A stretch of DNA of 64,000 nt. Source: Phycisphaeraceae bacterium (GTDB lineage Bacteria; Planctomycetota; Phycisphaerae; Phycisphaerales; UBA1924). The stretch lies in the NCBI GenBank assembly GCA_019636795.1, contig JAHBWW010000002.1, forward strand, positions 248,001 to 312,000, read 5' to 3'. Position numbers and translations under genes: made by a program. Numbering within the stretch: position 1 is the stretch's first letter; the number at the start of each line of letters is the position of its first letter. The notes under the pieces are model-generated. The model saw nothing but the letters and a program-made list of their open reading frames with translations. It did no database searches and had not been told where the DNA came from. Shown here one piece after another: positions 1-64,000 of this stretch.

Positions 1-152
1 GACTCAATACAGGTTACGCCGAATGGTCAGTTACAACTAGGGATATCCACACCAAGAACTGTTGACTAGAGCGTGCTCCTCAGAAAGTCGGTACATTTTC
101 CTCGGGGTACTCGGGGGTCCTCGACAGGTCAAATTTGAAAAAGGAAAATGGG

Positions 153-1469
153 ATGAGGATGCGGATTTTCTGTGCCGGAGCGTTGCTGGCTGTGATTTTC
201 GCGAGTTTCGGATGCAGCGCTTCGTACACATCGGAGCGAAGGCGTTCGAGTTGGGAACAAGGTGGAAACGGCAGTGCATATCGCATTCCGAGCTTGCTCA
301 CAGTGAAGGGCTCAGAAGCCGGCGAGTCGAGGTTTCTTGAGGTGAATCTGAAGTCGTATTACTTCAAGGAAGATCGCGACGCGAACTTTGTCGCGCCGGA
401 GGAAGTGCGTCAGGCCCGGTTGGTTATGAGCGAAGTGCGAGGGCAATCAGCCCGCGCAGACAGTGATCTGCGCAGGGCTGAAGCGGAGCATGCTTCAGCC
501 TTAGCCGCGCTTGCGAGGCATCAGACGGCTCTGAATCTTGCGCTTGAGTCTGAGGCTCGAAACACAAAGAAGCTTGAATCGCTGAATCGTGCGGCAATCA
601 AAGCTCAAAGCGATGTGACCGAGAGCAACTCAAAGGTCGAACAGGCAACAATCAACAAGGGGGAAGCAACCGAACGTGTGGTCAAACAGGCCGTACAGGT
701 ACGAGCGATAGAAGACGCCTTCAACGTTCGGAAAACCGCGTATCGGCGTGCGACAGAATCGACAACTGATCGAAACCGCTTGATCGCGGACTTGATGCAC
801 CTTTCCGAACGAATTGCCGTCATCCACTTGAGTTCAATACTCGCTGCGGAGGATATGTGGGAGATTTCACTTGGAACAGCGCGTAATTCACTCGCCGGGC
901 TGGCAGCGGTGCTTGATCCATCCGGAACGACTCGAGGACTGGCAGCGGGTGCGGCGTTCGCCGGTGCAACCGGCGACCTGCTTCGCTCCGAGTTGTACGC
1001 AAAGTCGTTCGCGACTGCGATCGTGCGGGCGTGCGATGACGAACGAAGGGACTATCGAATCAGCATGGAATCCCGGATGACCCAAACGATCGATAAGTAT
1101 CCGATCGATCTGGCACTGGTGGATCTTGTGGAGTATCACAAGCGAGGTTCATTCTGGCATGGCCTCTCGGTTGTCGTGGAGCGGGCGAGCACGCCTGAGG
1201 ATCTGGCTGCCCTGAAGACGGAAGCTGAGCGGAATTCTCTTATCGCACAAGCGTCCGTCAAGCGCATCACGCTCGTGACAAGTCTCGACAGAGTCAGGCG
1301 GACTATGGGCGCCGAGGAATATGTAGAAGTGCGCAGTGAGCTCAACACACTCTTTGGCGACGAGTTTCGCTTTCTTAGTCGATCCATGACACTTGACGGC
1401 CTGAGGCACTACAACAGGGCACTCGAAGAGCTGCAAGCGAAATTGGATCAGTCGGTATCAGGTGGCTGA
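153..1469 (+). CDS. Coiled-coil lipoprotein, function unknown
   Basis: This 438-residue protein is not assigned to a family. Its N-terminus (MRMRIF, then a hydrophobic stretch ending FGCS) is a lipoprotein signal with the lipidated Cys at about residue 21. Residues ~70-210 are rich in Ala, Glu, Arg, Lys and Gln with heptad-like spacing, suggesting a long coiled coil. The rest looks helical. It is therefore probably an envelope-anchored protein facing the periplasm. A TTG at 135 would add six residues, but the ATG at 153 has AAGGA seven bases upstream and gives a cleaner signal peptide. A weak inverted repeat (ACTCAAG/CTTGAGT, 1469-1500) follows the stop. The gene is convergent with aat. Confidence 0.75.
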   Translation: MRMRIFCAGALLAVIFASFGCSASYTSERRRSSWEQGGNGSAYRIPSLLTVKGSEAGESRFLEVNLKSYYFKEDRDANFVAPEEVRQARLVMSEVRGQSARADSDLRRAEAEHASALAALARHQTALNLALESEARNTKKLESLNRAAIKAQSDVTESNSKVEQATINKGEATERVVKQAVQVRAIEDAFNVRKTAYRRATESTTDRNRLIADLMHLSERIAVIHLSSILAAEDMWEISLGTARNSLAGLAAVLDPSGTTRGLAAGAAFAGATGDLLRSELYAKSFATAIVRACDDERRDYRISMESRMTQTIDKYPIDLALVDLVEYHKRGSFWHGLSVVVERASTPEDLAALKTEAERNSLIAQASVKRITLVTSLDRVRRTMGAEEYVEVRSELNTLFGDEFRFLSRSMTLDGLRHYNRALEELQAKLDQSVSGG

Positions 1470-1556
1470 CTCAAGGGAGAATGCGACCCATTACTTGAGT
1501 AACCGCTCGACAGCTTGCTGCATCGGAGATTTTAAGGGTGTCTGCTGCAGTCTCAA

Positions 1557-2219
1557 TTATACGAAAGGCTGCCATTCGCATTGAAGATTGACAGATTCTC
1601 GCAATCGAACCATGTATGCGCGGCGTGTGATTTGGGTGCATCCGAATTGGACAAGGTGCGGATTGGTGAACTGAGTATCGAGGAGGGTGTAGCCGCGACG
1701 TCGGAGGTGAGCAACGAGGTGGACAAGGCAGACCTTGCTGGCGTCGGTGCCTCCGAGGTCGGGGCGGGAGAACATGGATTCGCCAGCGAAGAGTCCTCCG
1801 AGGGCCACGCCATAGAGCCCTCCGACGAGTATCGGACCCTGTTCTGTGGTGAGCCATGCTTCGACGGAGTGTGCATGCCCGGCGCGGTGGAGCATGGAGT
1901 ATGCGTTGCGAATGCGATGGTCGATCCAGGTCTCTCCGCCGGGGCCAGCGCGAGGCCGGCTGCACGCTTCGATCACGGCGTCGAAGGCGGTGTCTGCGGT
2001 AATGGCGAAGCGGCGGCTGCGGACGCGCTGGGCAAGCGATCGCGAGATTCGAAAGTCATCGAGCGGGATGATGCCACGAACGGGTGGGTCAAACCAATGG
2101 ATTTCGCCCGAGTCGGGGTCGGCCATGGGAAAGAGGCCCTGGGCATACGCAGCGAGGATGGCACGAACGATCGTCGGGTCGAAGTGTGTGGAAGGGGCTT
2201 GATCGGGCGGGCTTGTCAT
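1557..2219 (-). CDS. aat: Leucyl/phenylalanyl-tRNA--protein transferase
   Basis: Transfers Leu or Phe from aminoacyl-tRNA to proteins with N-terminal Lys or Arg, making them ClpS/ClpAP substrates (N-end rule, cytoplasm). The 220 residues span the whole family: YAQGLFPMAD and IHWFDPP near the N-terminus, then GETWID, AHSVEAW, VGGLYGVALGGLFAGESMFS, and a C-terminal region corresponding to the usual LxDxQxxxxHLxxxG (here LLDTQFTNPHLVQFG). Length and motifs are canonical. It stands alone, convergent with the lipoprotein at 153-1469 and divergent from the small membrane-protein cluster starting at 2298. Confidence 0.95.
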   Translation of the reverse strand: MTSPPDQAPSTHFDPTIVRAILAAYAQGLFPMADPDSGEIHWFDPPVRGIIPLDDFRISRSLAQRVRSRRFAITADTAFDAVIEACSRPRAGPGGETWIDHRIRNAYSMLHRAGHAHSVEAWLTTEQGPILVGGLYGVALGGLFAGESMFSRPDLGGTDASKVCLVHLVAHLRRRGYTLLDTQFTNPHLVQFGCTQITRRAYMVRLRESVNLQCEWQPFV

Positions 2220-2297
2220 GCGATACTCGTATGCGGCGGGGGGTGAAAGCCGAGGGTTGGGGATCCCAATGAAGGCTGGCAGCCGAAGGAGGACACG

Positions 2298-2519
2298 ATG
2301 GGCAACCTGATCGAGACGATGGTGAGACAGGAATCAACTTTGTTCATGGTACTCGTGGCCGGAACTATTGTTTCGTGCACGTTGATCAGTGCGGTGTCGA
2401 AGATCGTGACGGGCATGTCGCGCGAGCGGACGCGGCGCGAAGTTGCAGCATATATCGCTGAAGGATCGATGACGCCTGAGCAAGGCGAACGCATTCTTGC
2501 AGCGAGGCACCGGGACTGA
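2298..2519 (+). CDS. Small membrane protein with SHOCT-like tail (copy 1 of 3)
   Basis: A 73-residue protein with one N-terminal transmembrane segment (residues ~12-35) and a short cytoplasmic C-terminal helix pair. The tail SRERTRREVAAYIAEGSMTP followed by EQGERIL is shared with the next two genes and resembles the short C-terminal SHOCT/oligomerisation module seen in many small bacterial proteins. GGAGG lies seven bases before the ATG. It is the first of a tandem triplet, probably one transcription unit. Function is unknown. Confidence 0.7.
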   Translation: MGNLIETMVRQESTLFMVLVAGTIVSCTLISAVSKIVTGMSRERTRREVAAYIAEGSMTPEQGERILAARHRD

Positions 2520-2534
2520 GCAAAGGAGCAGGTG

Positions 2535-2765
2535 ATGCTGACACTGGCTACTTCATGGGACTTGGGGGGAATTTCCTTCGCTGTTGTCGGCGGTGCTGTG
2601 TTTGTGGTCTGGATCATCATGGCAACGGTGCAGGGGATGGTGAAGCGGTCTGCTATTGAGCAGTCGCGTCGCGAGATCGCGGCGTATGTGGCTGAAGGAT
2701 CGATGACCCCGGCCGATGCCGAGCGTCTGCTTACTGCCGAGCCGAAGAGCATGTGCGGTGATTGA
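2535..2765 (+). CDS. Small membrane protein with SHOCT-like tail (copy 2 of 3)
   Basis: A 76-residue paralogue of its two neighbours: one transmembrane helix (residues ~14-36), a charged linker, then SRREIAAYVAEGSMTP followed by ADAERLL. AAAGGAG at 2522-2528 favours the ATG at 2535 over the GTG three bases earlier. Only 15 bases separate it from copy 1. The transmembrane segments diverge strongly while the tails are nearly identical, which points to selection on the tail. Function is unknown. Confidence 0.7.
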   Translation: MLTLATSWDLGGISFAVVGGAVFVVWIIMATVQGMVKRSAIEQSRREIAAYVAEGSMTPADAERLLTAEPKSMCGD

Positions 2766-2791
2766 GTGAAACTGACCCGAGGAGATCGGAC

Positions 2792-3016
2792 ATGTGGACG
2801 CTTGCAACAGATATCGAAGGTGAACACATCGCGCTGATCGCGATCGTGGGCGGGCTGCTGTTCGTGACGATGCTGTCGCTGGGCGGCCTGGTCAAGTCGG
2901 TGCTTGCAAGGCGGCAGGTTGAACAGTCGCGGCGAGAAATCGCGGCGTATGTGGCTGAGGGATCGATGACGCCGGACGATGCGGAACGTCTGCTCAACTC
3001 GGGGCCGAGGATCTGA
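2792..3016 (+). CDS. Small membrane protein with SHOCT-like tail (copy 3 of 3)
   Basis: A 74-residue paralogue: transmembrane helix at residues ~11-35, then SRREIAAYVAEGSMTP followed by DDAERLL. A TTG start at 2762 is possible, but GAGGAG just upstream of the ATG at 2792 matches the arrangement in copies 1 and 2. Its 3' end overlaps the 3' end of the convergent debranching-enzyme gene by 23 bases. Function is unknown. Confidence 0.7.
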   Translation: MWTLATDIEGEHIALIAIVGGLLFVTMLSLGGLVKSVLARRQVEQSRREIAAYVAEGSMTPDDAERLLNSGPRI

Positions 3017-5006
3017 GTGAGACCGGTTCTGGCGCGCTGACGAGTCTCCACGCGCGAAGGAGTTCGGCGGTTGACCATGCCTGCGCGGGGCACCCGTCGG
3101 GAGGGAAGGGTGGCTGAGCGCCGCACACTTCGCTGATGTGCCCGATGCAGACTGAATCCATACGTTCAATCAAAGGCCAAAGAACGGATCGCAAGTGTTG
3201 ACGTGCGGCGGAGCGGTGTGCGGGACTGGTCGCGCTGCGAAGGACGGCTTCGGCGTACGCACCCAAGAGCCAGGGCCAGACGGTGCCGTTGTGGTAAGCG
3301 CGATCGCGCTCGAACAGTGAACCGGTATAGCGAGGTTGATAGGCGGCGTCGGTGGGGCTGAGCGTGCGCAGGCCGAAGGGTGTGAGCAGGTGTTCATGCA
3401 CCACTGCGACGACGGCTCGGCGCTGGTCGGAGTCGAGCGGGCTGTGTTCGAGACTTGCTGCGAAGATCTGATTGGGACGGATTTCGGTGATGGGGTGGAA
3501 GATGTCGCCCACTGGCTCGAGTCTGTCGTAGAGGCCTCCGGCGGGGTTGATGAAGGCTGCGAAGGCAACACGGCAGGATTCGGCGAGCGTGATCAGGCGT
3601 TGCTGGTCGGGGCCCTGGGTCAGGCGAGCGAGTCGAACGAGTGCGTGGTGCCACAGGGCGTTGATTTCGACTGCTTTACCGTGGCGTGGGGTGAAGGTCA
3701 CGCCGTCGCGTTGGGCGTCCATCCAGGTCAACTGGGATTCGGGTGATCCTGCGGTGATCAGGCCGTCGGAATCGAGGCGGATGCCGAAGTCGGTGCCGCT
3801 TGCGTAGGCGTTGATGATCGAGAGGCAGGCTTCGAGCAATGCGGGGCGCTCAGGAATGTCCGGCGCGTGGTGGAGGAGTTCGGTGGTGGCGTGGATGAAC
3901 CAGAGTGAAGCATCGACGGTGTTGTAGTGGGCATCGCCCGTGTAGTCGTCGAATCGATTGGGGACCAGGCCGCGGCGGATGTGCTGGGCAAAGGTCGAAA
4001 GACATGCGGCGGCCTGAGCATGGCGGCCGGTTTCGATCAGGAGGCCGGGGAGTGCGATCATCGTGTCGCGGCCCCAGTCGGCAAACCACGGATAGCCTGC
4101 GAGAATGGTTGTGCCGAAGTGTGGTGCTTGCCCTCGGCGGACGATGAAGGCGTCGGCAGATTCGGTGAGGCGCGTCAGGGCGGTGCGGGCTTGTGTTTCG
4201 CTCGGGTCAAGACCGCTCAGGGCGGCGTCGAGACCGGGCGGCTCGCGGCGAGCGACAGGCTCGATCGGTCCGTTGTCGGCGACGATCCAGATCGAGCCTT
4301 CGGCCGCGGCTCCAGGGTCGAACTCGATGTAATAGGTCGCGGGAACGAGGGTGTGTTCGATGCTGTCCTGACCACGATCGGCTTCGCGGTGGTAATAGAC
4401 GTTCCGCCACAGGGTGCGAGCGGGTTGCCGCGAGAGACCCGGGTCGTGTTCGATGCGGACATGGGAGGAGGCTGAGGAGATCATGAGGCTTCGGCCGTTG
4501 GCGCTGAGTTTGAAGGCGTCGGAATTGTTGAGGCTGTGAAAGTCGCGCAGGCAGACGAGCGGATGGAGGGTGAGCACACCAGCGGCTGCTGAGGCGGTCA
4601 GGCGGTAATGGACGCGGGCGAGGGATCGCTCGGCTGCGAGCGTGAGGGTTTTGGTGAGGCTGATGCCGCCCGGGAAGGTGTAGCGCCAGATGCATGAGTT
4701 GGCATCGCGGGTGAAGGATGCCAGGCCTGGGGCAGCGGTCGGGGCGGGCGAGCCGTGAAAGTGCAATGGAGTGATCCAATGCTCGGTTGCTGGGCGGGGA
4801 ACGGTGATTGTGAGGCGCTCGGCGATTTGACTGACAGTGGCTACGCGATCGACCGGGGGGCGTGTGGCTGCGACGAGGAGGCTGTGATAGCGGCGGGTGG
4901 GGGTGCCGAGGGTGGTTCCCATGGCGAACCCGCCTAGGCAATTGGTCAGCAGGAACTCGGTGTCGAGGGAGGGCTTGGCGAGATGGACCTTGTTGAATCG
5001 TGTCAT
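2994..5006 (-). CDS. Glycogen debranching enzyme (amylo-alpha-1,6-glucosidase, GDE_N + GDE_C)
   Basis: Hydrolyses alpha-1,6 branch points of glycogen or maltodextrin in the cytoplasm. The 670-residue protein opens with the GDE N-terminal beta-sandwich signature (TEFLLTNCLGGFAMGT, then RRYHSLLVAA). The (alpha/alpha)6 catalytic domain has GYPWFADWGRDTMIALPGLL, DASLWFIHA and FTPRHGKAVEINALW, which carry the usual acidic residues. The start at 5006 (MTRFNK) was chosen because the preceding reading frame, antisense to guaB, shows no family similarity. The gene is divergent from guaB across ~130 bp. Confidence 0.92.
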   Translation of the reverse strand: MTRFNKVHLAKPSLDTEFLLTNCLGGFAMGTTLGTPTRRYHSLLVAATRPPVDRVATVSQIAERLTITVPRPATEHWITPLHFHGSPAPTAAPGLASFTRDANSCIWRYTFPGGISLTKTLTLAAERSLARVHYRLTASAAAGVLTLHPLVCLRDFHSLNNSDAFKLSANGRSLMISSASSHVRIEHDPGLSRQPARTLWRNVYYHREADRGQDSIEHTLVPATYYIEFDPGAAAEGSIWIVADNGPIEPVARREPPGLDAALSGLDPSETQARTALTRLTESADAFIVRRGQAPHFGTTILAGYPWFADWGRDTMIALPGLLIETGRHAQAAACLSTFAQHIRRGLVPNRFDDYTGDAHYNTVDASLWFIHATTELLHHAPDIPERPALLEACLSIINAYASGTDFGIRLDSDGLITAGSPESQLTWMDAQRDGVTFTPRHGKAVEINALWHHALVRLARLTQGPDQQRLITLAESCRVAFAAFINPAGGLYDRLEPVGDIFHPITEIRPNQIFAASLEHSPLDSDQRRAVVAVVHEHLLTPFGLRTLSPTDAAYQPRYTGSLFERDRAYHNGTVWPWLLGAYAEAVLRSATSPAHRSAARQHLRSVLWPLIERMDSVCIGHISEVCGAQPPFPPDGCPAQAWSTAELLRAWRLVSAPEPVSLRSSAPS

Positions 5007-5136
5007 GGCGAGGAGGGTGGGTGTTGAGACAGGGTAGGACAGGCGGTTTTGGGCGGATCGAAGAAGATTGCGGACTTCGAGCACTTGACAGGGGATGATG
5101 CGCGACGAACCCTCTCTCATGGGTACACTGACGGCA

Positions 5137-6681
5137 ATGCAAGATGACTTTCTGACGGATCCGGCTGCTGGCAAGATTGCTGCGGAAGGCATCACGTTTG
5201 ATGATGTTCTGCTGCTGCCGCGGCGGAGCGCGATCCTGCCGGCCGATGCGGATGTGCGAACGCGACTGACGCGGAACGTGCAGATCCGCATTCCGCTGGT
5301 GTCGGCCCCGATGGATACGGTGACGGAGAGCGCGCTGGCCATTGCGCTGGCGCAGGAGGGCGGCGTCGGGATCATTCACAAGAACATGCCGGCCGAGGCG
5401 CAGGCGCGCGAGGTGGCGAAGGTCAAGCGATCGGCCAATGGGGTGATCAGCGATCCGATCACGCTCGGACCCGACGACACGATCGGGCGGGCCAAGACGC
5501 TGATGCGCGAGCATCATGTCTCGGGCTTTCCGGTGACGACCGATGGCTCGCGTGATATCCGAACGCGCGGGCGCGTGGTGGGCATTCTGACACGGCGCGA
5601 TCTGAAGTTCGGCGTTGATGAAACCACGCGGGTGGGCGACGTGATGACTTCGCAGGGGCTCATCACCGCTCCGCCGCAGACGACGCTCGAACAGGCCGAG
5701 GTTATTCTCAATGCCAACAAGGTCGAGAAGCTGCTGCTGGTCGATGACAAGTTTCATCTGGCGGGGCTGATCACGATGCGGGATATCGAGCGACAGTCGC
5801 GCTTCCCGCAGGCTTGCACGGATTCCCGCGGGCGATTGATCTGCGGTGCTGCGGTCGGGCCGGATCAGCACGAGCGTGTCGATGCGTTGATCGCTGCCGG
5901 GGTCGATGTGCTGGTGGTTGATACTGCGCATGGCCATTCGGAGAATGTGCTTCGGATGGTTCGTGAGGTCAAGGCGCGGCACGCGATCGATGTCATCGCG
6001 GGCAATATTGCGACGGCCGAGGCTGCGATTGATCTGATCGACGCGGGGGCAGATGCGATCAAGGTGGGCATCGGTCCCGGGTCTATCTGCACGACGCGCG
6101 TTGTGACGGGCGTTGGCGTGCCTCAGATCACAGCCATTCTGAACGCGGTGCGCGGGGTGGAAGCGACGGGAACGGACGTACCGGTCATTGCCGACGGCGG
6201 GATCAGGCTCAGTGGTGATATTTCCAAGGCGATCGGCGCAGGCGCGAGCACGGTCATGCTGGGAAGCCTCTTCGCGGGGCTTGATGAAAGCCCAGGCGAG
6301 ATGGTGATCTCGGGCGGGCGTCGCTACAAGTCGTATCGCGGGATGGGTTCGGAAGGCGCCATGATGAAGGGTTCGGCCGACCGATATCGGCAGTCGGACA
6401 AGCTGGACGCTTCGGGCAGGCCCGCGATGAAGTTCGTCCCCGAAGGGGTCGAGGGACTTGTGCCGTATCGCGGTTCTCTTGCTGAGTTTGTGTATCAACT
6501 TGTAGGGGGGCTTCGTTCGGCGATGGGGTATTGCGGGTGCGCGACGATCGAAGCGTTGCGAACGGATGCACGGTTCTGTCGTGTGTCGGCAGCCACGCGG
6601 GTCGAGAATCATCCACACGATATCAAGATCACGAAAGAATCTCCCAACTACACCTGGGAGCAGGGTCACGACGGCGGCTGA
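5137..6681 (+). CDS. guaB: IMP dehydrogenase
   Basis: Oxidises IMP to XMP with NAD+, the committed step of GMP synthesis. The 514 residues include [10 protein letters not shown] at the N-terminus, a CBS-domain pair at residues ~95-215, the loop GPGSICTTR with catalytic Cys318, [11 protein letters not shown], and the flap region [11 protein letters not shown]. In-frame starts at 5095 and 5119 would extend the protein. The ATG at 5137 (MQDDFL) fits the family length, and a perfect TTGACA at 5085-5090 suggests promoter sequence lies upstream. Transcribed toward the Bax1-like gene. Confidence 0.96.
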
Positions 6682-6734
6682 CCTGTCCGGGTCGGCTCGC
6701 ACAGTCTCTTAGCATTCATCACTCAGGAGAAACC

Positions 6735-7532
6735 ATGATTCAATCAAACAATCCCGCACTCGGTGTCTTTCAACAGCCTGCGCGATGGTCGGATCTTGAA
6801 TCGGGGGTGAAGGACCGCAGCGTGATGACGTTGCAAGGCACGATCAACGCCACTGGCGTGCTGCTCGGGTTGTGCGCGGCATCGGCTCTGGCAGCGGTGA
6901 CATGGGCGGGCCCGTTCCTGGGCATGGTGACCTTTGGCGGGTTCATCGTGGGGTTCATCCTCGCGCTGGTCATCATCTTCAATCCGCGCTCGGCACAGTT
7001 TCTCAGCCCTGTGTACGCGATTCTGATGGGAGCGGCACTCGGCGGGATCTCAATGTGGTATCAGACCTGGGCGAGCGGCCAGGCAAGCAGCACGGGCAGC
7101 ACGAGTACGGTGGCTCAGATCGGCGACTCGATCGTGTTTCAGGCTGTGCTGCTGACCTTCGGTATTGCGGGCGCAATGTTGCTGGCGTATTCGCTGCGCA
7201 TCATCCGGGCGACGCCGATGTTCGTCCGCGTGGTCTCCATCATGGTCATCGGATACTTCCTGGCGGCGATCAGCACATGGATCCTGCGGTTGCTCGGCGC
7301 TGGGGTTCCGTTCCTGCACGAAATGGGCCCTCTGGGGATCCTGATCGCAGGGGGCGTGGTGGTTCTGGCAGCCCTGACATTGATCATCGATTTCAAGAGG
7401 ATCGAGGATGGCGTACAGACTGGCGCGCCCAAGTGGATGGAGTGGTATGGCGCGTTCGGGCTGATGGTGACGCTGGTCTGGCTGTACCTGCGCGTGCTTC
7501 ACCTCTTGGCGTTGCTGCGCAGGAACGACTGA
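6735..7532 (+). CDS. Bax inhibitor-1/YccA-family membrane protein
   Basis: A 265-residue polytopic inner-membrane protein with about seven hydrophobic helices after a ~35-residue cytoplasmic N-terminus. The pattern matches the bacterial branch of the Bax inhibitor-1 family: a conserved N-terminal NPAL/FQQP segment, then LQGTINATGVLL, NPRSAQFLSPVYAILMGAAL, and a late IIDFKRIEDG followed by EWYGAFGLMVTLVWLYLRVL. Members of the superfamily are implicated in calcium leak or protease modulation; the role here is not determined. AGGAG precedes the ATG by five bases. An in-frame extension back into guaB is disregarded. Confidence 0.85.
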   Translation: MIQSNNPALGVFQQPARWSDLESGVKDRSVMTLQGTINATGVLLGLCAASALAAVTWAGPFLGMVTFGGFIVGFILALVIIFNPRSAQFLSPVYAILMGAALGGISMWYQTWASGQASSTGSTSTVAQIGDSIVFQAVLLTFGIAGAMLLAYSLRIIRATPMFVRVVSIMVIGYFLAAISTWILRLLGAGVPFLHEMGPLGILIAGGVVVLAALTLIIDFKRIEDGVQTGAPKWMEWYGAFGLMVTLVWLYLRVLHLLALLRRND

Positions 7533-7554
7533 GGCCTTGGGGCGGCAGGATCTA

Positions 7555-8472
7555 TCAGAACCGCACTGTCAGATCGAGCCCGAAGTAGATTGCAGGGTCG
7601 AGATCGTCTTCGACGATTTTTCGGCCTTGGGCGTTGCTGATCTCGAGGTTCGAGCCGAGGTGCGCACCGACGCGCCCGCCGATGATGAAGTTCTGATTCG
7701 GTGTGAATCGCGCAAAAACTCCCAGCGGGATGCGCGAATCCAGCGCGATGCCTGAGGGCACCGGGCCATCCTTGTCGAGGCGGAACTCGCGGCGCTCCCA
7801 CCCGCCTTCGACCCCGACCGCCCAGGTTTGCGAAGGCTGATACGTCAGGCTGACCGATGCTCCCTGCCCGGTCGCGAGGACGAGTTTCTCGGCGACCTGC
7901 CAGCGGATGATGGGGACAGGGAAGACAAGAAAGTCGTCTTCGAGGCGTGAGGAGCCGATAACGCCGACGCCGAGCGTGAGTTTCTCGTTGAAGGTGTGAA
8001 CGTATCCGACCATTCCCCCGCCGGTGATCGTGTCGTCGAAGTCGGCCCCGCTTTCGCCAGAGGAGGTGATGAAGCCGTTGACGAACCACGAGCGTGAGTC
8101 ATCGATTGCGAAGTCCAGCCCGGCTGAGAAGCGTGCGATGAGAATGTCGTCGAAAGGCTCGCTGGTGCCCGCGATGAGATTGGTTGAACTCGAAAAGTCG
8201 TAGTGCGAGTGTTCGGCACTCATGCCAATCTGAAGGGAAGCTTTGTCTGAGAGTTTGTATCCGATGCCCAGAGCAGCACCGAGTCGCGTGATGGAGAGGC
8301 TGCCGGTGGCGTCATCGAAATCGGCTTTGCCGGCGTGCGATCCACTGAGCGTCAGTGCGACGCTGAGCGGAGATTGCTTGGTCTCGGTCGGAGCTTCGAC
8401 GGCGTCCTGTGCGGTTGCGGTACCGGCAAGCAGGGCGATGAGCAGCATGGCATGCGATGGGCGAGACGACAT
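7555..8472 (-). CDS. Predicted outer-membrane beta-barrel protein
   Basis: A 305-residue secreted protein. A signal peptide (AMLLIALLAGTATAQ) is followed by a chain of short amphipathic strands with alternating polar and aromatic residues, ending in LGLDLTVRF. A terminal Phe of this kind is typical of barrels assembled by BamA. The composition resembles DUF6268/transporter-type planctomycete barrels, but the family was not confirmed. AGGAGG nine bases before the ATG at 8472 decides the start over the TTG at 8481. Transcribed after the DUF1570 gene and convergent with the Bax1-like gene. Confidence 0.7.
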   Translation of the reverse strand: MSSRPSHAMLLIALLAGTATAQDAVEAPTETKQSPLSVALTLSGSHAGKADFDDATGSLSITRLGAALGIGYKLSDKASLQIGMSAEHSHYDFSSSTNLIAGTSEPFDDILIARFSAGLDFAIDDSRSWFVNGFITSSGESGADFDDTITGGGMVGYVHTFNEKLTLGVGVIGSSRLEDDFLVFPVPIIRWQVAEKLVLATGQGASVSLTYQPSQTWAVGVEGGWERREFRLDKDGPVPSGIALDSRIPLGVFARFTPNQNFIIGGRVGAHLGSNLEISNAQGRKIVEDDLDPAIYFGLDLTVRF

Positions 8473-8554
8473 GGGACGCAACCTCCTGGTGATGGCAAGA
8501 GGCTACGCCGGGAATTGAACTCGGGCGAGTGGTGCCAGCGATTGGGAAGTTGGA

Positions 8555-9811
8555 TCAGGGTTGCCCGGATGCAACCCCTGCCGTGCCACGACCCCGGGTG
8601 AGTGTGCGTTCGAGAGCGGCGATACGCCCGAAGTGCTTCTCGAAGAGCGCGACATGAAACTGCGGGTCGAACTGGCGACTGGGTGCGCTGTTGAGTTCTT
8701 CGAGATAGCGGCGCAGAGCATCGGGCGATGTGCGAGCCAGATGTGTGAAAAGGATGTAACTCTGGCTGTAGATGGCATCGCCGAGTTCATCCGCGCCTTC
8801 GAGCCCGGCAGGAACCGAAACGACCTGTCGCAGCGGGAGCGCCCGACCTTCGCGCACGAGGCGGTCGAACGAGTCTTCACGCTCGTGGTACTGGTGTCTC
8901 GGGCCAAAAGCGTGCTCGGGTTGTGCCGTCTCGAACGCGGTCGCCAACCCTTCGCTGACCCAGAAGGGATAGACCTTGCCCAGACTCTGGAGGCGTGTGT
9001 TGTAGGCCAGCAGGTGGACGGCTTCGTGAATCGTCTTGGCGCTGGCCAGTCGCTCGGCGTGCTCATCGAGGCGCAAACGCCCGGCGGCGACATCGGCTTC
9101 GAGTCGGTCTGCGGCCTCGGTCAGGGCGTCGGCCATGGCGGTCCATCCTGAGTTCTGCGCGGCCTTGGCTCGCTCACGCGTCTCGGCGACCTGCGTCTCG
9201 TGTGCGTCAAGTCGTGCGTGCGCCTGTCGGATGGCTGGCGATTGGCGATCATCGAAAAGCACGACCCTGTTGGCTTGCGTCGCGAAGTATCCGCCAGCCC
9301 AGGGGGCATTGACTTTGTCCTCGTTGGACGCGAACTGCGAGTATTGATCGTGATCGCTGAACATCACGCACAGGAGCTTGAACTCGGACGGGAGGATCGG
9401 CATGCCGATCTGATCGACGAATCGCAGGTATTGATGGCGCGTGCGTTCAAGGAGAGAGATCTTTGATCGCGTCCAGGCGGCATCGCAATCGGACAGGACG
9501 ACGAAGTTCGCGCTCTCGTAGCGGTGCATGCGCGTGCCGACGCGAGCCATCGCTCGTTCGATGGCGCGCTCATCGGGCGGGAGCGTGAAGTCGCGGCGTT
9601 GATGCAGTTGATGCAGCGTCTGAGCAGCGCGAAGACGATATCGATCATCATCGGCCAGCCGCCGCAGCGTGCGGTCGGCGCGAGCAAGATCGCCGGCCTG
9701 AATCATCTGGCCAACCTGGGCGAAAGGATCGGTCATTTCAGCGCGCACGGTCGATGCAGCGAGCACGAAGGCTGCGAGCATTGCAATGATGGACCGGGCG
9801 CACGACACCAC
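8555..9811 (-). CDS. DUF1570-type secreted peptidase-like protein
   Basis: A 418-residue exported protein (signal peptide to about residue 24, ending STVRAE). The core follows the DUF1570 pattern: SANFVVLSDCD, a FVDQIGMPILPSEFKLLCVMF block, then a gluzincin-like centre, KTIHEAVHLLAYN (HExxH) followed by PFWVSEGLATAFE, whose Glu could be the third zinc ligand. An Ala/Glu/Arg-rich helical insert (residues ~200-255) precedes the HExxH. It is therefore probably a periplasmic metallopeptidase, although activity for this family is not established. Such proteins are common in planctomycetes. Confidence 0.75.
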   Translation of the reverse strand: MVSCARSIIAMLAAFVLAASTVRAEMTDPFAQVGQMIQAGDLARADRTLRRLADDDRYRLRAAQTLHQLHQRRDFTLPPDERAIERAMARVGTRMHRYESANFVVLSDCDAAWTRSKISLLERTRHQYLRFVDQIGMPILPSEFKLLCVMFSDHDQYSQFASNEDKVNAPWAGGYFATQANRVVLFDDRQSPAIRQAHARLDAHETQVAETRERAKAAQNSGWTAMADALTEAADRLEADVAAGRLRLDEHAERLASAKTIHEAVHLLAYNTRLQSLGKVYPFWVSEGLATAFETAQPEHAFGPRHQYHEREDSFDRLVREGRALPLRQVVSVPAGLEGADELGDAIYSQSYILFTHLARTSPDALRRYLEELNSAPSRQFDPQFHVALFEKHFGRIAALERTLTRGRGTAGVASGQP

Positions 9812-9937
9812 ATCTCACCATCGACCGCTGCGGAGGGGGGTTCCCACTGTCAACCGGTTCGAGAGTCGCAGCGAGGTCGGTTTGTGACGGTTGTAACGCC
9901 TCTCCACGCGAACGAGGCAGCCGAGGTCTGCGGGCGA

Positions 9938-10720
9938 TCAATCCAGCGACAAGGCCAGGGAACGCGCTTGCCAGAGGCACTGTTCGGGCGTCGGGGGGTT
10001 CGACAGGTCAATATCGAGGTACTTCCCGCGATCGTGGTCGCTGTTGAGAATGATCGCGTTGGGCGGGACCAGTTCGATGCCGCTGGGGGCATACTGGTGC
10101 CCGAGGATGAACATTGTGATCCCCCACCGTTCGACAAGGTCTTCAAGTTGCTCAGCGTCGTAACTTCGGCCCCAGACCATGACGTGGGCTGAGCCTTTGC
10201 GGGGTTCGTAGTCGTCGGGGGTGAGATCGCGTTCGAGAATGGTGGCGTCGAATCGGCCCATAACAGCGGTCCCCGGCAGGCTGTGGGCGCAGAGAATGTC
10301 GCCGCGCGTGGTGTGACATCGCAAGGCGAGCGGCATCGAGCGGACAAACTCGTTGATGGCCCCGATAACGTCTTCAGCTTCATCGCCGAAGGTGTGTCTG
10401 ATGCCGTCGTTGAAAGCTTCGACGACGCGTATGCCGTTTTTGACGATGCCGGAGCCGACGATCTGCGCCAGTTCGTGGTTGGCCAGAAGAGTATGGACGT
10501 GTTCGGGGAAGTCGGCTTTGAGTTGAGCCACACGCGTCAGGGCGCGATAGCTGAAGTCCACTTCGCCCAGGAGTTGATCGGGGTGGATGATTTCGTGAAG
10601 CGTCAGGTGGGCGGGCGGGCGTTCGGAGTTCATGCCTGAGGCTTCGATCAGGCGCATGAAATGCAGCGGATTGTCGTGCAGGTCGCCGGTCGCGATCAGA
10701 CGCCCCGGAGCGGAAATCAC
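9938..10720 (-). CDS. Calcineurin-like metallophosphoesterase
   Basis: A 260-residue cytoplasmic protein with the binuclear metallophosphatase motifs: ATGDLHDN near the N-terminus (GDxHG-like), LLANHEL (GNHE-like), and the late pair CAHSLPG and LGHQYAPSG supplying metal-binding His. The target, protein Ser/Thr phosphate or nucleotide, cannot be told. A GTG at 10720 is the most upstream in-frame start and begins just before the first motif; no good ribosome-binding site is visible. It follows the Ser/Thr kinase gene on the same strand, so the two could act on the same substrates, which is inference only. Confidence 0.8.
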   Translation of the reverse strand: MISAPGRLIATGDLHDNPLHFMRLIEASGMNSERPPAHLTLHEIIHPDQLLGEVDFSYRALTRVAQLKADFPEHVHTLLANHELAQIVGSGIVKNGIRVVEAFNDGIRHTFGDEAEDVIGAINEFVRSMPLALRCHTTRGDILCAHSLPGTAVMGRFDATILERDLTPDDYEPRKGSAHVMVWGRSYDAEQLEDLVERWGITMFILGHQYAPSGIELVPPNAIILNSDHDRGKYLDIDLSNPPTPEQCLWQARSLALSLD

Positions 10721-10834
10721 GTCGATGGATCGGCATCGGCACGCGGCGTCACGATTCGCGCTCGCCCCGTCGAGCAGTGCCCGGCGGACGGCCTGAGGAT
10801 CCCGCAGGTCGATCGAAGCGAAGCGGGAAATCGA

Positions 10835-11740
10835 TCAGCCCTCCGAAACGGATGGCATGTCTGAACCCGACGAGTTGCGGTCGTTGCTCGCCAGAAGAAT
10901 GCCAAGGATGAGTTCAAGTCGGTCGGCCACAAACTGCATGTCAGGCGGGCGCTTCTCGGGGTTTACCTCGACGCACTGCATGATGAGTTCGTTGAGTTTG
11001 GGTTGAATCCGCGAGTTGATCTCGATGGCCGGCTTGGGCTTCTCGATCAGGTTGTCATCGAGCGACCCGACCAGCGAGTTTCCCTTGGCCAGCGCCGTCG
11101 GGATGTGACGCCGCGTCAGCGTCCAGTACATTGTCGCGCCGAGGTTATAGATGTCGGTCTTGGCTGTAATCTCGCGGCGATGCACCTGCTCGGGAGCGAT
11201 GTAGTCGGGAGTGCCCTGAATACGTTCCTTGATCGTTCCCGCACGACAGGACTGCCCAAGGTCGATGATCTTGGCTTCGCCCTGATCGGAAACGACGATG
11301 TTGTTCGGCTTCATGTCCGCGTGCACAAACCCGCGGCTGTGCATGTGGGCCAGACCCCGAGCGGTCTGCTTGAAGATGTTGACTGCCTCTTCAAAAGTCT
11401 TCGGCGGATGAACTTCGAGGCTCTGCCCGTCGACCAGTTCCATGATGAGGAACAACTCTTTGACCGAAAGAAGTGAGCCTTTCTTCTTGATGAGTTTGGG
11501 GATGGCCCGGACGCTCGGATGATCAAGCTCCTGGGCGATTTTGTACTCGGCTTCGGCCTGATCGAGAAAACGCTGGTCCTTTGGGTTGGACTTCTCGACG
11601 TGCTTGAGAGCCCAGACCTGCTTGTTCTTGACGTCCTGGACGAGGTAAATGATCGATGCTGCACCGCGTCCGATTTCGGACATGACGCGGTAGCCCTCGA
11701 TGAGATCACCTTTCTGCTTCGGTTGCGGGCCTTCGCTCAT
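10835..11740 (-). CDS. Serine/threonine protein kinase (Hanks type)
   Basis: A 301-residue soluble kinase made of little more than the catalytic domain. Visible are the Gly-rich loop IGRGAASIIYLV, Lys46 in WALKHVEK, the catalytic loop HADMKPNN (HxD instead of HRD), the metal motif as DLG rather than DFG, and TPDYIAPEQV for the APE motif. All catalytic residues are present, so it is likely active. There is no transmembrane segment or extracellular sensor, unusual for planctomycete kinases. The start at 11740 (MSEGPQ) is preceded by ACAGGAGT and places the kinase fold directly after a short tail. Confidence 0.9.
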   Translation of the reverse strand: MSEGPQPKQKGDLIEGYRVMSEIGRGAASIIYLVQDVKNKQVWALKHVEKSNPKDQRFLDQAEAEYKIAQELDHPSVRAIPKLIKKKGSLLSVKELFLIMELVDGQSLEVHPPKTFEEAVNIFKQTARGLAHMHSRGFVHADMKPNNIVVSDQGEAKIIDLGQSCRAGTIKERIQGTPDYIAPEQVHRREITAKTDIYNLGATMYWTLTRRHIPTALAKGNSLVGSLDDNLIEKPKPAIEINSRIQPKLNELIMQCVEVNPEKRPPDMQFVADRLELILGILLASNDRNSSGSDMPSVSEG

Positions 11741-11957
11741 GAGTCTCGATCCACTCCTGTGATCCAAACGCTCACCAATCAAATCGGACACATCGAGGAT
11801 GTTGCCGCACAACCACCCGACATTGACCCGATGCTACGAGAGTCAACGACGCAGATGCCGCCATATTAGCGCGCCAAGGCACAAAAGGTTGCAGACGTGC
11901 GCCGGGGGATTGGAGTTTGGCAGAACGGTTCGCACCTGGAAAGGGCGGGGGCCGGAC

Positions 11958-12617
11958 TTAGCGCATGCCTTCAAGGTACTGCCTGAACGCGGCCTCGGGG
12001 AAGTACCGCCCCGGACTCGACGACTCAGCGATGTCCTTCTGGAGCAAAATGCGGTCGGGCGGGATGTTCAGCTCGCGCGAGAGTGCTGCGACGAGTTGCG
12101 CAAGCCGGCGCACCTGAAGATCGGGGAATGCACGGCGGTTGCCGTCGCCGACGACACAGATGCCGATTGCCCGACGGTTGTACATCTCGGCGTCCGGGCC
12201 GATGGCGTGCGCGCCGGCCAACTGGTCCAACCAGCGATACCCGACATGAATATCGCCTTCGCCCATGCCCGATCCGTTGCCAATCACGAAGTGATAACCA
12301 AGCCCGAGCAGGTTGCCCCGGCGGTGCTCTTCCTCGATCGACTTGGGTGAACCGAACGGCGAAGCGCTGTGATGAATCACAATTGCGTCCCAGCGCTGCG
12401 GCTCGACCTCAGTCCGCGTTCGGAAGATCGACTCGACCGAAGATCCCCCGGCCACCGCAACCATCGGCGACAGAGTCAGCCCCCCGAGCGACGGCGCCTT
12501 GCCCTGCCCGAGAAGGAACAACAGGCCCGTCACTGCAGACATCGACGCAGCGAGCGCACCCCAGACCACCCTGGTCCGACGCGAAGATTTTTGCTTGCTG
12601 CGAGAGGAACGTGACAT
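11958..12617 (-). CDS. Amidase_2/PGRP-fold protein, probably lacking zinc ligands
   Basis: A 219-residue envelope protein with a basic N-terminus and one transmembrane or signal-anchor segment (residues ~17-38). The domain from residue ~75 follows the N-acetylmuramoyl-L-alanine amidase fold: AIVIHHSASPFG, LGYHFVIGNG, a HVGYRW block and AIGICVVGDGN. In active members the second and third zinc ligands lie in an xHxD...CPG or DPG segment. Here that segment reads LLQKDIAESSSPGRYF, with Gln for His and Ser for Cys/Asp. The fold is clear; catalysis is doubtful. Confidence 0.8.
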   Translation of the reverse strand: MSRSSRSKQKSSRRTRVVWGALAASMSAVTGLLFLLGQGKAPSLGGLTLSPMVAVAGGSSVESIFRTRTEVEPQRWDAIVIHHSASPFGSPKSIEEEHRRGNLLGLGYHFVIGNGSGMGEGDIHVGYRWLDQLAGAHAIGPDAEMYNRRAIGICVVGDGNRRAFPDLQVRRLAQLVAALSRELNIPPDRILLQKDIAESSSPGRYFPEAAFRQYLEGMR

Positions 12618-12840
12618 GCTGCTGCTCTCTTCGACTGAAATTCACCCGAGGCTGATAAACACGACTCTCTTTTTTCGGCACAAATTGCGTCACGTCGGCA
12701 GAAAACGCAGAGTCTGCCACGGTTCACGGTCTTGATTCTACCACATGTTGCCGGGCAAGACCTCTATGAAATGAACATGAAGTGCGCGCATCCACAAGAT
12801 ATGGGACCACGATGCACAATTCGGTAGCCCGAAAATTTTT

Positions 12841-13077
12841 TCAATCGCGCGTGATCAGGCGCCCGCGCAGGTTCGGCCGGCGCCTGCCAAACTCGTCCAT
12901 CAGGAACGACGGATCATCCTGATCGCGCACCCGGTCGTACCGGTGAAACTGGCTTCGGTCCTCGTCGCTGGTCAGCAGCGGCTTGCGGCAACCCGTGGCC
13001 GAAGCGCACAGCAACACCGCGACCACAATGAAGCCCACTACACGCACAGCAGTCGATCGTTCAGGAATGCATTTCAC
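12841..13077 (-). CDS. Small lipoprotein, function unknown
   Basis: A 78-residue product with a convincing lipoprotein signal (KCIPER, hydrophobic VVGFIVVAVLL, then ATGC) and a charged, Arg/Asp-rich mature part ending RGRLITRD. The start is uncertain. The GTG at 13077 gives a normal signal length, but no ribosome-binding site is seen and a terminator-like hairpin ends just before it. An ATG at 13149 would place the hairpin inside the coding region. Function is unknown. Confidence 0.5.
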   Translation of the reverse strand: MKCIPERSTAVRVVGFIVVAVLLCASATGCRKPLLTSDEDRSQFHRYDRVRDQDDPSFLMDEFGRRRPNLRGRLITRD

Positions 13078-13115
13078 AAAAACAGTGTACCGCCCCGGTA
13101 GCGGAGCGGCACACT
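13078..13115 (-). terminator. Rho-independent-type terminator after trmL operon
   Basis: On the minus strand a 10-bp stem (13106-13115 pairing with 13084-13093, one G-T pair) is followed immediately by five T. It lies ~125 bp after the trmL stop, so it would end the thioredoxin-thioredoxin-trmL transcript. Confidence 0.6.
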
Positions 13116-13238
13116 GATGGAGAGAGGAGGAGAGATTGCAATTCGTCACTTATTCACCCTTCTGTACGCCCGCAGACGCGCGATTGTTCGATTTCATGCA
13201 AAATCTGCGCTATGTTCGAATTTAGTTCGTGCTTATCT

Positions 13239-13778
13239 CTAGTGATTTTCCGGACCAATACCTAACTCATTCCTTGCAAGTAGCTGATACATACCAACGT
13301 ACACCGTACTCGCGACGACCGAAGCCAGATTGAGTGAACGTTCACCGGGCACCATGGGAAGCCCGATACATCGGTTCGAATATCGATCGATCAGGTCCAG
13401 AGGCAGGCCGCGCGATTCGCGACCGAACACGAGGTAGTCCCCGCGCTGGAATGAGACATCAAAGACACATCGATCGGTCCGTGTCGTGAGGAGCCAGAGT
13501 CGATTCGGCGATACTTGGGTATTGTTCAGGAAATCATCGAATGTGGCGTGCTCGTGTAGATCGAGGCGTGGCCAGTAATCGAGCCCGGCGCGCCGGCAGG
13601 CTTTCTCGGAGAGTTCGAACCCGAGCGGATGAATCAGGTGCAAGGCCGAGCGGGTGGCCACGCAGGTCCGCCCGATGTTGCCGGTGTTGTTTGGAATCTC
13701 GGGCTCGTGCAGCACGATGTTGAACAGCGGGCTGCTCGAGGGATCAAGAAAAGATTGCAACGGAGGCGAAAGCGTCAT
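13239..13778 (-). CDS. trmL: tRNA (cytidine/uridine(34)-2'-O)-methyltransferase
   Basis: Methylates the wobble ribose of certain tRNA-Leu species using SAM. It is a minimal SPOUT enzyme of 179 residues. Signatures include NNTGNIGRTC, HLIHPLGF, YLVFGRESRGLP and GERSLNLASVVA, the last two forming the trefoil-knot SAM site. The ATG at 13778 overlaps the stop of the upstream thioredoxin-like gene by four bases (ATGA), so translation is probably coupled. Confidence 0.93.
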   Translation of the reverse strand: MTLSPPLQSFLDPSSSPLFNIVLHEPEIPNNTGNIGRTCVATRSALHLIHPLGFELSEKACRRAGLDYWPRLDLHEHATFDDFLNNTQVSPNRLWLLTTRTDRCVFDVSFQRGDYLVFGRESRGLPLDLIDRYSNRCIGLPMVPGERSLNLASVVASTVYVGMYQLLARNELGIGPENH

Positions 13779-14968
13779 TCGCGGGCTTTGCGACGAGCTG
13801 CCACCCATGGATCAGCATTGACGATCTGTGTGACGATTGACTGGAATGTCGGCTCATGCGGATTGCCTTGCCAGCGGACGACGCCATCGCTGCTGATGAT
13901 CACGACATGAGGGATGCCGCGGGGCGAGAAGGCTCGATAGACGGTCTGCTTGTCGTCGTGGACGTAGTGGTAGCCTGGTTTCTTCCCTCGCAGGTACTCG
14001 CGGACCTTGGCTTCGTTTTCGCCCTGTCCCGAAACAGCGATGACTGCCAAATCGTCGGCGAAACGTTTCTGAAGCGACTCGAGCATCGGTGAAGCCTTGA
14101 TGCACGGGCCGCACCATGTCGCCCAGAAGTCCAGCAGTTGCACCTGGCCTTCGAGCGTCTTGGGCTTGGGCGTCAGCCACACTTCAGCCCCGAGCTGAAC
14201 GGGCAGAGGTTGCGACTGAAGATCTCGGGCGCCAGCGAGTTTCTCGGCGACATTGTGCTTGGGCCAGGTTGCGCTGGCAAACTGTGCGGCATCAGGACGC
14301 GCGGTTTGCGGTTCCTGGCTTGTCTGGCTTCGCCGTGCGCTGCGTTCCTGTTCACGGCGGTCCCTTTCGGCTTGTGCCTGCCGCGCCTGCTCACGCCGGG
14401 ATGAGGCTTCGAGCGCAGCCTCTCGCGTCTCGGCGATCAAAGCTCGAACCGCGCCCGGAGAATCGCGTTCGTCAAGGTCGGCAAAGCGGAGTTGACCCGC
14501 GCGATCGATGATGTAGGTATCGGGAAGGCCATCTGCCTGAAGCGCAGCGGCAAAGGCGCCGGTCACGTCATGAGCGATGAGAGTTGAGAAGAGGTCGGAA
14601 TCAAGCCGCTGCTGGGCGCCGTCCCAATGCTCTTGTGTGTGAACCGCCAGTGTAATGAGCCCCTTGCCTGCATGGGTTGTTTCGATGCGCTTGAGAGTCG
14701 GAGCCACTGCGCGGACGGATGCGGGTTCGGTGTTGTTCCAGAAGACAATGAGTACGACCTTGTCCTCAAGATCCGTCGGCTTGAGTGATTCGCCATTGCG
14801 CCAATCGGTCAAATGCGACAGGAGCCCGGCGTCGAAGGGCTGGAGTTCAGCAGCGTCGAGTTGAGCGCGCCTCACTTGGTCACCTTCGCGACGGAGGCGA
14901 GAGTCGTCCAGAGGCTGCGCGATGGCGAGAGATGCACCCAGCAGGGTCGCGGCAAGCATGAACATCAT
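13775..14968 (-). CDS. Exported double thioredoxin-domain protein (TlpA-like, one active site)
   Basis: A 397-residue exported protein (signal peptide ending SLAIAQ). Two thioredoxin-like domains are separated by an Arg/Gln/Glu-rich helical linker (residues ~185-235). The first (residues ~50-180) has VLIVFWNNTEPASVR where the CxxC would be, so it cannot do dithiol chemistry. The second has LLDFWATWCGPCIKASPML, the classic WCGPC centre, and a cis-Pro at GIPHVVII. It probably acts as a periplasmic reductase or isomerase. The gene overlaps the preceding paralogue and trmL by four bases on each side. Confidence 0.85.
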   Translation of the reverse strand: MMFMLAATLLGASLAIAQPLDDSRLRREGDQVRRAQLDAAELQPFDAGLLSHLTDWRNGESLKPTDLEDKVVLIVFWNNTEPASVRAVAPTLKRIETTHAGKGLITLAVHTQEHWDGAQQRLDSDLFSTLIAHDVTGAFAAALQADGLPDTYIIDRAGQLRFADLDERDSPGAVRALIAETREAALEASSRREQARQAQAERDRREQERSARRSQTSQEPQTARPDAAQFASATWPKHNVAEKLAGARDLQSQPLPVQLGAEVWLTPKPKTLEGQVQLLDFWATWCGPCIKASPMLESLQKRFADDLAVIAVSGQGENEAKVREYLRGKKPGYHYVHDDKQTVYRAFSPRGIPHVVIISSDGVVRWQGNPHEPTFQSIVTQIVNADPWVAARRKARE

Positions 14969-16341
14969 TCATCCCCTTCTTCGTCGATGACAGGCACCGG
15001 TGCGGATATCTGGTCGCGCAAGGCGCGGCGGTATTCCTCTTCGACTGCGCGTCGGGCTCGCACACCGGGATCAAGTCTGAGAACTTCATCGAGTGTGAAC
15101 TTGAACCATCGGCTCGATGCCGGGCCGTGCCAGCGAATGACACCATCGGAACTGATCACCGCGACATAGGGGCTTTGTGCGCCGTCGAGGACGTTGGTTT
15201 GTGCGCCATATTGCTGCCCGGAGACGAGTGCGGCTGAGAACTGGTTGGTGAAATCGGAAACGATCCAATGCTTGGGCGTGCGTGTCCTGACGAAGCCGGT
15301 CAGGTCCTCGATCCACTGTTCGGCTGTAACTGGAGGAGCGGGGTTCGCCTGCCAACGGTCGTTGGGGTTGTGCTGGGACGTCATGACGCCAAGCACGACC
15401 AGGTCTCGCCCGTGGGCTTGCTGAAGCAGGTTGGCTTCATTGAGGAATTGGTAACTGCGATAGACTTTGGGGTTGAAGAAATATGCGACAACGGCGCGGC
15501 CCTTGAACTCGGGCTTGGAAGGCAGGTACGCAGCATCCTCGAAAGCAGGCATCGAGCCCGGCGCGGGCGGCTGCTGCCCGAAATTCCTGCGGTTCGGATC
15601 GTCCGGCTCGGTCTTGGGCCACTTGACCTGAGCGAACTCTTCGGCTGATGGCACAAGGAAAGGTAACTCGGGGATGTCCGAAAGAACGACTTCCTTGCGG
15701 ATGTCCTGCGGACGGGCGAACTGCCGATCGGCCTCGGCCTGCTGGTCGCGCAAGGTTGCAGACATGTTGCGCGACTGCTCTTCAGTCTCGGCGACGAGTA
15801 TTTCGACTGCACGAGTGACGGCTGCGGTGTCAAGATCGGCAAACCGCATCTGCCCCGCGCGATCGATAATGTAAAAATCCGGATCCTCATCGATCAGCAA
15901 GGCGCTGCGAAACGCGCCCTTGGCGTCACGGGCGTACGGAATGGTGACGTTACGACGAGCGAGAACTGAGGCGGTGTCCGCCCAACCAGTGTCTGGGTGC
16001 ACGCCAATGACGATCAGGTCGTTCCCGAAACGCTCCTGAAGGCGCGTGACTGTCGCGAGCGGGCGCAGCGAGGTGGGCAGGTAGTTGGTGAAGGTGTAAA
16101 TGAGTACGACTTTGCCGCGCGTATTGGCCGCATCGAGTGCTTGGCCATCGGTCCAGTCCGAGAGAAGCTTCCAGTTGGCATGGTTGAAGGGTCGCAGTTC
16201 CATCCGGTCGAGAGCGATTCTGCGGTCACCTGTGCCCTCGCGTGCCAAGTCGTGTCCGGGAGATCGAACCACGGGCTGAGCGATTGCGACACCCGCGAAC
16301 AAACCCAAAGTCGCGAGAAGCATCCATTGCGTCTTCATCAT
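14965..16341 (-). CDS. Exported double thioredoxin-fold protein without CxxC
   Basis: A 458-residue paralogue of the next gene: signal peptide ending GVAIAQ, first thioredoxin-like domain (KVVLIYTFTNYLPTSLR at the active-site position), helical linker, second domain (AVVAYFFNPKVYRSYQF at the active-site position). The domain order, the block DFYIIDRAGQMRFADLD and the late PYVAVISSDGVIRWHG match the partner, so homology is clear, but neither domain has a cysteine pair. It is therefore likely a binding or scaffold partner. AGGGAG six bases before the ATG at 16341 selects the start. Its stop overlaps the next start as ATGA. Confidence 0.85.
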   Translation of the reverse strand: MMKTQWMLLATLGLFAGVAIAQPVVRSPGHDLAREGTGDRRIALDRMELRPFNHANWKLLSDWTDGQALDAANTRGKVVLIYTFTNYLPTSLRPLATVTRLQERFGNDLIVIGVHPDTGWADTASVLARRNVTIPYARDAKGAFRSALLIDEDPDFYIIDRAGQMRFADLDTAAVTRAVEILVAETEEQSRNMSATLRDQQAEADRQFARPQDIRKEVVLSDIPELPFLVPSAEEFAQVKWPKTEPDDPNRRNFGQQPPAPGSMPAFEDAAYLPSKPEFKGRAVVAYFFNPKVYRSYQFLNEANLLQQAHGRDLVVLGVMTSQHNPNDRWQANPAPPVTAEQWIEDLTGFVRTRTPKHWIVSDFTNQFSAALVSGQQYGAQTNVLDGAQSPYVAVISSDGVIRWHGPASSRWFKFTLDEVLRLDPGVRARRAVEEEYRRALRDQISAPVPVIDEEGDE

Positions 16342-16429
16342 CACGTTCTCCCTGTGCAGCGTCTAGCCGTGACCCGCGATGCGGACCGAACCACTGTATC
16401 CTAACCGCTACCAAGCCCTCAATGCCACT

Positions 16430-17281
16430 TTATTTGGAATCATTCCGCCCAAGGGCGTGTAAAGCGATTGCAACGGAAACCGAGACGTTCAGTGAGTCTA
16501 CCGCAGGATGCATGCCGATCCTGACGCGGTGATCGGCCAGGCGAGTGGCATGACCTGACAGGCCCGGGCCTTCGGCTCCGGCGATCAGGCAGACTCGTGC
16601 TGCGGCTGGAACCCGATCAATCGGCGTGGCTGAGGAATCCGGGCTCAGCGCCAGAATCGCAAACCCGGCCCTTCGGACTCGCTCGATATCGGCCGGCCAG
16701 TCGAGACGGGCAAACGGGATATGCAGCATGTGCCCGATCGAAACACGCAAGGCTCGACGATACAGCGGATCGCAACAGCGCGGCGTGAGCAACATTCCCG
16801 GGGACTTGCCTCCGAGTGCTCGCAGGCAGCGGGCTATGCCGCCGACGTTGTCGTGATTGGCCAGATCCTCAAGAATTACCAGTGTTTTGGATACATCGAG
16901 CACCGCTTCAAGAGACCGATCGGGCCCTCGCAACCCGCAGGCGAGCACTCCACGGTGCATGTCGAACCCCACGATGCCCTCGAGTATCGAAGGCGGCCCG
17001 ACATAAACCGGGACTTGCCCGGGCAGACGTTCGAGAAGAGGTTCGAGGCTTTTTATCCTGCTTTCAGAGACGAGCACCGATTCGATGGTGTATGGCGAGG
17101 CCAGCAGTTGCTCGAAAACCAAATCCCCTTCAGCAAGAAAGCGGCCACCGGCAAGCCCAGTCGGGGTGGCATCGGTTCCGGCACCCGGATAGTGGCTGGC
17201 GCGAAGCCATGCGTCCTTCTGATTGCGGTACGGGTCAAGTTCGGTTTCGTCCAGATGTGAGATGGCGATGAAGTTAGGCAT
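16430..17281 (-). CDS. SpoU/TrmH-family RNA 2'-O-methyltransferase
   Basis: A 283-residue RNA ribose methylase. An N-terminal substrate-recognition region (residues ~1-115) precedes the SPOUT domain, which shows ILEDLANHDNVGGIARC, LIAGAEGPGLS and DSLNVSVSVAIALHAL, the three knot motifs binding SAM. The target (tRNA Gm18 or 23S rRNA) cannot be inferred. GGAG six bases before 17281 favours that ATG over the adjacent one at 17284. A longer reading frame overlapping uppP on the other strand is not family-like. Confidence 0.88.
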   Translation of the reverse strand: MPNFIAISHLDETELDPYRNQKDAWLRASHYPGAGTDATPTGLAGGRFLAEGDLVFEQLLASPYTIESVLVSESRIKSLEPLLERLPGQVPVYVGPPSILEGIVGFDMHRGVLACGLRGPDRSLEAVLDVSKTLVILEDLANHDNVGGIARCLRALGGKSPGMLLTPRCCDPLYRRALRVSIGHMLHIPFARLDWPADIERVRRAGFAILALSPDSSATPIDRVPAAARVCLIAGAEGPGLSGHATRLADHRVRIGMHPAVDSLNVSVSVAIALHALGRNDSK

Positions 17282-17367
17282 CATGAACTCCGGACCGAGG
17301 CCACGAACACTACAGTCAGCCCCCTTGCTGCGTCGATGTCGTGGCAGTATCGAACTTTGGAGTAGGC

Positions 17368-18288
17368 ATGGCATTGGCTCCCGAGATTGTGGCAAGCGCT
17401 TCGTTCGTCTCCTGGTGGCAGGCGGCGATCCTGGGTGTTGTCGAAGGGATTACCGAATATCTACCTATCAGTTCGACCGGGCATCTGATTATTGCGTCGT
17501 CGTTGATGGGCCTGGACAGAACACCGGAGCACAAGGAGGCCATCGACGCCTTCAACATCGTGATTCAAGGCGGGGCGATTCTTGCAGTTCTCGGACTGTA
17601 TCGCGAGCGTGTGCTTCAGATGATTCGTGGCGGACTGGGACGCGACCGCGAAGGGCTCAAACTCGGGGCGAACATTTTCATTGCGTTCCTGCCCGCAGCT
17701 GTGCTTGGTGTGTTGCTGAACCACCACATTGAAGCGAGGCTGTTTTATGCCGGGCCGGTTCTGGCGGCGTTGTTTCTTGGCGGGATTTTCATGATGGTGA
17801 TCGACCGATGGAAGATCACGCCGCATCGCACAAGCGATGGTGACATCGAAGGCACAATCGACCTGACCGCGATGACATGGCGTCAGGCGCTGTTCATCGG
17901 GTTGATGCAGTGCGTGGCGATGTGGCCCGGCATGAGCCGAAGCATGATGACGATATCGGGAGGCGTTCTGATCGGGCTCAAGCCCAAGCAGGCTGCGGAG
18001 TTCAGTTTTCTCCTCGGTCTACCGACGCTGGGTGGCGCGTGCGTGTATCGGCTGTACAAGAACATGCGCAATGACGGCCCGAACATGTTCGACGTGATTG
18101 GTGTGATGCCGATCATCGTGGGCATGCTTGTCGCAACGGTTTCGGCCATGCTGGCGGTGCGCTGGCTTGTGGCGTTCCTGACGCGGCACGGTTTGACGCC
18201 TTTCGGGTGGTACCGGATCGGGCTGTGCGTCGTGCTCGGGGCGCTGTGGTGGCAGGGTGTTGTACAGATTTCCCCGGACGTACCATGA
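17368..18288 (+). CDS. uppP: Undecaprenyl-diphosphatase (BacA family)
   Basis: Dephosphorylates undecaprenyl pyrophosphate to recycle the lipid carrier for cell-wall and O-antigen precursors; integral inner-membrane enzyme. The 306 residues contain GVVEGITEYLPISSTGHLII (catalytic Glu/Ser motif 1) and WPGMSRSMMTISGGVLIGL (motif 2), with about eight membrane helices. It is ~35 residues longer than many homologues because of a hydrophilic loop near residues 140-165. TTGGAGTAGG precedes the ATG at 17368. Its stop lies 22 bases before serA, so they are probably co-transcribed. Confidence 0.95.
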   Translation: MALAPEIVASASFVSWWQAAILGVVEGITEYLPISSTGHLIIASSLMGLDRTPEHKEAIDAFNIVIQGGAILAVLGLYRERVLQMIRGGLGRDREGLKLGANIFIAFLPAAVLGVLLNHHIEARLFYAGPVLAALFLGGIFMMVIDRWKITPHRTSDGDIEGTIDLTAMTWRQALFIGLMQCVAMWPGMSRSMMTISGGVLIGLKPKQAAEFSFLLGLPTLGGACVYRLYKNMRNDGPNMFDVIGVMPIIVGMLVATVSAMLAVRWLVAFLTRHGLTPFGWYRIGLCVVLGALWWQGVVQISPDVP

Positions 18289-18310
18289 GTTCTTCCATGT
18301 GGAGTCGGCG

Positions 18311-19570
18311 GTGACGCAGATCACATCCTTTCCCAAAAACCAGATTCGAGTTGTGCTCGTCGAGGGCGTTCACAAGCGCGGGCATGACCTGTTCGCAGCG
18401 GAAGGATTCTCGGTCACGGCCCTCAAGCATGCGCCGAATGCTGATGAACTGGCGACATTGGCTGCCGACGCACATATTCTCGGCATTCGCTCGAAGACCA
18501 GCGTCACACGAGAGATTCTGGAACAAGCGCCAAGACTGCTGGCGGTTGGATGCTACTGCATCGGGACGAATCAGGTGGATCTTGAAGCCGCCGCGCTGTC
18601 GGGGATTCCGGTCTTCAATGCCCCATTCAACAACACGCGAAGCGTTGCGGAATTGACGATTGCTGAAATCATCGCGTTGCATCGGCATCTGTTCGATCGT
18701 TCCAGCGCGCTGCACCGTGGAGTGTGGGAGAAGTCGGCCGCCGGTGCGCACGAGGTGAGAGGCCGCACGCTGGGCATCGTCGGGTATGGGCACATCGGTT
18801 CTCAGGTGTCGGTGCTGGCTGAGGCTTTGGGCATGAGGGTGGTGTATTACGACACAGAGTCGAAGTTGCCTCTGGGCAACGCGCGCCCGCTTGGCTCGCT
18901 TGATGAACTGCTTTCGATTGCCGACGTGGTGACGCTGCATGTGCCTGCGACACCTTCGACAAAGAACCTGATCGACCGCGCGAAACTGAAACTGGTCAAG
19001 CCCGGGAGTTTTATCATCAACAATGCGCGTGGGTCGGTCGTCGAGATCGGTGCCTTGGCTGAAGCGCTGCGTTCGGGTCATCTGGCTGGGGCGGCTCTGG
19101 ATGTCTTCCCGGTTGAGCCCGCGTCGCGCGAGGAACGCTTCGAGTCGGAACTGCAGGGGCTGGGCAATGTGATCCTCAGCCCGCACATCGGTGGCAGCAC
19201 GATCGAGGCACAAGCGGGAATCGCTGAGGAAGTGTCGGCGAAGATGATCCGGTTCATCAATGTGGGCTCGACGAACGGAGCAGTGAATGTGCCTCGCGTG
19301 GATCTGCCCGAACAACCGCGCGAGGGCGCAAGCGGCCCGGAATCACCGCGATCGCATCGCATTCTGCACTTTCACCGCAATGAGCCGGGCGTTTTGCGTA
19401 CGCTGCACACGGTGATTGCCGAACTTGGCATCAACATCACCGGCGAGTACCTTCAGACTGATGCGCACATCGGATATGTGGTGCTCGACGTAGCCCCCAG
19501 TGACAGACAGGAACTTACCCGTCGCATTCGGGAAATGCCTGAAACGATCCGGACGCGTGTGCTCTGGTAG
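18311..19570 (+). CDS. serA: D-3-phosphoglycerate dehydrogenase
   Basis: Catalyses the first step of serine synthesis, 3-phosphoglycerate to 3-phosphohydroxypyruvate. The 419 residues match the E. coli-type enzyme: substrate domain starting VVLVEGVHKRGHDLF, NAD site GRTLGIVGYGHIGSQ, catalytic region RGSVVEIGAL and LSPHIGGST (His), and a C-terminal ACT domain (HRNEPGVLRTLHTVIAE) that normally binds serine for feedback inhibition. The GTG at 18311 with GGAG six bases upstream is preferred; other in-frame starts upstream overlap uppP. Confidence 0.94.
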   Translation: MTQITSFPKNQIRVVLVEGVHKRGHDLFAAEGFSVTALKHAPNADELATLAADAHILGIRSKTSVTREILEQAPRLLAVGCYCIGTNQVDLEAAALSGIPVFNAPFNNTRSVAELTIAEIIALHRHLFDRSSALHRGVWEKSAAGAHEVRGRTLGIVGYGHIGSQVSVLAEALGMRVVYYDTESKLPLGNARPLGSLDELLSIADVVTLHVPATPSTKNLIDRAKLKLVKPGSFIINNARGSVVEIGALAEALRSGHLAGAALDVFPVEPASREERFESELQGLGNVILSPHIGGSTIEAQAGIAEEVSAKMIRFINVGSTNGAVNVPRVDLPEQPREGASGPESPRSHRILHFHRNEPGVLRTLHTVIAELGINITGEYLQTDAHIGYVVLDVAPSDRQELTRRIREMPETIRTRVLW

Positions 19571-19621
19571 CATGGCGTCAGAGTCCGGTGCTGGCTTGCT
19601 CGTGGCAGACTTCGGAAGAGG

Positions 19622-20614
19622 TCAGAACTCGATCACAACGCACACAGCGTCAGGTTCGCGGGCTGCGCGAAACGCTGCAATCGCGTCGTCGAAGCGGAAA
19701 CGCTTCGAGATGAGAGAGTTCGTGTCGATCGGCTGGCGCAAGAGCAGTGCGAGCGCCTCGCTCATGTTGCCGCAGCGGGCTCCTATGAGTTCGAGTTCTT
19801 TGTGCACCACAGCGGTCAGATCGGGACCGGCGGCTGCGGGCTTGCTCGCGGGCGTCGGCATGATGCGCGATCGCAGGACCACACGGCCGCGCGGACGCGC
19901 CATGTGCATGGCAATCTCGACATGTGCAGGCTCTCCGGTACACTCGATCACAATGTCCTGATCGGCCCGAAGCCCGACTTCGGCGATGGGTCGATGCTTG
20001 ATCTGCCATTTGTCGCACAGCGCCAGGCGCGCGAGGTTGCGACCGATGAGGCGAACAGATGCGTTGAGTTTCGTCATGATCTGCGCTGCCAGCAGAGCGA
20101 TCACATCGTCGCCGATGATCGTGACGAAAGGCTTGCCTTCGATATGTGTGACGCGCGATGCGTGCAGAGCCGAAGCCAGTGGCTCGGTCAGCACGGCCTG
20201 CTCGTCAGTCACAGCGTCAGGCACGGGCACGAGGTTGGCAATCGGCAATGTGAACCGCTCGGCCAGCACGCCACTGCGCCCGAGGATGCCGAGGATTTCG
20301 CGCTGCGGTGCGTGCTGACCCAGGCCGCGTCGAGCGAGCGGATCTGCAGCCGGCACGATGTTGATAGCACCGACGACGCGCCGTCCCTCGATCAGTTGTG
20401 CTCCCGCGTCGCTCGGATGTACACGCTCGACGACGCCGACGAACTGATGCCCAAGCACACCGACAAATGGCATGGGGGCATCGATCACCGCCAGATCGGT
20501 AGCGTCGATGGTGGCCAGTGTGGGCCGAACGAGGGCTTCGCCGGGCAAGGCCTCTGGCGCGGCCAGATCGGTCCTGAGGGTCACCTGTTTGCCATCGAAC
20601 CACACCGCGCGCAC
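19622..20614 (-). CDS. MDR-family (alcohol dehydrogenase-like) oxidoreductase, zinc ligands missing
   Basis: A 330-residue medium-chain dehydrogenase/reductase. The N-terminal GroES-like domain has the frame of zinc alcohol dehydrogenases (ALVRPTLATIDATDLAVI, GVLGHQFVGVV), but the usual Cys of the CGTD motif is Ala, GHE is GHQ, and the structural-zinc cysteines are absent. The nucleotide domain (FVTIIGDDVIALLAAQI) lacks a clean GxGxxG. The C-terminal part (LELIGARCGN) is typical of the family. The substrate is unknown. Confidence 0.75.
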   Translation of the reverse strand: MRAVWFDGKQVTLRTDLAAPEALPGEALVRPTLATIDATDLAVIDAPMPFVGVLGHQFVGVVERVHPSDAGAQLIEGRRVVGAINIVPAADPLARRGLGQHAPQREILGILGRSGVLAERFTLPIANLVPVPDAVTDEQAVLTEPLASALHASRVTHIEGKPFVTIIGDDVIALLAAQIMTKLNASVRLIGRNLARLALCDKWQIKHRPIAEVGLRADQDIVIECTGEPAHVEIAMHMARPRGRVVLRSRIMPTPASKPAAAGPDLTAVVHKELELIGARCGNMSEALALLLRQPIDTNSLISKRFRFDDAIAAFRAAREPDAVCVVIEF

Positions 20615-20694
20615 GAGATACCCTCCGGAGGTTGTCTGTCCGCCTGCTTATCGGCTCACTTGCCGGTCCAGCCGCAATACCGAGCCTCGAATTT

Positions 20695-21516
20695 TCAGGG
20701 AATCGTCGGAGAACTTCCAACCGGATACGACGCCGATTCGTTCGGGGCTTGTGGCATGAATGGAAGCCACTCGATCAGTCGCTTATCGCGCCAGAAGGCC
20801 GGATATGTGTACGCACTGCGGGCTTCGAACACGTTGGGGTTATCACTGGTCCATTCGACCCAGGCGCGGATGTCGTACTCGAAGTCCTGCCCGGTCAAGG
20901 TGCGGAGGGAACTGCGGGTCGCTTCGTTGACGGCCAGGGATGGGTCGTCAAAGACTGCAATCAGCGCATCGATGACACGTCGTTCTGCATATTGCCCCAA
21001 GGCGTGTGCCGCCTCGGTTCGCACCAGTTCGCTTGCCTCGCGAGCGATCTGAATCGCGTTGATCAGCGGTCCGATGGCTACGGGATTGTGGATGCGCTGA
21101 AGCGCCCGAGCAGCGTCCGTTCGGACAATCGAGTCCGGGTCTGTCAGTGCAGAAACGAGCAACGGCACATGCGACGGATCGCCATGGAGTGCAAGCCCGC
21201 GAACGCCCGCTGCCCGCACACCCGCATCGGCATCGGCTACTGCATCAACATAGAGTTGAAGGTACTCGGGCGCGCCCGCCCACGACTGATGCACGAGGTA
21301 CATCGTGCCACGGTAGCGATTGTTGGGGCTGTACGGGTCGAGTGCCCACTCAGTCGCCTCGGTTGGTGTCGGGCCTTGCACGATCTGAATCAGACTCTGT
21401 GCGCCCCGCGCCGACTCAAGGGCTTCGCAAGCGCAAAGCCCGACCCCTAAGGACAACACGATGATGATGGTGAAGGTTCTGTTCATGCGTGTGCCCGAAC
21501 TATCCAGCGCGATCAC
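20695..21516 (-). CDS. HEAT-repeat lipoprotein
   Basis: A 273-residue protein with a lipoprotein signal (TFTIIIVLSLGVGLCAC) and two to three HEAT/PBS-type repeats (residues ~95-190: VRAAGVRGLALHGDPSHVPL, VRTDAARALQRI, VRTEAAHALGQYAE). The C-terminal ~60 residues are Trp/Tyr-rich (AFWRDKRLIEWLP). It is likely an envelope scaffold protein. The GTG at 21516 overlaps the stop of the upstream poly-Gln gene as GTGA and has GAGGAA six bases before it; the ATG at 21486 is the alternative. Confidence 0.75.
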   Translation of the reverse strand: MIALDSSGTRMNRTFTIIIVLSLGVGLCACEALESARGAQSLIQIVQGPTPTEATEWALDPYSPNNRYRGTMYLVHQSWAGAPEYLQLYVDAVADADAGVRAAGVRGLALHGDPSHVPLLVSALTDPDSIVRTDAARALQRIHNPVAIGPLINAIQIAREASELVRTEAAHALGQYAERRVIDALIAVFDDPSLAVNEATRSSLRTLTGQDFEYDIRAWVEWTSDNPNVFEARSAYTYPAFWRDKRLIEWLPFMPQAPNESASYPVGSSPTIP

Positions 21517-22367
21517 TGCGCTTCCTCGGTGTTGCGAAGGGCGATCGGAGGCCCGAGCACCTCATTGAGAACAATGGCCTGCCTCAGATTCTGCCGCGTC
21601 ATGCGCGCGGACACGCGAGAGACCTGAGTCTGAGGCTGATCGAACGCGGCAGCGTGCTCGGCTCGCATGTGCTTGTGAACGTCGATAATTTCAGTCAGTT
21701 CGATCGAGGTGCTTGAAGTGTCTTCAGGAGGCGGCGTGATCAGTGTGTCGCGAGGCCGGGCTCGCTCGGATCTGCTCTGGCGAGTGCCGCCACGCGCTTT
21801 CTGCTCGGCGAGAGCGTGCTGCCGCTGCTGTTCGAGCACCTTGGCCAACTCACGCTGCTGTTGCTGTTGTTGCAGAGCTTGCTGCTGCTGTTGCTGCTGT
21901 TGAAGGTGGCGACCCTGACTCTGCTGGCGTGCGATCTCGGCGCGGCGGCGGGCCTGAATCTCTTCGAGCCGCACCTGGGCAGACTGTTGCGAAGCATCGT
22001 TTGATTCGACCTGTCGGGTGGGCACCGACATCGTGGCGCCTCGCTGGCCCGAAACCGGACCGCTCGTCGTTGACACAGTTCTAGGCTGCGGAGCCGCGGC
22101 TCCCTCCTGAACCCGAATTCGCATTTCCTCGCGCCGAGCGGCGATCTTTGCGAGGCGCTGAGCAGGTGTCTCGGCTGCCTGCGGTGCGGGTGCCGGTTCG
22201 ATACGCCCGGTGCGAAGTGCCTCGAACCGTTGCCGTTCGCGTTGCTGTTCGACCCGCCGCTCCTGGGCTTTTTCGGCAAGTTTCCGCATCAGCCACGAAA
22301 ACGCGCTGAACCCCACGAACGCGAGGATCATCAGCAGTTGCAGGTTGTTGAGAATCCATTGTCTCAT
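21513..22367 (-). CDS. Single-pass membrane protein with poly-Gln tract
   Basis: A 284-residue protein with one N-terminal transmembrane helix (LQLLMILAFVGFSAFSWL), then a mainly disordered, charged region: Arg/Glu-rich helix, Pro/Ala-rich linker, and two poly-Gln runs of eight and six residues split by Ala-Leu. The last ~60 residues contain ELTEIIDVHKHMRAEHA and look folded. Not assigned to a family. Overlap with the HEAT lipoprotein gene suggests the two products act together at the inner membrane/periplasm. Encoded by mixed CAG and CAA codons. Confidence 0.7.
   Translation of the reverse strand: MRQWILNNLQLLMILAFVGFSAFSWLMRKLAEKAQERRVEQQRERQRFEALRTGRIEPAPAPQAAETPAQRLAKIAARREEMRIRVQEGAAAPQPRTVSTTSGPVSGQRGATMSVPTRQVESNDASQQSAQVRLEEIQARRRAEIARQQSQGRHLQQQQQQQQALQQQQQQRELAKVLEQQRQHALAEQKARGGTRQSRSERARPRDTLITPPPEDTSSTSIELTEIIDVHKHMRAEHAAAFDQPQTQVSRVSARMTRQNLRQAIVLNEVLGPPIALRNTEEAQ
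21855..21902 (-). repeat. CAG/CAA codon repeat (poly-Gln)
   Basis: Forty-eight bases encoding Gln8-Ala-Leu-Gln6. CAG dominates, with CAA interruptions that would limit slippage. It lies inside the membrane-protein gene at 21513-22367. Confidence 0.85.
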
Positions 22368-22392
22368 TCTGGCTCGATCAGTATAACGCCTC

Positions 22393-23163
22393 TCAGGTCG
22401 CCCGACCGGCCCCCGCCCGGGCGATCAACACCGGCTGCCCGCCTGAGTCCGCGATGTCGAACGGGCTCTCGAACACGGATTCAAGGATCGCAGGCGTCAG
22501 AACGCTCGCACCGGGGCCACTGGCGGTGACCTGGCCTCGATATGAAAGCACCAGCACATCGTCAGCAATCTGCGATGCGAGCGTCAGGTCGTGCAACGTA
22601 AGCACAACGCCGACCCCTCGGCTCGCGAGGCTGCGGACGGTGTGCACGAGCGATGCCACATGCCTCGGGTCGAGCGCGTTGTTGGGTTCGTCAGCCAGCA
22701 GAAATGCCCCCGCAGGGTTGGCCGACTCGATCTGCGCCAGCCCCCGGGCGATCGATGCCCGCTGCGCCTGACCGGCCGACACGGTGCACATTGGCCGATC
22801 GGCAAGCGACTCAAGCTCCATGGATTCAATCGCCCCCGCGACGGCTTCAACACTCGGCGCGCGCCCGCTCAGCCCGACAAACTCACGCACCGTATAGGCA
22901 TACTCGATCGCTGGACGATGCGGCACATACGCAAGCCGAACTGCCCTTTCGCGAGCAGCAAGACGTGCGACTTCCACACCGTCATGCGTGCATGTGCCGT
23001 TGCGAGGCGTGACCAGCCCGAGCAGGATCCGCAGAAGGCTGGTTTTGCCACACCCGTTGGGCCCAATAATCACAGCCACGCGCCCCGGCTCAAACCGAGC
23101 GCTGACGCTTCTGAGCACTGGCGCATCATACCCGAAATCGATACTCTGGCAGGCAAGCCCCAT
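22393..23163 (-). CDS. ABC transporter ATP-binding protein (FecE/BtuD/HmuV-like)
   Basis: A 256-residue ABC ATPase with Walker A (IGPNGCGKTS), the Q-loop region LAYVPHRPAIEYAYTV, signature VSAGQAQRA (one change from LSGGQ), Walker B FLLADEPNNALD and switch His in LTLHDLTLA. The overall pattern resembles importers for iron-siderophore, haem or cobalamin. No permease or binding protein is next to it, so the substrate is unknown and the membrane partner must be encoded elsewhere. It is divergent from the NDUFA9-like gene. Confidence 0.88.
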   Translation of the reverse strand: MGLACQSIDFGYDAPVLRSVSARFEPGRVAVIIGPNGCGKTSLLRILLGLVTPRNGTCTHDGVEVARLAARERAVRLAYVPHRPAIEYAYTVREFVGLSGRAPSVEAVAGAIESMELESLADRPMCTVSAGQAQRASIARGLAQIESANPAGAFLLADEPNNALDPRHVASLVHTVRSLASRGVGVVLTLHDLTLASQIADDVLVLSYRGQVTASGPGASVLTPAILESVFESPFDIADSGGQPVLIARAGAGRAT

Positions 23164-23241
23164 GCAACGGACGATAGGTGGCTGGCGCTCGTTGAGAGCC
23201 CAGGTCCCCTACTCTTCGAGTTGCTGAAAGGAATCTGACGG

Positions 23242-24207
23242 ATGACGATCAAGAACGTAGCGGTCACTGGTGCCACCGGCTTTGTCGGCCGATTCATAGT
23301 TGATGAACTTCTGGCACGCGGGTACGCCGTGCGTGCTCTGGCACGAGACCGAGCCAAGGCCATCGCTGTGCTTCCGCAACGATCCAATCTCGAAGTCGTC
23401 GTCGGCGAAGTCGGCGACGCTTCAGCATGCTGCGATCTCGTCGCGCCTGCACAGGCCTGCATCCACCTCGTGGGCATCATCCGCCCAGTGGGTCGGCAAA
23501 CCTTCGAACGCATCCATGTCGGCGCCACGCGACACATGCTCGAAGCGTGCGCGCACGCCGGGGTTTCTCGCTATGTGCACATGTCCGCCCTGGGCGCTTC
23601 GCCCCTCAGCCGGGCCGAGTATCAACGCAGCAAGTTCGCAGCCGAAACTCTGGTTCGGGCGAGCGGGCTTGACTGGACCATTTTCAGACCCGGGCTGATC
23701 CACGGGGCTCAGGGCGAGTTCATGCGAATGGCAGCCAAATGGTGTCGCAGCGCGGCGCCGCCTCACATCTTCCTTCCGTACTTCTCACGGCGTGAACGCG
23801 GGCCTGCTGGCTCGGCTGTTGTCACGCCCACGATTGATCCTGTGTATGTTCTGGACGTTGCCCGTGCTTTCTGTGACGCGCTCGAGCGCCCGACAACCGT
23901 CGGCGAGATCTACCCGCTTGTCGGCGGCTCGCCGCTCGACTGGCGCGCGTTTCTCACAACACTGCGCGACGCGCTGCCCAATGTCGGTCCTCGACTCGAA
24001 GCCATCGGTCTGCCCGGTGAACTCATGGCAATGAAAGCCCGCATGGCCACCATGGTCGGGCTTGGCAACTTCCTCCCCTTCGACGAAGGAATGGCGCTCA
24101 TGGGCCAGCAGGACTCGACCGCGAGCCTCACCAAGACGCAAGCACACCTGAACTACGCGCCCATCGGGTTCCGTAACGCCCTTCCCCTATATGCCGCCTC
24201 CATGTGA
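23242..24207 (+). CDS. NAD(P)-binding Rossmann protein, NDUFA9-like SDR
   Basis: A 321-residue atypical short-chain dehydrogenase. TGATGFVGRFIVDELLARGY forms the dinucleotide site; HLVGIIRP and SRYVHMSALGA follow, then YQRSKFAAE (YxxxK) and WTIFRPGLIHG. This is the pattern of the NDUFA9-like/complex-I-associated family, whose bacterial members are thought to handle quinone or isoprenoid substrates. The role here is inferred only by family. The 24-bp gap to rnr suggests co-transcription. Confidence 0.8.
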   Translation: MTIKNVAVTGATGFVGRFIVDELLARGYAVRALARDRAKAIAVLPQRSNLEVVVGEVGDASACCDLVAPAQACIHLVGIIRPVGRQTFERIHVGATRHMLEACAHAGVSRYVHMSALGASPLSRAEYQRSKFAAETLVRASGLDWTIFRPGLIHGAQGEFMRMAAKWCRSAAPPHIFLPYFSRRERGPAGSAVVTPTIDPVYVLDVARAFCDALERPTTVGEIYPLVGGSPLDWRAFLTTLRDALPNVGPRLEAIGLPGELMAMKARMATMVGLGNFLPFDEGMALMGQQDSTASLTKTQAHLNYAPIGFRNALPLYAASM

Positions 24208-24231
24208 CACCATGCGAGGCGCGGAGAACAT

Positions 24232-26721
24232 ATGCCTCTGCGCTACCGATCACGTCTTCTTGCCCACCTTGCCCACGATGGGTACGAGCCCAAGGACAAG
24301 CACGCCCTGGCTGTCGAACTCGGCGCCGACAACGAGCCCGAGTTTCTCGAAGGCATCGATGAGCTTGTGGCTGAGGGGGTTCTTCAGGTCGAATCCGACG
24401 GCACGGTGCAACTCGCGTCGCTGCCCGATCGCGGCGAACTGACAGGCACATTCAAAGCCAACGCCAAGGGCTTCGGGTTTGTCACGCCCGAAATCCCCGT
24501 CCGCGAAGGCGACATCTTCGTGCCCCCCGAAGCCACGCAGGGCGCGCTCTCGGGCGACACTGTTCGCATCGAGTACGTCCGCGACCGCAAGCGAGAACGC
24601 TTCGCTGGCGACACAGGCAAACAGTTTCGCGGGCAGGTCGTCGAGATCGTCAAACGCAAACGCTCCAACTTCACCGGCGAAATGGTGCGACAGGGCGACC
24701 GCTGGCTCGCGTATCCCGATGGGCGAAACCTCACAGAACCGATCATCGTCCGCGATGCTTCGAGCAAGAACGTCAAGCCCGGCGACAAGGTCATCCTCGA
24801 AATCATCGACTATCCCGAAGACGGCATGCTCGCCGAGGGCGTGATCGTCAAAGTGCTCGGTGAAGCCGGTCGGCCCGATATCGAGACCGCTGCCGTCATT
24901 GCCGCGTACGACCTGCCCGGTGAGTTTCCCGAGGCTTGTCTCTCCGAGGCGCGCGCCGCGACCGCTAAATACGACGCCGAGATCGCCGAGTGGGAGCGTC
25001 AAGGCCCGCATGCGCTTCAAGGGCGCAACGACGTAACCGGGCGTTCGGAAGCCTCGGCACGCGAGTTCATCATCACCATCGACCCCCCGGACGCCAAGGA
25101 CTACGACGACGCCATCAGCATTCGCCGCATCCCCGCCGACAAAGGGGGCGGATGGGAACTGGGCATTCACATCGCGGATGTTGCGCACTTTGTCGAGCAA
25201 GGCTCAGCCCTCGATCTCGAAGCCGCAGAACGCGGCAACAGCGTGTACCTCCCCCGACTCGTCATTCCCATGCTGCCCGAGATCCTCAGCAATGGCATCT
25301 GCTCGCTGCAGGAAGGCGTGCCCCGCTACACCAAGACCGCGTACATGCGATACGACGCGCGCGGCAACATCCGCTCGGAAGGTGTCGCAGCCTCGCTGAT
25401 CCAATCGGCAAAGCGTTTGACCTATCTCGAAGCGCAAGCCCTGATCGATGGCAACGAAGAAGAGGCGAAAAAGCACGCCAAAACTGAACCCAACTACACG
25501 CCTCAACTGCTCGAAGCACTGCACGAAATGAACCAGCTGGCTCTCCAGATTCAGGCCCGTCGCCACCGGCAGGGCATGATTCACCTCGAACTTCCTGATG
25601 TTGTGCTGATCTTCGACGAGAATGGCAAGGTCATCGACGCCGAGCGCGAGGACGACGCCTACACGCACACGCTCATCGAAATGTTCATGGTCGAGGCCAA
25701 TGAAGTCCTCGCGCGTCTCTTCGACAACCTGAACGTGCCGCTCCTGCGGCGCATTCACCCTGATCCGACACCGACTGATGTCGATCACCTGCAAAAAGCT
25801 GCCCGCGTCGCAGGATTCACGATTCCCAAGAGCCCCAGTCGTGAAGAAATGCAATCCCTGCTCGACGCAACGCGCGGCACCCCCGCAGCACGCGCAGTCC
25901 ACATGGCGGTGCTCCGCACGCTGACCAAGGCGGCCTACTCACCCGCATCAGTCGGACACTTCGCGCTGGCCAGCGGTGCCTACGCGCACTTCACGAGTCC
26001 GATCCGGCGCTATCCCGATCTCACGGTGCATCGGGCACTCGCAGCCTATCTCGAACGCACAGATAACGGCCGAAACCGTCCGCAGTCTGAAAGTCAAAAG
26101 GCCTCGCTCGGCGCACGCCTTCGCGATGAACTCCCCGATCAGCCGACCCTCGTCACCATCGGGCACCATTGCTCAACGACCGAAGTCAACGCGGCCGACG
26201 CAGAACGCGATCTGCGGCAGTTCCTCGTCCTCCAGCTCTTGTCCGAGAAGATCGGCGAAGTGTTCAGCGGCGTCGTGACGGGCGTGTCGCCTCGCGGCGT
26301 GTTCGTACAGATCGACAAGTATCTGGCCGATGGGCTGATCAAACGCGAGGATCTCCCCGGTGACGTGACACGCTCGAACGCGCCGCCAAGCTGGCGCATC
26401 GACACCAAGTCTGGTGCGCTTGTCGATGCCAAGAGCGGGCGATCGTTCAACATGGGCGACTCGGTGCAGGTTGCGATCGGCTCGATCGATCTCTCCAAAC
26501 GTCAACTCGAGCTGCTGATCGCCGACCCCGAATCGCGCGCGGTCGGACGCGCCAAGGCAACGGGCGGGCTCAAGATCGGCACCGACAGTGCCTTTGGAGG
26601 TCTCGAAGGCGGACGCGGCAAGGGATTCAAGCAACCTGGCGATGTGCGGCGGAGCCAGAAGAGCAAGTCCCGCGACCGCAACAAGACCGATTACCGCCGC
26701 GACAAAAAGAAACCCAAGTAA
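24232..26721 (+). CDS. rnr: Ribonuclease R (3'-5' exoribonuclease, RNB domain)
   Basis: Degrades structured RNA processively and takes part in rRNA/tmRNA quality control. The 829 residues run: winged-helix-like N-terminus (residues 1-70), cold-shock domains (GTFKANAKGFGFVTP), RNB catalytic domain from ~265 with IDPPDAKDYDDAIS carrying Asp284/287/290/292-type metal ligands, then an S1 domain (FSGVVTGVSPRGVFVQI) and a Lys/Arg-rich tail. Order and length match RNase R. Confidence 0.95.
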   Translation: MPLRYRSRLLAHLAHDGYEPKDKHALAVELGADNEPEFLEGIDELVAEGVLQVESDGTVQLASLPDRGELTGTFKANAKGFGFVTPEIPVREGDIFVPPEATQGALSGDTVRIEYVRDRKRERFAGDTGKQFRGQVVEIVKRKRSNFTGEMVRQGDRWLAYPDGRNLTEPIIVRDASSKNVKPGDKVILEIIDYPEDGMLAEGVIVKVLGEAGRPDIETAAVIAAYDLPGEFPEACLSEARAATAKYDAEIAEWERQGPHALQGRNDVTGRSEASAREFIITIDPPDAKDYDDAISIRRIPADKGGGWELGIHIADVAHFVEQGSALDLEAAERGNSVYLPRLVIPMLPEILSNGICSLQEGVPRYTKTAYMRYDARGNIRSEGVAASLIQSAKRLTYLEAQALIDGNEEEAKKHAKTEPNYTPQLLEALHEMNQLALQIQARRHRQGMIHLELPDVVLIFDENGKVIDAEREDDAYTHTLIEMFMVEANEVLARLFDNLNVPLLRRIHPDPTPTDVDHLQKAARVAGFTIPKSPSREEMQSLLDATRGTPAARAVHMAVLRTLTKAAYSPASVGHFALASGAYAHFTSPIRRYPDLTVHRALAAYLERTDNGRNRPQSESQKASLGARLRDELPDQPTLVTIGHHCSTTEVNAADAERDLRQFLVLQLLSEKIGEVFSGVVTGVSPRGVFVQIDKYLADGLIKREDLPGDVTRSNAPPSWRIDTKSGALVDAKSGRSFNMGDSVQVAIGSIDLSKRQLELLIADPESRAVGRAKATGGLKIGTDSAFGGLEGGRGKGFKQPGDVRRSQKSKSRDRNKTDYRRDKKKPK

Positions 26722-26744
26722 GCACGGCGCGAAAGAACGCACGC

Positions 26745-27254
26745 ATGACCACCACGATCCTGCCTGCCCAGCCGCGTCACCTCGCGGGCATCGCCAGCAT
26801 CTACGACCGCGAATGCCTCGAAGGCATCGCAACGTTCATGACGTGCCCTCGCACTATGGACGAATGGCGTGCATGGCTTGTGGAGCATGATTCCCCGCGA
26901 CACTTTGCCCTTGTGGCCGCCGAGGGTGACAATGTATTGGGCTTTGCTTCGATTGCGCCCTGGTCGCCGCGTCAAGCCTATGCCCGCACGGTCGAAAGCT
27001 CGGTCTATGTTGCGCCGCACGCGCAGGGCCGAGGCGCAGGAACTCTGCTGATGCAGGCTGCTCTCAGGCAGGTCCAGGCTGCAGGCGCATGCGTTGTGAT
27101 CGCGCGCGTCGTAGACCAGAACCGGCACAGTGTGACCTTTCACGAACGCCTCGGGTTTGAAACAATCGGCATCCAACGCCGCGCAGGCGAGAAGTTTGGC
27201 CAACTGCTCGACGTGCGGATCATGGATAAGCACCTCGATCAGAAGTTTGATTAG
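26745..27254 (+). CDS. GNAT-family N-acetyltransferase
   Basis: A 169-residue acetyl-CoA-dependent transferase. The core contains VESSVYVAPHAQGRGAGTLL (motif A, Q/RxxGxG/A) and VDQNRHSVTFHERLGFETIG (motif B), the arrangement of the phosphinothricin/methionine-sulfoximine acetyltransferase group. The N-terminus (LAGIASIYDRECLEGIATF) also fits that group. The natural acceptor amine cannot be predicted. It starts 23 bases after rnr, so may share its transcript, and is convergent with the phosphofructokinase gene. Confidence 0.85.
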   Translation: MTTTILPAQPRHLAGIASIYDRECLEGIATFMTCPRTMDEWRAWLVEHDSPRHFALVAAEGDNVLGFASIAPWSPRQAYARTVESSVYVAPHAQGRGAGTLLMQAALRQVQAAGACVVIARVVDQNRHSVTFHERLGFETIGIQRRAGEKFGQLLDVRIMDKHLDQKFD

Positions 27255-27295
27255 GACTCAAGTTCGCAAATCCACCGAGTAGACCGCTTCGAACT

Positions 27296-28552
27296 CTACA
27301 AGCGTTCGTACAACGGCAACTCGCCCACCAGTGGCCTGCAATAGTCGAGAAACGCACGCGAAACATTGTTATGCCCTTCGATGAACTCGGACGGCATATG
27401 GCGCGTCTTGGCAGCAACAGCCTTCAGATCAACGCGCTCGAATCTCGCCGCGTAGGGCTGGCCGCTGCCCGGAGCATTGGCACGCTTGATCGAAACCGAG
27501 CCATCAAGATCGCCCGACATCGCAAGCCTCGCTGCGAATCGCCCCACGCCTCGGGCTTCGCTCTGATCCACCGGCGATGGATCAGGGAAGCACCGCTGCA
27601 CATACCCAAAGGTATCGGCCCGCACGCGCACGGGCTTGCCGCCGACCGGAGTCAGCCGCTCCTTGAGCAGATCCGCAAGCTGATCGCCCAGCGCTCCAGA
27701 GCCCGACAACTGCACATTGCCATGCGCATCGGTCTGCGCGTTTTTGATCAGCGTCGCGCCGATCGATTTCCCGCTCGCGTCCGAAATGCCCTCCGACACC
27801 GCGATGTGGCACCGACGGCGCCGGTCATACACCTCGGCCACATCCTGCACAAACCGCTCGATCTCGAACGGCACCTCGGGCAGGTAGATCAACTGAGGCC
27901 CGTCGGTCGTCCCACCTTCGAACTCGTAACGATCATCACGCCGCGCCAATGCCGATGCAGCTGTCAGGAACCCCGCATGCCGACCCATGATGACATTGAT
28001 CTTGATGCCCGGCAATGAAATGTTGTCCAGAAAGTCCGCCATGCAGGCCTTGGCGACAAAGCGAGCCGCCGACGGAAACCCCGGCGTGTGGTCGTTCTCC
28101 ACCAGATCGTTGTCGACCGTCTTCGGAATATGGAAGCACCGCAGCTCATACCCGCTGTCGCCCGCGAGTTCGTTGACAATGCGGCAGGTGTCAGAACTGT
28201 CGTTCCCCCCGATATAAAAAAAGTACCGCACATTGTGCTGCTTGCAAGCCCGCAGAATGCGCTCGCAGTAATCCTGATTGGGCTTGTCGCGTGTCGAACC
28301 CAGCCCGGCCGATGGAGTTTGTGCCAGCAGTTCGCCGCGATCGTGCGGCAGATCGGTCAGATCGACCAGTTCACCTTCGGTCAGCCCGCGCACCCCATGG
28401 CGCATGCCGAGGATCTTGCCGATCGGATGCCCGGACGTTCCGGCTCCGCGCGACCGCAAGCCCTGAACCACTCCAACCAGACTCTGATTGATGACGGCAG
28501 TTGGCCCGCCCGACTGCCCGATGATGGCATTGCCCGCGATCAATTCGCCCAT
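27296..28552 (-). CDS. Phosphofructokinase, probably PPi-dependent
   Basis: Phosphorylates fructose-6-phosphate (or the reverse). In 418 residues the PFK fold is clear: GQSGGPTAVIN (phosphate loop), YFFYIGGNDSSDT, PKTVDNDL, GFPSAARF and NVIMGRHAGFL. Lys in PKTVDND and GGNDS, where ATP enzymes have GGDGS and PGTIDND, are features of diphosphate-dependent enzymes. I infer PPi use; a kinetic test would be needed. AGAGGGG upstream of the ATG at 28552 selects the start. Confidence 0.88.
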   Translation of the reverse strand: MGELIAGNAIIGQSGGPTAVINQSLVGVVQGLRSRGAGTSGHPIGKILGMRHGVRGLTEGELVDLTDLPHDRGELLAQTPSAGLGSTRDKPNQDYCERILRACKQHNVRYFFYIGGNDSSDTCRIVNELAGDSGYELRCFHIPKTVDNDLVENDHTPGFPSAARFVAKACMADFLDNISLPGIKINVIMGRHAGFLTAASALARRDDRYEFEGGTTDGPQLIYLPEVPFEIERFVQDVAEVYDRRRRCHIAVSEGISDASGKSIGATLIKNAQTDAHGNVQLSGSGALGDQLADLLKERLTPVGGKPVRVRADTFGYVQRCFPDPSPVDQSEARGVGRFAARLAMSGDLDGSVSIKRANAPGSGQPYAARFERVDLKAVAAKTRHMPSEFIEGHNNVSRAFLDYCRPLVGELPLYERL

Positions 28553-28626
28553 GCGCTTTCCCCTCTTGTACAGCGTCCGGGCGATGGTAGCAATGCCAAT
28601 CGAGCGCGAGGACTTCGCGCGTGCCG

Positions 28627-29208
28627 TCAACGCGAGATGACAAGCTCATCGACAAGGACGGCGTGCCCACCTTCGGGCTTGGGCGTCGCAAACCTGGCAA
28701 GCAGTCGAAACCTTCCCGGCCCGGCGGTCGCACCGTCGCCGCTTCGCGCCATCTGCTGCACCCAAGACGGCAAATTCCGGAGGCTGAACCTGTACGTTTG
28801 CGTCGCCGGATCGAAAAACACCGCGTTCGCGTCCAGATCGTCCAGACTGACCTCCCAACGAAGCACCTGTTCTTCCTGCCCGGCCCCACCCAGCCCCGTC
28901 GGCTGATACAGAAAGAACTGAATCGTTCCAGTTCCCTTGCACACGTCAGACCAGCGATCACGCATCTGCACATGGACCAGCAACACCACCTCGCCACTCT
29001 CATTGGTATCAAGATGTGTCAGCGGATGCACACGAATCATCATCGGCGCAAATGGGCCCGGCTCGACACGCACTAGGCCCCCGGCCGCCAACCCACTGCC
29101 CGATCGATACTGAGGCTTCAGACACCCCGAACTCAAGGCACACAGCAAGACCATCACGCTTGCCTGCAACACCCAAACAACCCTGCTGGAAGTAGCCACT
29201 CTCGTCAT
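28627..29208 (-). CDS. Lipoprotein, function unknown
   Basis: A 193-residue product with a lipoprotein signal (VLQASVMVLLCALSSGC, lipidated Cys before LKPQ). The mature part is beta-rich, with VEPGPFAPMMIRVHPLTH and VVLLVHVQMRDRWSDVCKG. No family was recognised. The ATG at 29208 lies eight bases after the stop of the preceding lipoprotein gene, so the two are probably an operon; a GTG at 29244 is the alternative. The pair may form an envelope complex, which is inference. Confidence 0.7.
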   Translation of the reverse strand: MTRVATSSRVVWVLQASVMVLLCALSSGCLKPQYRSGSGLAAGGLVRVEPGPFAPMMIRVHPLTHLDTNESGEVVLLVHVQMRDRWSDVCKGTGTIQFFLYQPTGLGGAGQEEQVLRWEVSLDDLDANAVFFDPATQTYRFSLRNLPSWVQQMARSGDGATAGPGRFRLLARFATPKPEGGHAVLVDELVISR

Positions 29209-29216
29209 CGCTCGCT

Positions 29217-29816
29217 TCACTTGCGCAGGTAGTACACCACCCATGCTGTCTCGTCGGCTTCAACCACGACCGGCACATACGTCGTCCAGTCGTCAAACTC
29301 GTACCGCGTGCGATAACGGCGATTTGATCGGTCGTAGTACTCGATCGGCCTGAACCCCGTGTGCTGCACCGGCTCGCGGACAACCTTGTCCGCCTTGCCA
29401 ACCACACGCGCGCCCCAGATCACATGTGTCGCCCCGACGCTTCGTGCAAACTTCTCCAGCGAGCCATCCATCGGCGAAAGCCGGTCAGTCGTCTTCAATG
29501 AACTCCGACCCAGAATCTCGAACTCCTCGTGAGGCTCAGGAACCTGCAACGCGCGCAGCAGCACCGCATCCGCAGCACGCTTCTCCTCGGGAGACCAGTC
29601 GTCATAGTGCACATCGCTCGCCGTTCGACGCTGCGCCAGTTCTGTCAGCGCCTGCTCCAGCCTCGGCCACGGAACCTCGCGCACCACCACCGGCACACTC
29701 GCTGGCAGTCGCGACACCGATGAAGCTGATCGGCTCTCATAGGCCCGCTGCCACGCGCTGCCACAGCCCGAAGCGAACAGGAACAACAGTCCGAGCGTCA
29801 ATATTCTGATGGGCAT
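29217..29816 (-). CDS. Lipoprotein, function unknown
   Basis: A 199-residue product with signal IRILTLGLLFLFASGC and a mature domain containing VPVVVREVPWPRLEQALTEL, FARSVGATHVIWGARVVGKAD and a Tyr/Arg-rich stretch before a C-terminal beta hairpin (YVPVVVEADETAWVVYYLRK). The central pattern loosely resembles small periplasmic proteins that compute a status such as CsgG-like or penicillin-binding-activator folds, but this is not firm. It is the first gene of a pair with the lipoprotein at 28627-29208. Confidence 0.65.
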   Translation of the reverse strand: MPIRILTLGLLFLFASGCGSAWQRAYESRSASSVSRLPASVPVVVREVPWPRLEQALTELAQRRTASDVHYDDWSPEEKRAADAVLLRALQVPEPHEEFEILGRSSLKTTDRLSPMDGSLEKFARSVGATHVIWGARVVGKADKVVREPVQHTGFRPIEYYDRSNRRYRTRYEFDDWTTYVPVVVEADETAWVVYYLRK

Positions 29817-29903
29817 GATGAGTTTCCGCCATGAACACGAGCACGCTGACAGGAGAATGTCCAAAAGCGTAGCACGTCTTGCCAGCCCATTCATCCCACT
29901 CCG

Positions 29904-31730
29904 CTACGACTCGCCCAGTGCCGCGTGATACCGTTTGATCACGTTCGACCGCGTGATGAGCGCCAAAGGCTTGTCCGGCGAGGCCGGGTCGAGCAAACAC
30001 AAACTCGCTACATCATGCTCCGCAAACTTGTCCATCACTGTTGCCAGCGACTCACTGGCCACAATTGTCGGCAGGTCACTCCGCAACAACTCCGCCACCA
30101 GAAGCAAGGGAATCGCCTCGCGGTCGATCAACGCCGTGCGCATGTCCGCACCGGTCACCATCCCCATGTATCGCCCCTCAGCATCGACCACCACAAAATC
30201 CGGCACATGATGGTTCGCATGCAGTGTGATCAGTTTGCTCAGCGGATCAGACGCGTAAATCGGTTCTGATGGCAGCGGCACACGCTGCACGCTCGAAACC
30301 GCGATGCCGCGCATGATCGTCAGATCTCGCGACCCGCCGAGCAGCACGCCTTGTCGACGCAACTTGGTCGTGTAGATCGAATCCCGATCCACCACCTGCG
30401 AGATGGTCGTGGCCACCACCGCCGCAAGCATGATCGGAAGCACAACCGAAAAATTCCGTGTGAGTTCAAAAAGAATCAGAATCGCCGTCAAAGGCCCGTG
30501 CATCGACGCGCCCACCACCGCTGCCATACCGACCAAAGCGTACGACGCAGGTGTCGCGCTCCCGGGCAACAGGTTGAGCCCATCGAGCGCCGTGCCCAGC
30601 CCCGCCCCTGCTGCAGCACCGAGAAACAGACTCGGCGCAAACACCCCGCCCGAGCCCCCCGACGCCAGTGTCACGCTCGTCGCGATGGCTTTGAACACGA
30701 TCAGCATCGCCGCCAGCACCAGCGCCGTCGCCATTGGAGAACCATTGGTGTACGAGCCCGGTTCGAGCAGATGGCGTATTGTCGAGTATCCATTGCCAAA
30801 GATCGCCGGAATGCTCGCGCTGTCGCCGACCACGCCGCTGGCGCGCGAAACCTCCAGAAAAGCCAGCCCCATCAACCCCAGCAGCACCGCCCCCGTAATC
30901 GGCTTGAGCAGCGGGTGAATCCGAATCCGCTCATACACATCCTCGATCGCGTGCAGCGTGCGGTTGAACCCCACCGCCACCAGCCCGCACACCAGCCCCA
31001 GCAACACAAAACTCGGAAGCTCCACCACCCGAAACTGCGTATCGTGAAGCATCTGATCGACTGTAAAGATCGCCTGGTTTCTCCCGAGCACCGCCTGCGT
31101 CGTCACCGCACTGAAAACCGAACTGACCACAATCGGCGTGAAAGTCCGCACAGAAAAATCACGCAGCAGAATCTCCAGCACGAAGAACACGCCTGCGATC
31201 GGCGCATTGAAAATCGAACTGATTCCGGCCGCGGCCCCGCATCCGACCAGCGTCATCAACTGCTGTCGATCGACGCGCAACTTCTGCCCAACCCACGAGC
31301 CGAGCACAGATCCGATCTGCACGATCGGCCCTTCTGTTCCGCCCGAGCCGCCGCTGCCGACCGTCAAAATCGACGCAAAGACCTTCACCAGCCCCGCGCG
31401 GGCACGCATCACCCCGCCCTTCTGAATGATCGCAGTCATCACCTGAGGCACGCCATGCCCCTTGGCCTCGGATGCAAAGAAATACACCAGCACGCCCGTG
31501 AGTCCCATGCCGATAACCGGCGCAAGGACCACCCACATCCACCCCGGCCCGAAACCCGCCATTCCGCGCTGAAGCCCCTGCGAAAGATCCTCCACCTTGT
31601 GCAACGCTTCGGCGAACGCAACCGCACTCAGCCCGGTCAGTGTCCCCACAATCGCACCGATCGCGATCAGCACCGATTCGGGCTGAGCAATGATCTTGCG
31701 AAGTCGCTGGAGGACCGAAGGATTCGACAT
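29904..31730 (-). CDS. ClC-type chloride channel/antiporter with C-terminal CBS pair
   Basis: A 608-residue membrane protein. The ClC core (residues ~20-440) has the selectivity motifs GSGGSGGTEGPIVQIG (contains the gating Glu), GAAAGISSIFNAPIAGVFFV and ASGGSGGVFAPSLFLGAA. Two CBS domains (residues ~480-600) follow and probably bind a nucleotide to regulate transport. Whether it is a channel or an H+/Cl- exchanger cannot be settled by eye. The start at 31730 (MSNPSVL) was taken. Confidence 0.92.
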   Translation of the reverse strand: MSNPSVLQRLRKIIAQPESVLIAIGAIVGTLTGLSAVAFAEALHKVEDLSQGLQRGMAGFGPGWMWVVLAPVIGMGLTGVLVYFFASEAKGHGVPQVMTAIIQKGGVMRARAGLVKVFASILTVGSGGSGGTEGPIVQIGSVLGSWVGQKLRVDRQQLMTLVGCGAAAGISSIFNAPIAGVFFVLEILLRDFSVRTFTPIVVSSVFSAVTTQAVLGRNQAIFTVDQMLHDTQFRVVELPSFVLLGLVCGLVAVGFNRTLHAIEDVYERIRIHPLLKPITGAVLLGLMGLAFLEVSRASGVVGDSASIPAIFGNGYSTIRHLLEPGSYTNGSPMATALVLAAMLIVFKAIATSVTLASGGSGGVFAPSLFLGAAAGAGLGTALDGLNLLPGSATPASYALVGMAAVVGASMHGPLTAILILFELTRNFSVVLPIMLAAVVATTISQVVDRDSIYTTKLRRQGVLLGGSRDLTIMRGIAVSSVQRVPLPSEPIYASDPLSKLITLHANHHVPDFVVVDAEGRYMGMVTGADMRTALIDREAIPLLLVAELLRSDLPTIVASESLATVMDKFAEHDVASLCLLDPASPDKPLALITRSNVIKRYHAALGES

Positions 31731-31780
31731 GGCTTGCCAGAGAGTATCGGATCCGAGCACGCCGTGTCGGACGTACTGCT

Positions 31781-34501
31781 CTACGCTGCCGACCCTCGCT
31801 TGCCTGACGCCTGCCTCGGGTCTTCCTCGAGTACCAATTGATCGACCGTCGGCGCGTCCTTGACCGGCTTGCCCTTGGCGTCGGTCAGCGCACGCCCGTC
31901 AAGCGTCGTGATGATCGGAATCGGATGCGCCGTGGCGTGCTGCTCGAGTTCACGCCCCAGTGCCTCCCGTTGCTTTTCGGGCAACTCCGCCCACTTGCCG
32001 CGCCCCCGACACTTCGGAAACGCGCTGCACCCAAGCCACGGCCCCCGCGCGCCATCCCGCAGATTCAGCGGGCTGCCGCACTTCTCGCATGGCATCTCCG
32101 TCACCAGAGGCGGCTGCGACGGAGCCGTCACATGCCCTTTCTTGTCAATATTCAGAATAATCCCGACGCTCTGCTCTTCGCCACTCTCCAGAATCGTCGT
32201 CAGGAAAGGCCCGAACCGACCCGTCTTGCGCACCATCGGACGGCCCGTCTTCGGGCAGCGCACATTCACAAACTCCGCTGTTCGAGGACGGCCCTGCCTG
32301 TCGCACGGACTCGCGTACGAACACTCCGGATACTTCGAACAACTCAGGAATCGCCCGTTCTTCCCGAAGCGGTATACCAGCGAACTCCCGCATGTCGGGC
32401 AGTCATACGGCGAAGGCTGAATCTCGGCCTTGGCATGTTGCAACTCCTCGTGCGCTCGTGCCAAACTCGCCTTGAACTCGCCATAGAACTTCGTCAGCAT
32501 GTCGATCCAGTCGAGGTGCTCCTCCTCGATCTTGTCCAGTTGTGTCTCCATCTCGCGCGTATAGCCGACATCCATCAGATTCGGGAACGCTTCCTTGAGT
32601 TTCTCCGTCACCACCTCGCCCAGATCCGTCGCATAAAACGCACGGCTGATCTGCTCGACGTATCGACGATCCTGAATCACCTGAATGATCGACGCATACG
32701 TCGAAGGCCGCCCGATGCCCTCCGATTCGAGCACTTTGATCAGGCTCGCCTCCGAATAGCGCGAAGGCGGACTCGTGAACTTCTGCTCGGCATCGAGCGC
32801 AAACGGACTGACAGCCCGCCCTTCCTCAAGTTTCGGAAGCACCACGTCATCACCCGTCGGCACGCCGGCGACGCGATAAAACCCGTCGAAGATCAGCCTT
32901 CGCCCGGTCGCCCGGAACACTGCCGGTTGCTTCGGGTCCGTTCCGCCTTCAATCAGAAACGCCGTCGATTCCCACTGCGCGCTGGTCATCTGGCACGCCA
33001 CGAACCGGTTCCAGATCAACTCATACAGTTTGAACTGGTCATCACGCAGCGCGTTCTTGACTCTGCTGGGCGGATACGCCAGAGATGACGGGCGAATCGC
33101 TTCGTGCGCCTCCTGCGCCGCCTTGTTCGATGAACCAAAGAAGTTGGGCTTCTCCGGCAGATAGTCCTTGCCATACGTCTTGCCGATGTGCTCACGCACA
33201 GCATTGAGCGCCTCGCCCGCAATATGCGTCGAATCCGTACGCATGTACGTAATCAGACCCACCGGACCCTCGCCAGGGATCTCGACACCCTCGTACAGCG
33301 CCTGCGCCGCACGCATCGTCTTCTGCGCCCCATACCCCAGACGACTCGAAGCCGCCTGCTGAAGCGTTGATGTGATGAACGGCGCGCTCGGGCGTGTCGT
33401 CGTCTGCTTGGTCTCAATCGACCGGATACGGTACGGCACCTTCGGGTCAATCTCGACCGAGATTCTCCGCTTCCACCGCGCCGGGCCCTTGCCTTCCGTG
33501 TCTTCCTCTGTCTGGACCTCGATCGACTTCCCGCCACAGAGCTCGAGCACACGCGCGACTTCGCCTGTCAAATCACACGTCTGAGACTTGTCAAACTTCG
33601 ATCCGGCATCGCTTTCGTCTTTGCCTTTCTGCCCGATCTCGAACTTTGAGCCTCCGACTTCGACCAGTTCAGCGTGGATCGCCTCGTGATCGCTGAGCCA
33701 GGCGTTCTGCTTCTTCTTCGTCGGGCCATTGCCCTTCTCGTCCACCTGCCCGGCAAACTTCTTCCACTTGGGCCCGAGCGATTCAGCGAGCGCAGCCGAC
33801 AGCGCAAAATTCCCCTCGATCTGGTAGTACTCATCGGGCACGAACGCCCGGATCTCCTGCTCGCGTTCGACGACCAGTCGCACGGCCACGGACTGCACTC
33901 GACCCGCACTCAGGCCTCGGGCCACCTTTTTCCATAGCAGCGGACTGACCTGATACCCCACAATCCGATCCAGAATCCGCCTCGCCTGCTGGGCGTTGAC
34001 ACGATCCACATCAATCGGGTGCGGATTGTGGAACGCCCTCTCTATTTCATTCTTTGTGATGGCTGCAAACACCACCCGCTTGGCGTCCTTGGGCGCGATG
34101 CCGAGCACCTGCGCCAGGTGCCATGCAATCGCTTCACCCTCGCGGTCAAGGTCCGTTGCGAACCAGACCTCGCGGGCGTCCTTCGCAGCCTTCTTCAGAT
34201 CGCGGATCACATCTTCCTTGCCATCAAGGATTTCATACGTCGGTGCGAACTGCTTCTCCAGGTTCACCCCCGGTACCGGTGACTTGTCGCCCTTGGGTGC
34301 CTTCGAAGGCAAATCGCGCACATGCCCGATACTTGCAAGCACCACAAAGTCGCTGCCAAGATACTTGTTGATGGTCTTGGCCTTGCTCGGGCTCTCGACG
34401 ATGACGAGGGACTTCCCCGCAGCGTCGCCAGCCTTGTAGGACTGCCGACTTCCACGCTTGGCTTGGGGTTTATTCCTTGTTGTCGTCGTTCGCTTTGCCA
34501 T
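31781..34501 (-). CDS. topA: DNA topoisomerase I (type IA)
   Basis: Relaxes negative supercoils. In 906 residues: a basic N-terminal tail (MAKRTTTTRNKPQAKRG), the Toprim domain (SLVIVESPSKAKTINKYLG, DLDREGEAIAWHL), the cleavage domain with the catalytic Tyr in TYMRTDSTHI, and C-terminal zinc ribbons. The first (CPTCGSSLVYRFGKNGRFLS) and third (CEKCGSPLN to CSAFPKC) keep four cysteines. The middle unit (CPKTGRPMVRKTGRFGPFL) has lost most of its metal ligands. The start at 34501 fits the family; the frame upstream is not conserved. Confidence 0.95.
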   Translation of the reverse strand: MAKRTTTTRNKPQAKRGSRQSYKAGDAAGKSLVIVESPSKAKTINKYLGSDFVVLASIGHVRDLPSKAPKGDKSPVPGVNLEKQFAPTYEILDGKEDVIRDLKKAAKDAREVWFATDLDREGEAIAWHLAQVLGIAPKDAKRVVFAAITKNEIERAFHNPHPIDVDRVNAQQARRILDRIVGYQVSPLLWKKVARGLSAGRVQSVAVRLVVEREQEIRAFVPDEYYQIEGNFALSAALAESLGPKWKKFAGQVDEKGNGPTKKKQNAWLSDHEAIHAELVEVGGSKFEIGQKGKDESDAGSKFDKSQTCDLTGEVARVLELCGGKSIEVQTEEDTEGKGPARWKRRISVEIDPKVPYRIRSIETKQTTTRPSAPFITSTLQQAASSRLGYGAQKTMRAAQALYEGVEIPGEGPVGLITYMRTDSTHIAGEALNAVREHIGKTYGKDYLPEKPNFFGSSNKAAQEAHEAIRPSSLAYPPSRVKNALRDDQFKLYELIWNRFVACQMTSAQWESTAFLIEGGTDPKQPAVFRATGRRLIFDGFYRVAGVPTGDDVVLPKLEEGRAVSPFALDAEQKFTSPPSRYSEASLIKVLESEGIGRPSTYASIIQVIQDRRYVEQISRAFYATDLGEVVTEKLKEAFPNLMDVGYTREMETQLDKIEEEHLDWIDMLTKFYGEFKASLARAHEELQHAKAEIQPSPYDCPTCGSSLVYRFGKNGRFLSCSKYPECSYASPCDRQGRPRTAEFVNVRCPKTGRPMVRKTGRFGPFLTTILESGEEQSVGIILNIDKKGHVTAPSQPPLVTEMPCEKCGSPLNLRDGARGPWLGCSAFPKCRGRGKWAELPEKQREALGRELEQHATAHPIPIITTLDGRALTDAKGKPVKDAPTVDQLVLEEDPRQASGKRGSAA

Positions 34502-34640
34502 GGTGATCTCGGATTCCTGATCGTGAGAGAAGACCCCAACAACGAGCTTGTCAAGCGCTCGTTGCGGAGGATTCTCTCGGATCATTCGTCACCGATCCTC
34601 CAACTGTTCGCTGTGCGCACCATGCACCCGAAGGTCGGTT

Positions 34641-35585
34641 TCAGGTTGCAAGACATTGTCTGACAATATCTTGCGCTGTTTCTTCGCTTTCAACCGACGC
34701 GCCAGGAACCCACCTGAACGAGGAATTTGCCGAAAGCCGTTTCAACCAGGTGCGTTGGTTCTTGGCAAATCGCCGGGTTTCGACTTTGATCAGTTCGAGA
34801 GCGTCTTCGAGCGTGGATTCGCCGCGGAGGTGGGCTGACAATTGGGCGTACCCGATCGCCTGCCGGGCTTGAATCCCCATGCGAGGCAGGAGTTCACGGA
34901 CCTCTTCAAGGAACCCAAGGCCCATCATTTCTTTCGCTCGAAAATTGATCCGGCTGTTGATCTGCTCGGTCGGCCAATCGAGCCCCAGGAGCAGCAGATC
35001 GTCGCGGCGCGGGTGCTGGCGGTCCCACTGCTGTCGCAACGTGGAGATAGGTACCCCGCTCTGGATATAGACCTCGAGTGCGCGCACAGTTCGACGCTGG
35101 TCGGCGGGGTGGATGCGGGCTGCAGATTCCGGGTCAACCTGTTCGAGTGTGTGCCTCAGTGTGCTCAGGGGGCGGAGGTTGAGTTCTTCGCGCAAGGCGG
35201 GGTCAGGTGTCGGACCTTGGAAGAGCCCATCCACGAGCGCCTTGATGTAGAGGTGCGTTCCACCGACCACAACCGGGCAGATTCCACCGCGCTGCAATTC
35301 TTCGATCAGTTCGTCGGCCTTGGCCAACCAGTCGTGAACTGTGAAGGCGTCCTCGGGGTCCACGATGTCGATGAGGTGATGAGGAATTCCTTGTCTCTCG
35401 GCCGCGGTTGGCTTTGCTGAGCCGATGTCCATCCCTCGATAGATTTGAACAGAGTCGGCACTGATGATGTGCGCCGGGCAGTCGGTGGCTGCGGAGAGTT
35501 TGTGCGCGCACGCGACTGCCAGAGCGGTTTTGCCGCCTGCCGTTGGACCGATGATGACCGGGATCAGTGGTCGAACGCGCGTCAT
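34641..35585 (-). CDS. miaA: tRNA dimethylallyltransferase
   Basis: Adds an isopentenyl group to A37 of tRNAs reading UNN codons. The 314 residues contain the P-loop GPTAGGKTALA, the DSVQIYRGMDIGSAKP block, PVVVGGTHLYIKALVDG and the C-terminal QAIGYAQL and RRFAKNQRTWLKR segments. The ATG at 35585 overlaps the stop of the upstream erythromycin-esterase-like gene by four bases; the longer frame seen further upstream overlaps that gene and is not family-like. Confidence 0.94.
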   Translation of the reverse strand: MTRVRPLIPVIIGPTAGGKTALAVACAHKLSAATDCPAHIISADSVQIYRGMDIGSAKPTAAERQGIPHHLIDIVDPEDAFTVHDWLAKADELIEELQRGGICPVVVGGTHLYIKALVDGLFQGPTPDPALREELNLRPLSTLRHTLEQVDPESAARIHPADQRRTVRALEVYIQSGVPISTLRQQWDRQHPRRDDLLLLGLDWPTEQINSRINFRAKEMMGLGFLEEVRELLPRMGIQARQAIGYAQLSAHLRGESTLEDALELIKVETRRFAKNQRTWLKRLSANSSFRWVPGASVESEETAQDIVRQCLAT

Positions 35586-36994
35586 TCCGACTGCACGGTA
35601 TGCGACTCGCCCTCGGGCGATCGACCCTCGAAACTGTTGGGCCACGCCGAGCGAAGGAAAAGCACGCCGTCCATGTGAAGGCGCCACATGGCGCGGGCGG
35701 TCGCGTTTGAAGGGAGCCCAACGTCGGCCCCAAGCCCGAGCATACCCGAACGCTGGGGCTGATCGAGCCACTCCCACCCCGGCTCGCGCGGGTCGGTCGT
35801 CCGAAGATCGGCGAACAGAAAGGGCCAATTCAAGCCTGCAAAACGTGCCTCTAGCGTGTCGGCGGACGGCACTGGCACCATTGTGGCATCGCCTCGAATG
35901 GAGCCCCGCGATCCGCCGGCCGTCGTCAATGTCAGCACATACAGATCATCTCCTAATGCTTTGTGCCATGCCTGGCCGGCAGAAACCAGAGGCACGTTGC
36001 TGGTCGGCATCGGATTCGTAGTGATTTCATCGATCCCGCGCACCGCCGTTAGCGAATCGGCCCAGACGATGATGCGGCGGCCTGGATAGACCTCGGTAGC
36101 CAGCCACACAAAATGCTCACCCATCCGGCGCTGAATCGCAGCGCGCCGATTCACGAGTGAATCGTCGCCCGCAAGGCGCATCAAGGCCTGCGCATTGCTC
36201 ACTGCATCGGTGACAATGCGGTCCCACCACGCGAACTCAAGCTCGCTCGTCGCGGCTTGAAGTGCTTCGCGGTTGGCATAAAGAACGCTGCGCAGTTGAT
36301 TGAGGTGTTCCCACACGCGGACGACCTGGGCGTGGTCATCGGCCTGGACAGCTTCGTTCAGGCGCTCGAGCGCGGTCAGATAGGTGCGCCGTTGGTCGCG
36401 GCTGAGCGGATGAGGCTCGATCGAGCCGAGGAAGTCGAGCAGGTCACGGGGGAGTTGGCGGGCAGTGCGCAAGCCGGAGAACTCGGGGCTGAACCCACAG
36501 AGCTCGATCGGTCGAGGGGTGAGATAACTTCTCCACGTATCGCGCCAGAGATTGCTGGTGAACCCGGAGCGGGCCAGTGAGTCGGAAAGGCCCTGGGGTG
36601 CAGCGATGATGGGGTCCGTTCCCGCAGCGAACTGGAAGTTCATCACACGACAGTCGTACAGACCCGCTTCAAACGCCACCACGCTGAAACCATGTTGCCG
36701 GATGAGAAAGCGGGTCAACCGTGTCATGGCCCACAAAGCGGCACCATCATCGGGCGACGCCTGGGCAAGAACCACGATCCGCGCCTGCCCGATTGCCCGT
36801 GCGATTGGCTCAAGGTCAGAGTTGTCGGCATGCTCGGGGTGAATGGACATCAGCCTCGCGACCGGGCCTAGAAGGGTTTGGTCAGGTGGATCCTCGGGCA
36901 GTTGGCCGGCCTGGGCGATGGGCGCAACCACCCCCAGAGCCGCACCAAGCAGCAAGACGTACCACAGACCTAGAGCGTTAAAGCCGGAAATCAT
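35582..36994 (-). CDS. Erythromycin-esterase-fold exported protein, catalytic residues altered
   Basis: A 470-residue exported protein (signal peptide ending VAPIAQAG). The central domain aligns by eye to the erythromycin esterase family: ARIVVLAQASPDDGAALWAM, then LIRQHGFSVVAFEAGLYDC, and IIVWADSLTAVRG near the end. In active members the first segment is GExTHG and the last has a WaHNaH motif. Here the catalytic His and Glu of the first and the His pair of the last are missing. The 4-bp overlap with miaA indicates one transcript. Function is unknown. Confidence 0.7.
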   Translation of the reverse strand: MISGFNALGLWYVLLLGAALGVVAPIAQAGQLPEDPPDQTLLGPVARLMSIHPEHADNSDLEPIARAIGQARIVVLAQASPDDGAALWAMTRLTRFLIRQHGFSVVAFEAGLYDCRVMNFQFAAGTDPIIAAPQGLSDSLARSGFTSNLWRDTWRSYLTPRPIELCGFSPEFSGLRTARQLPRDLLDFLGSIEPHPLSRDQRRTYLTALERLNEAVQADDHAQVVRVWEHLNQLRSVLYANREALQAATSELEFAWWDRIVTDAVSNAQALMRLAGDDSLVNRRAAIQRRMGEHFVWLATEVYPGRRIIVWADSLTAVRGIDEITTNPMPTSNVPLVSAGQAWHKALGDDLYVLTLTTAGGSRGSIRGDATMVPVPSADTLEARFAGLNWPFLFADLRTTDPREPGWEWLDQPQRSGMLGLGADVGLPSNATARAMWRLHMDGVLFLRSAWPNSFEGRSPEGESHTVQSE

Positions 36995-37071
36995 GCGTCG
37001 GAATAAAGGATACAGCGATTGCGAAGGCTTTGCGACCCCTTTGTTCGCCGAGCGGTCGTAGGATCAGGGCC

Positions 37072-38664
37072 ATGCCCGTACCCCGTGTCGCCATCGTCGG
37101 TCGCCCGAATGTCGGGAAGAGTTCGCTGCTCAACATGCTCGCTGGCGAGCGCGTGGCGATCGTTGACCCGACACCCGGCGTGACACGTGACCGCGTGTCG
37201 GTGATTGTCGAACTTGACAGCCCCGACGGTCGCGGACCAATCAAACCCATCGAACTGACCGACACAGGCGGCTACGGGGTGTATGTGGCCCAGGATGGAC
37301 GCTACGACGAAACCGGGCAGGATCTGTCAACCCTGACCAAGGACATCGAGTTTCAGATTCGCGAAGCGGTGTCGAATGCGGACCTGATCCTTTTTGCGGT
37401 CGATGCGCAGGCCGGGCCGACGAGCGCCGATGAAGAGATCGCTACAATGCTGCGCGAGCAGCGCCTCGGCAGCACGGGCGGCGGGCAAGTGAATGTCCGC
37501 GTGGTGGCGACCAAGGTTGACGGCCCGAAGTGGGAAGCGCACGCGTACGAACTGGCAGCGCTGGGCTTTGGCGATCCGCTGATGTGCTCAGCCAAGAGCA
37601 ATTATTTTCGGCGCGACCTGATCGACCAGTTGTATGAACTCGTCGAGTACAGCGAGGAACGCGAGCCGGAGGTCGATCTCAAACTTGCGATCGTCGGCAA
37701 GCGCAACAGCGGCAAAAGTACGCTGGTGAATCGTCTCGCGGGTGAAGACCGTGTGATCGTCTCGGAAATTGCCGGCACGACGCGCGACGCGATCGATGTG
37801 CACTTCGAGCTCGGCGGGCGGTCGTTTCTGGTGATCGATACCGCAGGCCTGAGGCGCAAGAAGAGTTTTCAGGGTCCGATCGAGTGGTACGCCTTTGATC
37901 GCTCGAAGCGCGCGATCGACCGGTCGGACGTGGTGCTGCTGATGATCGACGCGACAGCCGATGTGAGTCAGGTTGATGAGCAGTTGGCGCAGTTGGTTGT
38001 CGAGTCATACAAGCCGGTCCTGATTGTGGTGAACAAGTGGGATCTGGTCGAGGGTCGCGCCGGGCCTCACGGGCAGAAAATCGGCGTGGAAGATTACGAG
38101 AAGTACATCCGGCGTGAACTGCGCGGGCTGAGCTTTGCGCCCATCGCGTTCATGTCGGCCAAGGATGGGCTCAATGTGCGAGGCGTGCTAGAGCTGGCCT
38201 TTGACCTCAATGCTCAGGCTCAGACGCGCGTCTCGACCGGCGAACTCAATCGCGTAGTGCAGCACATCATCGAGAAGCAAGGCCCAACCAACAAGTTCGG
38301 CCATCATGGTCGCGTGCTTTTTGCAGCTCAAGTGCGGACGGGCCCGCCGACGCTGGTGCTGGTGGTGAATCGCCCTGTGCTTTTTGACAGCCAGTACGAG
38401 CGGTTTCTGATGAATCGTTTGCGTGAGGAGTTGCCGTTTGCCGAGATCCCGATCCGGGTGATCTATCGAAGTCGTCGGCGGGCAGAAGAGGCGGCCGCGC
38501 GTGAAGCCAAGAAGGCCGGCGGGCGTCGGGGCAAGGGTCACATGCACCCGACCGACGACACCGTTCTCGGATTTGACGCGGATGCGATTGATCTGGAAGC
38601 ACTGATTTCCGAACAACCCGATGATCCGGATGCGTACTTCGACGATGCACCCTCCGAATCATGA
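37072..38664 (+). CDS. der: GTPase Der (EngA), ribosome assembly
   Basis: Double-GTPase needed for 50S maturation. In 530 residues the first G domain starts at VAIVGRPNVGKSSLLN with DTGGYGV, and the second at LAIVGKRNSGKSTLVN with DTAGLRRK and NKWD. A KH-like C-terminal domain (NKFGHHGRVLF region onward) follows. The C-terminus is extended by ~40 acidic residues ending DDPDAYFDDAPSES, longer than usual. The ATG at 37072 begins directly before the first G1 motif. Confidence 0.95.
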   Translation: MPVPRVAIVGRPNVGKSSLLNMLAGERVAIVDPTPGVTRDRVSVIVELDSPDGRGPIKPIELTDTGGYGVYVAQDGRYDETGQDLSTLTKDIEFQIREAVSNADLILFAVDAQAGPTSADEEIATMLREQRLGSTGGGQVNVRVVATKVDGPKWEAHAYELAALGFGDPLMCSAKSNYFRRDLIDQLYELVEYSEEREPEVDLKLAIVGKRNSGKSTLVNRLAGEDRVIVSEIAGTTRDAIDVHFELGGRSFLVIDTAGLRRKKSFQGPIEWYAFDRSKRAIDRSDVVLLMIDATADVSQVDEQLAQLVVESYKPVLIVVNKWDLVEGRAGPHGQKIGVEDYEKYIRRELRGLSFAPIAFMSAKDGLNVRGVLELAFDLNAQAQTRVSTGELNRVVQHIIEKQGPTNKFGHHGRVLFAAQVRTGPPTLVLVVNRPVLFDSQYERFLMNRLREELPFAEIPIRVIYRSRRRAEEAAAREAKKAGGRRGKGHMHPTDDTVLGFDADAIDLEALISEQPDDPDAYFDDAPSES

Positions 38665-38707
38665 GCGGTGTCGTGGACAAGGTTGAGGCGATGGTGAGTG
38701 GCACAAC

Positions 38708-39622
38708 ATGAAAGCAGACACGAGTTTCCAGAGTGACTTCAAGAAGTTCTTTGGCCGAGGGCTTGCGATTCTGCTCCCGTCGATCGTGACGCTCTGGATT
38801 TTGTGGCAGGCGTTCCTGTTCCTGCTCAACAACGTTGCCGAGCCGATCAACCGGGGGATTCGCTTTGGCACGGTGTGGGCGATGCCGCTGGTGGTGGATG
38901 AAAACAAGCCACCAGCGTGGTATGTCATCTCGGACGAACAGGTCAGGACAAAACTGCGCCAGGCGGGAAAGTGGCCCGACGATCCGGAAGAGCGCGCGTT
39001 GGTCCTCAAGATTCGCCGCGACGAGATTTCGGAAGAGTATCGGCGCGAATATCTGCAAGGATTCTGGGCCGACCGGTGGTACCTGCAGTTCGTCGGCCTC
39101 GTGATTGCGGTGCTGCTGATTTATCTCGCGGGGCTCCTGCTCGGAAACTTCGTGGGCAAGCAGGTGTATGGTCGGCTCGAAAGGCTCATCTCGCGGGTTC
39201 CCGGGTTCAAGCAGGTCTATCCGCACGTCAAGCAGCTCGTGGAACTGATCCTGGGTGATCGGGCCATGGCGTTTGGAACGGTCGTGCTCGTGGAATACCC
39301 GAGCAAGGACATCTGGACGCTGGGTTTTCTGACCGGCGAGTCATTCCGCGGTGCGGATGAGTTGGCAGGGGGTGAAGTGGTCAGCGTGTTCATCCCGACT
39401 TCTCCGACGCCTTTTACGGGCTTTACGATCAATGTGGATCGTCGTCGGGTCAGGGCAATGGATATGCCAATGGATCAGGCGTTGCGGTTTGTCATCACCG
39501 CAGGAGTGCTGGTCCCGGACAAGGAAGTGACGCTGCGTGCCCTCAAGGCCGAAGATATTGCAGCGTCAACGCAAGGTCTCGTGGAGAAAGCCAAGGATGC
39601 GCCCCAAACGGAAGGTGAATGA
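38708..39622 (+). CDS. DUF502 membrane protein
   Basis: A 304-residue inner-membrane protein with two hydrophobic segments (residues ~18-40 and ~125-150) and the DUF502 core: RLISRVPGFKQVYPHVKQLV, then AFGTVVLVEYPSKDIWTLGFLTG and VFIPTSPTPFTGF. The loop between the helices (~80 residues) is longer than in typical members and highly charged. The family is widespread but has no proven function. It starts 43 bases after der and is followed by hpf. Confidence 0.88.
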   Translation: MKADTSFQSDFKKFFGRGLAILLPSIVTLWILWQAFLFLLNNVAEPINRGIRFGTVWAMPLVVDENKPPAWYVISDEQVRTKLRQAGKWPDDPEERALVLKIRRDEISEEYRREYLQGFWADRWYLQFVGLVIAVLLIYLAGLLLGNFVGKQVYGRLERLISRVPGFKQVYPHVKQLVELILGDRAMAFGTVVLVEYPSKDIWTLGFLTGESFRGADELAGGEVVSVFIPTSPTPFTGFTINVDRRRVRAMDMPMDQALRFVITAGVLVPDKEVTLRALKAEDIAASTQGLVEKAKDAPQTEGE

Positions 39623-39631
39623 CCGGTCGGA

Positions 39632-39661
39632 TTGGGCAAGAGGTTTCGAGTCTGCTATGCT
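39632..39661 (+). promoter_or_regulatory. Possible sigma-70-type promoter for hpf-ptsN-ptsH
   Basis: TTGGGC (39632-39637) and TATGCT (39656-39661) are 18 bases apart in the only sizeable gap before hpf. The match is partial and was judged by eye. Confidence 0.3.
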
Positions 39662-39702
39662 GTGGGTTTTGATACCCGGCTCGGCCGGCGTGGGGGCAAG
39701 CA

Positions 39703-40008
39703 ATGCGGATTGACGTCGTGGGTCGTCAGTTTGAAGTAACAGACGCGATTCGGGAGTATGCGGAATCGAAGATCGAGAAACTTCCGAAGTTCTTTGATGG
39801 GACGCAACTGGTGACATGCACCATCTCGAAGCCTGACCACGATCGCGTGTATCGCGTCGAGCTTGTTGTCGACGTCGAGAAGCATGAGAATTTCGTGTCT
39901 CATACCGACGGCGAAGACGTGTACGGAGCTATTGATGCAACCGTATCAAAGAGTCGGAGACAGTTGACGGACTACAAGGAAAAACTCAAACAAGGCAAGC
40001 GGGGCTGA
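39703..40008 (+). CDS. hpf: Ribosome hibernation promoting factor (short HPF/RaiA)
   Basis: Binds the 30S subunit in stationary phase and blocks translation. At 101 residues it is the short form, with only the N-terminal S30AE domain: MRIDVVGRQFEVTDAIREY, EKLPKFF, and a basic C-terminus (SKSRRQLTDYKEKLKQGKRG). It lacks the dimerisation tail of long HPF, so 100S formation would need another factor. It is the first gene of a set with ptsN and ptsH, matching the common rpoN-hpf-ptsN layout except that rpoN is absent. Confidence 0.92.
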   Translation: MRIDVVGRQFEVTDAIREYAESKIEKLPKFFDGTQLVTCTISKPDHDRVYRVELVVDVEKHENFVSHTDGEDVYGAIDATVSKSRRQLTDYKEKLKQGKRG

Positions 40009-40036
40009 AATGCCTCGCTTCATGGATGCGTGACAC

Positions 40037-40513
40037 ATGAAGTTGAGCGAACTGGTCATCAAGAAAGCCGTGGTCTGCACTCTTCAGTCTCAGACTCGCG
40101 ACGACGTCATCCGCGAACTGGTCGGCGCGTTGCTCGCCTCGGGGGCTGCCGATGCGGCACTGGGCGATGAACTCGTCAAGAAGGTGCTCGATCGCGAGAT
40201 TATGAGTTCAACCGGATTCGGTCGCGGCGTGGCAGTGCCCCACGTCAAGCACGCGTCAGTCGATCGGCTTGTCGCGGCTGTCGGACTCAGCCCCAGCGGG
40301 GTCGACTTCAACGCGCTCGACAAGCAGCCGGTCTACTCGATTTTTCTTCTGCTCAGCCCGCTCAATCGCCCGGAAGAACATCTCCAGGCCATGGAAACCA
40401 TCTTCAAGAACCTGCGCAAGGACACCTTCAGACGCTTCCTGCGACAGGCAACGACGCCCGATGACGTCATGACGCTCATGCAGGAAGCGGACGATCAGTT
40501 GCTCGCGGGCTGA
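40037..40513 (+). CDS. ptsN: PTS IIA-type regulatory protein (PtsN-like)
   Basis: A 158-residue EIIA domain of the fructose/mannitol/nitrogen class. The phosphoacceptor His69 sits in FGRGVAVPHVKH. It would accept phosphate from HPr or NPr and regulate potassium or nitrogen/carbon functions by protein contact; the exact target is unknown. It starts 28 bases after hpf and ends 44 bases before ptsH. No IIB/IIC transporter is nearby, which favours a regulatory role. Confidence 0.9.
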   Translation: MKLSELVIKKAVVCTLQSQTRDDVIRELVGALLASGAADAALGDELVKKVLDREIMSSTGFGRGVAVPHVKHASVDRLVAAVGLSPSGVDFNALDKQPVYSIFLLLSPLNRPEEHLQAMETIFKNLRKDTFRRFLRQATTPDDVMTLMQEADDQLLAG

Positions 40514-40557
40514 CGTCGGCACGCGGATCGAACGTGCAGCATCGTACGGAACTCGAC

Positions 40558-40833
40558 ATGGCCCAGCGCGCCGCTGCCAAGGTGACGATTGTCAATTCGC
40601 TCGGACTTCACGCGCGCCCAGCGACCGAGTTCGTGCAGACCGCTTTGAAGTTCAAGTGCGAGGTCGCTGTCGTTAAGGGCGGCGAAAGCGTCAGTGGCAA
40701 GTCCATCATGGAAATGATGATGCTTGCTGCCACGCAAGGGACACAACTCGAAATCGTCGCTGAAGGCCAGGATGCCGCTCAATGCGTGCAGGCCCTGTCC
40801 GAACTCGTCGCGCGCGGATTCAACGAGGAATAG
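40558..40833 (+). CDS. ptsH: HPr-family phosphocarrier protein
   Basis: A 91-residue HPr. His18 in NSLGLHARPA is the phosphoacceptor from enzyme I, and Ser49 in SGKSIMEMM is at the position phosphorylated by HPr kinase. Both sites being present suggests dual control, although neither enzyme I nor HprK is encoded here. A GTG at 40534 could add eight residues; the ATG at 40558 gives the usual length. It is the last gene of the hpf-ptsN-ptsH set, convergent with the dockerin cluster. Confidence 0.92.
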   Translation: MAQRAAAKVTIVNSLGLHARPATEFVQTALKFKCEVAVVKGGESVSGKSIMEMMMLAATQGTQLEIVAEGQDAAQCVQALSELVARGFNEE

Positions 40834-40874
40834 GCCACAACTGGTTCGGGCTCGGGCTTCCCTCGACCGAGTTC

Positions 40875-41762
40875 TCATGGACAACCGGCGGCAAAAGCCT
40901 GCAGGTAGAGCTGCACATCGAAGAAGTCGAACAGGCCGTCGCCGTTGAAGTCGGCTGCTTCGTTCGAGGCTGCGAAGGCCGCGAGAAACAACTGTACATC
41001 GAAGAAGTCGAGCACACCATCGCCCGTCAGATCCGCCGGACACTTGGTGCCGAGCGGCGTTGCGGTCAGTTGCACGTCGTCGAAGTTCACTTCAATTCCA
41101 GGCTCGGCGACCGTACCCGGCAGATTGAGATTGATGAGTCGAATCTCGAGCGTCTGCCCGATCTGCGGGTGGTCGGCGTCAACGTCGAGTTCGACGATGC
41201 TCGTTCCAAACTCGCCCTCGCCGAGCTGGCCATCGAGCGTGTTGTCGTCCTGCGCGATAACGACACCACCCGCGAGCAGCTGGACCTGATACCCGGGAAA
41301 GCCATCAAGATTGAAAAACCCGAAAACATCGCAAGGCGGTGGGCCTGTGCCAGAGGCAATGTTGCCCACTCCAACACTCAGTGTGTAGCGTAGATTCGGC
41401 TCAAGTGTTGCCCCCAGAAACTGTCGCAAGCCAGCAGGTGTGGTCCCGGTGTCACCCGAAAGAAAGACAATGGCGACATGCTGCCCATCGGGCGGCGGGG
41501 CAACGTAATACGGCCCGCCTTGCGGATGCAACCCGCCAAGCACATCCAGAGAACTATCCAAGATGCCGCCCGGATCGAATGCCTCCCAACCCTGAGGCCC
41601 AAACACGGCAAAGCACCCGGGGGAAACCGGATTTGCTTCGAACGAGGGATTGATGACGGGAATAGGCACCGGACCGGCATCCGCCGCGCCAGAACCAAGC
41701 AACAAGGCACCCAACGTCAGACTGCGAAGCACGCGACAAAGTGAATGGGTCACACGATCCAT
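40875..41762 (-). CDS. Secreted protein with GC-type dockerin tail
   Basis: A 295-residue exported protein: signal peptide (VLRSLTLGALLLGSGAADAG), a beta-sandwich-like body with IPVINPSFEANPVSPGCF and INLNLPGTVAEPGIEVNFDD, similar to the PEP-type jelly-roll proteins of planctomycetes, and a C-terminal duplicated Ca-binding loop domain (residues ~240-295: DLTGDGVLDFFDVQ and DFNGDGLFDFFDVQ, ending AAGCP). The tail is the signature of GC-type dockerin proteins. The ligand is unknown. It is last of four such genes on this strand. Confidence 0.8.
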   Translation of the reverse strand: MDRVTHSLCRVLRSLTLGALLLGSGAADAGPVPIPVINPSFEANPVSPGCFAVFGPQGWEAFDPGGILDSSLDVLGGLHPQGGPYYVAPPPDGQHVAIVFLSGDTGTTPAGLRQFLGATLEPNLRYTLSVGVGNIASGTGPPPCDVFGFFNLDGFPGYQVQLLAGGVVIAQDDNTLDGQLGEGEFGTSIVELDVDADHPQIGQTLEIRLINLNLPGTVAEPGIEVNFDDVQLTATPLGTKCPADLTGDGVLDFFDVQLFLAAFAASNEAADFNGDGLFDFFDVQLYLQAFAAGCP

Positions 41763-41818
41763 GGGAATCTCCCTTCACTATGTCTACGCGGCAAACCTGT
41801 GCTCAATACGCCATCGGT

Positions 41819-43411
41819 TCATGGACACCCGTTTGAAAATGCCTGAAGGAAGATCTGCACGTCAAAGAAGTTGTACTCGCCATCACCGTTGAAGTCCGCG
41901 GGCGGCTGCTGGGCCGAGAAGGCTGCCAGAAAGATCTGCACATCGAAGAAGTTGACCTCGCCATCGCCGTTGAGATCCACGATGCATGGCGTGCCCCCAC
42001 TGCCAAGCGAACCATCCGCATTGATGCGCTGTGCATAGCCGTCGATGTCGCCATTGCGTGTGTCACTCCAAGCGGCGATGAGCGCTCCACCGCCGGCCTC
42101 AGCGAGATTAAGACGACCCTTCTGACTCGTGGCTGTGGACACACTGATCGGCCCCGCGTCAATGAACGACCCGTTCGGCGCGACACGCAGGAGTTCGAGC
42201 ACACCATTGGGGTTGCCAAAGTCGGGCTGACGATCGAGAATGGCCGCAACACCACCATTGATACGGGCTGCGCGTGGGGGTGATTTGAACTGGTTGTTGA
42301 ATGGCAGCAGCTCGATGCCCGATTCGCCCAGAAGGCGATCGCCCACACTATCCAGCCGCTGAACATTGATGCTCTGCTGACTTTGTGCCGAATCGAGATT
42401 CCGATAGAAGATCATGACATCACCACTCGGAGCAAGCGCAATCGCCGGATCGAGTTGAAGTCGGTTGGCCTCATTCGAAACAGAACGGCCATTGGACGGA
42501 AAGAGCGAGTTGCCCGAAATATCAAGCCTCTGCACATAGGCACGGAAACTGCCGGTGCGAGTGTCGTGCCAGGCGATGACCGTCTGATTGTTTGCATCGG
42601 CAATCAATCGCGGGCGATGAGCGATCGGAACCACGGTCGCATTCATGACGATGACAGGGTCGCTCCCCCACTGTGGCTGCCCGCTCTCATTGAAACGTTG
42701 CGCAAAGACATGCCGCGGACTGGCAAAGGACGTGGTGTCGCGGACCCACGAGACCACAACGTCTGACGAGCCGACCGCCACAACTTCATGAAACGCCGGC
42801 GACTCAGTGCTCACACCAGCGATCTTGAGCCCTCCAGCCGCCAACTGAGGCGTGCCATCGGCTGCCAGTCGCTGCATGTAGAGCCCTCGCCCGGTGCCCG
42901 AGCGCGACCAGATCACCACATACTCGCCCGCACCATTCTGGATAATGCGCGGATCGGCTTCAAAGTCGGTGTTGTCGGAAATCGTCACGCCATTCGCGCC
43001 CCACAGCATCGTGCCTGTCGGACTGATCAGATAGGCATAGATGTCCAGATCGCCTCCCGCGCGGATGTCGTTGAACGCGAGCATGCAGTTGCCACTCGCG
43101 TCAGCACGAAGATCCCAGTCGGTCACAGACGTATTCTGCGGATTGGCCGAGACGACGAGCCCCGCCGGGTCGAACGTCTGATTGCCGTCGGCGTCAAGCC
43201 TCTGCACACGCACCTGCACGCCGCCTGGCTGAAAGTCGTACCAACCGACCCAGCTCGAACCATCGGGCGCGACTCCGAGTTTAAACACATCCTGATTGAA
43301 CGAAGCCGCCACAACAGGCGTATTGACCGCCGGGTCCGATGTCCACTGTGCGCCGACAAGACTCACACTCGACGCCATGACACACAAGGCTGCACTTACG
43401 AACTGCTTCAT
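41819..43411 (-). CDS. Secreted protein with GC-type dockerin tail, beta-propeller-like body
   Basis: A 530-residue exported protein (signal peptide ending SLVGAQ). The body is a series of ~60-residue units each with a Trp/Asp-rich beta strand motif such as VGWYDF, VIAWHDTR and IAAWSDTRNGD, which looks like a beta-propeller. The last ~52 residues are the duplicated DLNGDGEVNFFDVQ / DFNGDGEYNFFDVQ tail ending SNGCP. Similar proteins are widespread in Phycisphaerae; no function is known. It lies 56 bases upstream of the 40875 gene. Confidence 0.8.
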   Translation of the reverse strand: MKQFVSAALCVMASSVSLVGAQWTSDPAVNTPVVAASFNQDVFKLGVAPDGSSWVGWYDFQPGGVQVRVQRLDADGNQTFDPAGLVVSANPQNTSVTDWDLRADASGNCMLAFNDIRAGGDLDIYAYLISPTGTMLWGANGVTISDNTDFEADPRIIQNGAGEYVVIWSRSGTGRGLYMQRLAADGTPQLAAGGLKIAGVSTESPAFHEVVAVGSSDVVVSWVRDTTSFASPRHVFAQRFNESGQPQWGSDPVIVMNATVVPIAHRPRLIADANNQTVIAWHDTRTGSFRAYVQRLDISGNSLFPSNGRSVSNEANRLQLDPAIALAPSGDVMIFYRNLDSAQSQQSINVQRLDSVGDRLLGESGIELLPFNNQFKSPPRAARINGGVAAILDRQPDFGNPNGVLELLRVAPNGSFIDAGPISVSTATSQKGRLNLAEAGGGALIAAWSDTRNGDIDGYAQRINADGSLGSGGTPCIVDLNGDGEVNFFDVQIFLAAFSAQQPPADFNGDGEYNFFDVQIFLQAFSNGCP

Positions 43412-43463
43412 CTCAACTCTCCTTCACCGTGCGCCCGAAGCAAACCGGGCGCGGCCTCATCCA

Positions 43464-44999
43464 TTACGGACATCCTTCAGCAAATGCCTGAAGGAACAAC
43501 TGGGCATCAAAGAAATTGAACTCGCCGTCGTCATTGAGGTCGGCCAGCGGGTCATTGCTCGAAAACGCCTGCAGAAACACCATCGCGTCGAAGAAGTCGA
43601 TCACGCCGAATGGCAAAGCCAGATCCGCAGGCGAACATCCCGCGAGCACATTGGCCTGAATGACAATCGTGACAACCGGCTGATCGACATCATCCGAGAT
43701 CACTCTCACCTCGGCCGACACCGGCCCACCCGGGTGGTCGACCGCCAACTCAAACGCAAACTCATGCTCGTTCAGCGTGCCCCCGGCCTCGTCAGCAAAC
43801 GGACCCGCCGCAAGCACGATACCCGGGTCGGCATCGAACACATAATTGATGGATCCCACACCCGTCGGGCCCCACAGCGCGACATTCCCACCGTTCCCGA
43901 CGTTCAACGTCCCCTGCACAACCGAACCGACCGGGATCGAACCCAGATCAATCACGGTATCGGCAAAGATCTTTCCTGGCACGATAAAGTCGGCAAACAC
44001 GGGAAGGTGCCCGCCACTGGTCGCGACATTGCGAAGTGCGATCGCGATGGCCTCGCCAACCATCGTGTTGCCGACGGTGCGCAGAGCCAGATCGAAACTC
44101 GTGCCATCATTGCCCCACGAGCGATACGAGTGATTCGGATCATCCCACGTTGTGGTCGAGTACGGCACACCAAAAGCGCCGCGATATTCAAGCCCCACCC
44201 CATCACCAAACGATGGATCAACCAGAATCTGATCGTGCCGATCGTCCATGCCGCCAGCCCCGATCGGGTCCTGCGTGTGCACGAACCTGAACGCAAAGTT
44301 GTTGTTCCAGCTTCCGGGCGTGCCGATCGGATCGGCAAACTGCTTGCCATAGTTTGCGATGGTTGCAATCAGATGCTGGTAGGCAGCCTGATTCGATGAC
44401 TGGATATTGAAGTCCCCAACCAGCATGATGTTGACATCGAGATCAAGCGTCTCGGCGTTCGTGCGGATCTTCTGTGCCTCGATCAATCGCCGCGCCTGAT
44501 CGCTCGACGATGAGCCCGCCTTCATGTGCGAGTTGTAGATCGCAATCTGGCTCGCAGGTGCGGCGTATCCAACCAGACCAATGTCATAGCGCTGCACATC
44601 GCGCGGAGCGCCGGTCGTGCCGGGATCGGCCGGAAGGATCGTCAGCCCCAGAAACTCGACCTTGCTCGTGCGATAAAACATCGCGCCATCGGTGTCCGGG
44701 CCGTTGACAAATGGAGCCGCAGCCCAGTCGCCCGGGCTTGCCTGTGCGTTGTTCAAGATGCCGAGCATCGTGTCAACAGCCGACTGCGAGATGAACTCCT
44801 GCACTACGAGCACGTCGGGGTCCATCGATCGGCCTTCAAACACACCATAGATCGATGTCGTCAGATCAACCTGACGCCCACCTGCATAGTTCGAGATATT
44901 CCAGGTCACAACGCGAAGACCGTCAACACTTGCCTGAGCCATCATCGCCGACAGCATCACCCCGGCCGTGAAGGCCAAACACCCATTCCCTCTGTTCAT
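43464..44999 (-). CDS. Secreted endonuclease/exonuclease/phosphatase-family protein with dockerin tail
   Basis: A 511-residue exported protein. After a signal peptide (AGVMLSAMMAQASVDG) the catalytic domain shows LRVVTWNISNYAGG, VLVVQEFISQ (metal Glu), VNIMLVGDFNIQSSN and GGMDDRHDQILVDP (DxxH region), the pattern of the EEP superfamily (DNase I/sphingomyelinase-like). A central beta domain (residues ~330-460) resembles a choice-of-anchor fold. The tail (IDFFDAMVFLQAF and DDGEFNFFDAQLFLQAF, ending AEGCP) is the dockerin. GGGAG precedes the ATG at 44999. Confidence 0.85.
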   Translation of the reverse strand: MNRGNGCLAFTAGVMLSAMMAQASVDGLRVVTWNISNYAGGRQVDLTTSIYGVFEGRSMDPDVLVVQEFISQSAVDTMLGILNNAQASPGDWAAAPFVNGPDTDGAMFYRTSKVEFLGLTILPADPGTTGAPRDVQRYDIGLVGYAAPASQIAIYNSHMKAGSSSSDQARRLIEAQKIRTNAETLDLDVNIMLVGDFNIQSSNQAAYQHLIATIANYGKQFADPIGTPGSWNNNFAFRFVHTQDPIGAGGMDDRHDQILVDPSFGDGVGLEYRGAFGVPYSTTTWDDPNHSYRSWGNDGTSFDLALRTVGNTMVGEAIAIALRNVATSGGHLPVFADFIVPGKIFADTVIDLGSIPVGSVVQGTLNVGNGGNVALWGPTGVGSINYVFDADPGIVLAAGPFADEAGGTLNEHEFAFELAVDHPGGPVSAEVRVISDDVDQPVVTIVIQANVLAGCSPADLALPFGVIDFFDAMVFLQAFSSNDPLADLNDDGEFNFFDAQLFLQAFAEGCP

Positions 45000-45238
45000 G
45001 CTCACTCCCGTGCAATCGGTCGGACGAAAGCAACGCCCGACATTCCTCCCCGTTTCCTCGTGCAGCACTCTGCGAGGCCGCGCGGCCGCGCCACCCTTCG
45101 AGGCTCAACCACTGTACAGACTCGCCCGACCGAAATCGAGGCAATTCCTCGCAAAGAAATTGCTCATTTCGCCAATTCCGCACTCTCAACACAGCCTGAG
45201 GCGGGCGACCAGGTCCAAAGGGAACAAACCGCCGAGCC

Positions 45239-47149
45239 TCACGGACAACCGGCTGAGAACGCCGAGAGGAAAATCTGCACGTCAAAGAAGTTGAACTCGC
45301 CATCGGGTACAAGGTCAGCCTTGGGGTCCAGTGCCGAAAAAGCGGTCAAGAACGCCTGCACGTCGAAGAAATCGACCTCCCCGTCGCCATTAAAATCACC
45401 CAGGCACATCACGCTCTCGCAACGCCCCGTGCCGCAGAACAACGTCAGTTGAGCGATGCGCGACCGCGCCTGCCCGCCGGCTGCCGCAGGGTCGGTCACC
45501 ACCCACTGCATGAACACGATGTCCCCGTCGAGCGAGCCGTCGCCATCAATCGGCCAGGCAAGCGTCGCAAACCCCTGCCCCGGCTGATTCCCACCGAGCA
45601 CCACAGGTCCCAGCACTTCATCAGGAATCAGCGTGCCGCCCTGCGGCGGAGTGCGCGACACATGCAGCACCGCCATTGCCCCCGACAGCCCTTCATCAAG
45701 CCCTACTCGAAAGCCCGCATCGCCCAGCACCGGAGGCCGATTCGCGATCATGCGTGGCACGAACCCGCTTGTCCCAGGCGTCCCGCCACCAAGCAGCGCC
45801 GGATTGGGCGCACGTTCACTGTGCAATGTCGGACGATCGAACGGAAACGCCTCGGCCGCGACGCGCGGGTCCGTCAGGCCATTGACGATGAAATCAATGA
45901 TGCGTGCCTGATCCTGCGCGTTGAAAGCAATAGGCCCCCCCACCAGCGAGTCGCGGTTGTCCGCGAACGACACATGCCCGTTGCGCCGCGCGTAAAAGTC
46001 GAACACATCGTTGATCGTCTCGAACTGCCCGTTGTGCATGAAGCGGTCATTGAGCCCGACATTGCGCAGCGTCGGCACCTTGAACTTGCCGCGATCCGAT
46101 GCCAGCCCCGTCACGTCCTGTCGCCCGCGATCCTCAGCCACCGGCCGCAGGCCGATATTGCGAAACGTCTGATCCGTCCACATCGGAGGCATATGACACG
46201 GCGCACAGAACGACGCCTCAAGAACCTCCATGCCCGCTCGCTGCGCAGGCGTGAGCGCGAAGAAATCACCTCGCATCCAGCCATCCCAGGGCGTCTGATC
46301 CGGAAACAGCGTCCGCTGATACGTCGCGATCGCAAACGCAATGCGCGCCGGCGTCACCGCCCCGGTCCCGAATGCCGCTTCGAACAACTGCGGATACGTC
46401 GGATGCGATTCGATGGCCTCCGCCATGTCGGGTGGAAGCGCCGTCGCCAGCGCAAGCGGACGAACTGCCGAGAGCTTGCTTGACACCGCGACCCAGTCGC
46501 GATCGGCGTGCGCCATTTCCACGTCACTGAGCACCGGGCCGATCGCCTGATTCTCGAGCGCGCCCCCGCTGGCAATAAGCACTTCACCCGTCAACGGGTC
46601 GCGGAACTCGCCACCCGCACGGCCATCCCAGAACAACTCGGGCGCATACATCGACATGAAGTTCGTCGGCGCGGTGCGTGGCGTAATCTGACGCCGAAGC
46701 CCAAACGGCGCAAGCGGTGCATACTCATCGTTCGCATCGGCTGAAATCACGCCCGGCGAACCGAGCTTGTCGTCGGGCGTGTTGAGAATCCCGTCCGGCC
46801 CGGGGTTGCGCCCGCGACGCGGGTCCATGCCATTGAAACTCGGGATGTGGCATGTCCCGCACGCCATGGTGTTGTCGGTCGAGAGCTGCTCATCCCAGAA
46901 CAGGATTTTGCCCAGCACACGCTTCTCTTCGGTCAGTGTGTTTTCAGCAGGAAACGGAATCGGCGGCAGGTGCTCCTCGGTGCCACGCCCCGTGAAACCA
47001 TCGGCCAACGCAAGCCCGTACCCACCAGCCGCGCCCAAAGCCAGCAACGTCAACCAAACAGCCCCGCCTCGAACAACTCGACCGCCGGTCGAAGCGCTTT
47101 CGACAATCTGTTGAGCCACTCCGCAGCCTCCATCTTTCTCGTCCGACAA
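45239..47149 (-). CDS. Di-haem cytochrome c peroxidase (MauG/CcpA family) with dockerin tail
   Basis: A 636-residue exported enzyme. After a signal anchor (VWLTLLALGAAGGYGLALA) two c-type haem sites appear: MACGTCHIPSF and FCAPCHMPP (CxxCH each). VPTLRNVGLNDRFMHNGQF matches the region around the bridging Trp/Tyr and Ca site. It would reduce H2O2, or oxidise a protein partner as MauG does. The last ~55 residues (DFNGDGEVDFFDVQ, then a second loop reading VPDGEFNFFDVQ, ending SAGCP) are the dockerin tail. It is the first of the four dockerin-tail genes. Confidence 0.87.
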   Translation of the reverse strand: MSDEKDGGCGVAQQIVESASTGGRVVRGGAVWLTLLALGAAGGYGLALADGFTGRGTEEHLPPIPFPAENTLTEEKRVLGKILFWDEQLSTDNTMACGTCHIPSFNGMDPRRGRNPGPDGILNTPDDKLGSPGVISADANDEYAPLAPFGLRRQITPRTAPTNFMSMYAPELFWDGRAGGEFRDPLTGEVLIASGGALENQAIGPVLSDVEMAHADRDWVAVSSKLSAVRPLALATALPPDMAEAIESHPTYPQLFEAAFGTGAVTPARIAFAIATYQRTLFPDQTPWDGWMRGDFFALTPAQRAGMEVLEASFCAPCHMPPMWTDQTFRNIGLRPVAEDRGRQDVTGLASDRGKFKVPTLRNVGLNDRFMHNGQFETINDVFDFYARRNGHVSFADNRDSLVGGPIAFNAQDQARIIDFIVNGLTDPRVAAEAFPFDRPTLHSERAPNPALLGGGTPGTSGFVPRMIANRPPVLGDAGFRVGLDEGLSGAMAVLHVSRTPPQGGTLIPDEVLGPVVLGGNQPGQGFATLAWPIDGDGSLDGDIVFMQWVVTDPAAAGGQARSRIAQLTLFCGTGRCESVMCLGDFNGDGEVDFFDVQAFLTAFSALDPKADLVPDGEFNFFDVQIFLSAFSAGCP

Positions 47150-47303
47150 GATAACGGACTTGTAAATAGGATATTGCGATTCCGCCTTCGTGCACGCCCC
47201 GCACCAAGTTTTTCTTCTCCTTCAACATTTACGGACCACAGCACCACAACCCTTGCGAGCAGGGCTGGGGTACAAGAATCAGAAGAGTTTGTATGCTGTC
47301 TTG

Positions 47304-47963
47304 ATGAATTCAACCCCCGACGAAGGCATCTACGAACTCGCGCCTGCCGAGTCCCCCAAACCCCGCCCGCGAACGCCACCGCAGGCCGGCAATCCCATCC
47401 CATGCCCCAGCTGCGGCTACGACTTGCGCGGCAATGCGTTCGGACGTTGTCCGGAATGTGGCAAAGTCATCACCCTCTCCGCGCTGCGCCACGCCGAAGC
47501 CAAAAGAAAGCAGACATGGCGCGACAGCCCCGCCATCGTCGCTGCTCTCTGTGTCACGATTGGTACGGGAGTAGCTCTCATGACGCAGGGCGTCAGTGCT
47601 GCCATCACCGGGGACTCGCCCCTTGAGATGATGGTGTTCATGGGCATCTTTCTTGCCGTGTCACTCGTCGTGGCCTGCGTCGTGTACTTTTTGTGTGCAG
47701 CCATGTGGATCGGCTGGTCTCAGAACGTCGGCACCACAATGCTCCAGGTCTGTGCCGCCTATGGCCTGAGTTTCGGAGCAGGAGCCCTCCTCGGCCAGAT
47801 CCCATTTCCATTCCTGCCATGGTTCGCCTCGGTCGTGATCCTCATCGGGTTGCTGATCAAGTTCCTCGAGATCGACATCCGCGACGCTGCGATTGTCGCA
47901 GTGCTCGTGTGGGTGGCGCGAGGCGGAATCGGATTGATCGTGGCAGTCTTGATGTGGGGCTGA
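47304..47963 (+). CDS. Membrane protein with N-terminal zinc ribbon
   Basis: A 219-residue protein. A Pro-rich N-terminus leads to CPSCGYDLRGN and CPECGKVIT, a four-Cys zinc ribbon typical of planctomycete membrane proteins. Four to five transmembrane helices fill the C-terminal two thirds. No family function is known. The ATG at 47304 starts just before the ribbon; upstream frames are not conserved-looking. It is divergent from the peroxidase gene and is the last host gene before the tRNA and mobile element. Confidence 0.75.
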   Translation: MNSTPDEGIYELAPAESPKPRPRTPPQAGNPIPCPSCGYDLRGNAFGRCPECGKVITLSALRHAEAKRKQTWRDSPAIVAALCVTIGTGVALMTQGVSAAITGDSPLEMMVFMGIFLAVSLVVACVVYFLCAAMWIGWSQNVGTTMLQVCAAYGLSFGAGALLGQIPFPFLPWFASVVILIGLLIKFLEIDIRDAAIVAVLVWVARGGIGLIVAVLMWG

Positions 47964-48005
47964 ACCCATCCGCACAGGCTCACCCACTCATCACTCACCG
48001 CTCCA

Positions 48006-48041
48006 ACACGCACCCCTCACACGCACCCTCAACACGCACCC
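48006..48041 (+). repeat. Three 10-bp direct repeats at 13-bp spacing
   Basis: ACACGCACCC occurs at 48006, 48019 and 48032, exactly 13 bases apart. It lies in the non-coding gap between the zinc-ribbon gene and the tRNA-Gly, on the host side of the element boundary. Confidence 0.7.
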
Positions 48042-48157
48042 CACAACACATGTATCCCCACCGGCCCAATGACCAGGTGAACTCCGCCGAAAGCCCCACC
48101 GCCGCCTTGCGAACACCCCCAAGCCGCGATAGTATTGACCCGGGCCAAGCCCCCGCT

Positions 48158-48229
48158 GCGGGTGTAGTTCAGCGGTAGAACGTCAGCTTCCCAAGCTGAA
48201 TGTCGTCGGTTCGATTCCGATCACCCGCT
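48158..48229 (+). tRNA. tRNA-Gly (anticodon CCC)
   Basis: A 72-base cloverleaf: acceptor GCGGGTG pairs with CACCCGC, D-arm GTTC/GAAC, anticodon stem TCAGC/GCTGA with loop TTCCCAA (anticodon CCC), T-arm GTCGG/CCGAT with TTCGATT loop, discriminator T. CCA is not encoded. The 3' end faces the integrase gene 118 bp away, so this tRNA is the likely integration site of the mobile element. Confidence 0.95.
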
Positions 48230-48304
48230 TTGTTCACAATTCTGGCTGAGTCCGCGACTTGCGGAAACCCGCCAACCGGCGGCGCAGCCCGAAACGCCAA
48301 AATC

Positions 48305-48325
48305 AGCGCGGTGCTACACCGCGCT
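48305..48325. promoter_or_regulatory. 9-bp inverted repeat upstream of integrase
   Basis: AGCGCGGTG, a 3-bp gap, then its exact complement CACCGCGCT, 23 bases before the integrase ATG. It could be an operator or a 5'-leader hairpin. The 48229-48348 gap also has shorter inverted repeats (for example CCGC/GCGG). Confidence 0.45.
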
Positions 48326-48347
48326 CCAGCGTTCGGGAGCGACCGTC

Positions 48348-49727
48348 ATGTCTCAAAATGCAAACCGGCCACCCTCGTATCGGAAGCGTTCTGGCTACGA
48401 CCAAGCCATCGTCACACTCACCGACGCTGTCACGAAGCGCCGCCGCGACTACTGGCTTGGTGAGTATGGCTCGCCCGCCAGCCGAGAGCGCTACCACCGC
48501 CTCATCGCCGCGTGGGAAGCGAGTAGCCGACGCCACCCCGACCCCGCCGACGCCGGAATCGAGCGCGGCGCTTCCGCGCAGGCCGAAGCAGTCGACGGAC
48601 GCCCGACCGTAGCGATGGTGATCGCCGCCTACTGGCGCTGGGCGCAGCGGTACTACCAGCCGAACGAGTCGGGCACGCTGCGGGTGGTGCTGCGGATGCT
48701 CCGGCAGTACCACGGCAGCGAGGCGGCCGAGAACTTCGGGCCCAAGAAGCTCCGGGCGCTCCGCGAGGCAATGATCGCCAGCGACGACACCTGCGACCCG
48801 CCACGCCCGGCGTGGTCGCGCGGGTACATCAACCAGCAGGTGCAGCGGCTGCGCCGGATGTTCCGCTGGGCCGCATCACAGGAGATGATCCCGGCGTCCG
48901 TCTACCAGGCGCTCGATACGGTGGAGGCGCTCAAGCGTGGGCGCACCTCGGCGCGAGAGGGCAAGAAGGTTGCCCCGGTCCCGCAGGAGCGCGTGGACGC
49001 CGTCCGGCCATTCGTGAGCAGGCAGGTCGCCGCCGTGATTGATCTCCAATTGCTCACCGGCGCTCGGCCGGGCGAGCTGCTCGGGATGCGTCCATCTGAC
49101 ATCGAGCAGCGAATGTGCGTTGGCGACGAGCTTGCGGTTTGGCTGTTCCGCCCGAGAGAACACAAGAATCAGTTCCGCTCGATGGAACGGACGATCGTGC
49201 TCGGGCCACGGGCCCAGGCCGTACTCCAGCCATTCCTTGAGGGCCGCGATCAAGAGTCATTCGTGTTCAGCCCGGCGGAAGCCGAAGCGGAGCGCCGGGC
49301 GGCGGCCAACGCGGCCCGCAAGACACCGCTCTCGTGCGGCAACCGGATTGGGACGAATCGATCGCTGGATCCGGAGCGGGCGGTTGGCGACCGATACACA
49401 ACCGCGAGCTACTACGTCGCGATCCGCCGGGCGTGCGACCGAGCCTTTCCCCCACCGCCCCCGCTCGGGCGGCGAGAGGTCGAGACGGTGGCCGACTGGC
49501 GGGCCCGGCTGACCCCGAAGCAGAAGGCCGACCAGGCGGCGTGGCAGAAAGCCCACCGCTGGCACCCGCACCAACTCCGGCACACCGCCGCAACCGAGAT
49601 CCGCCGGGCCTTCGGCCTCGAGGCCGCCCAGTTGGCGCTCGGCCACTCCTCGGCCCAGGTCACCGACGCGGTCTACGCCGAGCGGGACCACGGCAAGGTG
49701 GCAGAGATCATGCGGCAGGTGGGGTGA
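48348..49727 (+). CDS. Tyrosine recombinase/integrase
   Basis: Catalyses site-specific integration and excision of the element. The 459-residue protein has an N-terminal SAM-like core-binding region (residues ~85-190) and the catalytic domain with Arg240 in LTGARPGELLGM, His408-Arg411 in WHPHQLRHTAATEIRR, His in LGHSS and the nucleophile Tyr443 in VYAERDHGK. An inserted Ala/Arg/Pro-rich stretch (residues ~310-385) makes the catalytic domain longer than usual. It stands directly next to tRNA-Gly, transcribed away from it. Confidence 0.95.
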   Translation: MSQNANRPPSYRKRSGYDQAIVTLTDAVTKRRRDYWLGEYGSPASRERYHRLIAAWEASSRRHPDPADAGIERGASAQAEAVDGRPTVAMVIAAYWRWAQRYYQPNESGTLRVVLRMLRQYHGSEAAENFGPKKLRALREAMIASDDTCDPPRPAWSRGYINQQVQRLRRMFRWAASQEMIPASVYQALDTVEALKRGRTSAREGKKVAPVPQERVDAVRPFVSRQVAAVIDLQLLTGARPGELLGMRPSDIEQRMCVGDELAVWLFRPREHKNQFRSMERTIVLGPRAQAVLQPFLEGRDQESFVFSPAEAEAERRAAANAARKTPLSCGNRIGTNRSLDPERAVGDRYTTASYYVAIRRACDRAFPPPPPLGRREVETVADWRARLTPKQKADQAAWQKAHRWHPHQLRHTAATEIRRAFGLEAAQLALGHSSAQVTDAVYAERDHGKVAEIMRQVG

Positions 49728-49861
49728 GCGTTGGAAAGCGGCCAAACCACACGAACTTCCAGTCTGGAGGGGGTTCGCGCCGATCCGTCAAGGGAAGCCC
49801 CACGAGCCCGGAAGGGCCCGACACAGCGTACGATGTAGCCTGATGACGAGGAGCACGAGCC

Positions 49862-50836
49862 ATGGCAACCGCACAACAACTCAAGGCTCTCATCTCGAGC
49901 TACGCCGAGGGTGACCGTGCGCGCTTCCTTTCCGTCGCCTCTCAGATCTCTGCGCACGCGGCAAAGTCGGGAAACCGCAAGCTCGCTGATGAGCTCAGGC
50001 ACCTCGTAGATTCCGTGCGGCGCGCCACCGATGCTGAGCCCGACCGGCGGACCGTACCGATTGCACAGCCGACCGGTGAGCTGAGCGGTCTGATCGCGGC
50101 CTCGTTTCCTAAGACGACGCTTCGTGACATGATTTTGCCGGCGGATCTGCGGGACCGCCTGACGCGCGTGCTGCGTGAGTACCGCCAAGCCGACCAGCTA
50201 GCCGATCACGGTCTCTCGCCGCGAAGGAAACTTCTCCTTCTTGGCCCGCCGGGCTGCGGCAAGACGATGACCGCAGCGTGCCTGGCCGGGGAACTCCAGT
50301 TGCCTCTTCTGACCGTTCAGTTTCACACGATGATCACGAAGTACCTGGGGGAAACGGCGGCCAAATTGCGGCTCGTGTTTGACATGATGCGAGATCGCCG
50401 TGGCGTCTACCTGTTTGACGAGTTCGACGCCATCGCATCGCAGCGGTACGGTGGCCAGGATGTCGGGGAAATTCGCCGCGTTCTCAATGCCTTTCTCGTG
50501 TTCATTGAGAGCGACCGGTCGGACAGTCTCTTGGTAGCGGCCAGCAATCTAGCGCCAACCATTGACGCTGCGGTGTTTCGGCGATTTGACGATGTGCTCA
50601 CTTACGAGATGCCTGCGGCGGGGATGGCGAGAGAGCTCATCGAGCGACGGCTTGGGTCTTTTGTCCCCGACCGACCGAACTGGAAGAGGATTGCAGATTT
50701 GGCCGCGGGTCTATCCCACGCTGAAATTGTTCAGGCATGTGATGACGCAGCCAAGGACGCAGTTTTGGACGGTCGCGATAAGACCACTGCAGCGGCGTTA
50801 CAGCAAGCGATTGCACGGCGACACCATCGCGGTTGA
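49862..50836 (+). CDS. AAA-family ATPase, IetA-like (partner of subtilase)
   Basis: A 324-residue ATPase. Residues 128-135 are Walker A (GPPGCGKT), and FDEFD (Asp186/Glu187) forms Walker B. LLVAASNLAPTIDAAVFRRFDD has the sensor-1 Asn and an arginine-finger-like pair. The N-terminal ~90 residues are a helical domain. Pairing with a downstream subtilase is the arrangement of IetAS, reported as a plasmid-exclusion pair in Agrobacterium and later as an anti-phage system. GAGGAG precedes the ATG at 49862. Its stop almost touches the next start. Confidence 0.85.
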   Translation: MATAQQLKALISSYAEGDRARFLSVASQISAHAAKSGNRKLADELRHLVDSVRRATDAEPDRRTVPIAQPTGELSGLIAASFPKTTLRDMILPADLRDRLTRVLREYRQADQLADHGLSPRRKLLLLGPPGCGKTMTAACLAGELQLPLLTVQFHTMITKYLGETAAKLRLVFDMMRDRRGVYLFDEFDAIASQRYGGQDVGEIRRVLNAFLVFIESDRSDSLLVAASNLAPTIDAAVFRRFDDVLTYEMPAAGMARELIERRLGSFVPDRPNWKRIADLAAGLSHAEIVQACDDAAKDAVLDGRDKTTAAALQQAIARRHHRG

Positions 50837-50853
50837 TCGGGGGTCTGAGGTTG

Positions 50854-53352
50854 ATGGATCGTTTTAAGCACATTGACATCAACGACCCCGGCGATCGGCG
50901 CGACTACACGCGACCTCGCGGAGGCGGAGGCGGCGAGTACCGCGTTCCGCCCCGTGATGATCGAGTTGGGCATGGCCAGCGACTGATAAATCAGATCACA
51001 TCTGTCCGGGAGGATCTAGGTCGTCAAGCTGACGTATCAGGTCACACGATCCACAACGTGCTGCTAGATGTCGTCGGCCCGACTAAAGACCTTCAGCTGG
51101 CTAGCTTGGAATCACTTTACAAGGGAATCGAGCTCCGTTCGGCCACGTCCCGGGAAGGGCGTACCTACGCAACGGTCTATGTCCCGGAGCGTCGTCTGGG
51201 CGAATTCATTAAGAAGATTGAAGCGTACATGGGTGAGGAGAGGACGAGAAAGGGGCGTCCGCTCAACGAACCGCTGGTGGCGGGCATTGACGAGGTCCGC
51301 ATACCGGTCCTGAAGTCGTTCTGGACAGATGACAGTGATCTATTTCCAACGGATGCGCAGACGCCGATTTGGTGGGAGGTATGGCTTCAACGACGCGTTG
51401 ATGATGAGGAAGACACCGCGTTTGTCGAGTTCGCATCCATCGCAAGCAACAGCGGCCTTCGAGTTGGGACGAATGTTCTTCACTTTAAGGAGCGGCTCGT
51501 ATTTCATGTTCATGGAACAGTTCGTCAATGGACCACGGTCTTCGTGCCTTTGCTGGATAGGCTGGCAGAACTGCGGAAGGCCAAGGAAGTCGCGAGCGAG
51601 TTTCTTCGGATACAACCCCGCGACCAGCGACAACTCATCGAAGATCTTGTTCAGAGACTAACAGTCCCGCCGACAACGGCCCCGGCCATCTGCGTGCTCG
51701 ACTACGGGGTGTCGAAGGAGCACCCGCTGCTTTCCCCTTTCTTGTCGCCCGAAGATCAGCACGCCTTGGACCCGGCTTGGACCAAAGTAGACCATCGCAA
51801 TGGTCATGGTTCCGAAATGGCAGGGCTTGGCGTGTATGGCGACGAGCTTCCGCGTTTGCTTGGAAGCAACGACCTGCCGTTGACGCCGCATCGTGTCGAG
51901 TCCGTGAGGATCCTCAACGACTCCAGCCCCAATCCAGAGGACACATGGGGCTGGGTGACCCAAGAAGGGGTTGCGCGAGCTGAGCAGGCTGCTCCAGAGC
52001 GCCCCCGAGTTGTACTGCTGGCAGTGACTGCCAATGACCGAGGGCGCGACTTCGGCTATCCGACGTCCTGGTCAGCGGCGATCGATCAGAGCGCGGCCGG
52101 CGAACTCGATGATTCACGGCGTCTCTTTGTCGTATCAGCAGGCAATATCCGCACAATTCAGGACGAGGCTGCAGATCGCTACCCGACGGCGAATCTTGAA
52201 GAACATCGGATTGAGGATCCTGCTCAGGCGTGGAATGCGTTGTCGGTCGGGGCATGTACGGAAATGATCCAGATCCGCGATGAAGGTTTGGCTGGGCACA
52301 CACCCCTGGCAAAGCAAGGCGAGTTGTGCCCCACATCGCGCACGTCCGTGTCTTGGCCAGACCAGGAATGGCCAATCAAGCCTGACATTGTCATGGAAGG
52401 TGGAAACTACACCCGTTCGCCCTCTGGCAGTGTGCATGCGACGGAAGATCTGTGTCTTCTTACCGCTTCAGGTTCTACCGTGGGAAATCTCCTCGCATGG
52501 ACATCTGACACCAGCGCTGCTGCGGCACAGGCAGCTCGGATGGCCGCGATCCTGCAATCAGAGTACCCGCACCTTTGGCCGGAAACTCTCCGCGCAATGC
52601 TCGTACATTCTGCGGCGTGGACACCAGCAATGGTCGCTCAGGTCCCAGGGGATCTCCAATCCGACAAGCACCGCCGGCTCCGCTGCTTTGGGTACGGCCG
52701 GCCGGACCTCGATCGCGCTCGGTTCACACTTCGGAATCGCGTCGCCCTGGTCCATCAGGGCCAGTTGCAGCCGTTTGAACGTGTCCGCGAGAACCGCGAG
52801 TTGAAGATCCGGACCAAAGACTTTCGATTGCACGCTCTACCTTGGCCGGCTGACGCGCTAGCTGGCCTCCATGAGATAGGTGCTCGCCTGCGCATAACGC
52901 TGTCATATTTCATCGAGCCAAGCCCCGGAAGGCGGGGTTGGAAGCAAAGATTTCGCTATCAGTCACATGGACTCCGCTTCAAGCTCCGTGGTCCGACGGA
53001 GACGGAGGAGATGTTTCGGCAGCGCATCAGCCAAGAGGAATGGGATGAGGATGGTGGTCGGCCTTCGACTGCGGATCCTATTCCATGGGCTCTTGGGTCC
53101 AACCTGCAGACGAGGGGATCCGTCCATTCTGACTGGTGGGACGCGACGGGCGCAGACCTTGCAGCTTGTGGCCAGATAGCCGTGTACCCGGTGACCGGCT
53201 GGTGGCGTGAACGGCCTCACTTGGGCAAGGTGGACAGCATTGCGCGGTATGCACTGGTGGTGACCATCGAGACGGAAGCGGAGGATTGCGACCTCTACAG
53301 TCCAATCGTCAACCAGCTCGCTACGCCGGTGACGATCGAGGTCGATGCCTAG
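50854..53352 (+). CDS. S8-family (subtilisin-like) protease, IetS-like
   Basis: An 832-residue serine protease without a signal peptide, so cytoplasmic. The catalytic triad is visible in a central domain: Asp283 in VLDYGVSKEHPLL, His318 in HGSEMAG and Ser554 in SDTSAAAAQAA (a variant of GTSxAAP). The N-terminal ~270 residues are an unassigned regulatory region and the C-terminal ~230 residues look beta-rich. An in-frame TTG at 50833 overlaps the ATPase stop; the ATG at 50854, preceded by TGAGG, was chosen. The pair is likely one operon. Confidence 0.85.
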   Translation: MDRFKHIDINDPGDRRDYTRPRGGGGGEYRVPPRDDRVGHGQRLINQITSVREDLGRQADVSGHTIHNVLLDVVGPTKDLQLASLESLYKGIELRSATSREGRTYATVYVPERRLGEFIKKIEAYMGEERTRKGRPLNEPLVAGIDEVRIPVLKSFWTDDSDLFPTDAQTPIWWEVWLQRRVDDEEDTAFVEFASIASNSGLRVGTNVLHFKERLVFHVHGTVRQWTTVFVPLLDRLAELRKAKEVASEFLRIQPRDQRQLIEDLVQRLTVPPTTAPAICVLDYGVSKEHPLLSPFLSPEDQHALDPAWTKVDHRNGHGSEMAGLGVYGDELPRLLGSNDLPLTPHRVESVRILNDSSPNPEDTWGWVTQEGVARAEQAAPERPRVVLLAVTANDRGRDFGYPTSWSAAIDQSAAGELDDSRRLFVVSAGNIRTIQDEAADRYPTANLEEHRIEDPAQAWNALSVGACTEMIQIRDEGLAGHTPLAKQGELCPTSRTSVSWPDQEWPIKPDIVMEGGNYTRSPSGSVHATEDLCLLTASGSTVGNLLAWTSDTSAAAAQAARMAAILQSEYPHLWPETLRAMLVHSAAWTPAMVAQVPGDLQSDKHRRLRCFGYGRPDLDRARFTLRNRVALVHQGQLQPFERVRENRELKIRTKDFRLHALPWPADALAGLHEIGARLRITLSYFIEPSPGRRGWKQRFRYQSHGLRFKLRGPTETEEMFRQRISQEEWDEDGGRPSTADPIPWALGSNLQTRGSVHSDWWDATGADLAACGQIAVYPVTGWWRERPHLGKVDSIARYALVVTIETEAEDCDLYSPIVNQLATPVTIEVDA

Positions 53353-53383
53353 ACGCGTAGGTCCGTCTCTCTACGGAACTGGT

Positions 53384-53498
53384 CGAGTTACCACCTTAAC
53401 GTCGACCAAGAAAATATTCTCCCTTTCTACGGCCCTCCTAGCACGGGAGGGCCGTTGTCGTTGGTGGGCTGAGCGGTAACTCGAGTTACCGAGTTACC
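53384..53498. repeat. Repeated CGAGTTACC motifs, one in a 16-bp palindrome
   Basis: CGAGTTACC occurs at 53384-53392, 53482-53490 and 53490-53498. The second lies in the perfect palindrome GGTAACTCGAGTTACC (53475-53490). They flank the terminator behind the subtilase gene and precede the DUF1580 genes, a pattern expected of operators for an element-encoded regulator. Confidence 0.55.
53430..53454 (+). terminator. Strong hairpin after the subtilase gene
   Basis: CGGCCCTCC and its exact complement GGAGGGCCG with a 7-base loop, followed by TTGTCGTTGG. It starts 78 bases after the subtilase stop, so it probably insulates the ATPase/protease operon from the genes beyond. Confidence 0.65.
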
Positions 53499-53582
53499 GC
53501 CCCAAAACAGCGTGGATTCTTCCCCCGTCGCAAGCAGCCGGAGCCCAGTGAGGGCCGGGCTTTGGCGAGCGAGGAGTCCGAC

Positions 53583-53789
53583 GTGAAGCAGCAAGATTCA
53601 GCAGAAATGGCAAACGGGGTCAACCCCAGAGCCCCGGCCGCGGAGGAGCACATCACGCTCGCGCAGGCCGCGAAGCTGGCTCCCGGGCGGCCCTCTTCGA
53701 ACTGCGTGTGGTGCTGGTGCCGCGAAGGCGTGAAGGCGGCGTCGGGGACGCGGGTGCGGCCACTCCATTGCGAATGCTCAAAACTCTGA
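53583..53789 (+). pseudogene. DUF1580-like protein, truncated copy
   Basis: Sixty-eight codons whose middle (ITLAQAAKLAPGRPSSN, CVWCWCREGVK) matches the DUF1580-like gene at 54106. The reading frame ends in HCECSKL where the homologue continues with RFGGKIFTTRVWL, so the second half of the domain is lost. GAGGAG lies upstream of the GTG at 53583. It is either a decayed duplicate or a short antagonist of the full-length protein; the sequence cannot distinguish the two. Confidence 0.55.
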
Positions 53790-54105
53790 GTATCTGCTCT
53801 GATCTTAAGAAATCTCCGCACGCTCAAGGCTCAGAAGTGCTGACGTAACACTTGTTGCAGCGCCTTTCCGGTCTGGCGCGTACTTCGCAAGCGGCCGCAT
53901 GTGCGCAGTTACACATTCTATTGCCGCGAAAAAAACTTTAACTGCATGACTGTTCAAATGCTGTGATATATGCACGAAAACGCCACCTTGAGTGCGGAAA
54001 TGCCTTGTGAGGTAGTACTCGCGAGCATTTTTTAGTTACATGTCAAATTCCTGAGAGACAATGCACTCCGATTCGAAAAATCGCAATCTACGGAGGATGA
54101 CCGTT
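53790..54105. other. AT-richer non-coding gap between DUF1580 genes
   Basis: No open frame with coding character was seen. The stretch is distinctly more AT-rich than its surroundings, especially 53925-54060 (runs of A and T, for example around 53925-53940). It probably contains promoter and regulatory sequence for the DUF1580 gene at 54106 and perhaps the replication genes. Confidence 0.5.
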
Positions 54106-54546
54106 ATGTTTGATGAGCCCAGCAGAACCACAAACAACGACATGCCAGCGGACGCGGCTGGCGAGACCAAGTATCTCTCGCTCGCCGAAGCAGCGAAATT
54201 CGCGCCGGGCAGACCTACCCCGAATTGTGTCTGGCGCTGGTGCCGAAAGGGTGTGCAGACGCGAGGCGGCGAACGGGTGAGGCTGAAGCATGCTCGCTTC
54301 GGCGGCAAGATTTTCACCACCCGCGTGTGGCTTCATTCTTTCGCCGAAGCCTTGGCAGAGCGAGATGCTGAGTATTTCTCGCTTGATGATGAGCGCGTGT
54401 TGCCACGCGATCTAGCTCACTTGCGCGAGCATGAAACACACGATGTTGCACCTCCTCGTTCATCACCAAGAAGCAAAGGGCACTTGAATCGGCTGAGCAT
54501 TGCGCACGAGCATGCCGAGGCCGAGCTGAAAGCGGCGGGAATTTGA
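54106..54546 (+). CDS. DUF1580 family protein, putative DNA-binding regulator/excisionase
   Basis: A 146-residue protein with the planctomycete DUF1580 pattern: YLSLAEAAKFAPGRPTPN, then CVWRWCRKGVQ, RVRLKHARFGGKIFTT and VWLHSFAEALAER. The SLAEAAK...WRWCRKGV segment resembles the MerR/AlpA/excisionase helix-turn-helix, so it may bind att or operator DNA; this is inference. GGAGG nine bases before the ATG at 54106 was preferred over the ATGs at 54061 and 54097. It precedes the primase gene by 64 bases. A C-terminal basic tail (PRSSPRSKGHLNR) follows the domain. Confidence 0.7.
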   Translation: MFDEPSRTTNNDMPADAAGETKYLSLAEAAKFAPGRPTPNCVWRWCRKGVQTRGGERVRLKHARFGGKIFTTRVWLHSFAEALAERDAEYFSLDDERVLPRDLAHLREHETHDVAPPRSSPRSKGHLNRLSIAHEHAEAELKAAGI

Positions 54547-54610
54547 GGCGAAAATCTTTGTATCAAGTAACTTGTTGCCGCAGATACGCTGCATATGACT
54601 GGAGGCGAGT

Positions 54611-56995
54611 GTGAGCGATCGGCCTGCCGTTGCCCTTGCCGCCATTCCCGCAGCCCTAAGCGAGCGTGCGCAGTGGGTGTGCTGGAAGTACATCAACCGG
54701 GGCGGCAAGCAGACCAAGTGCCCCTTCAGTGCGCGGGGTGGCGGGCGCGCGGATTCGACTGATCCCGCGACCTGGGCGTCGTTCGATGAGGCAGTCGCGG
54801 CATGGAAGACGGGCGGGTACGCGGGGATCGGGTACGTCTTTGCAGGAGACGACCCCTTCTGCGGCATCGATCTCGACGACTGCATCGACGAGACCGGGAC
54901 CATCGTGTCGGCCGCGCGCGAGATCATCGATTCACTGAACTCATACACCGAGGTCTCCCCCAGCGGGCGTGGCGTGAAGGTGTTTCTCGCCGGGCGCAAG
55001 CCCGACGGGGTCGGCTGCAAGTCGAAGGCGATCGCCGGGTTCAAGGAAACCGAGGTCTACGACCGGGATCGGTTCTTCACCGTCACCGGGCAGCGGGTGC
55101 TTGACACTCCCACCGAGGTCGAGGAGCGGCAGGCTGCACTCGACGCGCTTTGCATGCGGCTGTGGCCCAAGAAGCAGAAGCCGAGCGTGAATGGGACCCT
55201 CGTTGCGGCCGGATTCGGGGGCGATGACGAGGCGCTGATCAAGCGGGCCAGCGAGGCGAAGAACGGTGACCGCTTCAATACTTTGTGGGCGGGCGACACG
55301 TCGCTGCATGCTGATGATGCCAGCGGCGCGGACCAGGCGCTGTGCAACCTGCTCGCCTTCTGGACCGGCAAGGACGCCGCCCGCATTGATCGGCTGTTTC
55401 GACGCTCGGGCCTGTTCCGTGAAAAATGGGACGAGCGGCGCGGTGCGCGGACCTACGGGCAGATGACCATCGAGAGGGCCATCGCGGATTGCCGCGAGAC
55501 GTACTCGCCGCGCCGCCGCGCTGCGCCGTCGGCGTCCGCCCCTGGCGACCCCGCTCAATCAGAGCCCGACGAAGGCGGCGACCTGCTCGTGCCCCTCGGC
55601 CAGCCGGACCCCGCGACCGGCCGCCTCGTGCTTTCACCCCGGCGCACGCTTCCGACCGCCGAGGCCTATGCCCGCGAGTTCAACCAGCACGCCGATGGCC
55701 GCACCCTGCATGGGTATGGGGGGCTTCTGATGGAGTGGCGGGGGAATCGCTACTGCCAAGTCGAGGAGGAGTGGCTCAAGCAGCGGCTCCAGCCCTGGCT
55801 GCACAAGGCGCTGCGGTACGTGCTCAACAAGCAGACGGGCGAGATGGAGCTCGTGGACTTCGAGTCCAACCCGACGACCGTCAAGCAGGCCCTCGACACG
55901 ATCCGTTCGTTCGTCCATCTCCCGGCCTCGACGGTCTCTCCATCGTGGCTTGGCGGCGGGACCAACCGACCGCCCGCGCTGGAACTGCTGCCGTGCAAGT
56001 CGATGAACCTGCACATCCCGACGGGGCGCATCCTCGCGCCCACTCCCGCGCTGTTCACCATCAACGCGCTCGACTTCGATTACGAGCCCGACCCTGAGCC
56101 GCCCGATCGGTGGATCAAGTTTCTCGAGCAGTTGTTCGGCGATGATCTCGAATCTGTGCAACTGCTTCAAGAGTGGATGGGCTACTGCCTCACGGGCGAC
56201 ACCAGCCAACAGAAGATGCTGCTCCTCGTGGGGCCGAGAAGGTCGGGCAAGGGCACGATCGGACGCATCATCACCCGCCTCGTCGGCGCTGGCAACGTCG
56301 TCGGGCCCACCACCAGCAGTCTCGCTGGCAATTTTGGTCTGCAGCCTCTCATCGAGAAGTCGCTCGCCATTGTCAGCGATGCCCGCTTCGGCGGCGAGAA
56401 CGTCGGCACGGTCGTCGAACGCCTGCTGTGCATCTCCGGCGAAGACACACTCACCATCGACCGCAAGTTTCTCGGCTCCGTCAGCATGAAGCTGCCCACA
56501 AGGTTTATGTTTTTGACCAACGAACTGCCCCGGCTCAACGACGCCAGCACGGCACTCGCTGGCCGCTTCCTCGTCCTGCGGCTCACACACAGCTTCTACG
56601 GCCACGAAGACGTGACGCTCACCGACCAACTGCTTGCTGAACTGCCCGGCATCCTGCACTGGGCGATTGATGGGTGGAAGCGGCTCCATGCACGCGGTCG
56701 GTTCATCCAGCCCGCCAGCAGCGAGGATGCAATGCGCGATATCGAGGATCTGGCCTCGCCCGTCGGGGCCTTCATCCGCGACCGCTGTGTTGTCGGCGCC
56801 GGTCATCGGGCATGGGTGGATGACCTTTACAGCGCATGGAAGACCTGGTGCGAACAGGACGGGCGCACGGCCGTCAGCACCAAGCAGGCCTTCGGTCGCG
56901 ATCTCTTGGCCTCAGCCCCCGGCGTGGCCCGCCGGCGCGGCACGGGCATGGTGTCCTTCTACGAGGGAATCGGCCTGGCGGGAGGTGCGCCATGA
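54611..56995 (+). CDS. Phage/satellite replication protein: primase-polymerase plus SF3 helicase
   Basis: A 794-residue protein for initiating element replication. The N-terminal ~250 residues match the AEP-type/NrS-1-like primase-polymerase: QWVCWKY, GIGYVFAGDDPFCGIDLDDC (metal Asp pair) and SPSGRGVKVF. The middle (~260-480) contains a D5-N-like region. The C-terminal SF3 helicase has Walker A (LLVGPRRSGKGTIGR), Walker B-like LAIVSDARFGG and sensor FMFLTNELPRL. The start is GTG with GGAGGCGA upstream. It corresponds to the pri-rep position in phage satellites. Confidence 0.88.
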   Translation: MSDRPAVALAAIPAALSERAQWVCWKYINRGGKQTKCPFSARGGGRADSTDPATWASFDEAVAAWKTGGYAGIGYVFAGDDPFCGIDLDDCIDETGTIVSAAREIIDSLNSYTEVSPSGRGVKVFLAGRKPDGVGCKSKAIAGFKETEVYDRDRFFTVTGQRVLDTPTEVEERQAALDALCMRLWPKKQKPSVNGTLVAAGFGGDDEALIKRASEAKNGDRFNTLWAGDTSLHADDASGADQALCNLLAFWTGKDAARIDRLFRRSGLFREKWDERRGARTYGQMTIERAIADCRETYSPRRRAAPSASAPGDPAQSEPDEGGDLLVPLGQPDPATGRLVLSPRRTLPTAEAYAREFNQHADGRTLHGYGGLLMEWRGNRYCQVEEEWLKQRLQPWLHKALRYVLNKQTGEMELVDFESNPTTVKQALDTIRSFVHLPASTVSPSWLGGGTNRPPALELLPCKSMNLHIPTGRILAPTPALFTINALDFDYEPDPEPPDRWIKFLEQLFGDDLESVQLLQEWMGYCLTGDTSQQKMLLLVGPRRSGKGTIGRIITRLVGAGNVVGPTTSSLAGNFGLQPLIEKSLAIVSDARFGGENVGTVVERLLCISGEDTLTIDRKFLGSVSMKLPTRFMFLTNELPRLNDASTALAGRFLVLRLTHSFYGHEDVTLTDQLLAELPGILHWAIDGWKRLHARGRFIQPASSEDAMRDIEDLASPVGAFIRDRCVVGAGHRAWVDDLYSAWKTWCEQDGRTAVSTKQAFGRDLLASAPGVARRRGTGMVSFYEGIGLAGGAP

Positions 56996-57319
56996 ACCAT
57001 GCTACTGCTGCGCACTGTCGCAGACTGTCGCGACAGTCCCAATTGCACACAACCTCGTTCCGCGTGCGTGCGCGCGCCCGCGCGCGTGCGTGTATAGGTA
57101 ACAATTGCAACTGTCGTGACAGTGCGCGACAGTACGCGACAGCTGCGGCCCTCCATATCACCTCAAGCCGAGGGGCAGCCGAGGGGGAGGGGGGGTCAGA
57201 AACATTTCGGCTCGCGCGGATACCAACGCGTGGTGCCACGCATTTTTCGTTCAGGGTTTTGTATACGCCCCCCGGGGGGGGCTGGTTCGTGTGGATGGAT
57301 TCGCACAAGGAGACGTTCA
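56996..57319. other. Candidate replication origin: palindromes, 8-bp repeats, Pu/Py tract, G-runs
   Basis: Non-coding stretch behind the primase gene. ACTGTCGCGACAGT (57024-57037) and ACTGTCGTGACAGT (57110-57123) are near-identical palindromes, with half-sites at 57014-57021, 57126-57133 and 57136-57143. CAATTGCA occurs at 57040-57047 and 57102-57109. Between them lies an alternating purine/pyrimidine tract (57061-57096, CG/TG steps). Downstream are G-runs (57172-57195) and a C6G8 block (57268-57281). Iterons next to a primase/helicase gene suggest an origin. Confidence 0.55.
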
Positions 57320-58648
57320 ATGACGACGATTCGTGATCGGGTTCGGGAGTTGCGGCGGGTGCGGGCTGGCGATCTGCGGCCTAGCCCGCGCAACTGGCGC
57401 ACGCACCCCAAGGCGCAGCAGGACGTGCTGCGCGGTGTGCTGGCCGAGATCGGCTACGCTGACGCGCTGCTGTGCCGCGAGTGTGAAGACGGGACGCTCG
57501 AGATCGTCGACGGACATCTGCGTGCCGAGACGACGCCGGAAGATGTGGTGCCGGTGCTTGTGCTTGATGTCGACGCGATCGAGGCGGAGAAGCTGCTCGT
57601 GACGCTTGATCCGCTGGCAGCGATGGCTTCGGCTGACGCGATGCGTCTCGGCGAGATTCTTGCAGAGCTCAGGTTCGACTCCGACGACGTCAGCACGATG
57701 GTGGGCGATCTTGCTCGTCAGCATGGACTGATGCTCGGCGGCGACGTGATCGAGCCGCCGATCCCGCTGCCGCCCGATGATCCGATCACGCGGCCCGGCG
57801 ACCTGTGGCTGCTCGGCAGACACAGGCTGCTCTGCGGCGACAGCGGCGATGTTGCACCTCTCGATCGCCTGCTCGACGGCGCGGTGATCGATCTGGTCCA
57901 CATGGATCCGCCGTACAACGTCAAGGTCGAGCCGCGCTCAAACAACGCGATCGCCGCGGGCAACAGCTCGTTCAGCAAGCAGCAGACGCATCACCAGAGC
58001 ATGGATCTGGCGCGTCATCCCGAGAAGGCCCAGCCGACGACGACGAAGATGCGCGCCAAGGACCGGCCTCTGGCCAACGACTTCGTCACCGACGACGCCT
58101 TCGACGCGCTGCTGCTGGCGTGGTTTGCCAACGCGGCGCGGGTGCTCAAGCCCGGCGGGTCGTTCTACGTCTGGGGCGGCTATGCCAATCTCGGCAACTA
58201 TCCCGGCCCGCTTGAAGCCTGCGGGCTCTACTTCAGCCAGGCCATCGTCTGGGACAAGCTGCACCCGGTGCTGACGCGCAAGGACTTCATGGGCGCGTTC
58301 GAGATCTGCTTCTATGGCTGGAAGCAAGGCGCGGGCCACCACTTCTACGGCCCCAACAACGCTGTCGATCTCTGGCACGTCAAGAAGGTCAACCCGCAGA
58401 GCATGGTGCACCTGACCGAGAAGCCGGTCGAGCTCGCGGCCCGCGCGATCCAGTATTCATCGCAGCCGGGCGAACACGTACTCGATCTCTTCGGCGGCTC
58501 GGGCTCGACGCTGATGGCCTGCGAGCAGCAGGATCGACGCGCCTTCCTGATGGAGCTCGACACGCAGTACTGCGATGTCATCGTGCAGCGCTGGGAGCAG
58601 TTCACCGGACGCAAGGCCGAGCGCGTGCCGGTCGGCGGCGACGCGTGA
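57320..58648 (+). CDS. ParB-like domain fused to DNA adenine/cytosine-N4 methyltransferase
   Basis: A 442-residue protein. Residues ~10-120 form a ParB/Spo0J N-terminal-like domain (LRPSPRNWRTHPKAQQDVL, then EIVDGHLRAE). The methyltransferase has VHMDPPYNVK (DPPY, catalytic) followed by HVLDLFGGSGSTLMACE (SAM motif I), an order typical of the beta class. The target base is adenine or N4-cytosine, site unknown. Such fusions occur in phages. AAGGAGA precedes the ATG at 57320. No cognate restriction enzyme is adjacent, so it is an orphan modification enzyme. Confidence 0.88.
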   Translation: MTTIRDRVRELRRVRAGDLRPSPRNWRTHPKAQQDVLRGVLAEIGYADALLCRECEDGTLEIVDGHLRAETTPEDVVPVLVLDVDAIEAEKLLVTLDPLAAMASADAMRLGEILAELRFDSDDVSTMVGDLARQHGLMLGGDVIEPPIPLPPDDPITRPGDLWLLGRHRLLCGDSGDVAPLDRLLDGAVIDLVHMDPPYNVKVEPRSNNAIAAGNSSFSKQQTHHQSMDLARHPEKAQPTTTKMRAKDRPLANDFVTDDAFDALLLAWFANAARVLKPGGSFYVWGGYANLGNYPGPLEACGLYFSQAIVWDKLHPVLTRKDFMGAFEICFYGWKQGAGHHFYGPNNAVDLWHVKKVNPQSMVHLTEKPVELAARAIQYSSQPGEHVLDLFGGSGSTLMACEQQDRRAFLMELDTQYCDVIVQRWEQFTGRKAERVPVGGDA

Positions 58649-58662
58649 TGGAGGAGTGAGCG

Positions 58663-59205
58663 ATGGGAGCACGCGGGCCGCGGCCCACACCGACGCCGAT
58701 TCTCAAGCTGCGCGGCAGCAGGCTCGCCGATCTCAACCGCAACGAGCCGCAGCCCAGAGAGGGCCTCCCCGATGCGCCGGCCTGGCTCGAGGATGAAGCG
58801 CTCGACGTGTGGCACCAGCTCGTGCCGCAGCTCGACGAGATGGGCGTGCTCACCGCGATCGATGGCATGGCGCTGGCGCGCTACTGCACGCTGTGGGTGC
58901 AGTGGGTGCGTGCTGCGATGTTTGTGAATCGACATGGCACGACGTACCCGCTCAAAGATGGCAACGGCAACATCAAGTGCTTTGCGCAGTTTCCGGAGGT
59001 GGCCATCGTCAACAAGCTGTCGCTGGCGCTGTCAAGGCTCGAAGCGGAGTTTGGCTTGACGCCCAGTGCCCGCACGCGCATCAACGTGCCGATCAGACCG
59101 CTGCCGATCGACGCGGCGATGGATGCGTTCTTCAACGGCTCGAACGACTGGATTGAGACGAAGAGAAGGCTGGAGGATCAGGCAGGCGAGACCGATGCAA
59201 AGTGA
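58663..59205 (+). CDS. P27-family phage terminase small subunit
   Basis: A 180-residue DNA-packaging protein that recognises the pac/cos site. GARGPRPTPTPILKLRGS followed by NEPQPREGLPDAPAWL is the N-terminal signature of P27-like small terminases, and LARYCTLWVQWVRA and RLEAEFGLTPSARTRI match the later helical part. The start is 14 bases after the methyltransferase stop. It is not followed by a large subunit; a repeat tract and convergent genes come next. In satellites a lone small terminase redirects helper-phage packaging. Confidence 0.88.
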   Translation: MGARGPRPTPTPILKLRGSRLADLNRNEPQPREGLPDAPAWLEDEALDVWHQLVPQLDEMGVLTAIDGMALARYCTLWVQWVRAAMFVNRHGTTYPLKDGNGNIKCFAQFPEVAIVNKLSLALSRLEAEFGLTPSARTRINVPIRPLPIDAAMDAFFNGSNDWIETKRRLEDQAGETDAK

Positions 59206-59250
59206 CGTGACGTGACGTGAAAGAAAGTGAAGTGAGATAAAGTGAAGTGA
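59202..59250 (+). repeat. Short tandem repeats after small-terminase gene
   Basis: GTGAC is repeated three and a half times from 59202, followed by AGTGAAGTGA at 59226-59235 and again at 59241-59250. The first unit overlaps the terS stop codon. Confidence 0.8.
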
Positions 59251-59261
59251 AAAGCGTTGAG

Positions 59262-59294
59262 CAGCACACCACGGCGCGGTGCCGGGGTGTGCTG
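59262..59294. terminator. Inverted repeat between convergent terS and H1-like genes
   Basis: CAGCACACC (59262-59270) pairs exactly with GGTGTGCTG (59286-59294). It sits between two convergent genes, and on the minus strand TTTT follows about ten bases later. A bidirectional terminator is plausible. Confidence 0.5.
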
Positions 59295-59317
59295 GGGGCG
59301 GCGTGGTCAGGGCTGCT

Positions 59318-59941
59318 TCAGGTGCGTGCAACAAACAGCCCGCGATCCGTCTTCGTGAAGCGCGATGCAGCGCCTTTGCTCGCGATCTCGCGGATGATCG
59401 CGGCGTAGAGCGAAGCGTGCGGCGTCTTGCCCGCGCCCGGTGTCCAGAGCTTCTTCTCGATGGCAGCGTCGACGATCGCCTTGGCCTGCATGGGCGTGCT
59501 GGCGTCGGCCAGGACCTCGGCTGCGGCGTCGAGAAGACTCATCCGCTTCACGCTCGGTTCGGCGGACGCCTTCGAGTTGGGCCGGGCAGTGTGGTCGGAG
59601 GTTTTCTTCGCATCCTTGGCCCCGTCGTTGGCCCGTGTCGCGTTCCTGGCCTTCGTCGCGTCCTTGCCCAATCGGACCTCGCCGTTGGCCACACGGGCCG
59701 CATGTTCCGCGTTGTTGGCGGGCGGAGCAACGCCAGCCTCTTCCGCCTCGATGCGGGCGATGTTGGCCTCCGCGATCGCGATCGCCTCCTTGCGGGTGCG
59801 CTCACCCGCAGCCGTGCGCGCGTGCGCGCGGTCGCCAGCCTTCGCAGCAGCCTTCTTGGTGGTCTTGGTGGTTGGCTTTGCTGTAGTCTTCGTCATGGTC
59901 TTCGTCTTGGCCTTCGTCGTGGCCTTCTTGATGGTCGGCAT
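59318..59941 (-). CDS. Histone-H1-like tail with C-terminal HARE-HTH domain
   Basis: A 207-residue DNA-associated protein. The first ~45 residues are almost only Lys, Thr and Ala ([16 protein letters not shown]), like bacterial histone-H1-type tails. A charged helical middle ([17 protein letters not shown]) follows. Residues ~130-207 ([53 protein letters not shown]) match the HARE-HTH winged helix, proposed to connect DNA binding with modified bases. Opposite in direction to terS. The start MPTIKK at 59941 was taken. Role inferred as DNA packaging or regulation. Confidence 0.75.
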
Positions 59942-60031
59942 GATCAACTCCTTCTGTGGGATTCGCAATCCCGCTGCACACCGCAGCGGGCAATCGCAGC
60001 TGGCGCGGTTCCCCGCGACGCCGCGGGGCGC

Positions 60032-60442
60032 TCACGCGTTGAAATCGGGCACCATCGCATCGGCCAGAAGTCCGACGCGATGCATCAGTTCGAGCAAGCT
60101 CGTGGCGCGTCGGTGGGCAGCGTTGCGCTGCTCAACCGCCTTGGCCAGGTCGTGCGTGGCGCTCGCGATCCAGTCCATGCTCACGCAATCGCTGTCGCGC
60201 CGCGGATTGAGCGTCGCGCATTCGCGCGCGATGCGCTCGCGGCAGCGCTCGATCTCGCGGTTGGCATGCTCGAAGGCCTTGAGGTCTTCCCAGGCGCTGT
60301 AGACCACATGGGTCTTCAACTTGTCCTCAGCCCCGTCGGAAGTGCGCAACGCATTCCGCTCGTCCTTGCTGATCAGGTTGAAGAGTTCGGCGGAGCTGAT
60401 GGTCCTGGTCGTCGCTGCAGTCTCGGTCGTTGCGTTCGTCAT
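60032..60442 (-). CDS. Element accessory protein, unknown
   Basis: A 136-residue soluble, largely helical protein (SSAELFNLISKDERNALRTS, then REIERCRERIARECATLNPR and AAHRRATSLLELMHRVGLL). No family was recognised. AAAGGACACG precedes the ATG. It lies with two similar-sized unknown genes on the minus strand, transcribed toward the H1-like gene. Two GC hairpins (CCCGCTGC/GCAGCGGG and a CCCCGCG stem) fall between its stop and the H1-like start. Confidence 0.65.
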   Translation of the reverse strand: MTNATTETAATTRTISSAELFNLISKDERNALRTSDGAEDKLKTHVVYSAWEDLKAFEHANREIERCRERIARECATLNPRRDSDCVSMDWIASATHDLAKAVEQRNAAHRRATSLLELMHRVGLLADAMVPDFNA

Positions 60443-60463
60443 GGTCGTGTCCTTTCTGGTTCC

Positions 60464-60495
60464 AAAAACAGCGAAGCCCGCAACACGCGGGCTTC
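60464..60495 (-). terminator. Rho-independent terminator after the 115-residue gene
   Basis: On the minus strand GAAGCCCGC, a 5-base loop and GCGGGCTTC (60473-60495), followed by GCTGTTTTTGG. The stem overlaps the stop codon of the gene ending at 60494. This predicts separate transcription of the 60032 gene or attenuation into it. Confidence 0.75.
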
Positions 60496-60841
60496 AGGTC
60501 GTCGTCTTGTTGCTGGGGCTGGCCCCACTCGTCGTGTCTTTCGGCTGACCAACCGCCCGCAGGTAGTCGAGCAGGTCGTCGATCGGCCAGGTGTCGCTGT
60601 CGATCGCGTCGTGTTCATCGCTGCATCCGGTTTCATGATCGATCTCGAAGAGCCGGAAGCCGTATGGCGCGCCGGACTTCGTCCCCCACGATCCGTCATC
60701 GCGCCGGCCGCGCCCCGCGTGGACCATCGCAATGTTCCAGGACCGTCCATCGGGCGTGCGGACCTCGATCGCCGGGATGGTGAATCCAGCGTGTGCAAGA
60801 GTCTCTGCGATGCGGATTGCGCTGGCGGTGATCTCGTTCAT
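60494..60841 (-). CDS. Element accessory protein, unknown
   Basis: A 115-residue protein with a mixed alpha/beta look: an N-terminal helix (ITASAIRIAETLAHAGFT), then VRTPDGRSWNIAMVHAGRG, YGFRLFEIDHETG, and an acidic segment (DEHDAIDSDTWPIDDLLDYL). It does not match a family I recognise. Acidic composition and small size are reminiscent of phage inhibitors, but that is speculation. A strong terminator overlaps its stop. Confidence 0.6.
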   Translation of the reverse strand: MNEITASAIRIAETLAHAGFTIPAIEVRTPDGRSWNIAMVHAGRGRRDDGSWGTKSGAPYGFRLFEIDHETGCSDEHDAIDSDTWPIDDLLDYLRAVGQPKDTTSGASPSNKTTT

Positions 60842-60868
60842 GGTCGCTTCTCCGTGCGTGGTTGGTGG

Positions 60869-61162
60869 TTAGCGCTGCTCGTCGCACGCGTTGGCGTCGT
60901 CGAGAAACTCGTTGATCGCGTCGTGGTCCATGCCGCTCAAGGCCGAGACCAGCTCGATGAGCCCCTCGCGAATGCGGCCAAGATCGCCCGCATAGCCCCA
61001 GTGCTTCTCAGCAAGCGCAGCCCGCTTGGCGTGGGCTTCAAGCTCCATCTGCAGCACGTCGATCAGGCGCGCGATGTCGCTGCTGCGCTTGGCGTAGGCC
61101 TGGCTGGCGGTCTGGTGCATGGTGGTCTGGGTGTTCGTCTTGTCGTTCGTCTTGGTCGTCAT
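60869..61162 (-). CDS. Element accessory protein, unknown
   Basis: A 97-residue helical protein with a Thr/Lys/Asn-rich start (MTTKTNDKTNTQTTMHQ) and predicted coiled-coil helices (SDIARLIDVLQMELEAHAKR, GLIELVSALSGMDHDAINEF). AAAGGGACC lies before the ATG. It is the outermost gene of the minus-strand accessory cluster, 27 bases before the 60494-60841 gene. Function is unknown. Confidence 0.6.
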   Translation of the reverse strand: MTTKTNDKTNTQTTMHQTASQAYAKRSSDIARLIDVLQMELEAHAKRAALAEKHWGYAGDLGRIREGLIELVSALSGMDHDAINEFLDDANACDEQR

Positions 61163-61439
61163 GGCCGGTCCCTTTCGTGTCTATGGCGGGGTCGTTCATT
61201 CGCCCCGCGTCATGCACATGAAGCCATGGAATCGGCCAGAGTGCAAGGCGATTCTGGCATGAATTCCAGATGTTTTCGAGATTGTGCACAACTCGCGATG
61301 CATGTGGGCAACTCAGGCGAGTGGTGTCCGAACAAGGGGCCGAGATCGCGGACCAAGCAGCGTGGGATGATGCGTGATCGCTGCGCCGCGATGCGATGGC
61401 CGACTGCGGGATCACACAGCTCAGACAAGCTGCGGCCGG
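61163..61439. other. Non-coding boundary region between element and secretion operon
   Basis: No coding-like frame was seen. It should hold the promoter of the minus-strand accessory genes and, if the element ends here, the right attachment site. A copy of the tRNA-Gly 3' end (T-arm to acceptor) was looked for by eye and not found. Confidence 0.5.
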
Positions 61440-62024
61440 TCAGTTCGGCCTCATCTTGAGCCTTTGCGTGAGTGCCCAGGTTCGCCATTGCTCGCTTTGG
61501 CTGCGGAGGGCGATATCGTCGAGGAAGCCTGGGGTGCGGTCGTCGGTGCGACCTGTGCGGAGTTGGAGGCGAGCCAATGCCTGGGTGGTTTCGAGGTGGC
61601 CCAGGTAGACGGCCAGTGCGGCGTCGTAGGCGGCGAGGGCTTCGTCGGTGCGACCGGCGCGCTCGAGGACGAGAGCGAGGTTCATGCGCGGGTCGGGATG
61701 GCCGGGCATCAACTTGCGTGCCCATTCAAACTCCGAGGCGGCCTCATAGAGCATGCCGCGCGAGAGGTACACGATGCCGAGGTTGTTGTGGGCGGGGCCA
61801 AAGTACAGATCGGCAGTGAGTGCCTCGCGCAGAAGTTGCTCGGCCCGCTGCTGGTTTTTCTCCATCTGTTCGATGGCCTGTGCTGTGAGTTTCTGCGCGA
61901 GCACAGTGTTGCGGGCCGCTTCAGTCGGTGTTGCATAGGGGCTGTGAGCAGGGCGAGGCTGGGTCGAGCAGCCGCCGCACAGCAACGTGATCAAGACACA
62001 CCAGAACATCACGTTGTGGATCAT
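61440..62024 (-). CDS. TPR-repeat lipoprotein
   Basis: A 194-residue lipoprotein (FWCVLITLLCGGC) with three TPR units (ALTADLYFGPAHNNLGIVYL, YEAASEFEWARKLMPGHPD and DEALAAYDAALAVYLGHLE). It is the last gene of the secretion operon and may help assemble the secretin or pilus complex, like PilF/PilW. Its ATG overlaps the preceding stop by four bases. Confidence 0.8.
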   Translation of the reverse strand: MIHNVMFWCVLITLLCGGCSTQPRPAHSPYATPTEAARNTVLAQKLTAQAIEQMEKNQQRAEQLLREALTADLYFGPAHNNLGIVYLSRGMLYEAASEFEWARKLMPGHPDPRMNLALVLERAGRTDEALAAYDAALAVYLGHLETTQALARLQLRTGRTDDRTPGFLDDIALRSQSEQWRTWALTQRLKMRPN

Positions 62025-62551
62025 CGCTTGATCTCGCTTTCACGCGCGTCGTGCACGGTCATGGTGAGCACTGCCAGCACCGGCAGATCGCCGCCTCGAG
62101 CCGCGTCGGATCGCTGCGGCTTCAAATCGATCGCGGTGATGACCCATCGCGGCTCCTCATCGCGCCACAGACTGAGAAAGCGCCCGAGATCTCGCAGAGA
62201 CGGTGCCTGGAGCGTCAACGTGGCACGGCGTTGGAGAGCCTGGGTCGTGCCGACTGTCTTGAGCACTCGTTCTGATTCCGGCGATACGCTGATGATGGTG
62301 CCGCTGGCCAGACCTGCCCGAGCAACGACCGAGGCGATGCGATTGGCCAGAAGGCGATCGGATATCGGTGCCTGCGCATCAGCCTCGGGCAGTGCGTGCA
62401 GCGCTTCGACATGTCTGGCAATGTCCTGCATGCGCTCGCTTGTCGCGCTTGCCTGCTCGTGTGCGCTTCGCCAGCGCGGCATGGCGCTGAGCACCATGGC
62501 GGCCGATGCCATGATCGACACGGTCCAGATCAGGACAATGCGGCGGGTCAT
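62021..62551 (-). CDS. GspM/PilO-like inner-membrane protein
   Basis: A 176-residue bitopic protein: short cytoplasmic start, one transmembrane helix (IVLIWTVSIMASAAMVLSA), coiled coil, then a ferredoxin-like periplasmic domain (LASGTIISVSPESERVL, RATLTLQAPSLRDLGRFLSL, WVITAIDLKP). This is the architecture of PilO/GspM, which pairs with PilN/GspL in the inner-membrane platform. Sequence identity is too low to be more exact. It overlaps both neighbours by four bases. Confidence 0.7.
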   Translation of the reverse strand: MTRRIVLIWTVSIMASAAMVLSAMPRWRSAHEQASATSERMQDIARHVEALHALPEADAQAPISDRLLANRIASVVARAGLASGTIISVSPESERVLKTVGTTQALQRRATLTLQAPSLRDLGRFLSLWRDEEPRWVITAIDLKPQRSDAARGGDLPVLAVLTMTVHDARESEIKR

Positions 62552-63399
62552 GGGCGAGCCTCCGCGCGGCGAGAGCGGGTGTCGTCGGGCCGCAAGCGCA
62601 GAGCGATGCGAGACAGGCCGCGGGCGCTGCTCAGGCGCGGCTCTTCAAGACGCCAGCCTGCGGGGGCTGAGATCGATTCGAGCAGAGTCGCCGGATCGAC
62701 CGAGGTCGAGACCGCGATCTGGATGTCGGCCTCGGCGACATTGATCGATTCGACAAAGGCATCGGTCGCATCGGGCCAGGCTGAGAGCACCAGCGCCAGC
62801 GTCGTCGTAGCATCGGCTGGCAGGGCAAGAGCCGAGGCCAGTTGCTTGCGATCCTGACGCTGAACGAGTTCACGCTCAAGCGCCTTCGCATCGACATTGG
62901 CATGCGCGAGCATCTGCTCGATGGCAGCCTGGCCACGGTTGGCGCTGACGTGATGCGCCTGCGCACGCCGCTCGAGCCCGAGTGCCGTCATTGCAGCGCA
63001 CACAAGCAGCGCTGCGGCGTACACAGCGTGCCCGACGGTGCGCCGGCGCGTGAGGCTGCGCGGTGCATACCGACCGACGAGGAAGTTCAGACGCGATGGA
63101 TCGAGGTCGCTGTTAAGCCAGTCGGGCAGCGCTGCAGGATGCAGCGAGATGACGTTTCGAGTGGATGGGTCCGACCAGACGTGCCCGATATCTGACGTCG
63201 GAGCCGCGCACACAATGGTCTGGCCGCGCCCGTCGCACGCCGCCACCGCATGCAGCGTGTCGGCATCGCACGGGATATCGGCTGCGGCCTCGTGAAGCAC
63301 TCCGGCGGGCGCAGAGCCGTCCTTGCACCGCACCGGCCACTCGATGACGGACCAGTAGCAGCGGTCCGTGGGCCACACCACATCTCGCTCGCTGCTCAT
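62548..63399 (-). CDS. GspL/PilN-like inner-membrane platform protein
   Basis: A 283-residue protein. A cytoplasmic part (~130 residues) has ILLxN-like short motifs, then a transmembrane helix (AVYAAALLVCAAMTALGL), a coiled coil (AIEQMLAHANVDAKALEREL) and a C-terminal alpha/beta domain (FVESINVAEADIQIAVST). GspL-type proteins join the secretion ATPase to the periplasmic machinery. Placement between GspC-like and GspM-like genes supports the call; the sequence alone is weak evidence. Confidence 0.65.
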   Translation of the reverse strand: MSSERDVVWPTDRCYWSVIEWPVRCKDGSAPAGVLHEAAADIPCDADTLHAVAACDGRGQTIVCAAPTSDIGHVWSDPSTRNVISLHPAALPDWLNSDLDPSRLNFLVGRYAPRSLTRRRTVGHAVYAAALLVCAAMTALGLERRAQAHHVSANRGQAAIEQMLAHANVDAKALERELVQRQDRKQLASALALPADATTTLALVLSAWPDATDAFVESINVAEADIQIAVSTSVDPATLLESISAPAGWRLEEPRLSSARGLSRIALRLRPDDTRSRRAEARP

Positions 63400-63860
63400 G
63401 ACCCGCCTCCGAGCAGTGACAAGGCCACCGTGCGCTCAGCGTCGCGCACGACCACCGTGGACGGATCGATCGACTCGATGACGCGGCCTCGCGCCACCTC
63501 CTGCCCCACGCCCACCGAAATCATCGCATCGCGGTCAGGGTCATAGAGCACCGCGCGCGGCGAGCCGCCTTCGTAGATGATGGCGATCAGTTGCAGTTTG
63601 AGTGGCGGGGGTGGAGGCGGCGGCTTGGGCGCGGCTACCGCGACCGGCGGCGGAGCGACATACCAGATCGGCGCGGCAAAGGCCGCCTGATCGAGTGCTT
63701 CGCGCGCTGCGGCGGCGGGCGGCTCGGTCGCCTGCTGCGCGAGCATCTCAAACTCGACGGCTGCAAGTGGCCACAGCGACCAGATCGACACCGCCACGAG
63801 CACAACGCCGCACACCGCGACATGTCTCTTCCACCCAGGCGCGATCTCGTGCCGGCTCAT
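63396..63860 (-). CDS. GspC/PilP-like protein
   Basis: A 154-residue bitopic protein: transmembrane helix (VAVCGVVLVAVSIWSLWPLA), Ala/Pro-rich linker with a poly-Pro run, then an HR-type domain (LKLQLIAIIYEGGSPRAVLY, SVGVGQEVARGRVIESID, TVVVRDAERTVALSL). This matches the homology region of GspC/PulC that contacts the secretin. It is between gspE and the GspL-like gene, with ATGA overlaps at both ends. Confidence 0.75.
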   Translation of the reverse strand: MSRHEIAPGWKRHVAVCGVVLVAVSIWSLWPLAAVEFEMLAQQATEPPAAAAREALDQAAFAAPIWYVAPPPVAVAAPKPPPPPPPLKLQLIAIIYEGGSPRAVLYDPDRDAMISVGVGQEVARGRVIESIDPSTVVVRDAERTVALSLLGGGS

Positions 63861-64000
63861 GTCGCAAGCTCCTCGCCAGCGTCAATGACACGCGAGAGTT
63901 CGGCGGCAGTGGTGAGGCCCGCAGAGACCAGCGACAGGCCGTGCTCGTGCAGCGTGCGCATGCCGCGCGAGCGGGCCAGCGCCAGGATCTCATTGGCCGG
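63857..64000 (-). CDS. gspE: Secretion/pilus ATPase GspE/PilB, C-terminal fragment (runs off window)
   Basis: Only the last 47 codons lie in the window: ANEILALARSRGMRTLHEHG, then SLVSAGLTTAAELSRVIDAG. This is the conserved C-terminus of GspE/PilB ATPases, whose last helices carry the RxxGMxxLxxxGLxxVxxGxTTxxE pattern. The gene starts beyond 64000. Its stop overlaps the GspC-like ATG, and it is the most upstream visible gene of the operon. Confidence 0.8.
   Translation of the reverse strand, partial: PANEILALARSRGMRTLHEHGLSLVSAGLTTAAELSRVIDAGEELAT

Follow-up and report, generated by a model that had tools for sequence, protein, structure and literature searches.

The nearest characterized relatives of the gene pair described here are toxin-antitoxin or element-maintenance modules. 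In the passages of PMC5006074 that concern Salmonella genomic island 1 (SGI1), the sgiAT pair is presented as a homologue of IetAS carried by an integrative element, with a subtilase toxin, SgiT, that is toxic without its ATPase partner and an ATPase antitoxin, SgiA, that relieves this toxicity. According to the same passages, sgiAT under its own promoter caused no post-segregational killing, its deletion in the absence of an IncA/C plasmid left SGI1 stability unchanged for 350 generations, and SGI1 incompatibility is considered by the authors to be independent of sgiAT. The pair of plasmid pTiC58 is a toxin-antitoxin/maintenance module judging by the title of a work cited in PMC5006074, and its genes ATU_RS23410/RS23415 (Agrobacterium fabrum C58) are probably the founding IetA and IetS, by homology and by the account of pTiC58 in that paper. 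In the part of PMC11878078 that deals with Pseudomonas aeruginosa, the Pf prophage PfAC08 carries IetAS at tRNA-Gly, with a statistical link to phage resistance, the IetAS-bearing Pf phage being one phage that yielded no lysogens. The mechanism of IetAS is termed undescribed, unknown or not fully elucidated in statements found in PMC9958689, PMC11878078, and PMC12755874. Among the literature matches listed, from a search mostly outside subscription journals and preprints, there was no IetAS mechanism paper, no report of IetAS in planctomycete prophages and no test of a planctomycete copy, and a search on subtilase plus AAA+ defense found no paper.

The DNA analyzed, hereafter the window, is a stretch of 64,000 nucleotides from a Phycisphaeraceae bacterium. 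The original prediction placed an AAA ATPase and a subtilase resembling IetAS in it, and ORF calling located both genes at the expected positions (Table 1). Profile searches identified the pair as IetAS: PADLOC names both genes, with matches far beyond chance to PDLC02196 for IetA (3.4e-71, residues 2-320) and to PDLC02198 for IetS (3.4e-33, residues 39-831 of an 839-aa reading), that is, over nearly the whole length of the pair. The IetA profile is unspecific by itself, with matches at E ≤ 0.001 in every one of the 14 control genomes and at five other AAA places in the source genome (best 5.4e-39, vs. 1.7e-70 at ietA), and it is thus the pair, not the ATPase alone, that identifies the system. 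End to end, IetA and IetS share 52% and 39% identity with the pTiC58 proteins, IetS over nearly its full length. The catalytic and ATPase motifs are the same, and so is the gene order, with three bases between the genes in pTiC58 vs. 17 here; the pTiC58 pair resides on a conjugative plasmid of an alphaproteobacterium, whereas the present one lies in a prophage-like element integrated in a planctomycete chromosome. ietA precedes ietS on the same strand, as it does in 25/25 chromosomal, plasmid, and phage-record loci and in 53/57 viral-contig loci, the remaining four being too close to a contig end to show pairing. The best matches are thus not housekeeping proteases, and the two genes co-occur in other genomes.

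Table 1. Features of the ietAS locus and its carrier element, in window coordinates.
Feature	Position	Strand	Description	Evidence
tRNA-Gly	48158..48229	+	anticodon ccc; integration target	ARAGORN
attL core	48188..48231	+	44-bp perfect direct repeat	direct-repeat match
Integrase	48348..49727	+	tyrosine integrase of element	Pfam Phage_integrase 3.7e-11; PHROG integrase 3.4e-29
ietA	49862..50836	+	AAA+ ATPase, 324 aa; N-terminal three-helix segment and Cdc48/PAN/FtsH-type AAA module	PADLOC, model, pTiC58 homology
ietS	50854..53352	+	predicted cytoplasmic subtilase (S8), 832 aa from ATG	Pfam Peptidase_S8 1.9e-51, PADLOC, pTiC58 homology
IetS residues 172-242	51367..51579	+	strand-helix-strand-strand-helix-strand, directly N-terminal of catalytic core	model secondary structure
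IetS catalytic domain, residues 277-623	51682..52722	+		Pfam, fold match
IetS C-terminal domain, residues 624-832	52723..53349	+		fits KP-43 C-terminal part
Hairpin	53429..53455	+	G+C-rich; possible terminator with weak U-tract; 3' of ietS
DUF1580 protein	54061..54546	+	far edge of cargo slot	Pfam 5e-6
Primase/helicase	54611..56995	+	phage-type, of element	PHROG DNA primase 1.1e-150
ParB-like/DNA methyltransferase	57116..58648	+	of element	Pfam, PHROG
Small terminase subunit	58663..59205	+		Pfam Terminase_4 5.6e-22; PHROG 1.1e-29
HARE-HTH protein	59318..59968	-	recurrent marker of element family	Pfam 1.1e-11

The two genes are adjacent and nearly overlapping, as first described, being 17 nt apart if ietS starts at the ATG and overlapping by 4 nt if it starts at the TTG at 50833 chosen by mechanical ORF calling (839 aa). 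The N-terminal MDRFKHID given by the ATG is also present in a close relative (L026). Downstream of ietS, the strong terminator of the original prediction was reduced to a hairpin with a weak U-tract. The hairpin itself folds well (centroid -22.4 kcal/mol, z -2.3, with 6 of 200 shuffles folding equally well), but the tail that follows it, UUGUCGUU, contains no clean U-tract, and the hairpin is absent from the output of the terminator scan.

The distribution of IetAS is patchy: the pair was found in 8 of 150 genomes of the family, the source genome included, and in 2 of 50,697 phage records, both unannotated. A scan of viral contigs with the single IetS sequence gave no match; with an alignment as query, 57 IetS loci were obtained, which are partly non-independent (some are near-identical pairs), and L155 is on the contig of L092. 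In the Rhodococcus locus L045, ietS is split into two annotated ORFs. Compared with the KLAP200 copy, dN is 0.13 for IetA and 0.17 for IetS with saturated synonymous sites, which fits purifying selection on the sequences compared; since dS by NG86 was saturated or not computable, the statement is limited to low dN. In the IetS tree, the source copy falls in a supported group separate from the pTiC58 copy. Four alignments were used for residue conservation. Alignment A1 (IetS) has 19 rows: besides the window and L092, it takes 17 loci from the set of 25 (L026-L050), omitting L033-L036 and L048 as distant, L039 as cut, L045 for its split gene, and L047. The 22 rows of A2 (IetA) omit L035, L039, L045, L047, and L048. 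A3 (IetS) consists of 43 rows, in which 38 viral loci out of the 57 are joined by the window and L026-L029, its viral rows having been chosen by script as complete ORFs of more than 780 aa; 39 passed, and L174 was omitted as a near-copy of L173. A4 (IetA) comprises 30 rows, 25 of them viral loci and the others the window and L026-L029.

The protease is intact, as originally read. With numbering from the ATG, the triad Asp283/His318/Ser554 and the oxyanion Asn431 are present, and these positions are invariant throughout A1 and in 43/43 sequences of A3, a figure that describes intact copies since loci with early stops or without a fitting start are uncounted there. The N-terminus is devoid of a hydrophobic stretch (best 19-residue Kyte-Doolittle mean 0.48, windows starting in residues 1-60), in agreement with the absence of a signal peptide, and IetS is predicted to be cytoplasmic. 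The IetS model superimposes on KP-43 (1wmd) with Z 26.6 and 2.9 Å over 376 residues in the model range 272-805, tied with 5fax (Z 26.5), the likeness covering the catalytic and C-terminal part. The top Foldseek match is 3afg (ProN-Tk-SP, by its title a form with the N-propeptide), in an alignment that is not rigid (rmsd 22 Å). KP-43 and ProN-Tk-SP are secreted enzymes with no known ATPase partner, and in this they differ from IetS, which is predicted to be cytoplasmic and is paired with an ATPase.

Both extra parts of IetS had been proposed to carry the sensor of the trigger. Mean column identity is 0.53 in the C-terminal domain, on a par with that of the catalytic domain (0.54), and 0.33-0.44 in the N-terminal parts. 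A hypervariable trigger sensor in the C-terminal domain is therefore unlikely, given also the KP-43 alignment, and was rejected, while the N-terminal part, which does vary across homologues, is the better candidate for a sensor or regulator. Neither extra part is unusual for the family: the C-terminal domain is conserved and fits KP-43, and the N-terminal part varies more. The topology of residues 172-242 in the model is that of a subtilisin (I9-type) prodomain, an agreement of topology only. An I9 prodomain was unsupported by sequence: Pfam at E ≤ 1 gave only Peptidase_S8 and no Inhibitor_I9 match in IetS, and a profile of the segment gave four weak matches in the PDB (best E 0.039), none of them a subtilase prodomain. 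Against PDB sequences, the whole IetS profile had three matches, all to the subtilase core only, and the C-terminal profile a single chance match (E 0.62). A fold search of viral models with IetS returned general S8 proteases as top matches, none named IetS. The N-terminal parts of the IetA and IetS models gave no separate fold match, one domain filling the match lists.

The carrier of ietAS is a 35.9-kb prophage-like element integrated at tRNA-Gly, the second copy of the att repeat being located outside the window, 35,861 bp downstream (G000:C2:332049-332092). The element proteins scanned include a secretin that matches the pIV family of M13 (phrog_1012, 2.1e-40) as well as the small terminase subunit; a large terminase, portal or capsid was not found among these proteins, which represent part of the ORFs inside the att sites. 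ietAS adjoins the integrase, in a slot that ends at the DUF1580 protein, which by its position may be excisionase-like. Depending on the related element, the same slot carries Hen1-Pnkp RNA repair, a protein resembling Avs1b, a kinase resembling PD-T4-6 or genes without assignment, or is nearly empty. The slot analysis included the window and 30 of 47 fetched loci, the other 17 having no near-complete integrase or downstream DUF1580 match, and as L026 and L127 are one record, it represents 30 distinct elements. Recognized defense-like or repair genes occur in only 5 of the 30 slots, three of the five by partial or indirect matches. Among 36 cargo ORFs of at least 125 aa, four are IetA/IetS, and of the other 32, PADLOC was applied to 20 and Pfam to 10 of those. 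Nineteen slots are unassigned, and the scans covered the cargo of all of these but eight (L108, L111, L113, L122, L125, L130, L131, and L132). By gene starts, the main gene of L125 resembles one in L082, and the main genes of L130 and L131 resemble the 305-aa gene of L124.

We favor, as the probable reading, a pTiC58-like IetAS operon that is cargo of the prophage-like element, with a toxic IetS silenced by IetA serving element maintenance and exclusion. By analogy with the relatives for which this is reported, the subtilase would be the toxin and the ATPase the antitoxin. Free IetS would be a harmful cytoplasmic subtilase, and an IetA ring, predicted to be Cdc48/PAN-like, would grip polypeptides via its pore loops and keep IetS silent. 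We infer that the trigger is a broken balance, which may be caused by phage takeover, by entry of a competing element or by loss of the element together with its IetA. Released IetS would then cleave proteins of the cell or the invader, growth would stop and with it replication of the phage or rival, and the element would stay in the cell with competitors excluded. Variable cargo that is defense-like in some related elements hints in the same direction, and the reading is further backed by the conserved pairing, the invariant triad, the conserved pore-loop aromatic, the low dN, and the Pf prophage study. Weighing against it are the SGI1 results on post-segregational killing, stability, and incompatibility, the NCBIfam anti-phage scores given below, the single Pf phage that yielded no lysogens, the few slots with recognized defense-like or repair genes, and the split ietS of L045.

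The features of IetA bear on an alternative in which IetAS is an ATP-dependent protease, IetA unfolding phage or foreign proteins into IetS in the manner of FtsH, ClpXP or the PAN-proteasome, with no toxin-antitoxin logic. Walker A (GPPGCGKT, from residue 128) and Walker B (VYLFDE) are intact, as had been noted, and sensor-1 Asn229 and Arg240/241 are present as well. The predicted model (pLDDT 84.9) is nearest in fold to the PAN, FtsH, Rpt, Vps4, and Cdc48 ATPases, the pore-loop aromatic is kept in 30/30 sequences of A4 and 21/22 of A2 (Leu in L044), and the genes are paired wherever pairing is visible, all of which would suit such a machine. However, the SGI1 subtilase, as described in PMC5006074, is toxic alone and relieved by its ATPase, the opposite of what an obligate activator would do, and the IetS domain appears from its model to be of the ordinary subtilisin type, with no chambered ring. 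We regard this alternative as unlikely.

We give similarly little credence to IetAS as an addiction or maintenance module of the element alone, with no anti-phage role. Maintenance is what the characterized relatives point to (SGI1 and, by title, pTiC58), and the pair adjoins the integrase of an integrated element. SgiA/SgiT resembles the present pair as an ATPase and a subtilase on an integrative element, a likeness drawn from the published description; SGI1 is mobilized by conjugation, whereas the carrier here has phage-type genes. Moreover, the NCBIfam anti-phage equivalogs score far under their cut-offs, IteA (NF042959) giving 211 bits for IetA (cut-off 510; pTiC58 IetA 199) and IteS (NF042956) 60 bits for IetS (cut-off 900; pTiC58 IetS 40), and on these scores we do not assign the pair to the equivalogs. 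As the pTiC58 pair falls short too, phage defense may belong chiefly to another subgroup. Against a pure maintenance role, three related elements use the same slot for a protein resembling Avs1b, a kinase resembling PD-T4-6 or Hen1-Pnkp, which hints at a locus for defense-type cargo, and PADLOC and the part of the Pf-phage study considered above tie the family to phage resistance. PfAC08 likewise has IetAS as prophage cargo at tRNA-Gly, but is, as described, a filamentous Pf phage in an unrelated host, and the carrier here is of another kind. Of the defense system originally predicted, the IetAS identity is thus supported by PADLOC profiles, full-length pTiC58 homology, and gene order, while phage defense itself is an expectation from the family, given the NCBIfam scores and the maintenance role of the nearest characterized pairs.

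A subtilase of the common secreted or housekeeping sort, adjoining an AAA protein by chance, can practically be dismissed. In favor of this reading, most fold matches of the catalytic and C-terminal domains are to secreted subtilases, KP-43 among them, but it is contradicted by the missing signal peptide, the constant pairing with IetA, the full-length IetS homology, and the patchy distribution.

Beyond the favored reading of a silenced toxin on a mobile element, a more speculative and rather doubtful extension is that this widespread family of planctomycete prophages keeps the interval between integrase and DUF1580 as a permanent slot for defense swapping, in which the unassigned single genes would be undiscovered defense systems, and that IetS is a cytosolic zymogen-like protease whose prodomain-like module would be gripped or released by the IetA pore, this handling of a prodomain by an unfoldase being the switch of IetAS.

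The system is of a known kind, IetAS, and what is new is a copy on a planctomycete prophage-like element, which extends the range of IetAS to such elements. The observed pattern suggests that one element family has captured IetAS more than once. The integrase-adjacent slot offers a concrete place to look for new defense genes in a poorly studied phylum, and the domain reading of IetS provides a testable idea for how IetAS may work.

Profile searches with PADLOC name both genes, as IetA and IetS, and end-to-end alignment to their pTiC58 counterparts, founding IetA/IetS by homology, gives 52% identity for IetA and 39% for IetS, in agreement with the resemblance originally proposed. The PADLOC IetS match spans residues 39–831 in the numbering of the 839-aa reading. 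In IetS, the predicted Asp283/His318/Ser554 triad is intact, its numbering agreeing with the ATG start, Asn431 (ATG numbering) is the oxyanion hole residue, and a signal peptide-like stretch is absent, as had been stated. The Walker A and B motifs claimed for the ATPase are both present, and the sensor-1 Asn and two following Arg are intact. Of the strong terminator suggested downstream, the hairpin 3′ of ietS folds well, but the U-tract is weak. The observation of the original prediction is thus right, and its interpretation is right with two corrections.

Coordinates (within the window), reading frames and best profile matches of the gene pair
Gene	Position	Length and reading	PADLOC match	Pfam match
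ietA	49862-50836	324 aa; same direction as ietS	IetA, 3.4e-71	AAA, 7.4e-26
ietS	50854-53352	832 aa from ATG; 839 aa from TTG 50833	IetS, 3.4e-33	Peptidase_S8, 1.9e-51

The two genes co-occur widely in other genomes, a pairing whose absence would have spoken against the prediction. In all 25 chromosomal, plasmid and phage-record loci examined, ietS is preceded on the same strand by an IetA homologue; 53 of the 57 IMG/VR loci with an IetS relative likewise have IetA upstream, the ietS match at the remaining four lying too close to the contig end to show it. The IetA profile by itself is unspecific, with matches in 14/14 control genomes. A tblastn search of 72,556 plasmid records found IetS relatives in 497, with query coverage of at least 80% in 379. 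An IetS match is present in eight of 150 genomes of the window's taxonomic family, including its own; three of the other seven are at 43–44% identity and four are distant only (28–31%). The triad and Asn are unchanged in all 43 aligned intact IetS copies, and the pore loop of IetA carries its aromatic residue (F or Y) in 30/30 sequences of one set and 21/22 of another, the exception being a Leu in locus L044. In a quick tree of 61 rows, the window's IetS groups (SH-aLRT 98) with IMG/VR 3300033141_005967 and planctomycete copies from KLAP200, a Paludisphaera plasmid and the genomes G012, G106 and G024. Both the window pair and the pTiC58 pair score below the cut-offs of the NCBIfam anti-phage equivalogs, which places the nearest relatives with the pTiC58 type. 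The PHROGs families phrog_3757 (7.1e-85 to the window IetA) and phrog_3964 (1.2e-40 to the window IetS), both labelled 'unknown function', can probably be named as IetA and IetS of phages.

The predicted model of IetS (pLDDT 85.3, pTM 0.76) matches KP-43 from the catalytic domain on into the C-terminal part (1wmd, Z 26.6, 2.9 Å, 376 residues, model residues 272–805; 5fax tied). Because subtilisins without such a C-terminal domain in the same match list align over only about 240–250 residues, the KP-43 match appears to continue ~130 residues past the core. Comparison across homologues gave mean column identities of 0.53 for the C-terminal domain, 0.54 for the catalytic domain and 0.33–0.44 for the less conserved N-terminal parts; with a conservation equal to that of the catalytic domain, the C-terminal domain is not favoured as the trigger sensor it had been suggested to carry. 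Residues 172–242 have a strand-helix-strand-strand-helix-strand order and end directly before the positions matching the first residues of mature subtilisin (model about 244–262, varying by row), which are the topology and position of a subtilisin prodomain. Sequence profiles (Pfam, and a profile of segment 172–242) gave no support for a prodomain. Foldseek matches IetS to 3afg, a propeptide-bearing form, and the match is not rigid. The IetA model has a pLDDT of 84.9, mostly 73–83 in its N-terminal three-helix segment.

The pair is carried by a prophage-like element in a planctomycete host. The 3′ part of a tRNA-Gly(ccc) gene recurs as a perfect 44-mer 35,861 bp downstream, and the tRNA is followed in order by integrase, IetAS, DUF1580, phage primase, ParB/methyltransferase, small terminase subunit and HARE genes. 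GC3 is 0.67 for ietA, 0.62 for ietS and likewise low for the DUF1580 gene (0.61), against 0.81–0.84 for integrase, primase, methyltransferase and small terminase. Of the 397 genomes of the class, 146 have a related integrase (E ≤ 1e-30), and the primase, methyltransferase and HARE genes co-recur beside such integrases and in IMG/VR contigs. Further along the 35.9-kb element come a type II secretion/secretin-like cluster, genes for large proteins and, close to attR (the downstream repeat), a caspase-like gene; the element proteins scanned included no large terminase, portal or capsid. The element's secretin matches the phage M13 pIV family.

The secretion cluster (GspE, secretin, GspL/GspM-like) runs from window position 61440 beyond 64000 to ~316 kb on contig C2 of the same genome (L011 9440–15830), within the 44-bp att repeats. 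A near-identical copy of it (99.5% DNA identity across 6.3 kb) is present at C4:431058–437347, and a more diverged version (81%) at C2:559578–566477. Some secretin match was present in 61/61 genomes searched, several with multiple closer ones and some near contig ends; the cluster looks like a piece of a multi-copy mobile unit. A second, diverged stretch of the same genome (C2:554779–580329; L150, L151) has the methyltransferase, small terminase, HARE, secretion cluster, large proteins and attR-side gene in the same order, and a search of C2:538000–593800 gave no integrase, primase or IetAS match. In G106 and G024, of the same family, IetAS lies about 1–3 kb from GspM/GspL-like genes (L031 7309–12914; L032 1319–9119). 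The caspase-like (Peptidase C14) gene (L012 9358–10317, C2:329358–330317), ~1.7 kb inside attR, matches phage family phrog_18397 (1.9e-77) and a PADLOC caspase model (2.5e-21), and is a candidate second defence gene at the element's opposite end.

The interval between integrase and DUF1580 gene could be measured in 30 distinct elements, the window's included. L127 (G313, same taxonomic order as the window's genome) overlaps the KLAP200 record L026 identically, and the two were taken as one element. IetAS fills two of the 30 slots, those of the window and KLAP200 (82% and 76% identity). The element with the integrase closest to the window's (L107, 69% identity) carries Hen1 and Pnkp (1581–5575; Pfam 5.4e-113 and 2.1e-181), which PADLOC assigns to no defence system. 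A 2050-aa protein in L116 has a partial Avs1b match (8e-25 over 515 residues), and L137 encodes a 909-aa protein with a PD-T4-6 match in its kinase part, beside an MBL-fold neighbour; this slot is the least certain, since its DUF1580 match is weak (33% identity). Recognised defence-like or repair genes thus occupy 5/30 slots, a raw count for which no enrichment is claimed; six are near-empty (190–325 bp), and the other 19 hold unassigned or doubtful ORFs (11 of these slots covered by the profile scan). A 305-aa gene (L124 1523–2440) fills the slot in L124, L130 and L131, from three genomes, with nearly identical starts of sequence; in L124 it had no Pfam or PADLOC match.

Against the window's integrase, 26 other matches outscore that of KLAP200, which adjoins tRNA-Asp rather than tRNA-Gly, yet the two IetS are by far mutual nearest kin (path 0.3 vs 1.41 for the next); cargo and integrase therefore seem to move independently of each other. 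In L092/L155, with marker genes of the element family, IetAS lies between primase and HARE, and G019 (L034) has a distant second IetAS type beyond the methyltransferase/HARE genes. Together with KLAP200, these positions fit repeated capture of IetAS.

In the report on SGI1 (PMC5006074), the subtilase of the homologous operon sgiAT is described as toxic on its own, with the ATPase relieving the toxicity; the operon under its own promoter gave no post-segregational killing, deleting it made no difference during 350 generations in which no IncA/C plasmid was present, and SGI1 incompatibility itself was independent of it, which weakens a simple addiction model. The title of reference 29 therein credits the founding pair with pTiC58 stability and incompatibility. 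A study of Pf phages (PMC11878078) links prophage-borne IetAS statistically with phage resistance, for a single IetAS-carrying Pf phage from which no lysogens were obtained, and calls the IetAS mechanism unknown. We therefore favour a restrained-protease switch: IetA would keep IetS silent, and a phage, a rival element or loss of the element would disturb the balance and free IetS. Two real rivals are an FtsH-like feeding machine, FtsH being with PAN, Rpt, Vps4 and Cdc48 among the closest folds of the IetA AAA module, and a module purely for maintenance. A joint reading, in which the slot would be a swap slot storing defence genes and the pair a prodomain-type switch handled by IetA, we regard as rather unlikely. 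The pair is a further member of IetAS, ordinary in kind; what is new is its carrier.
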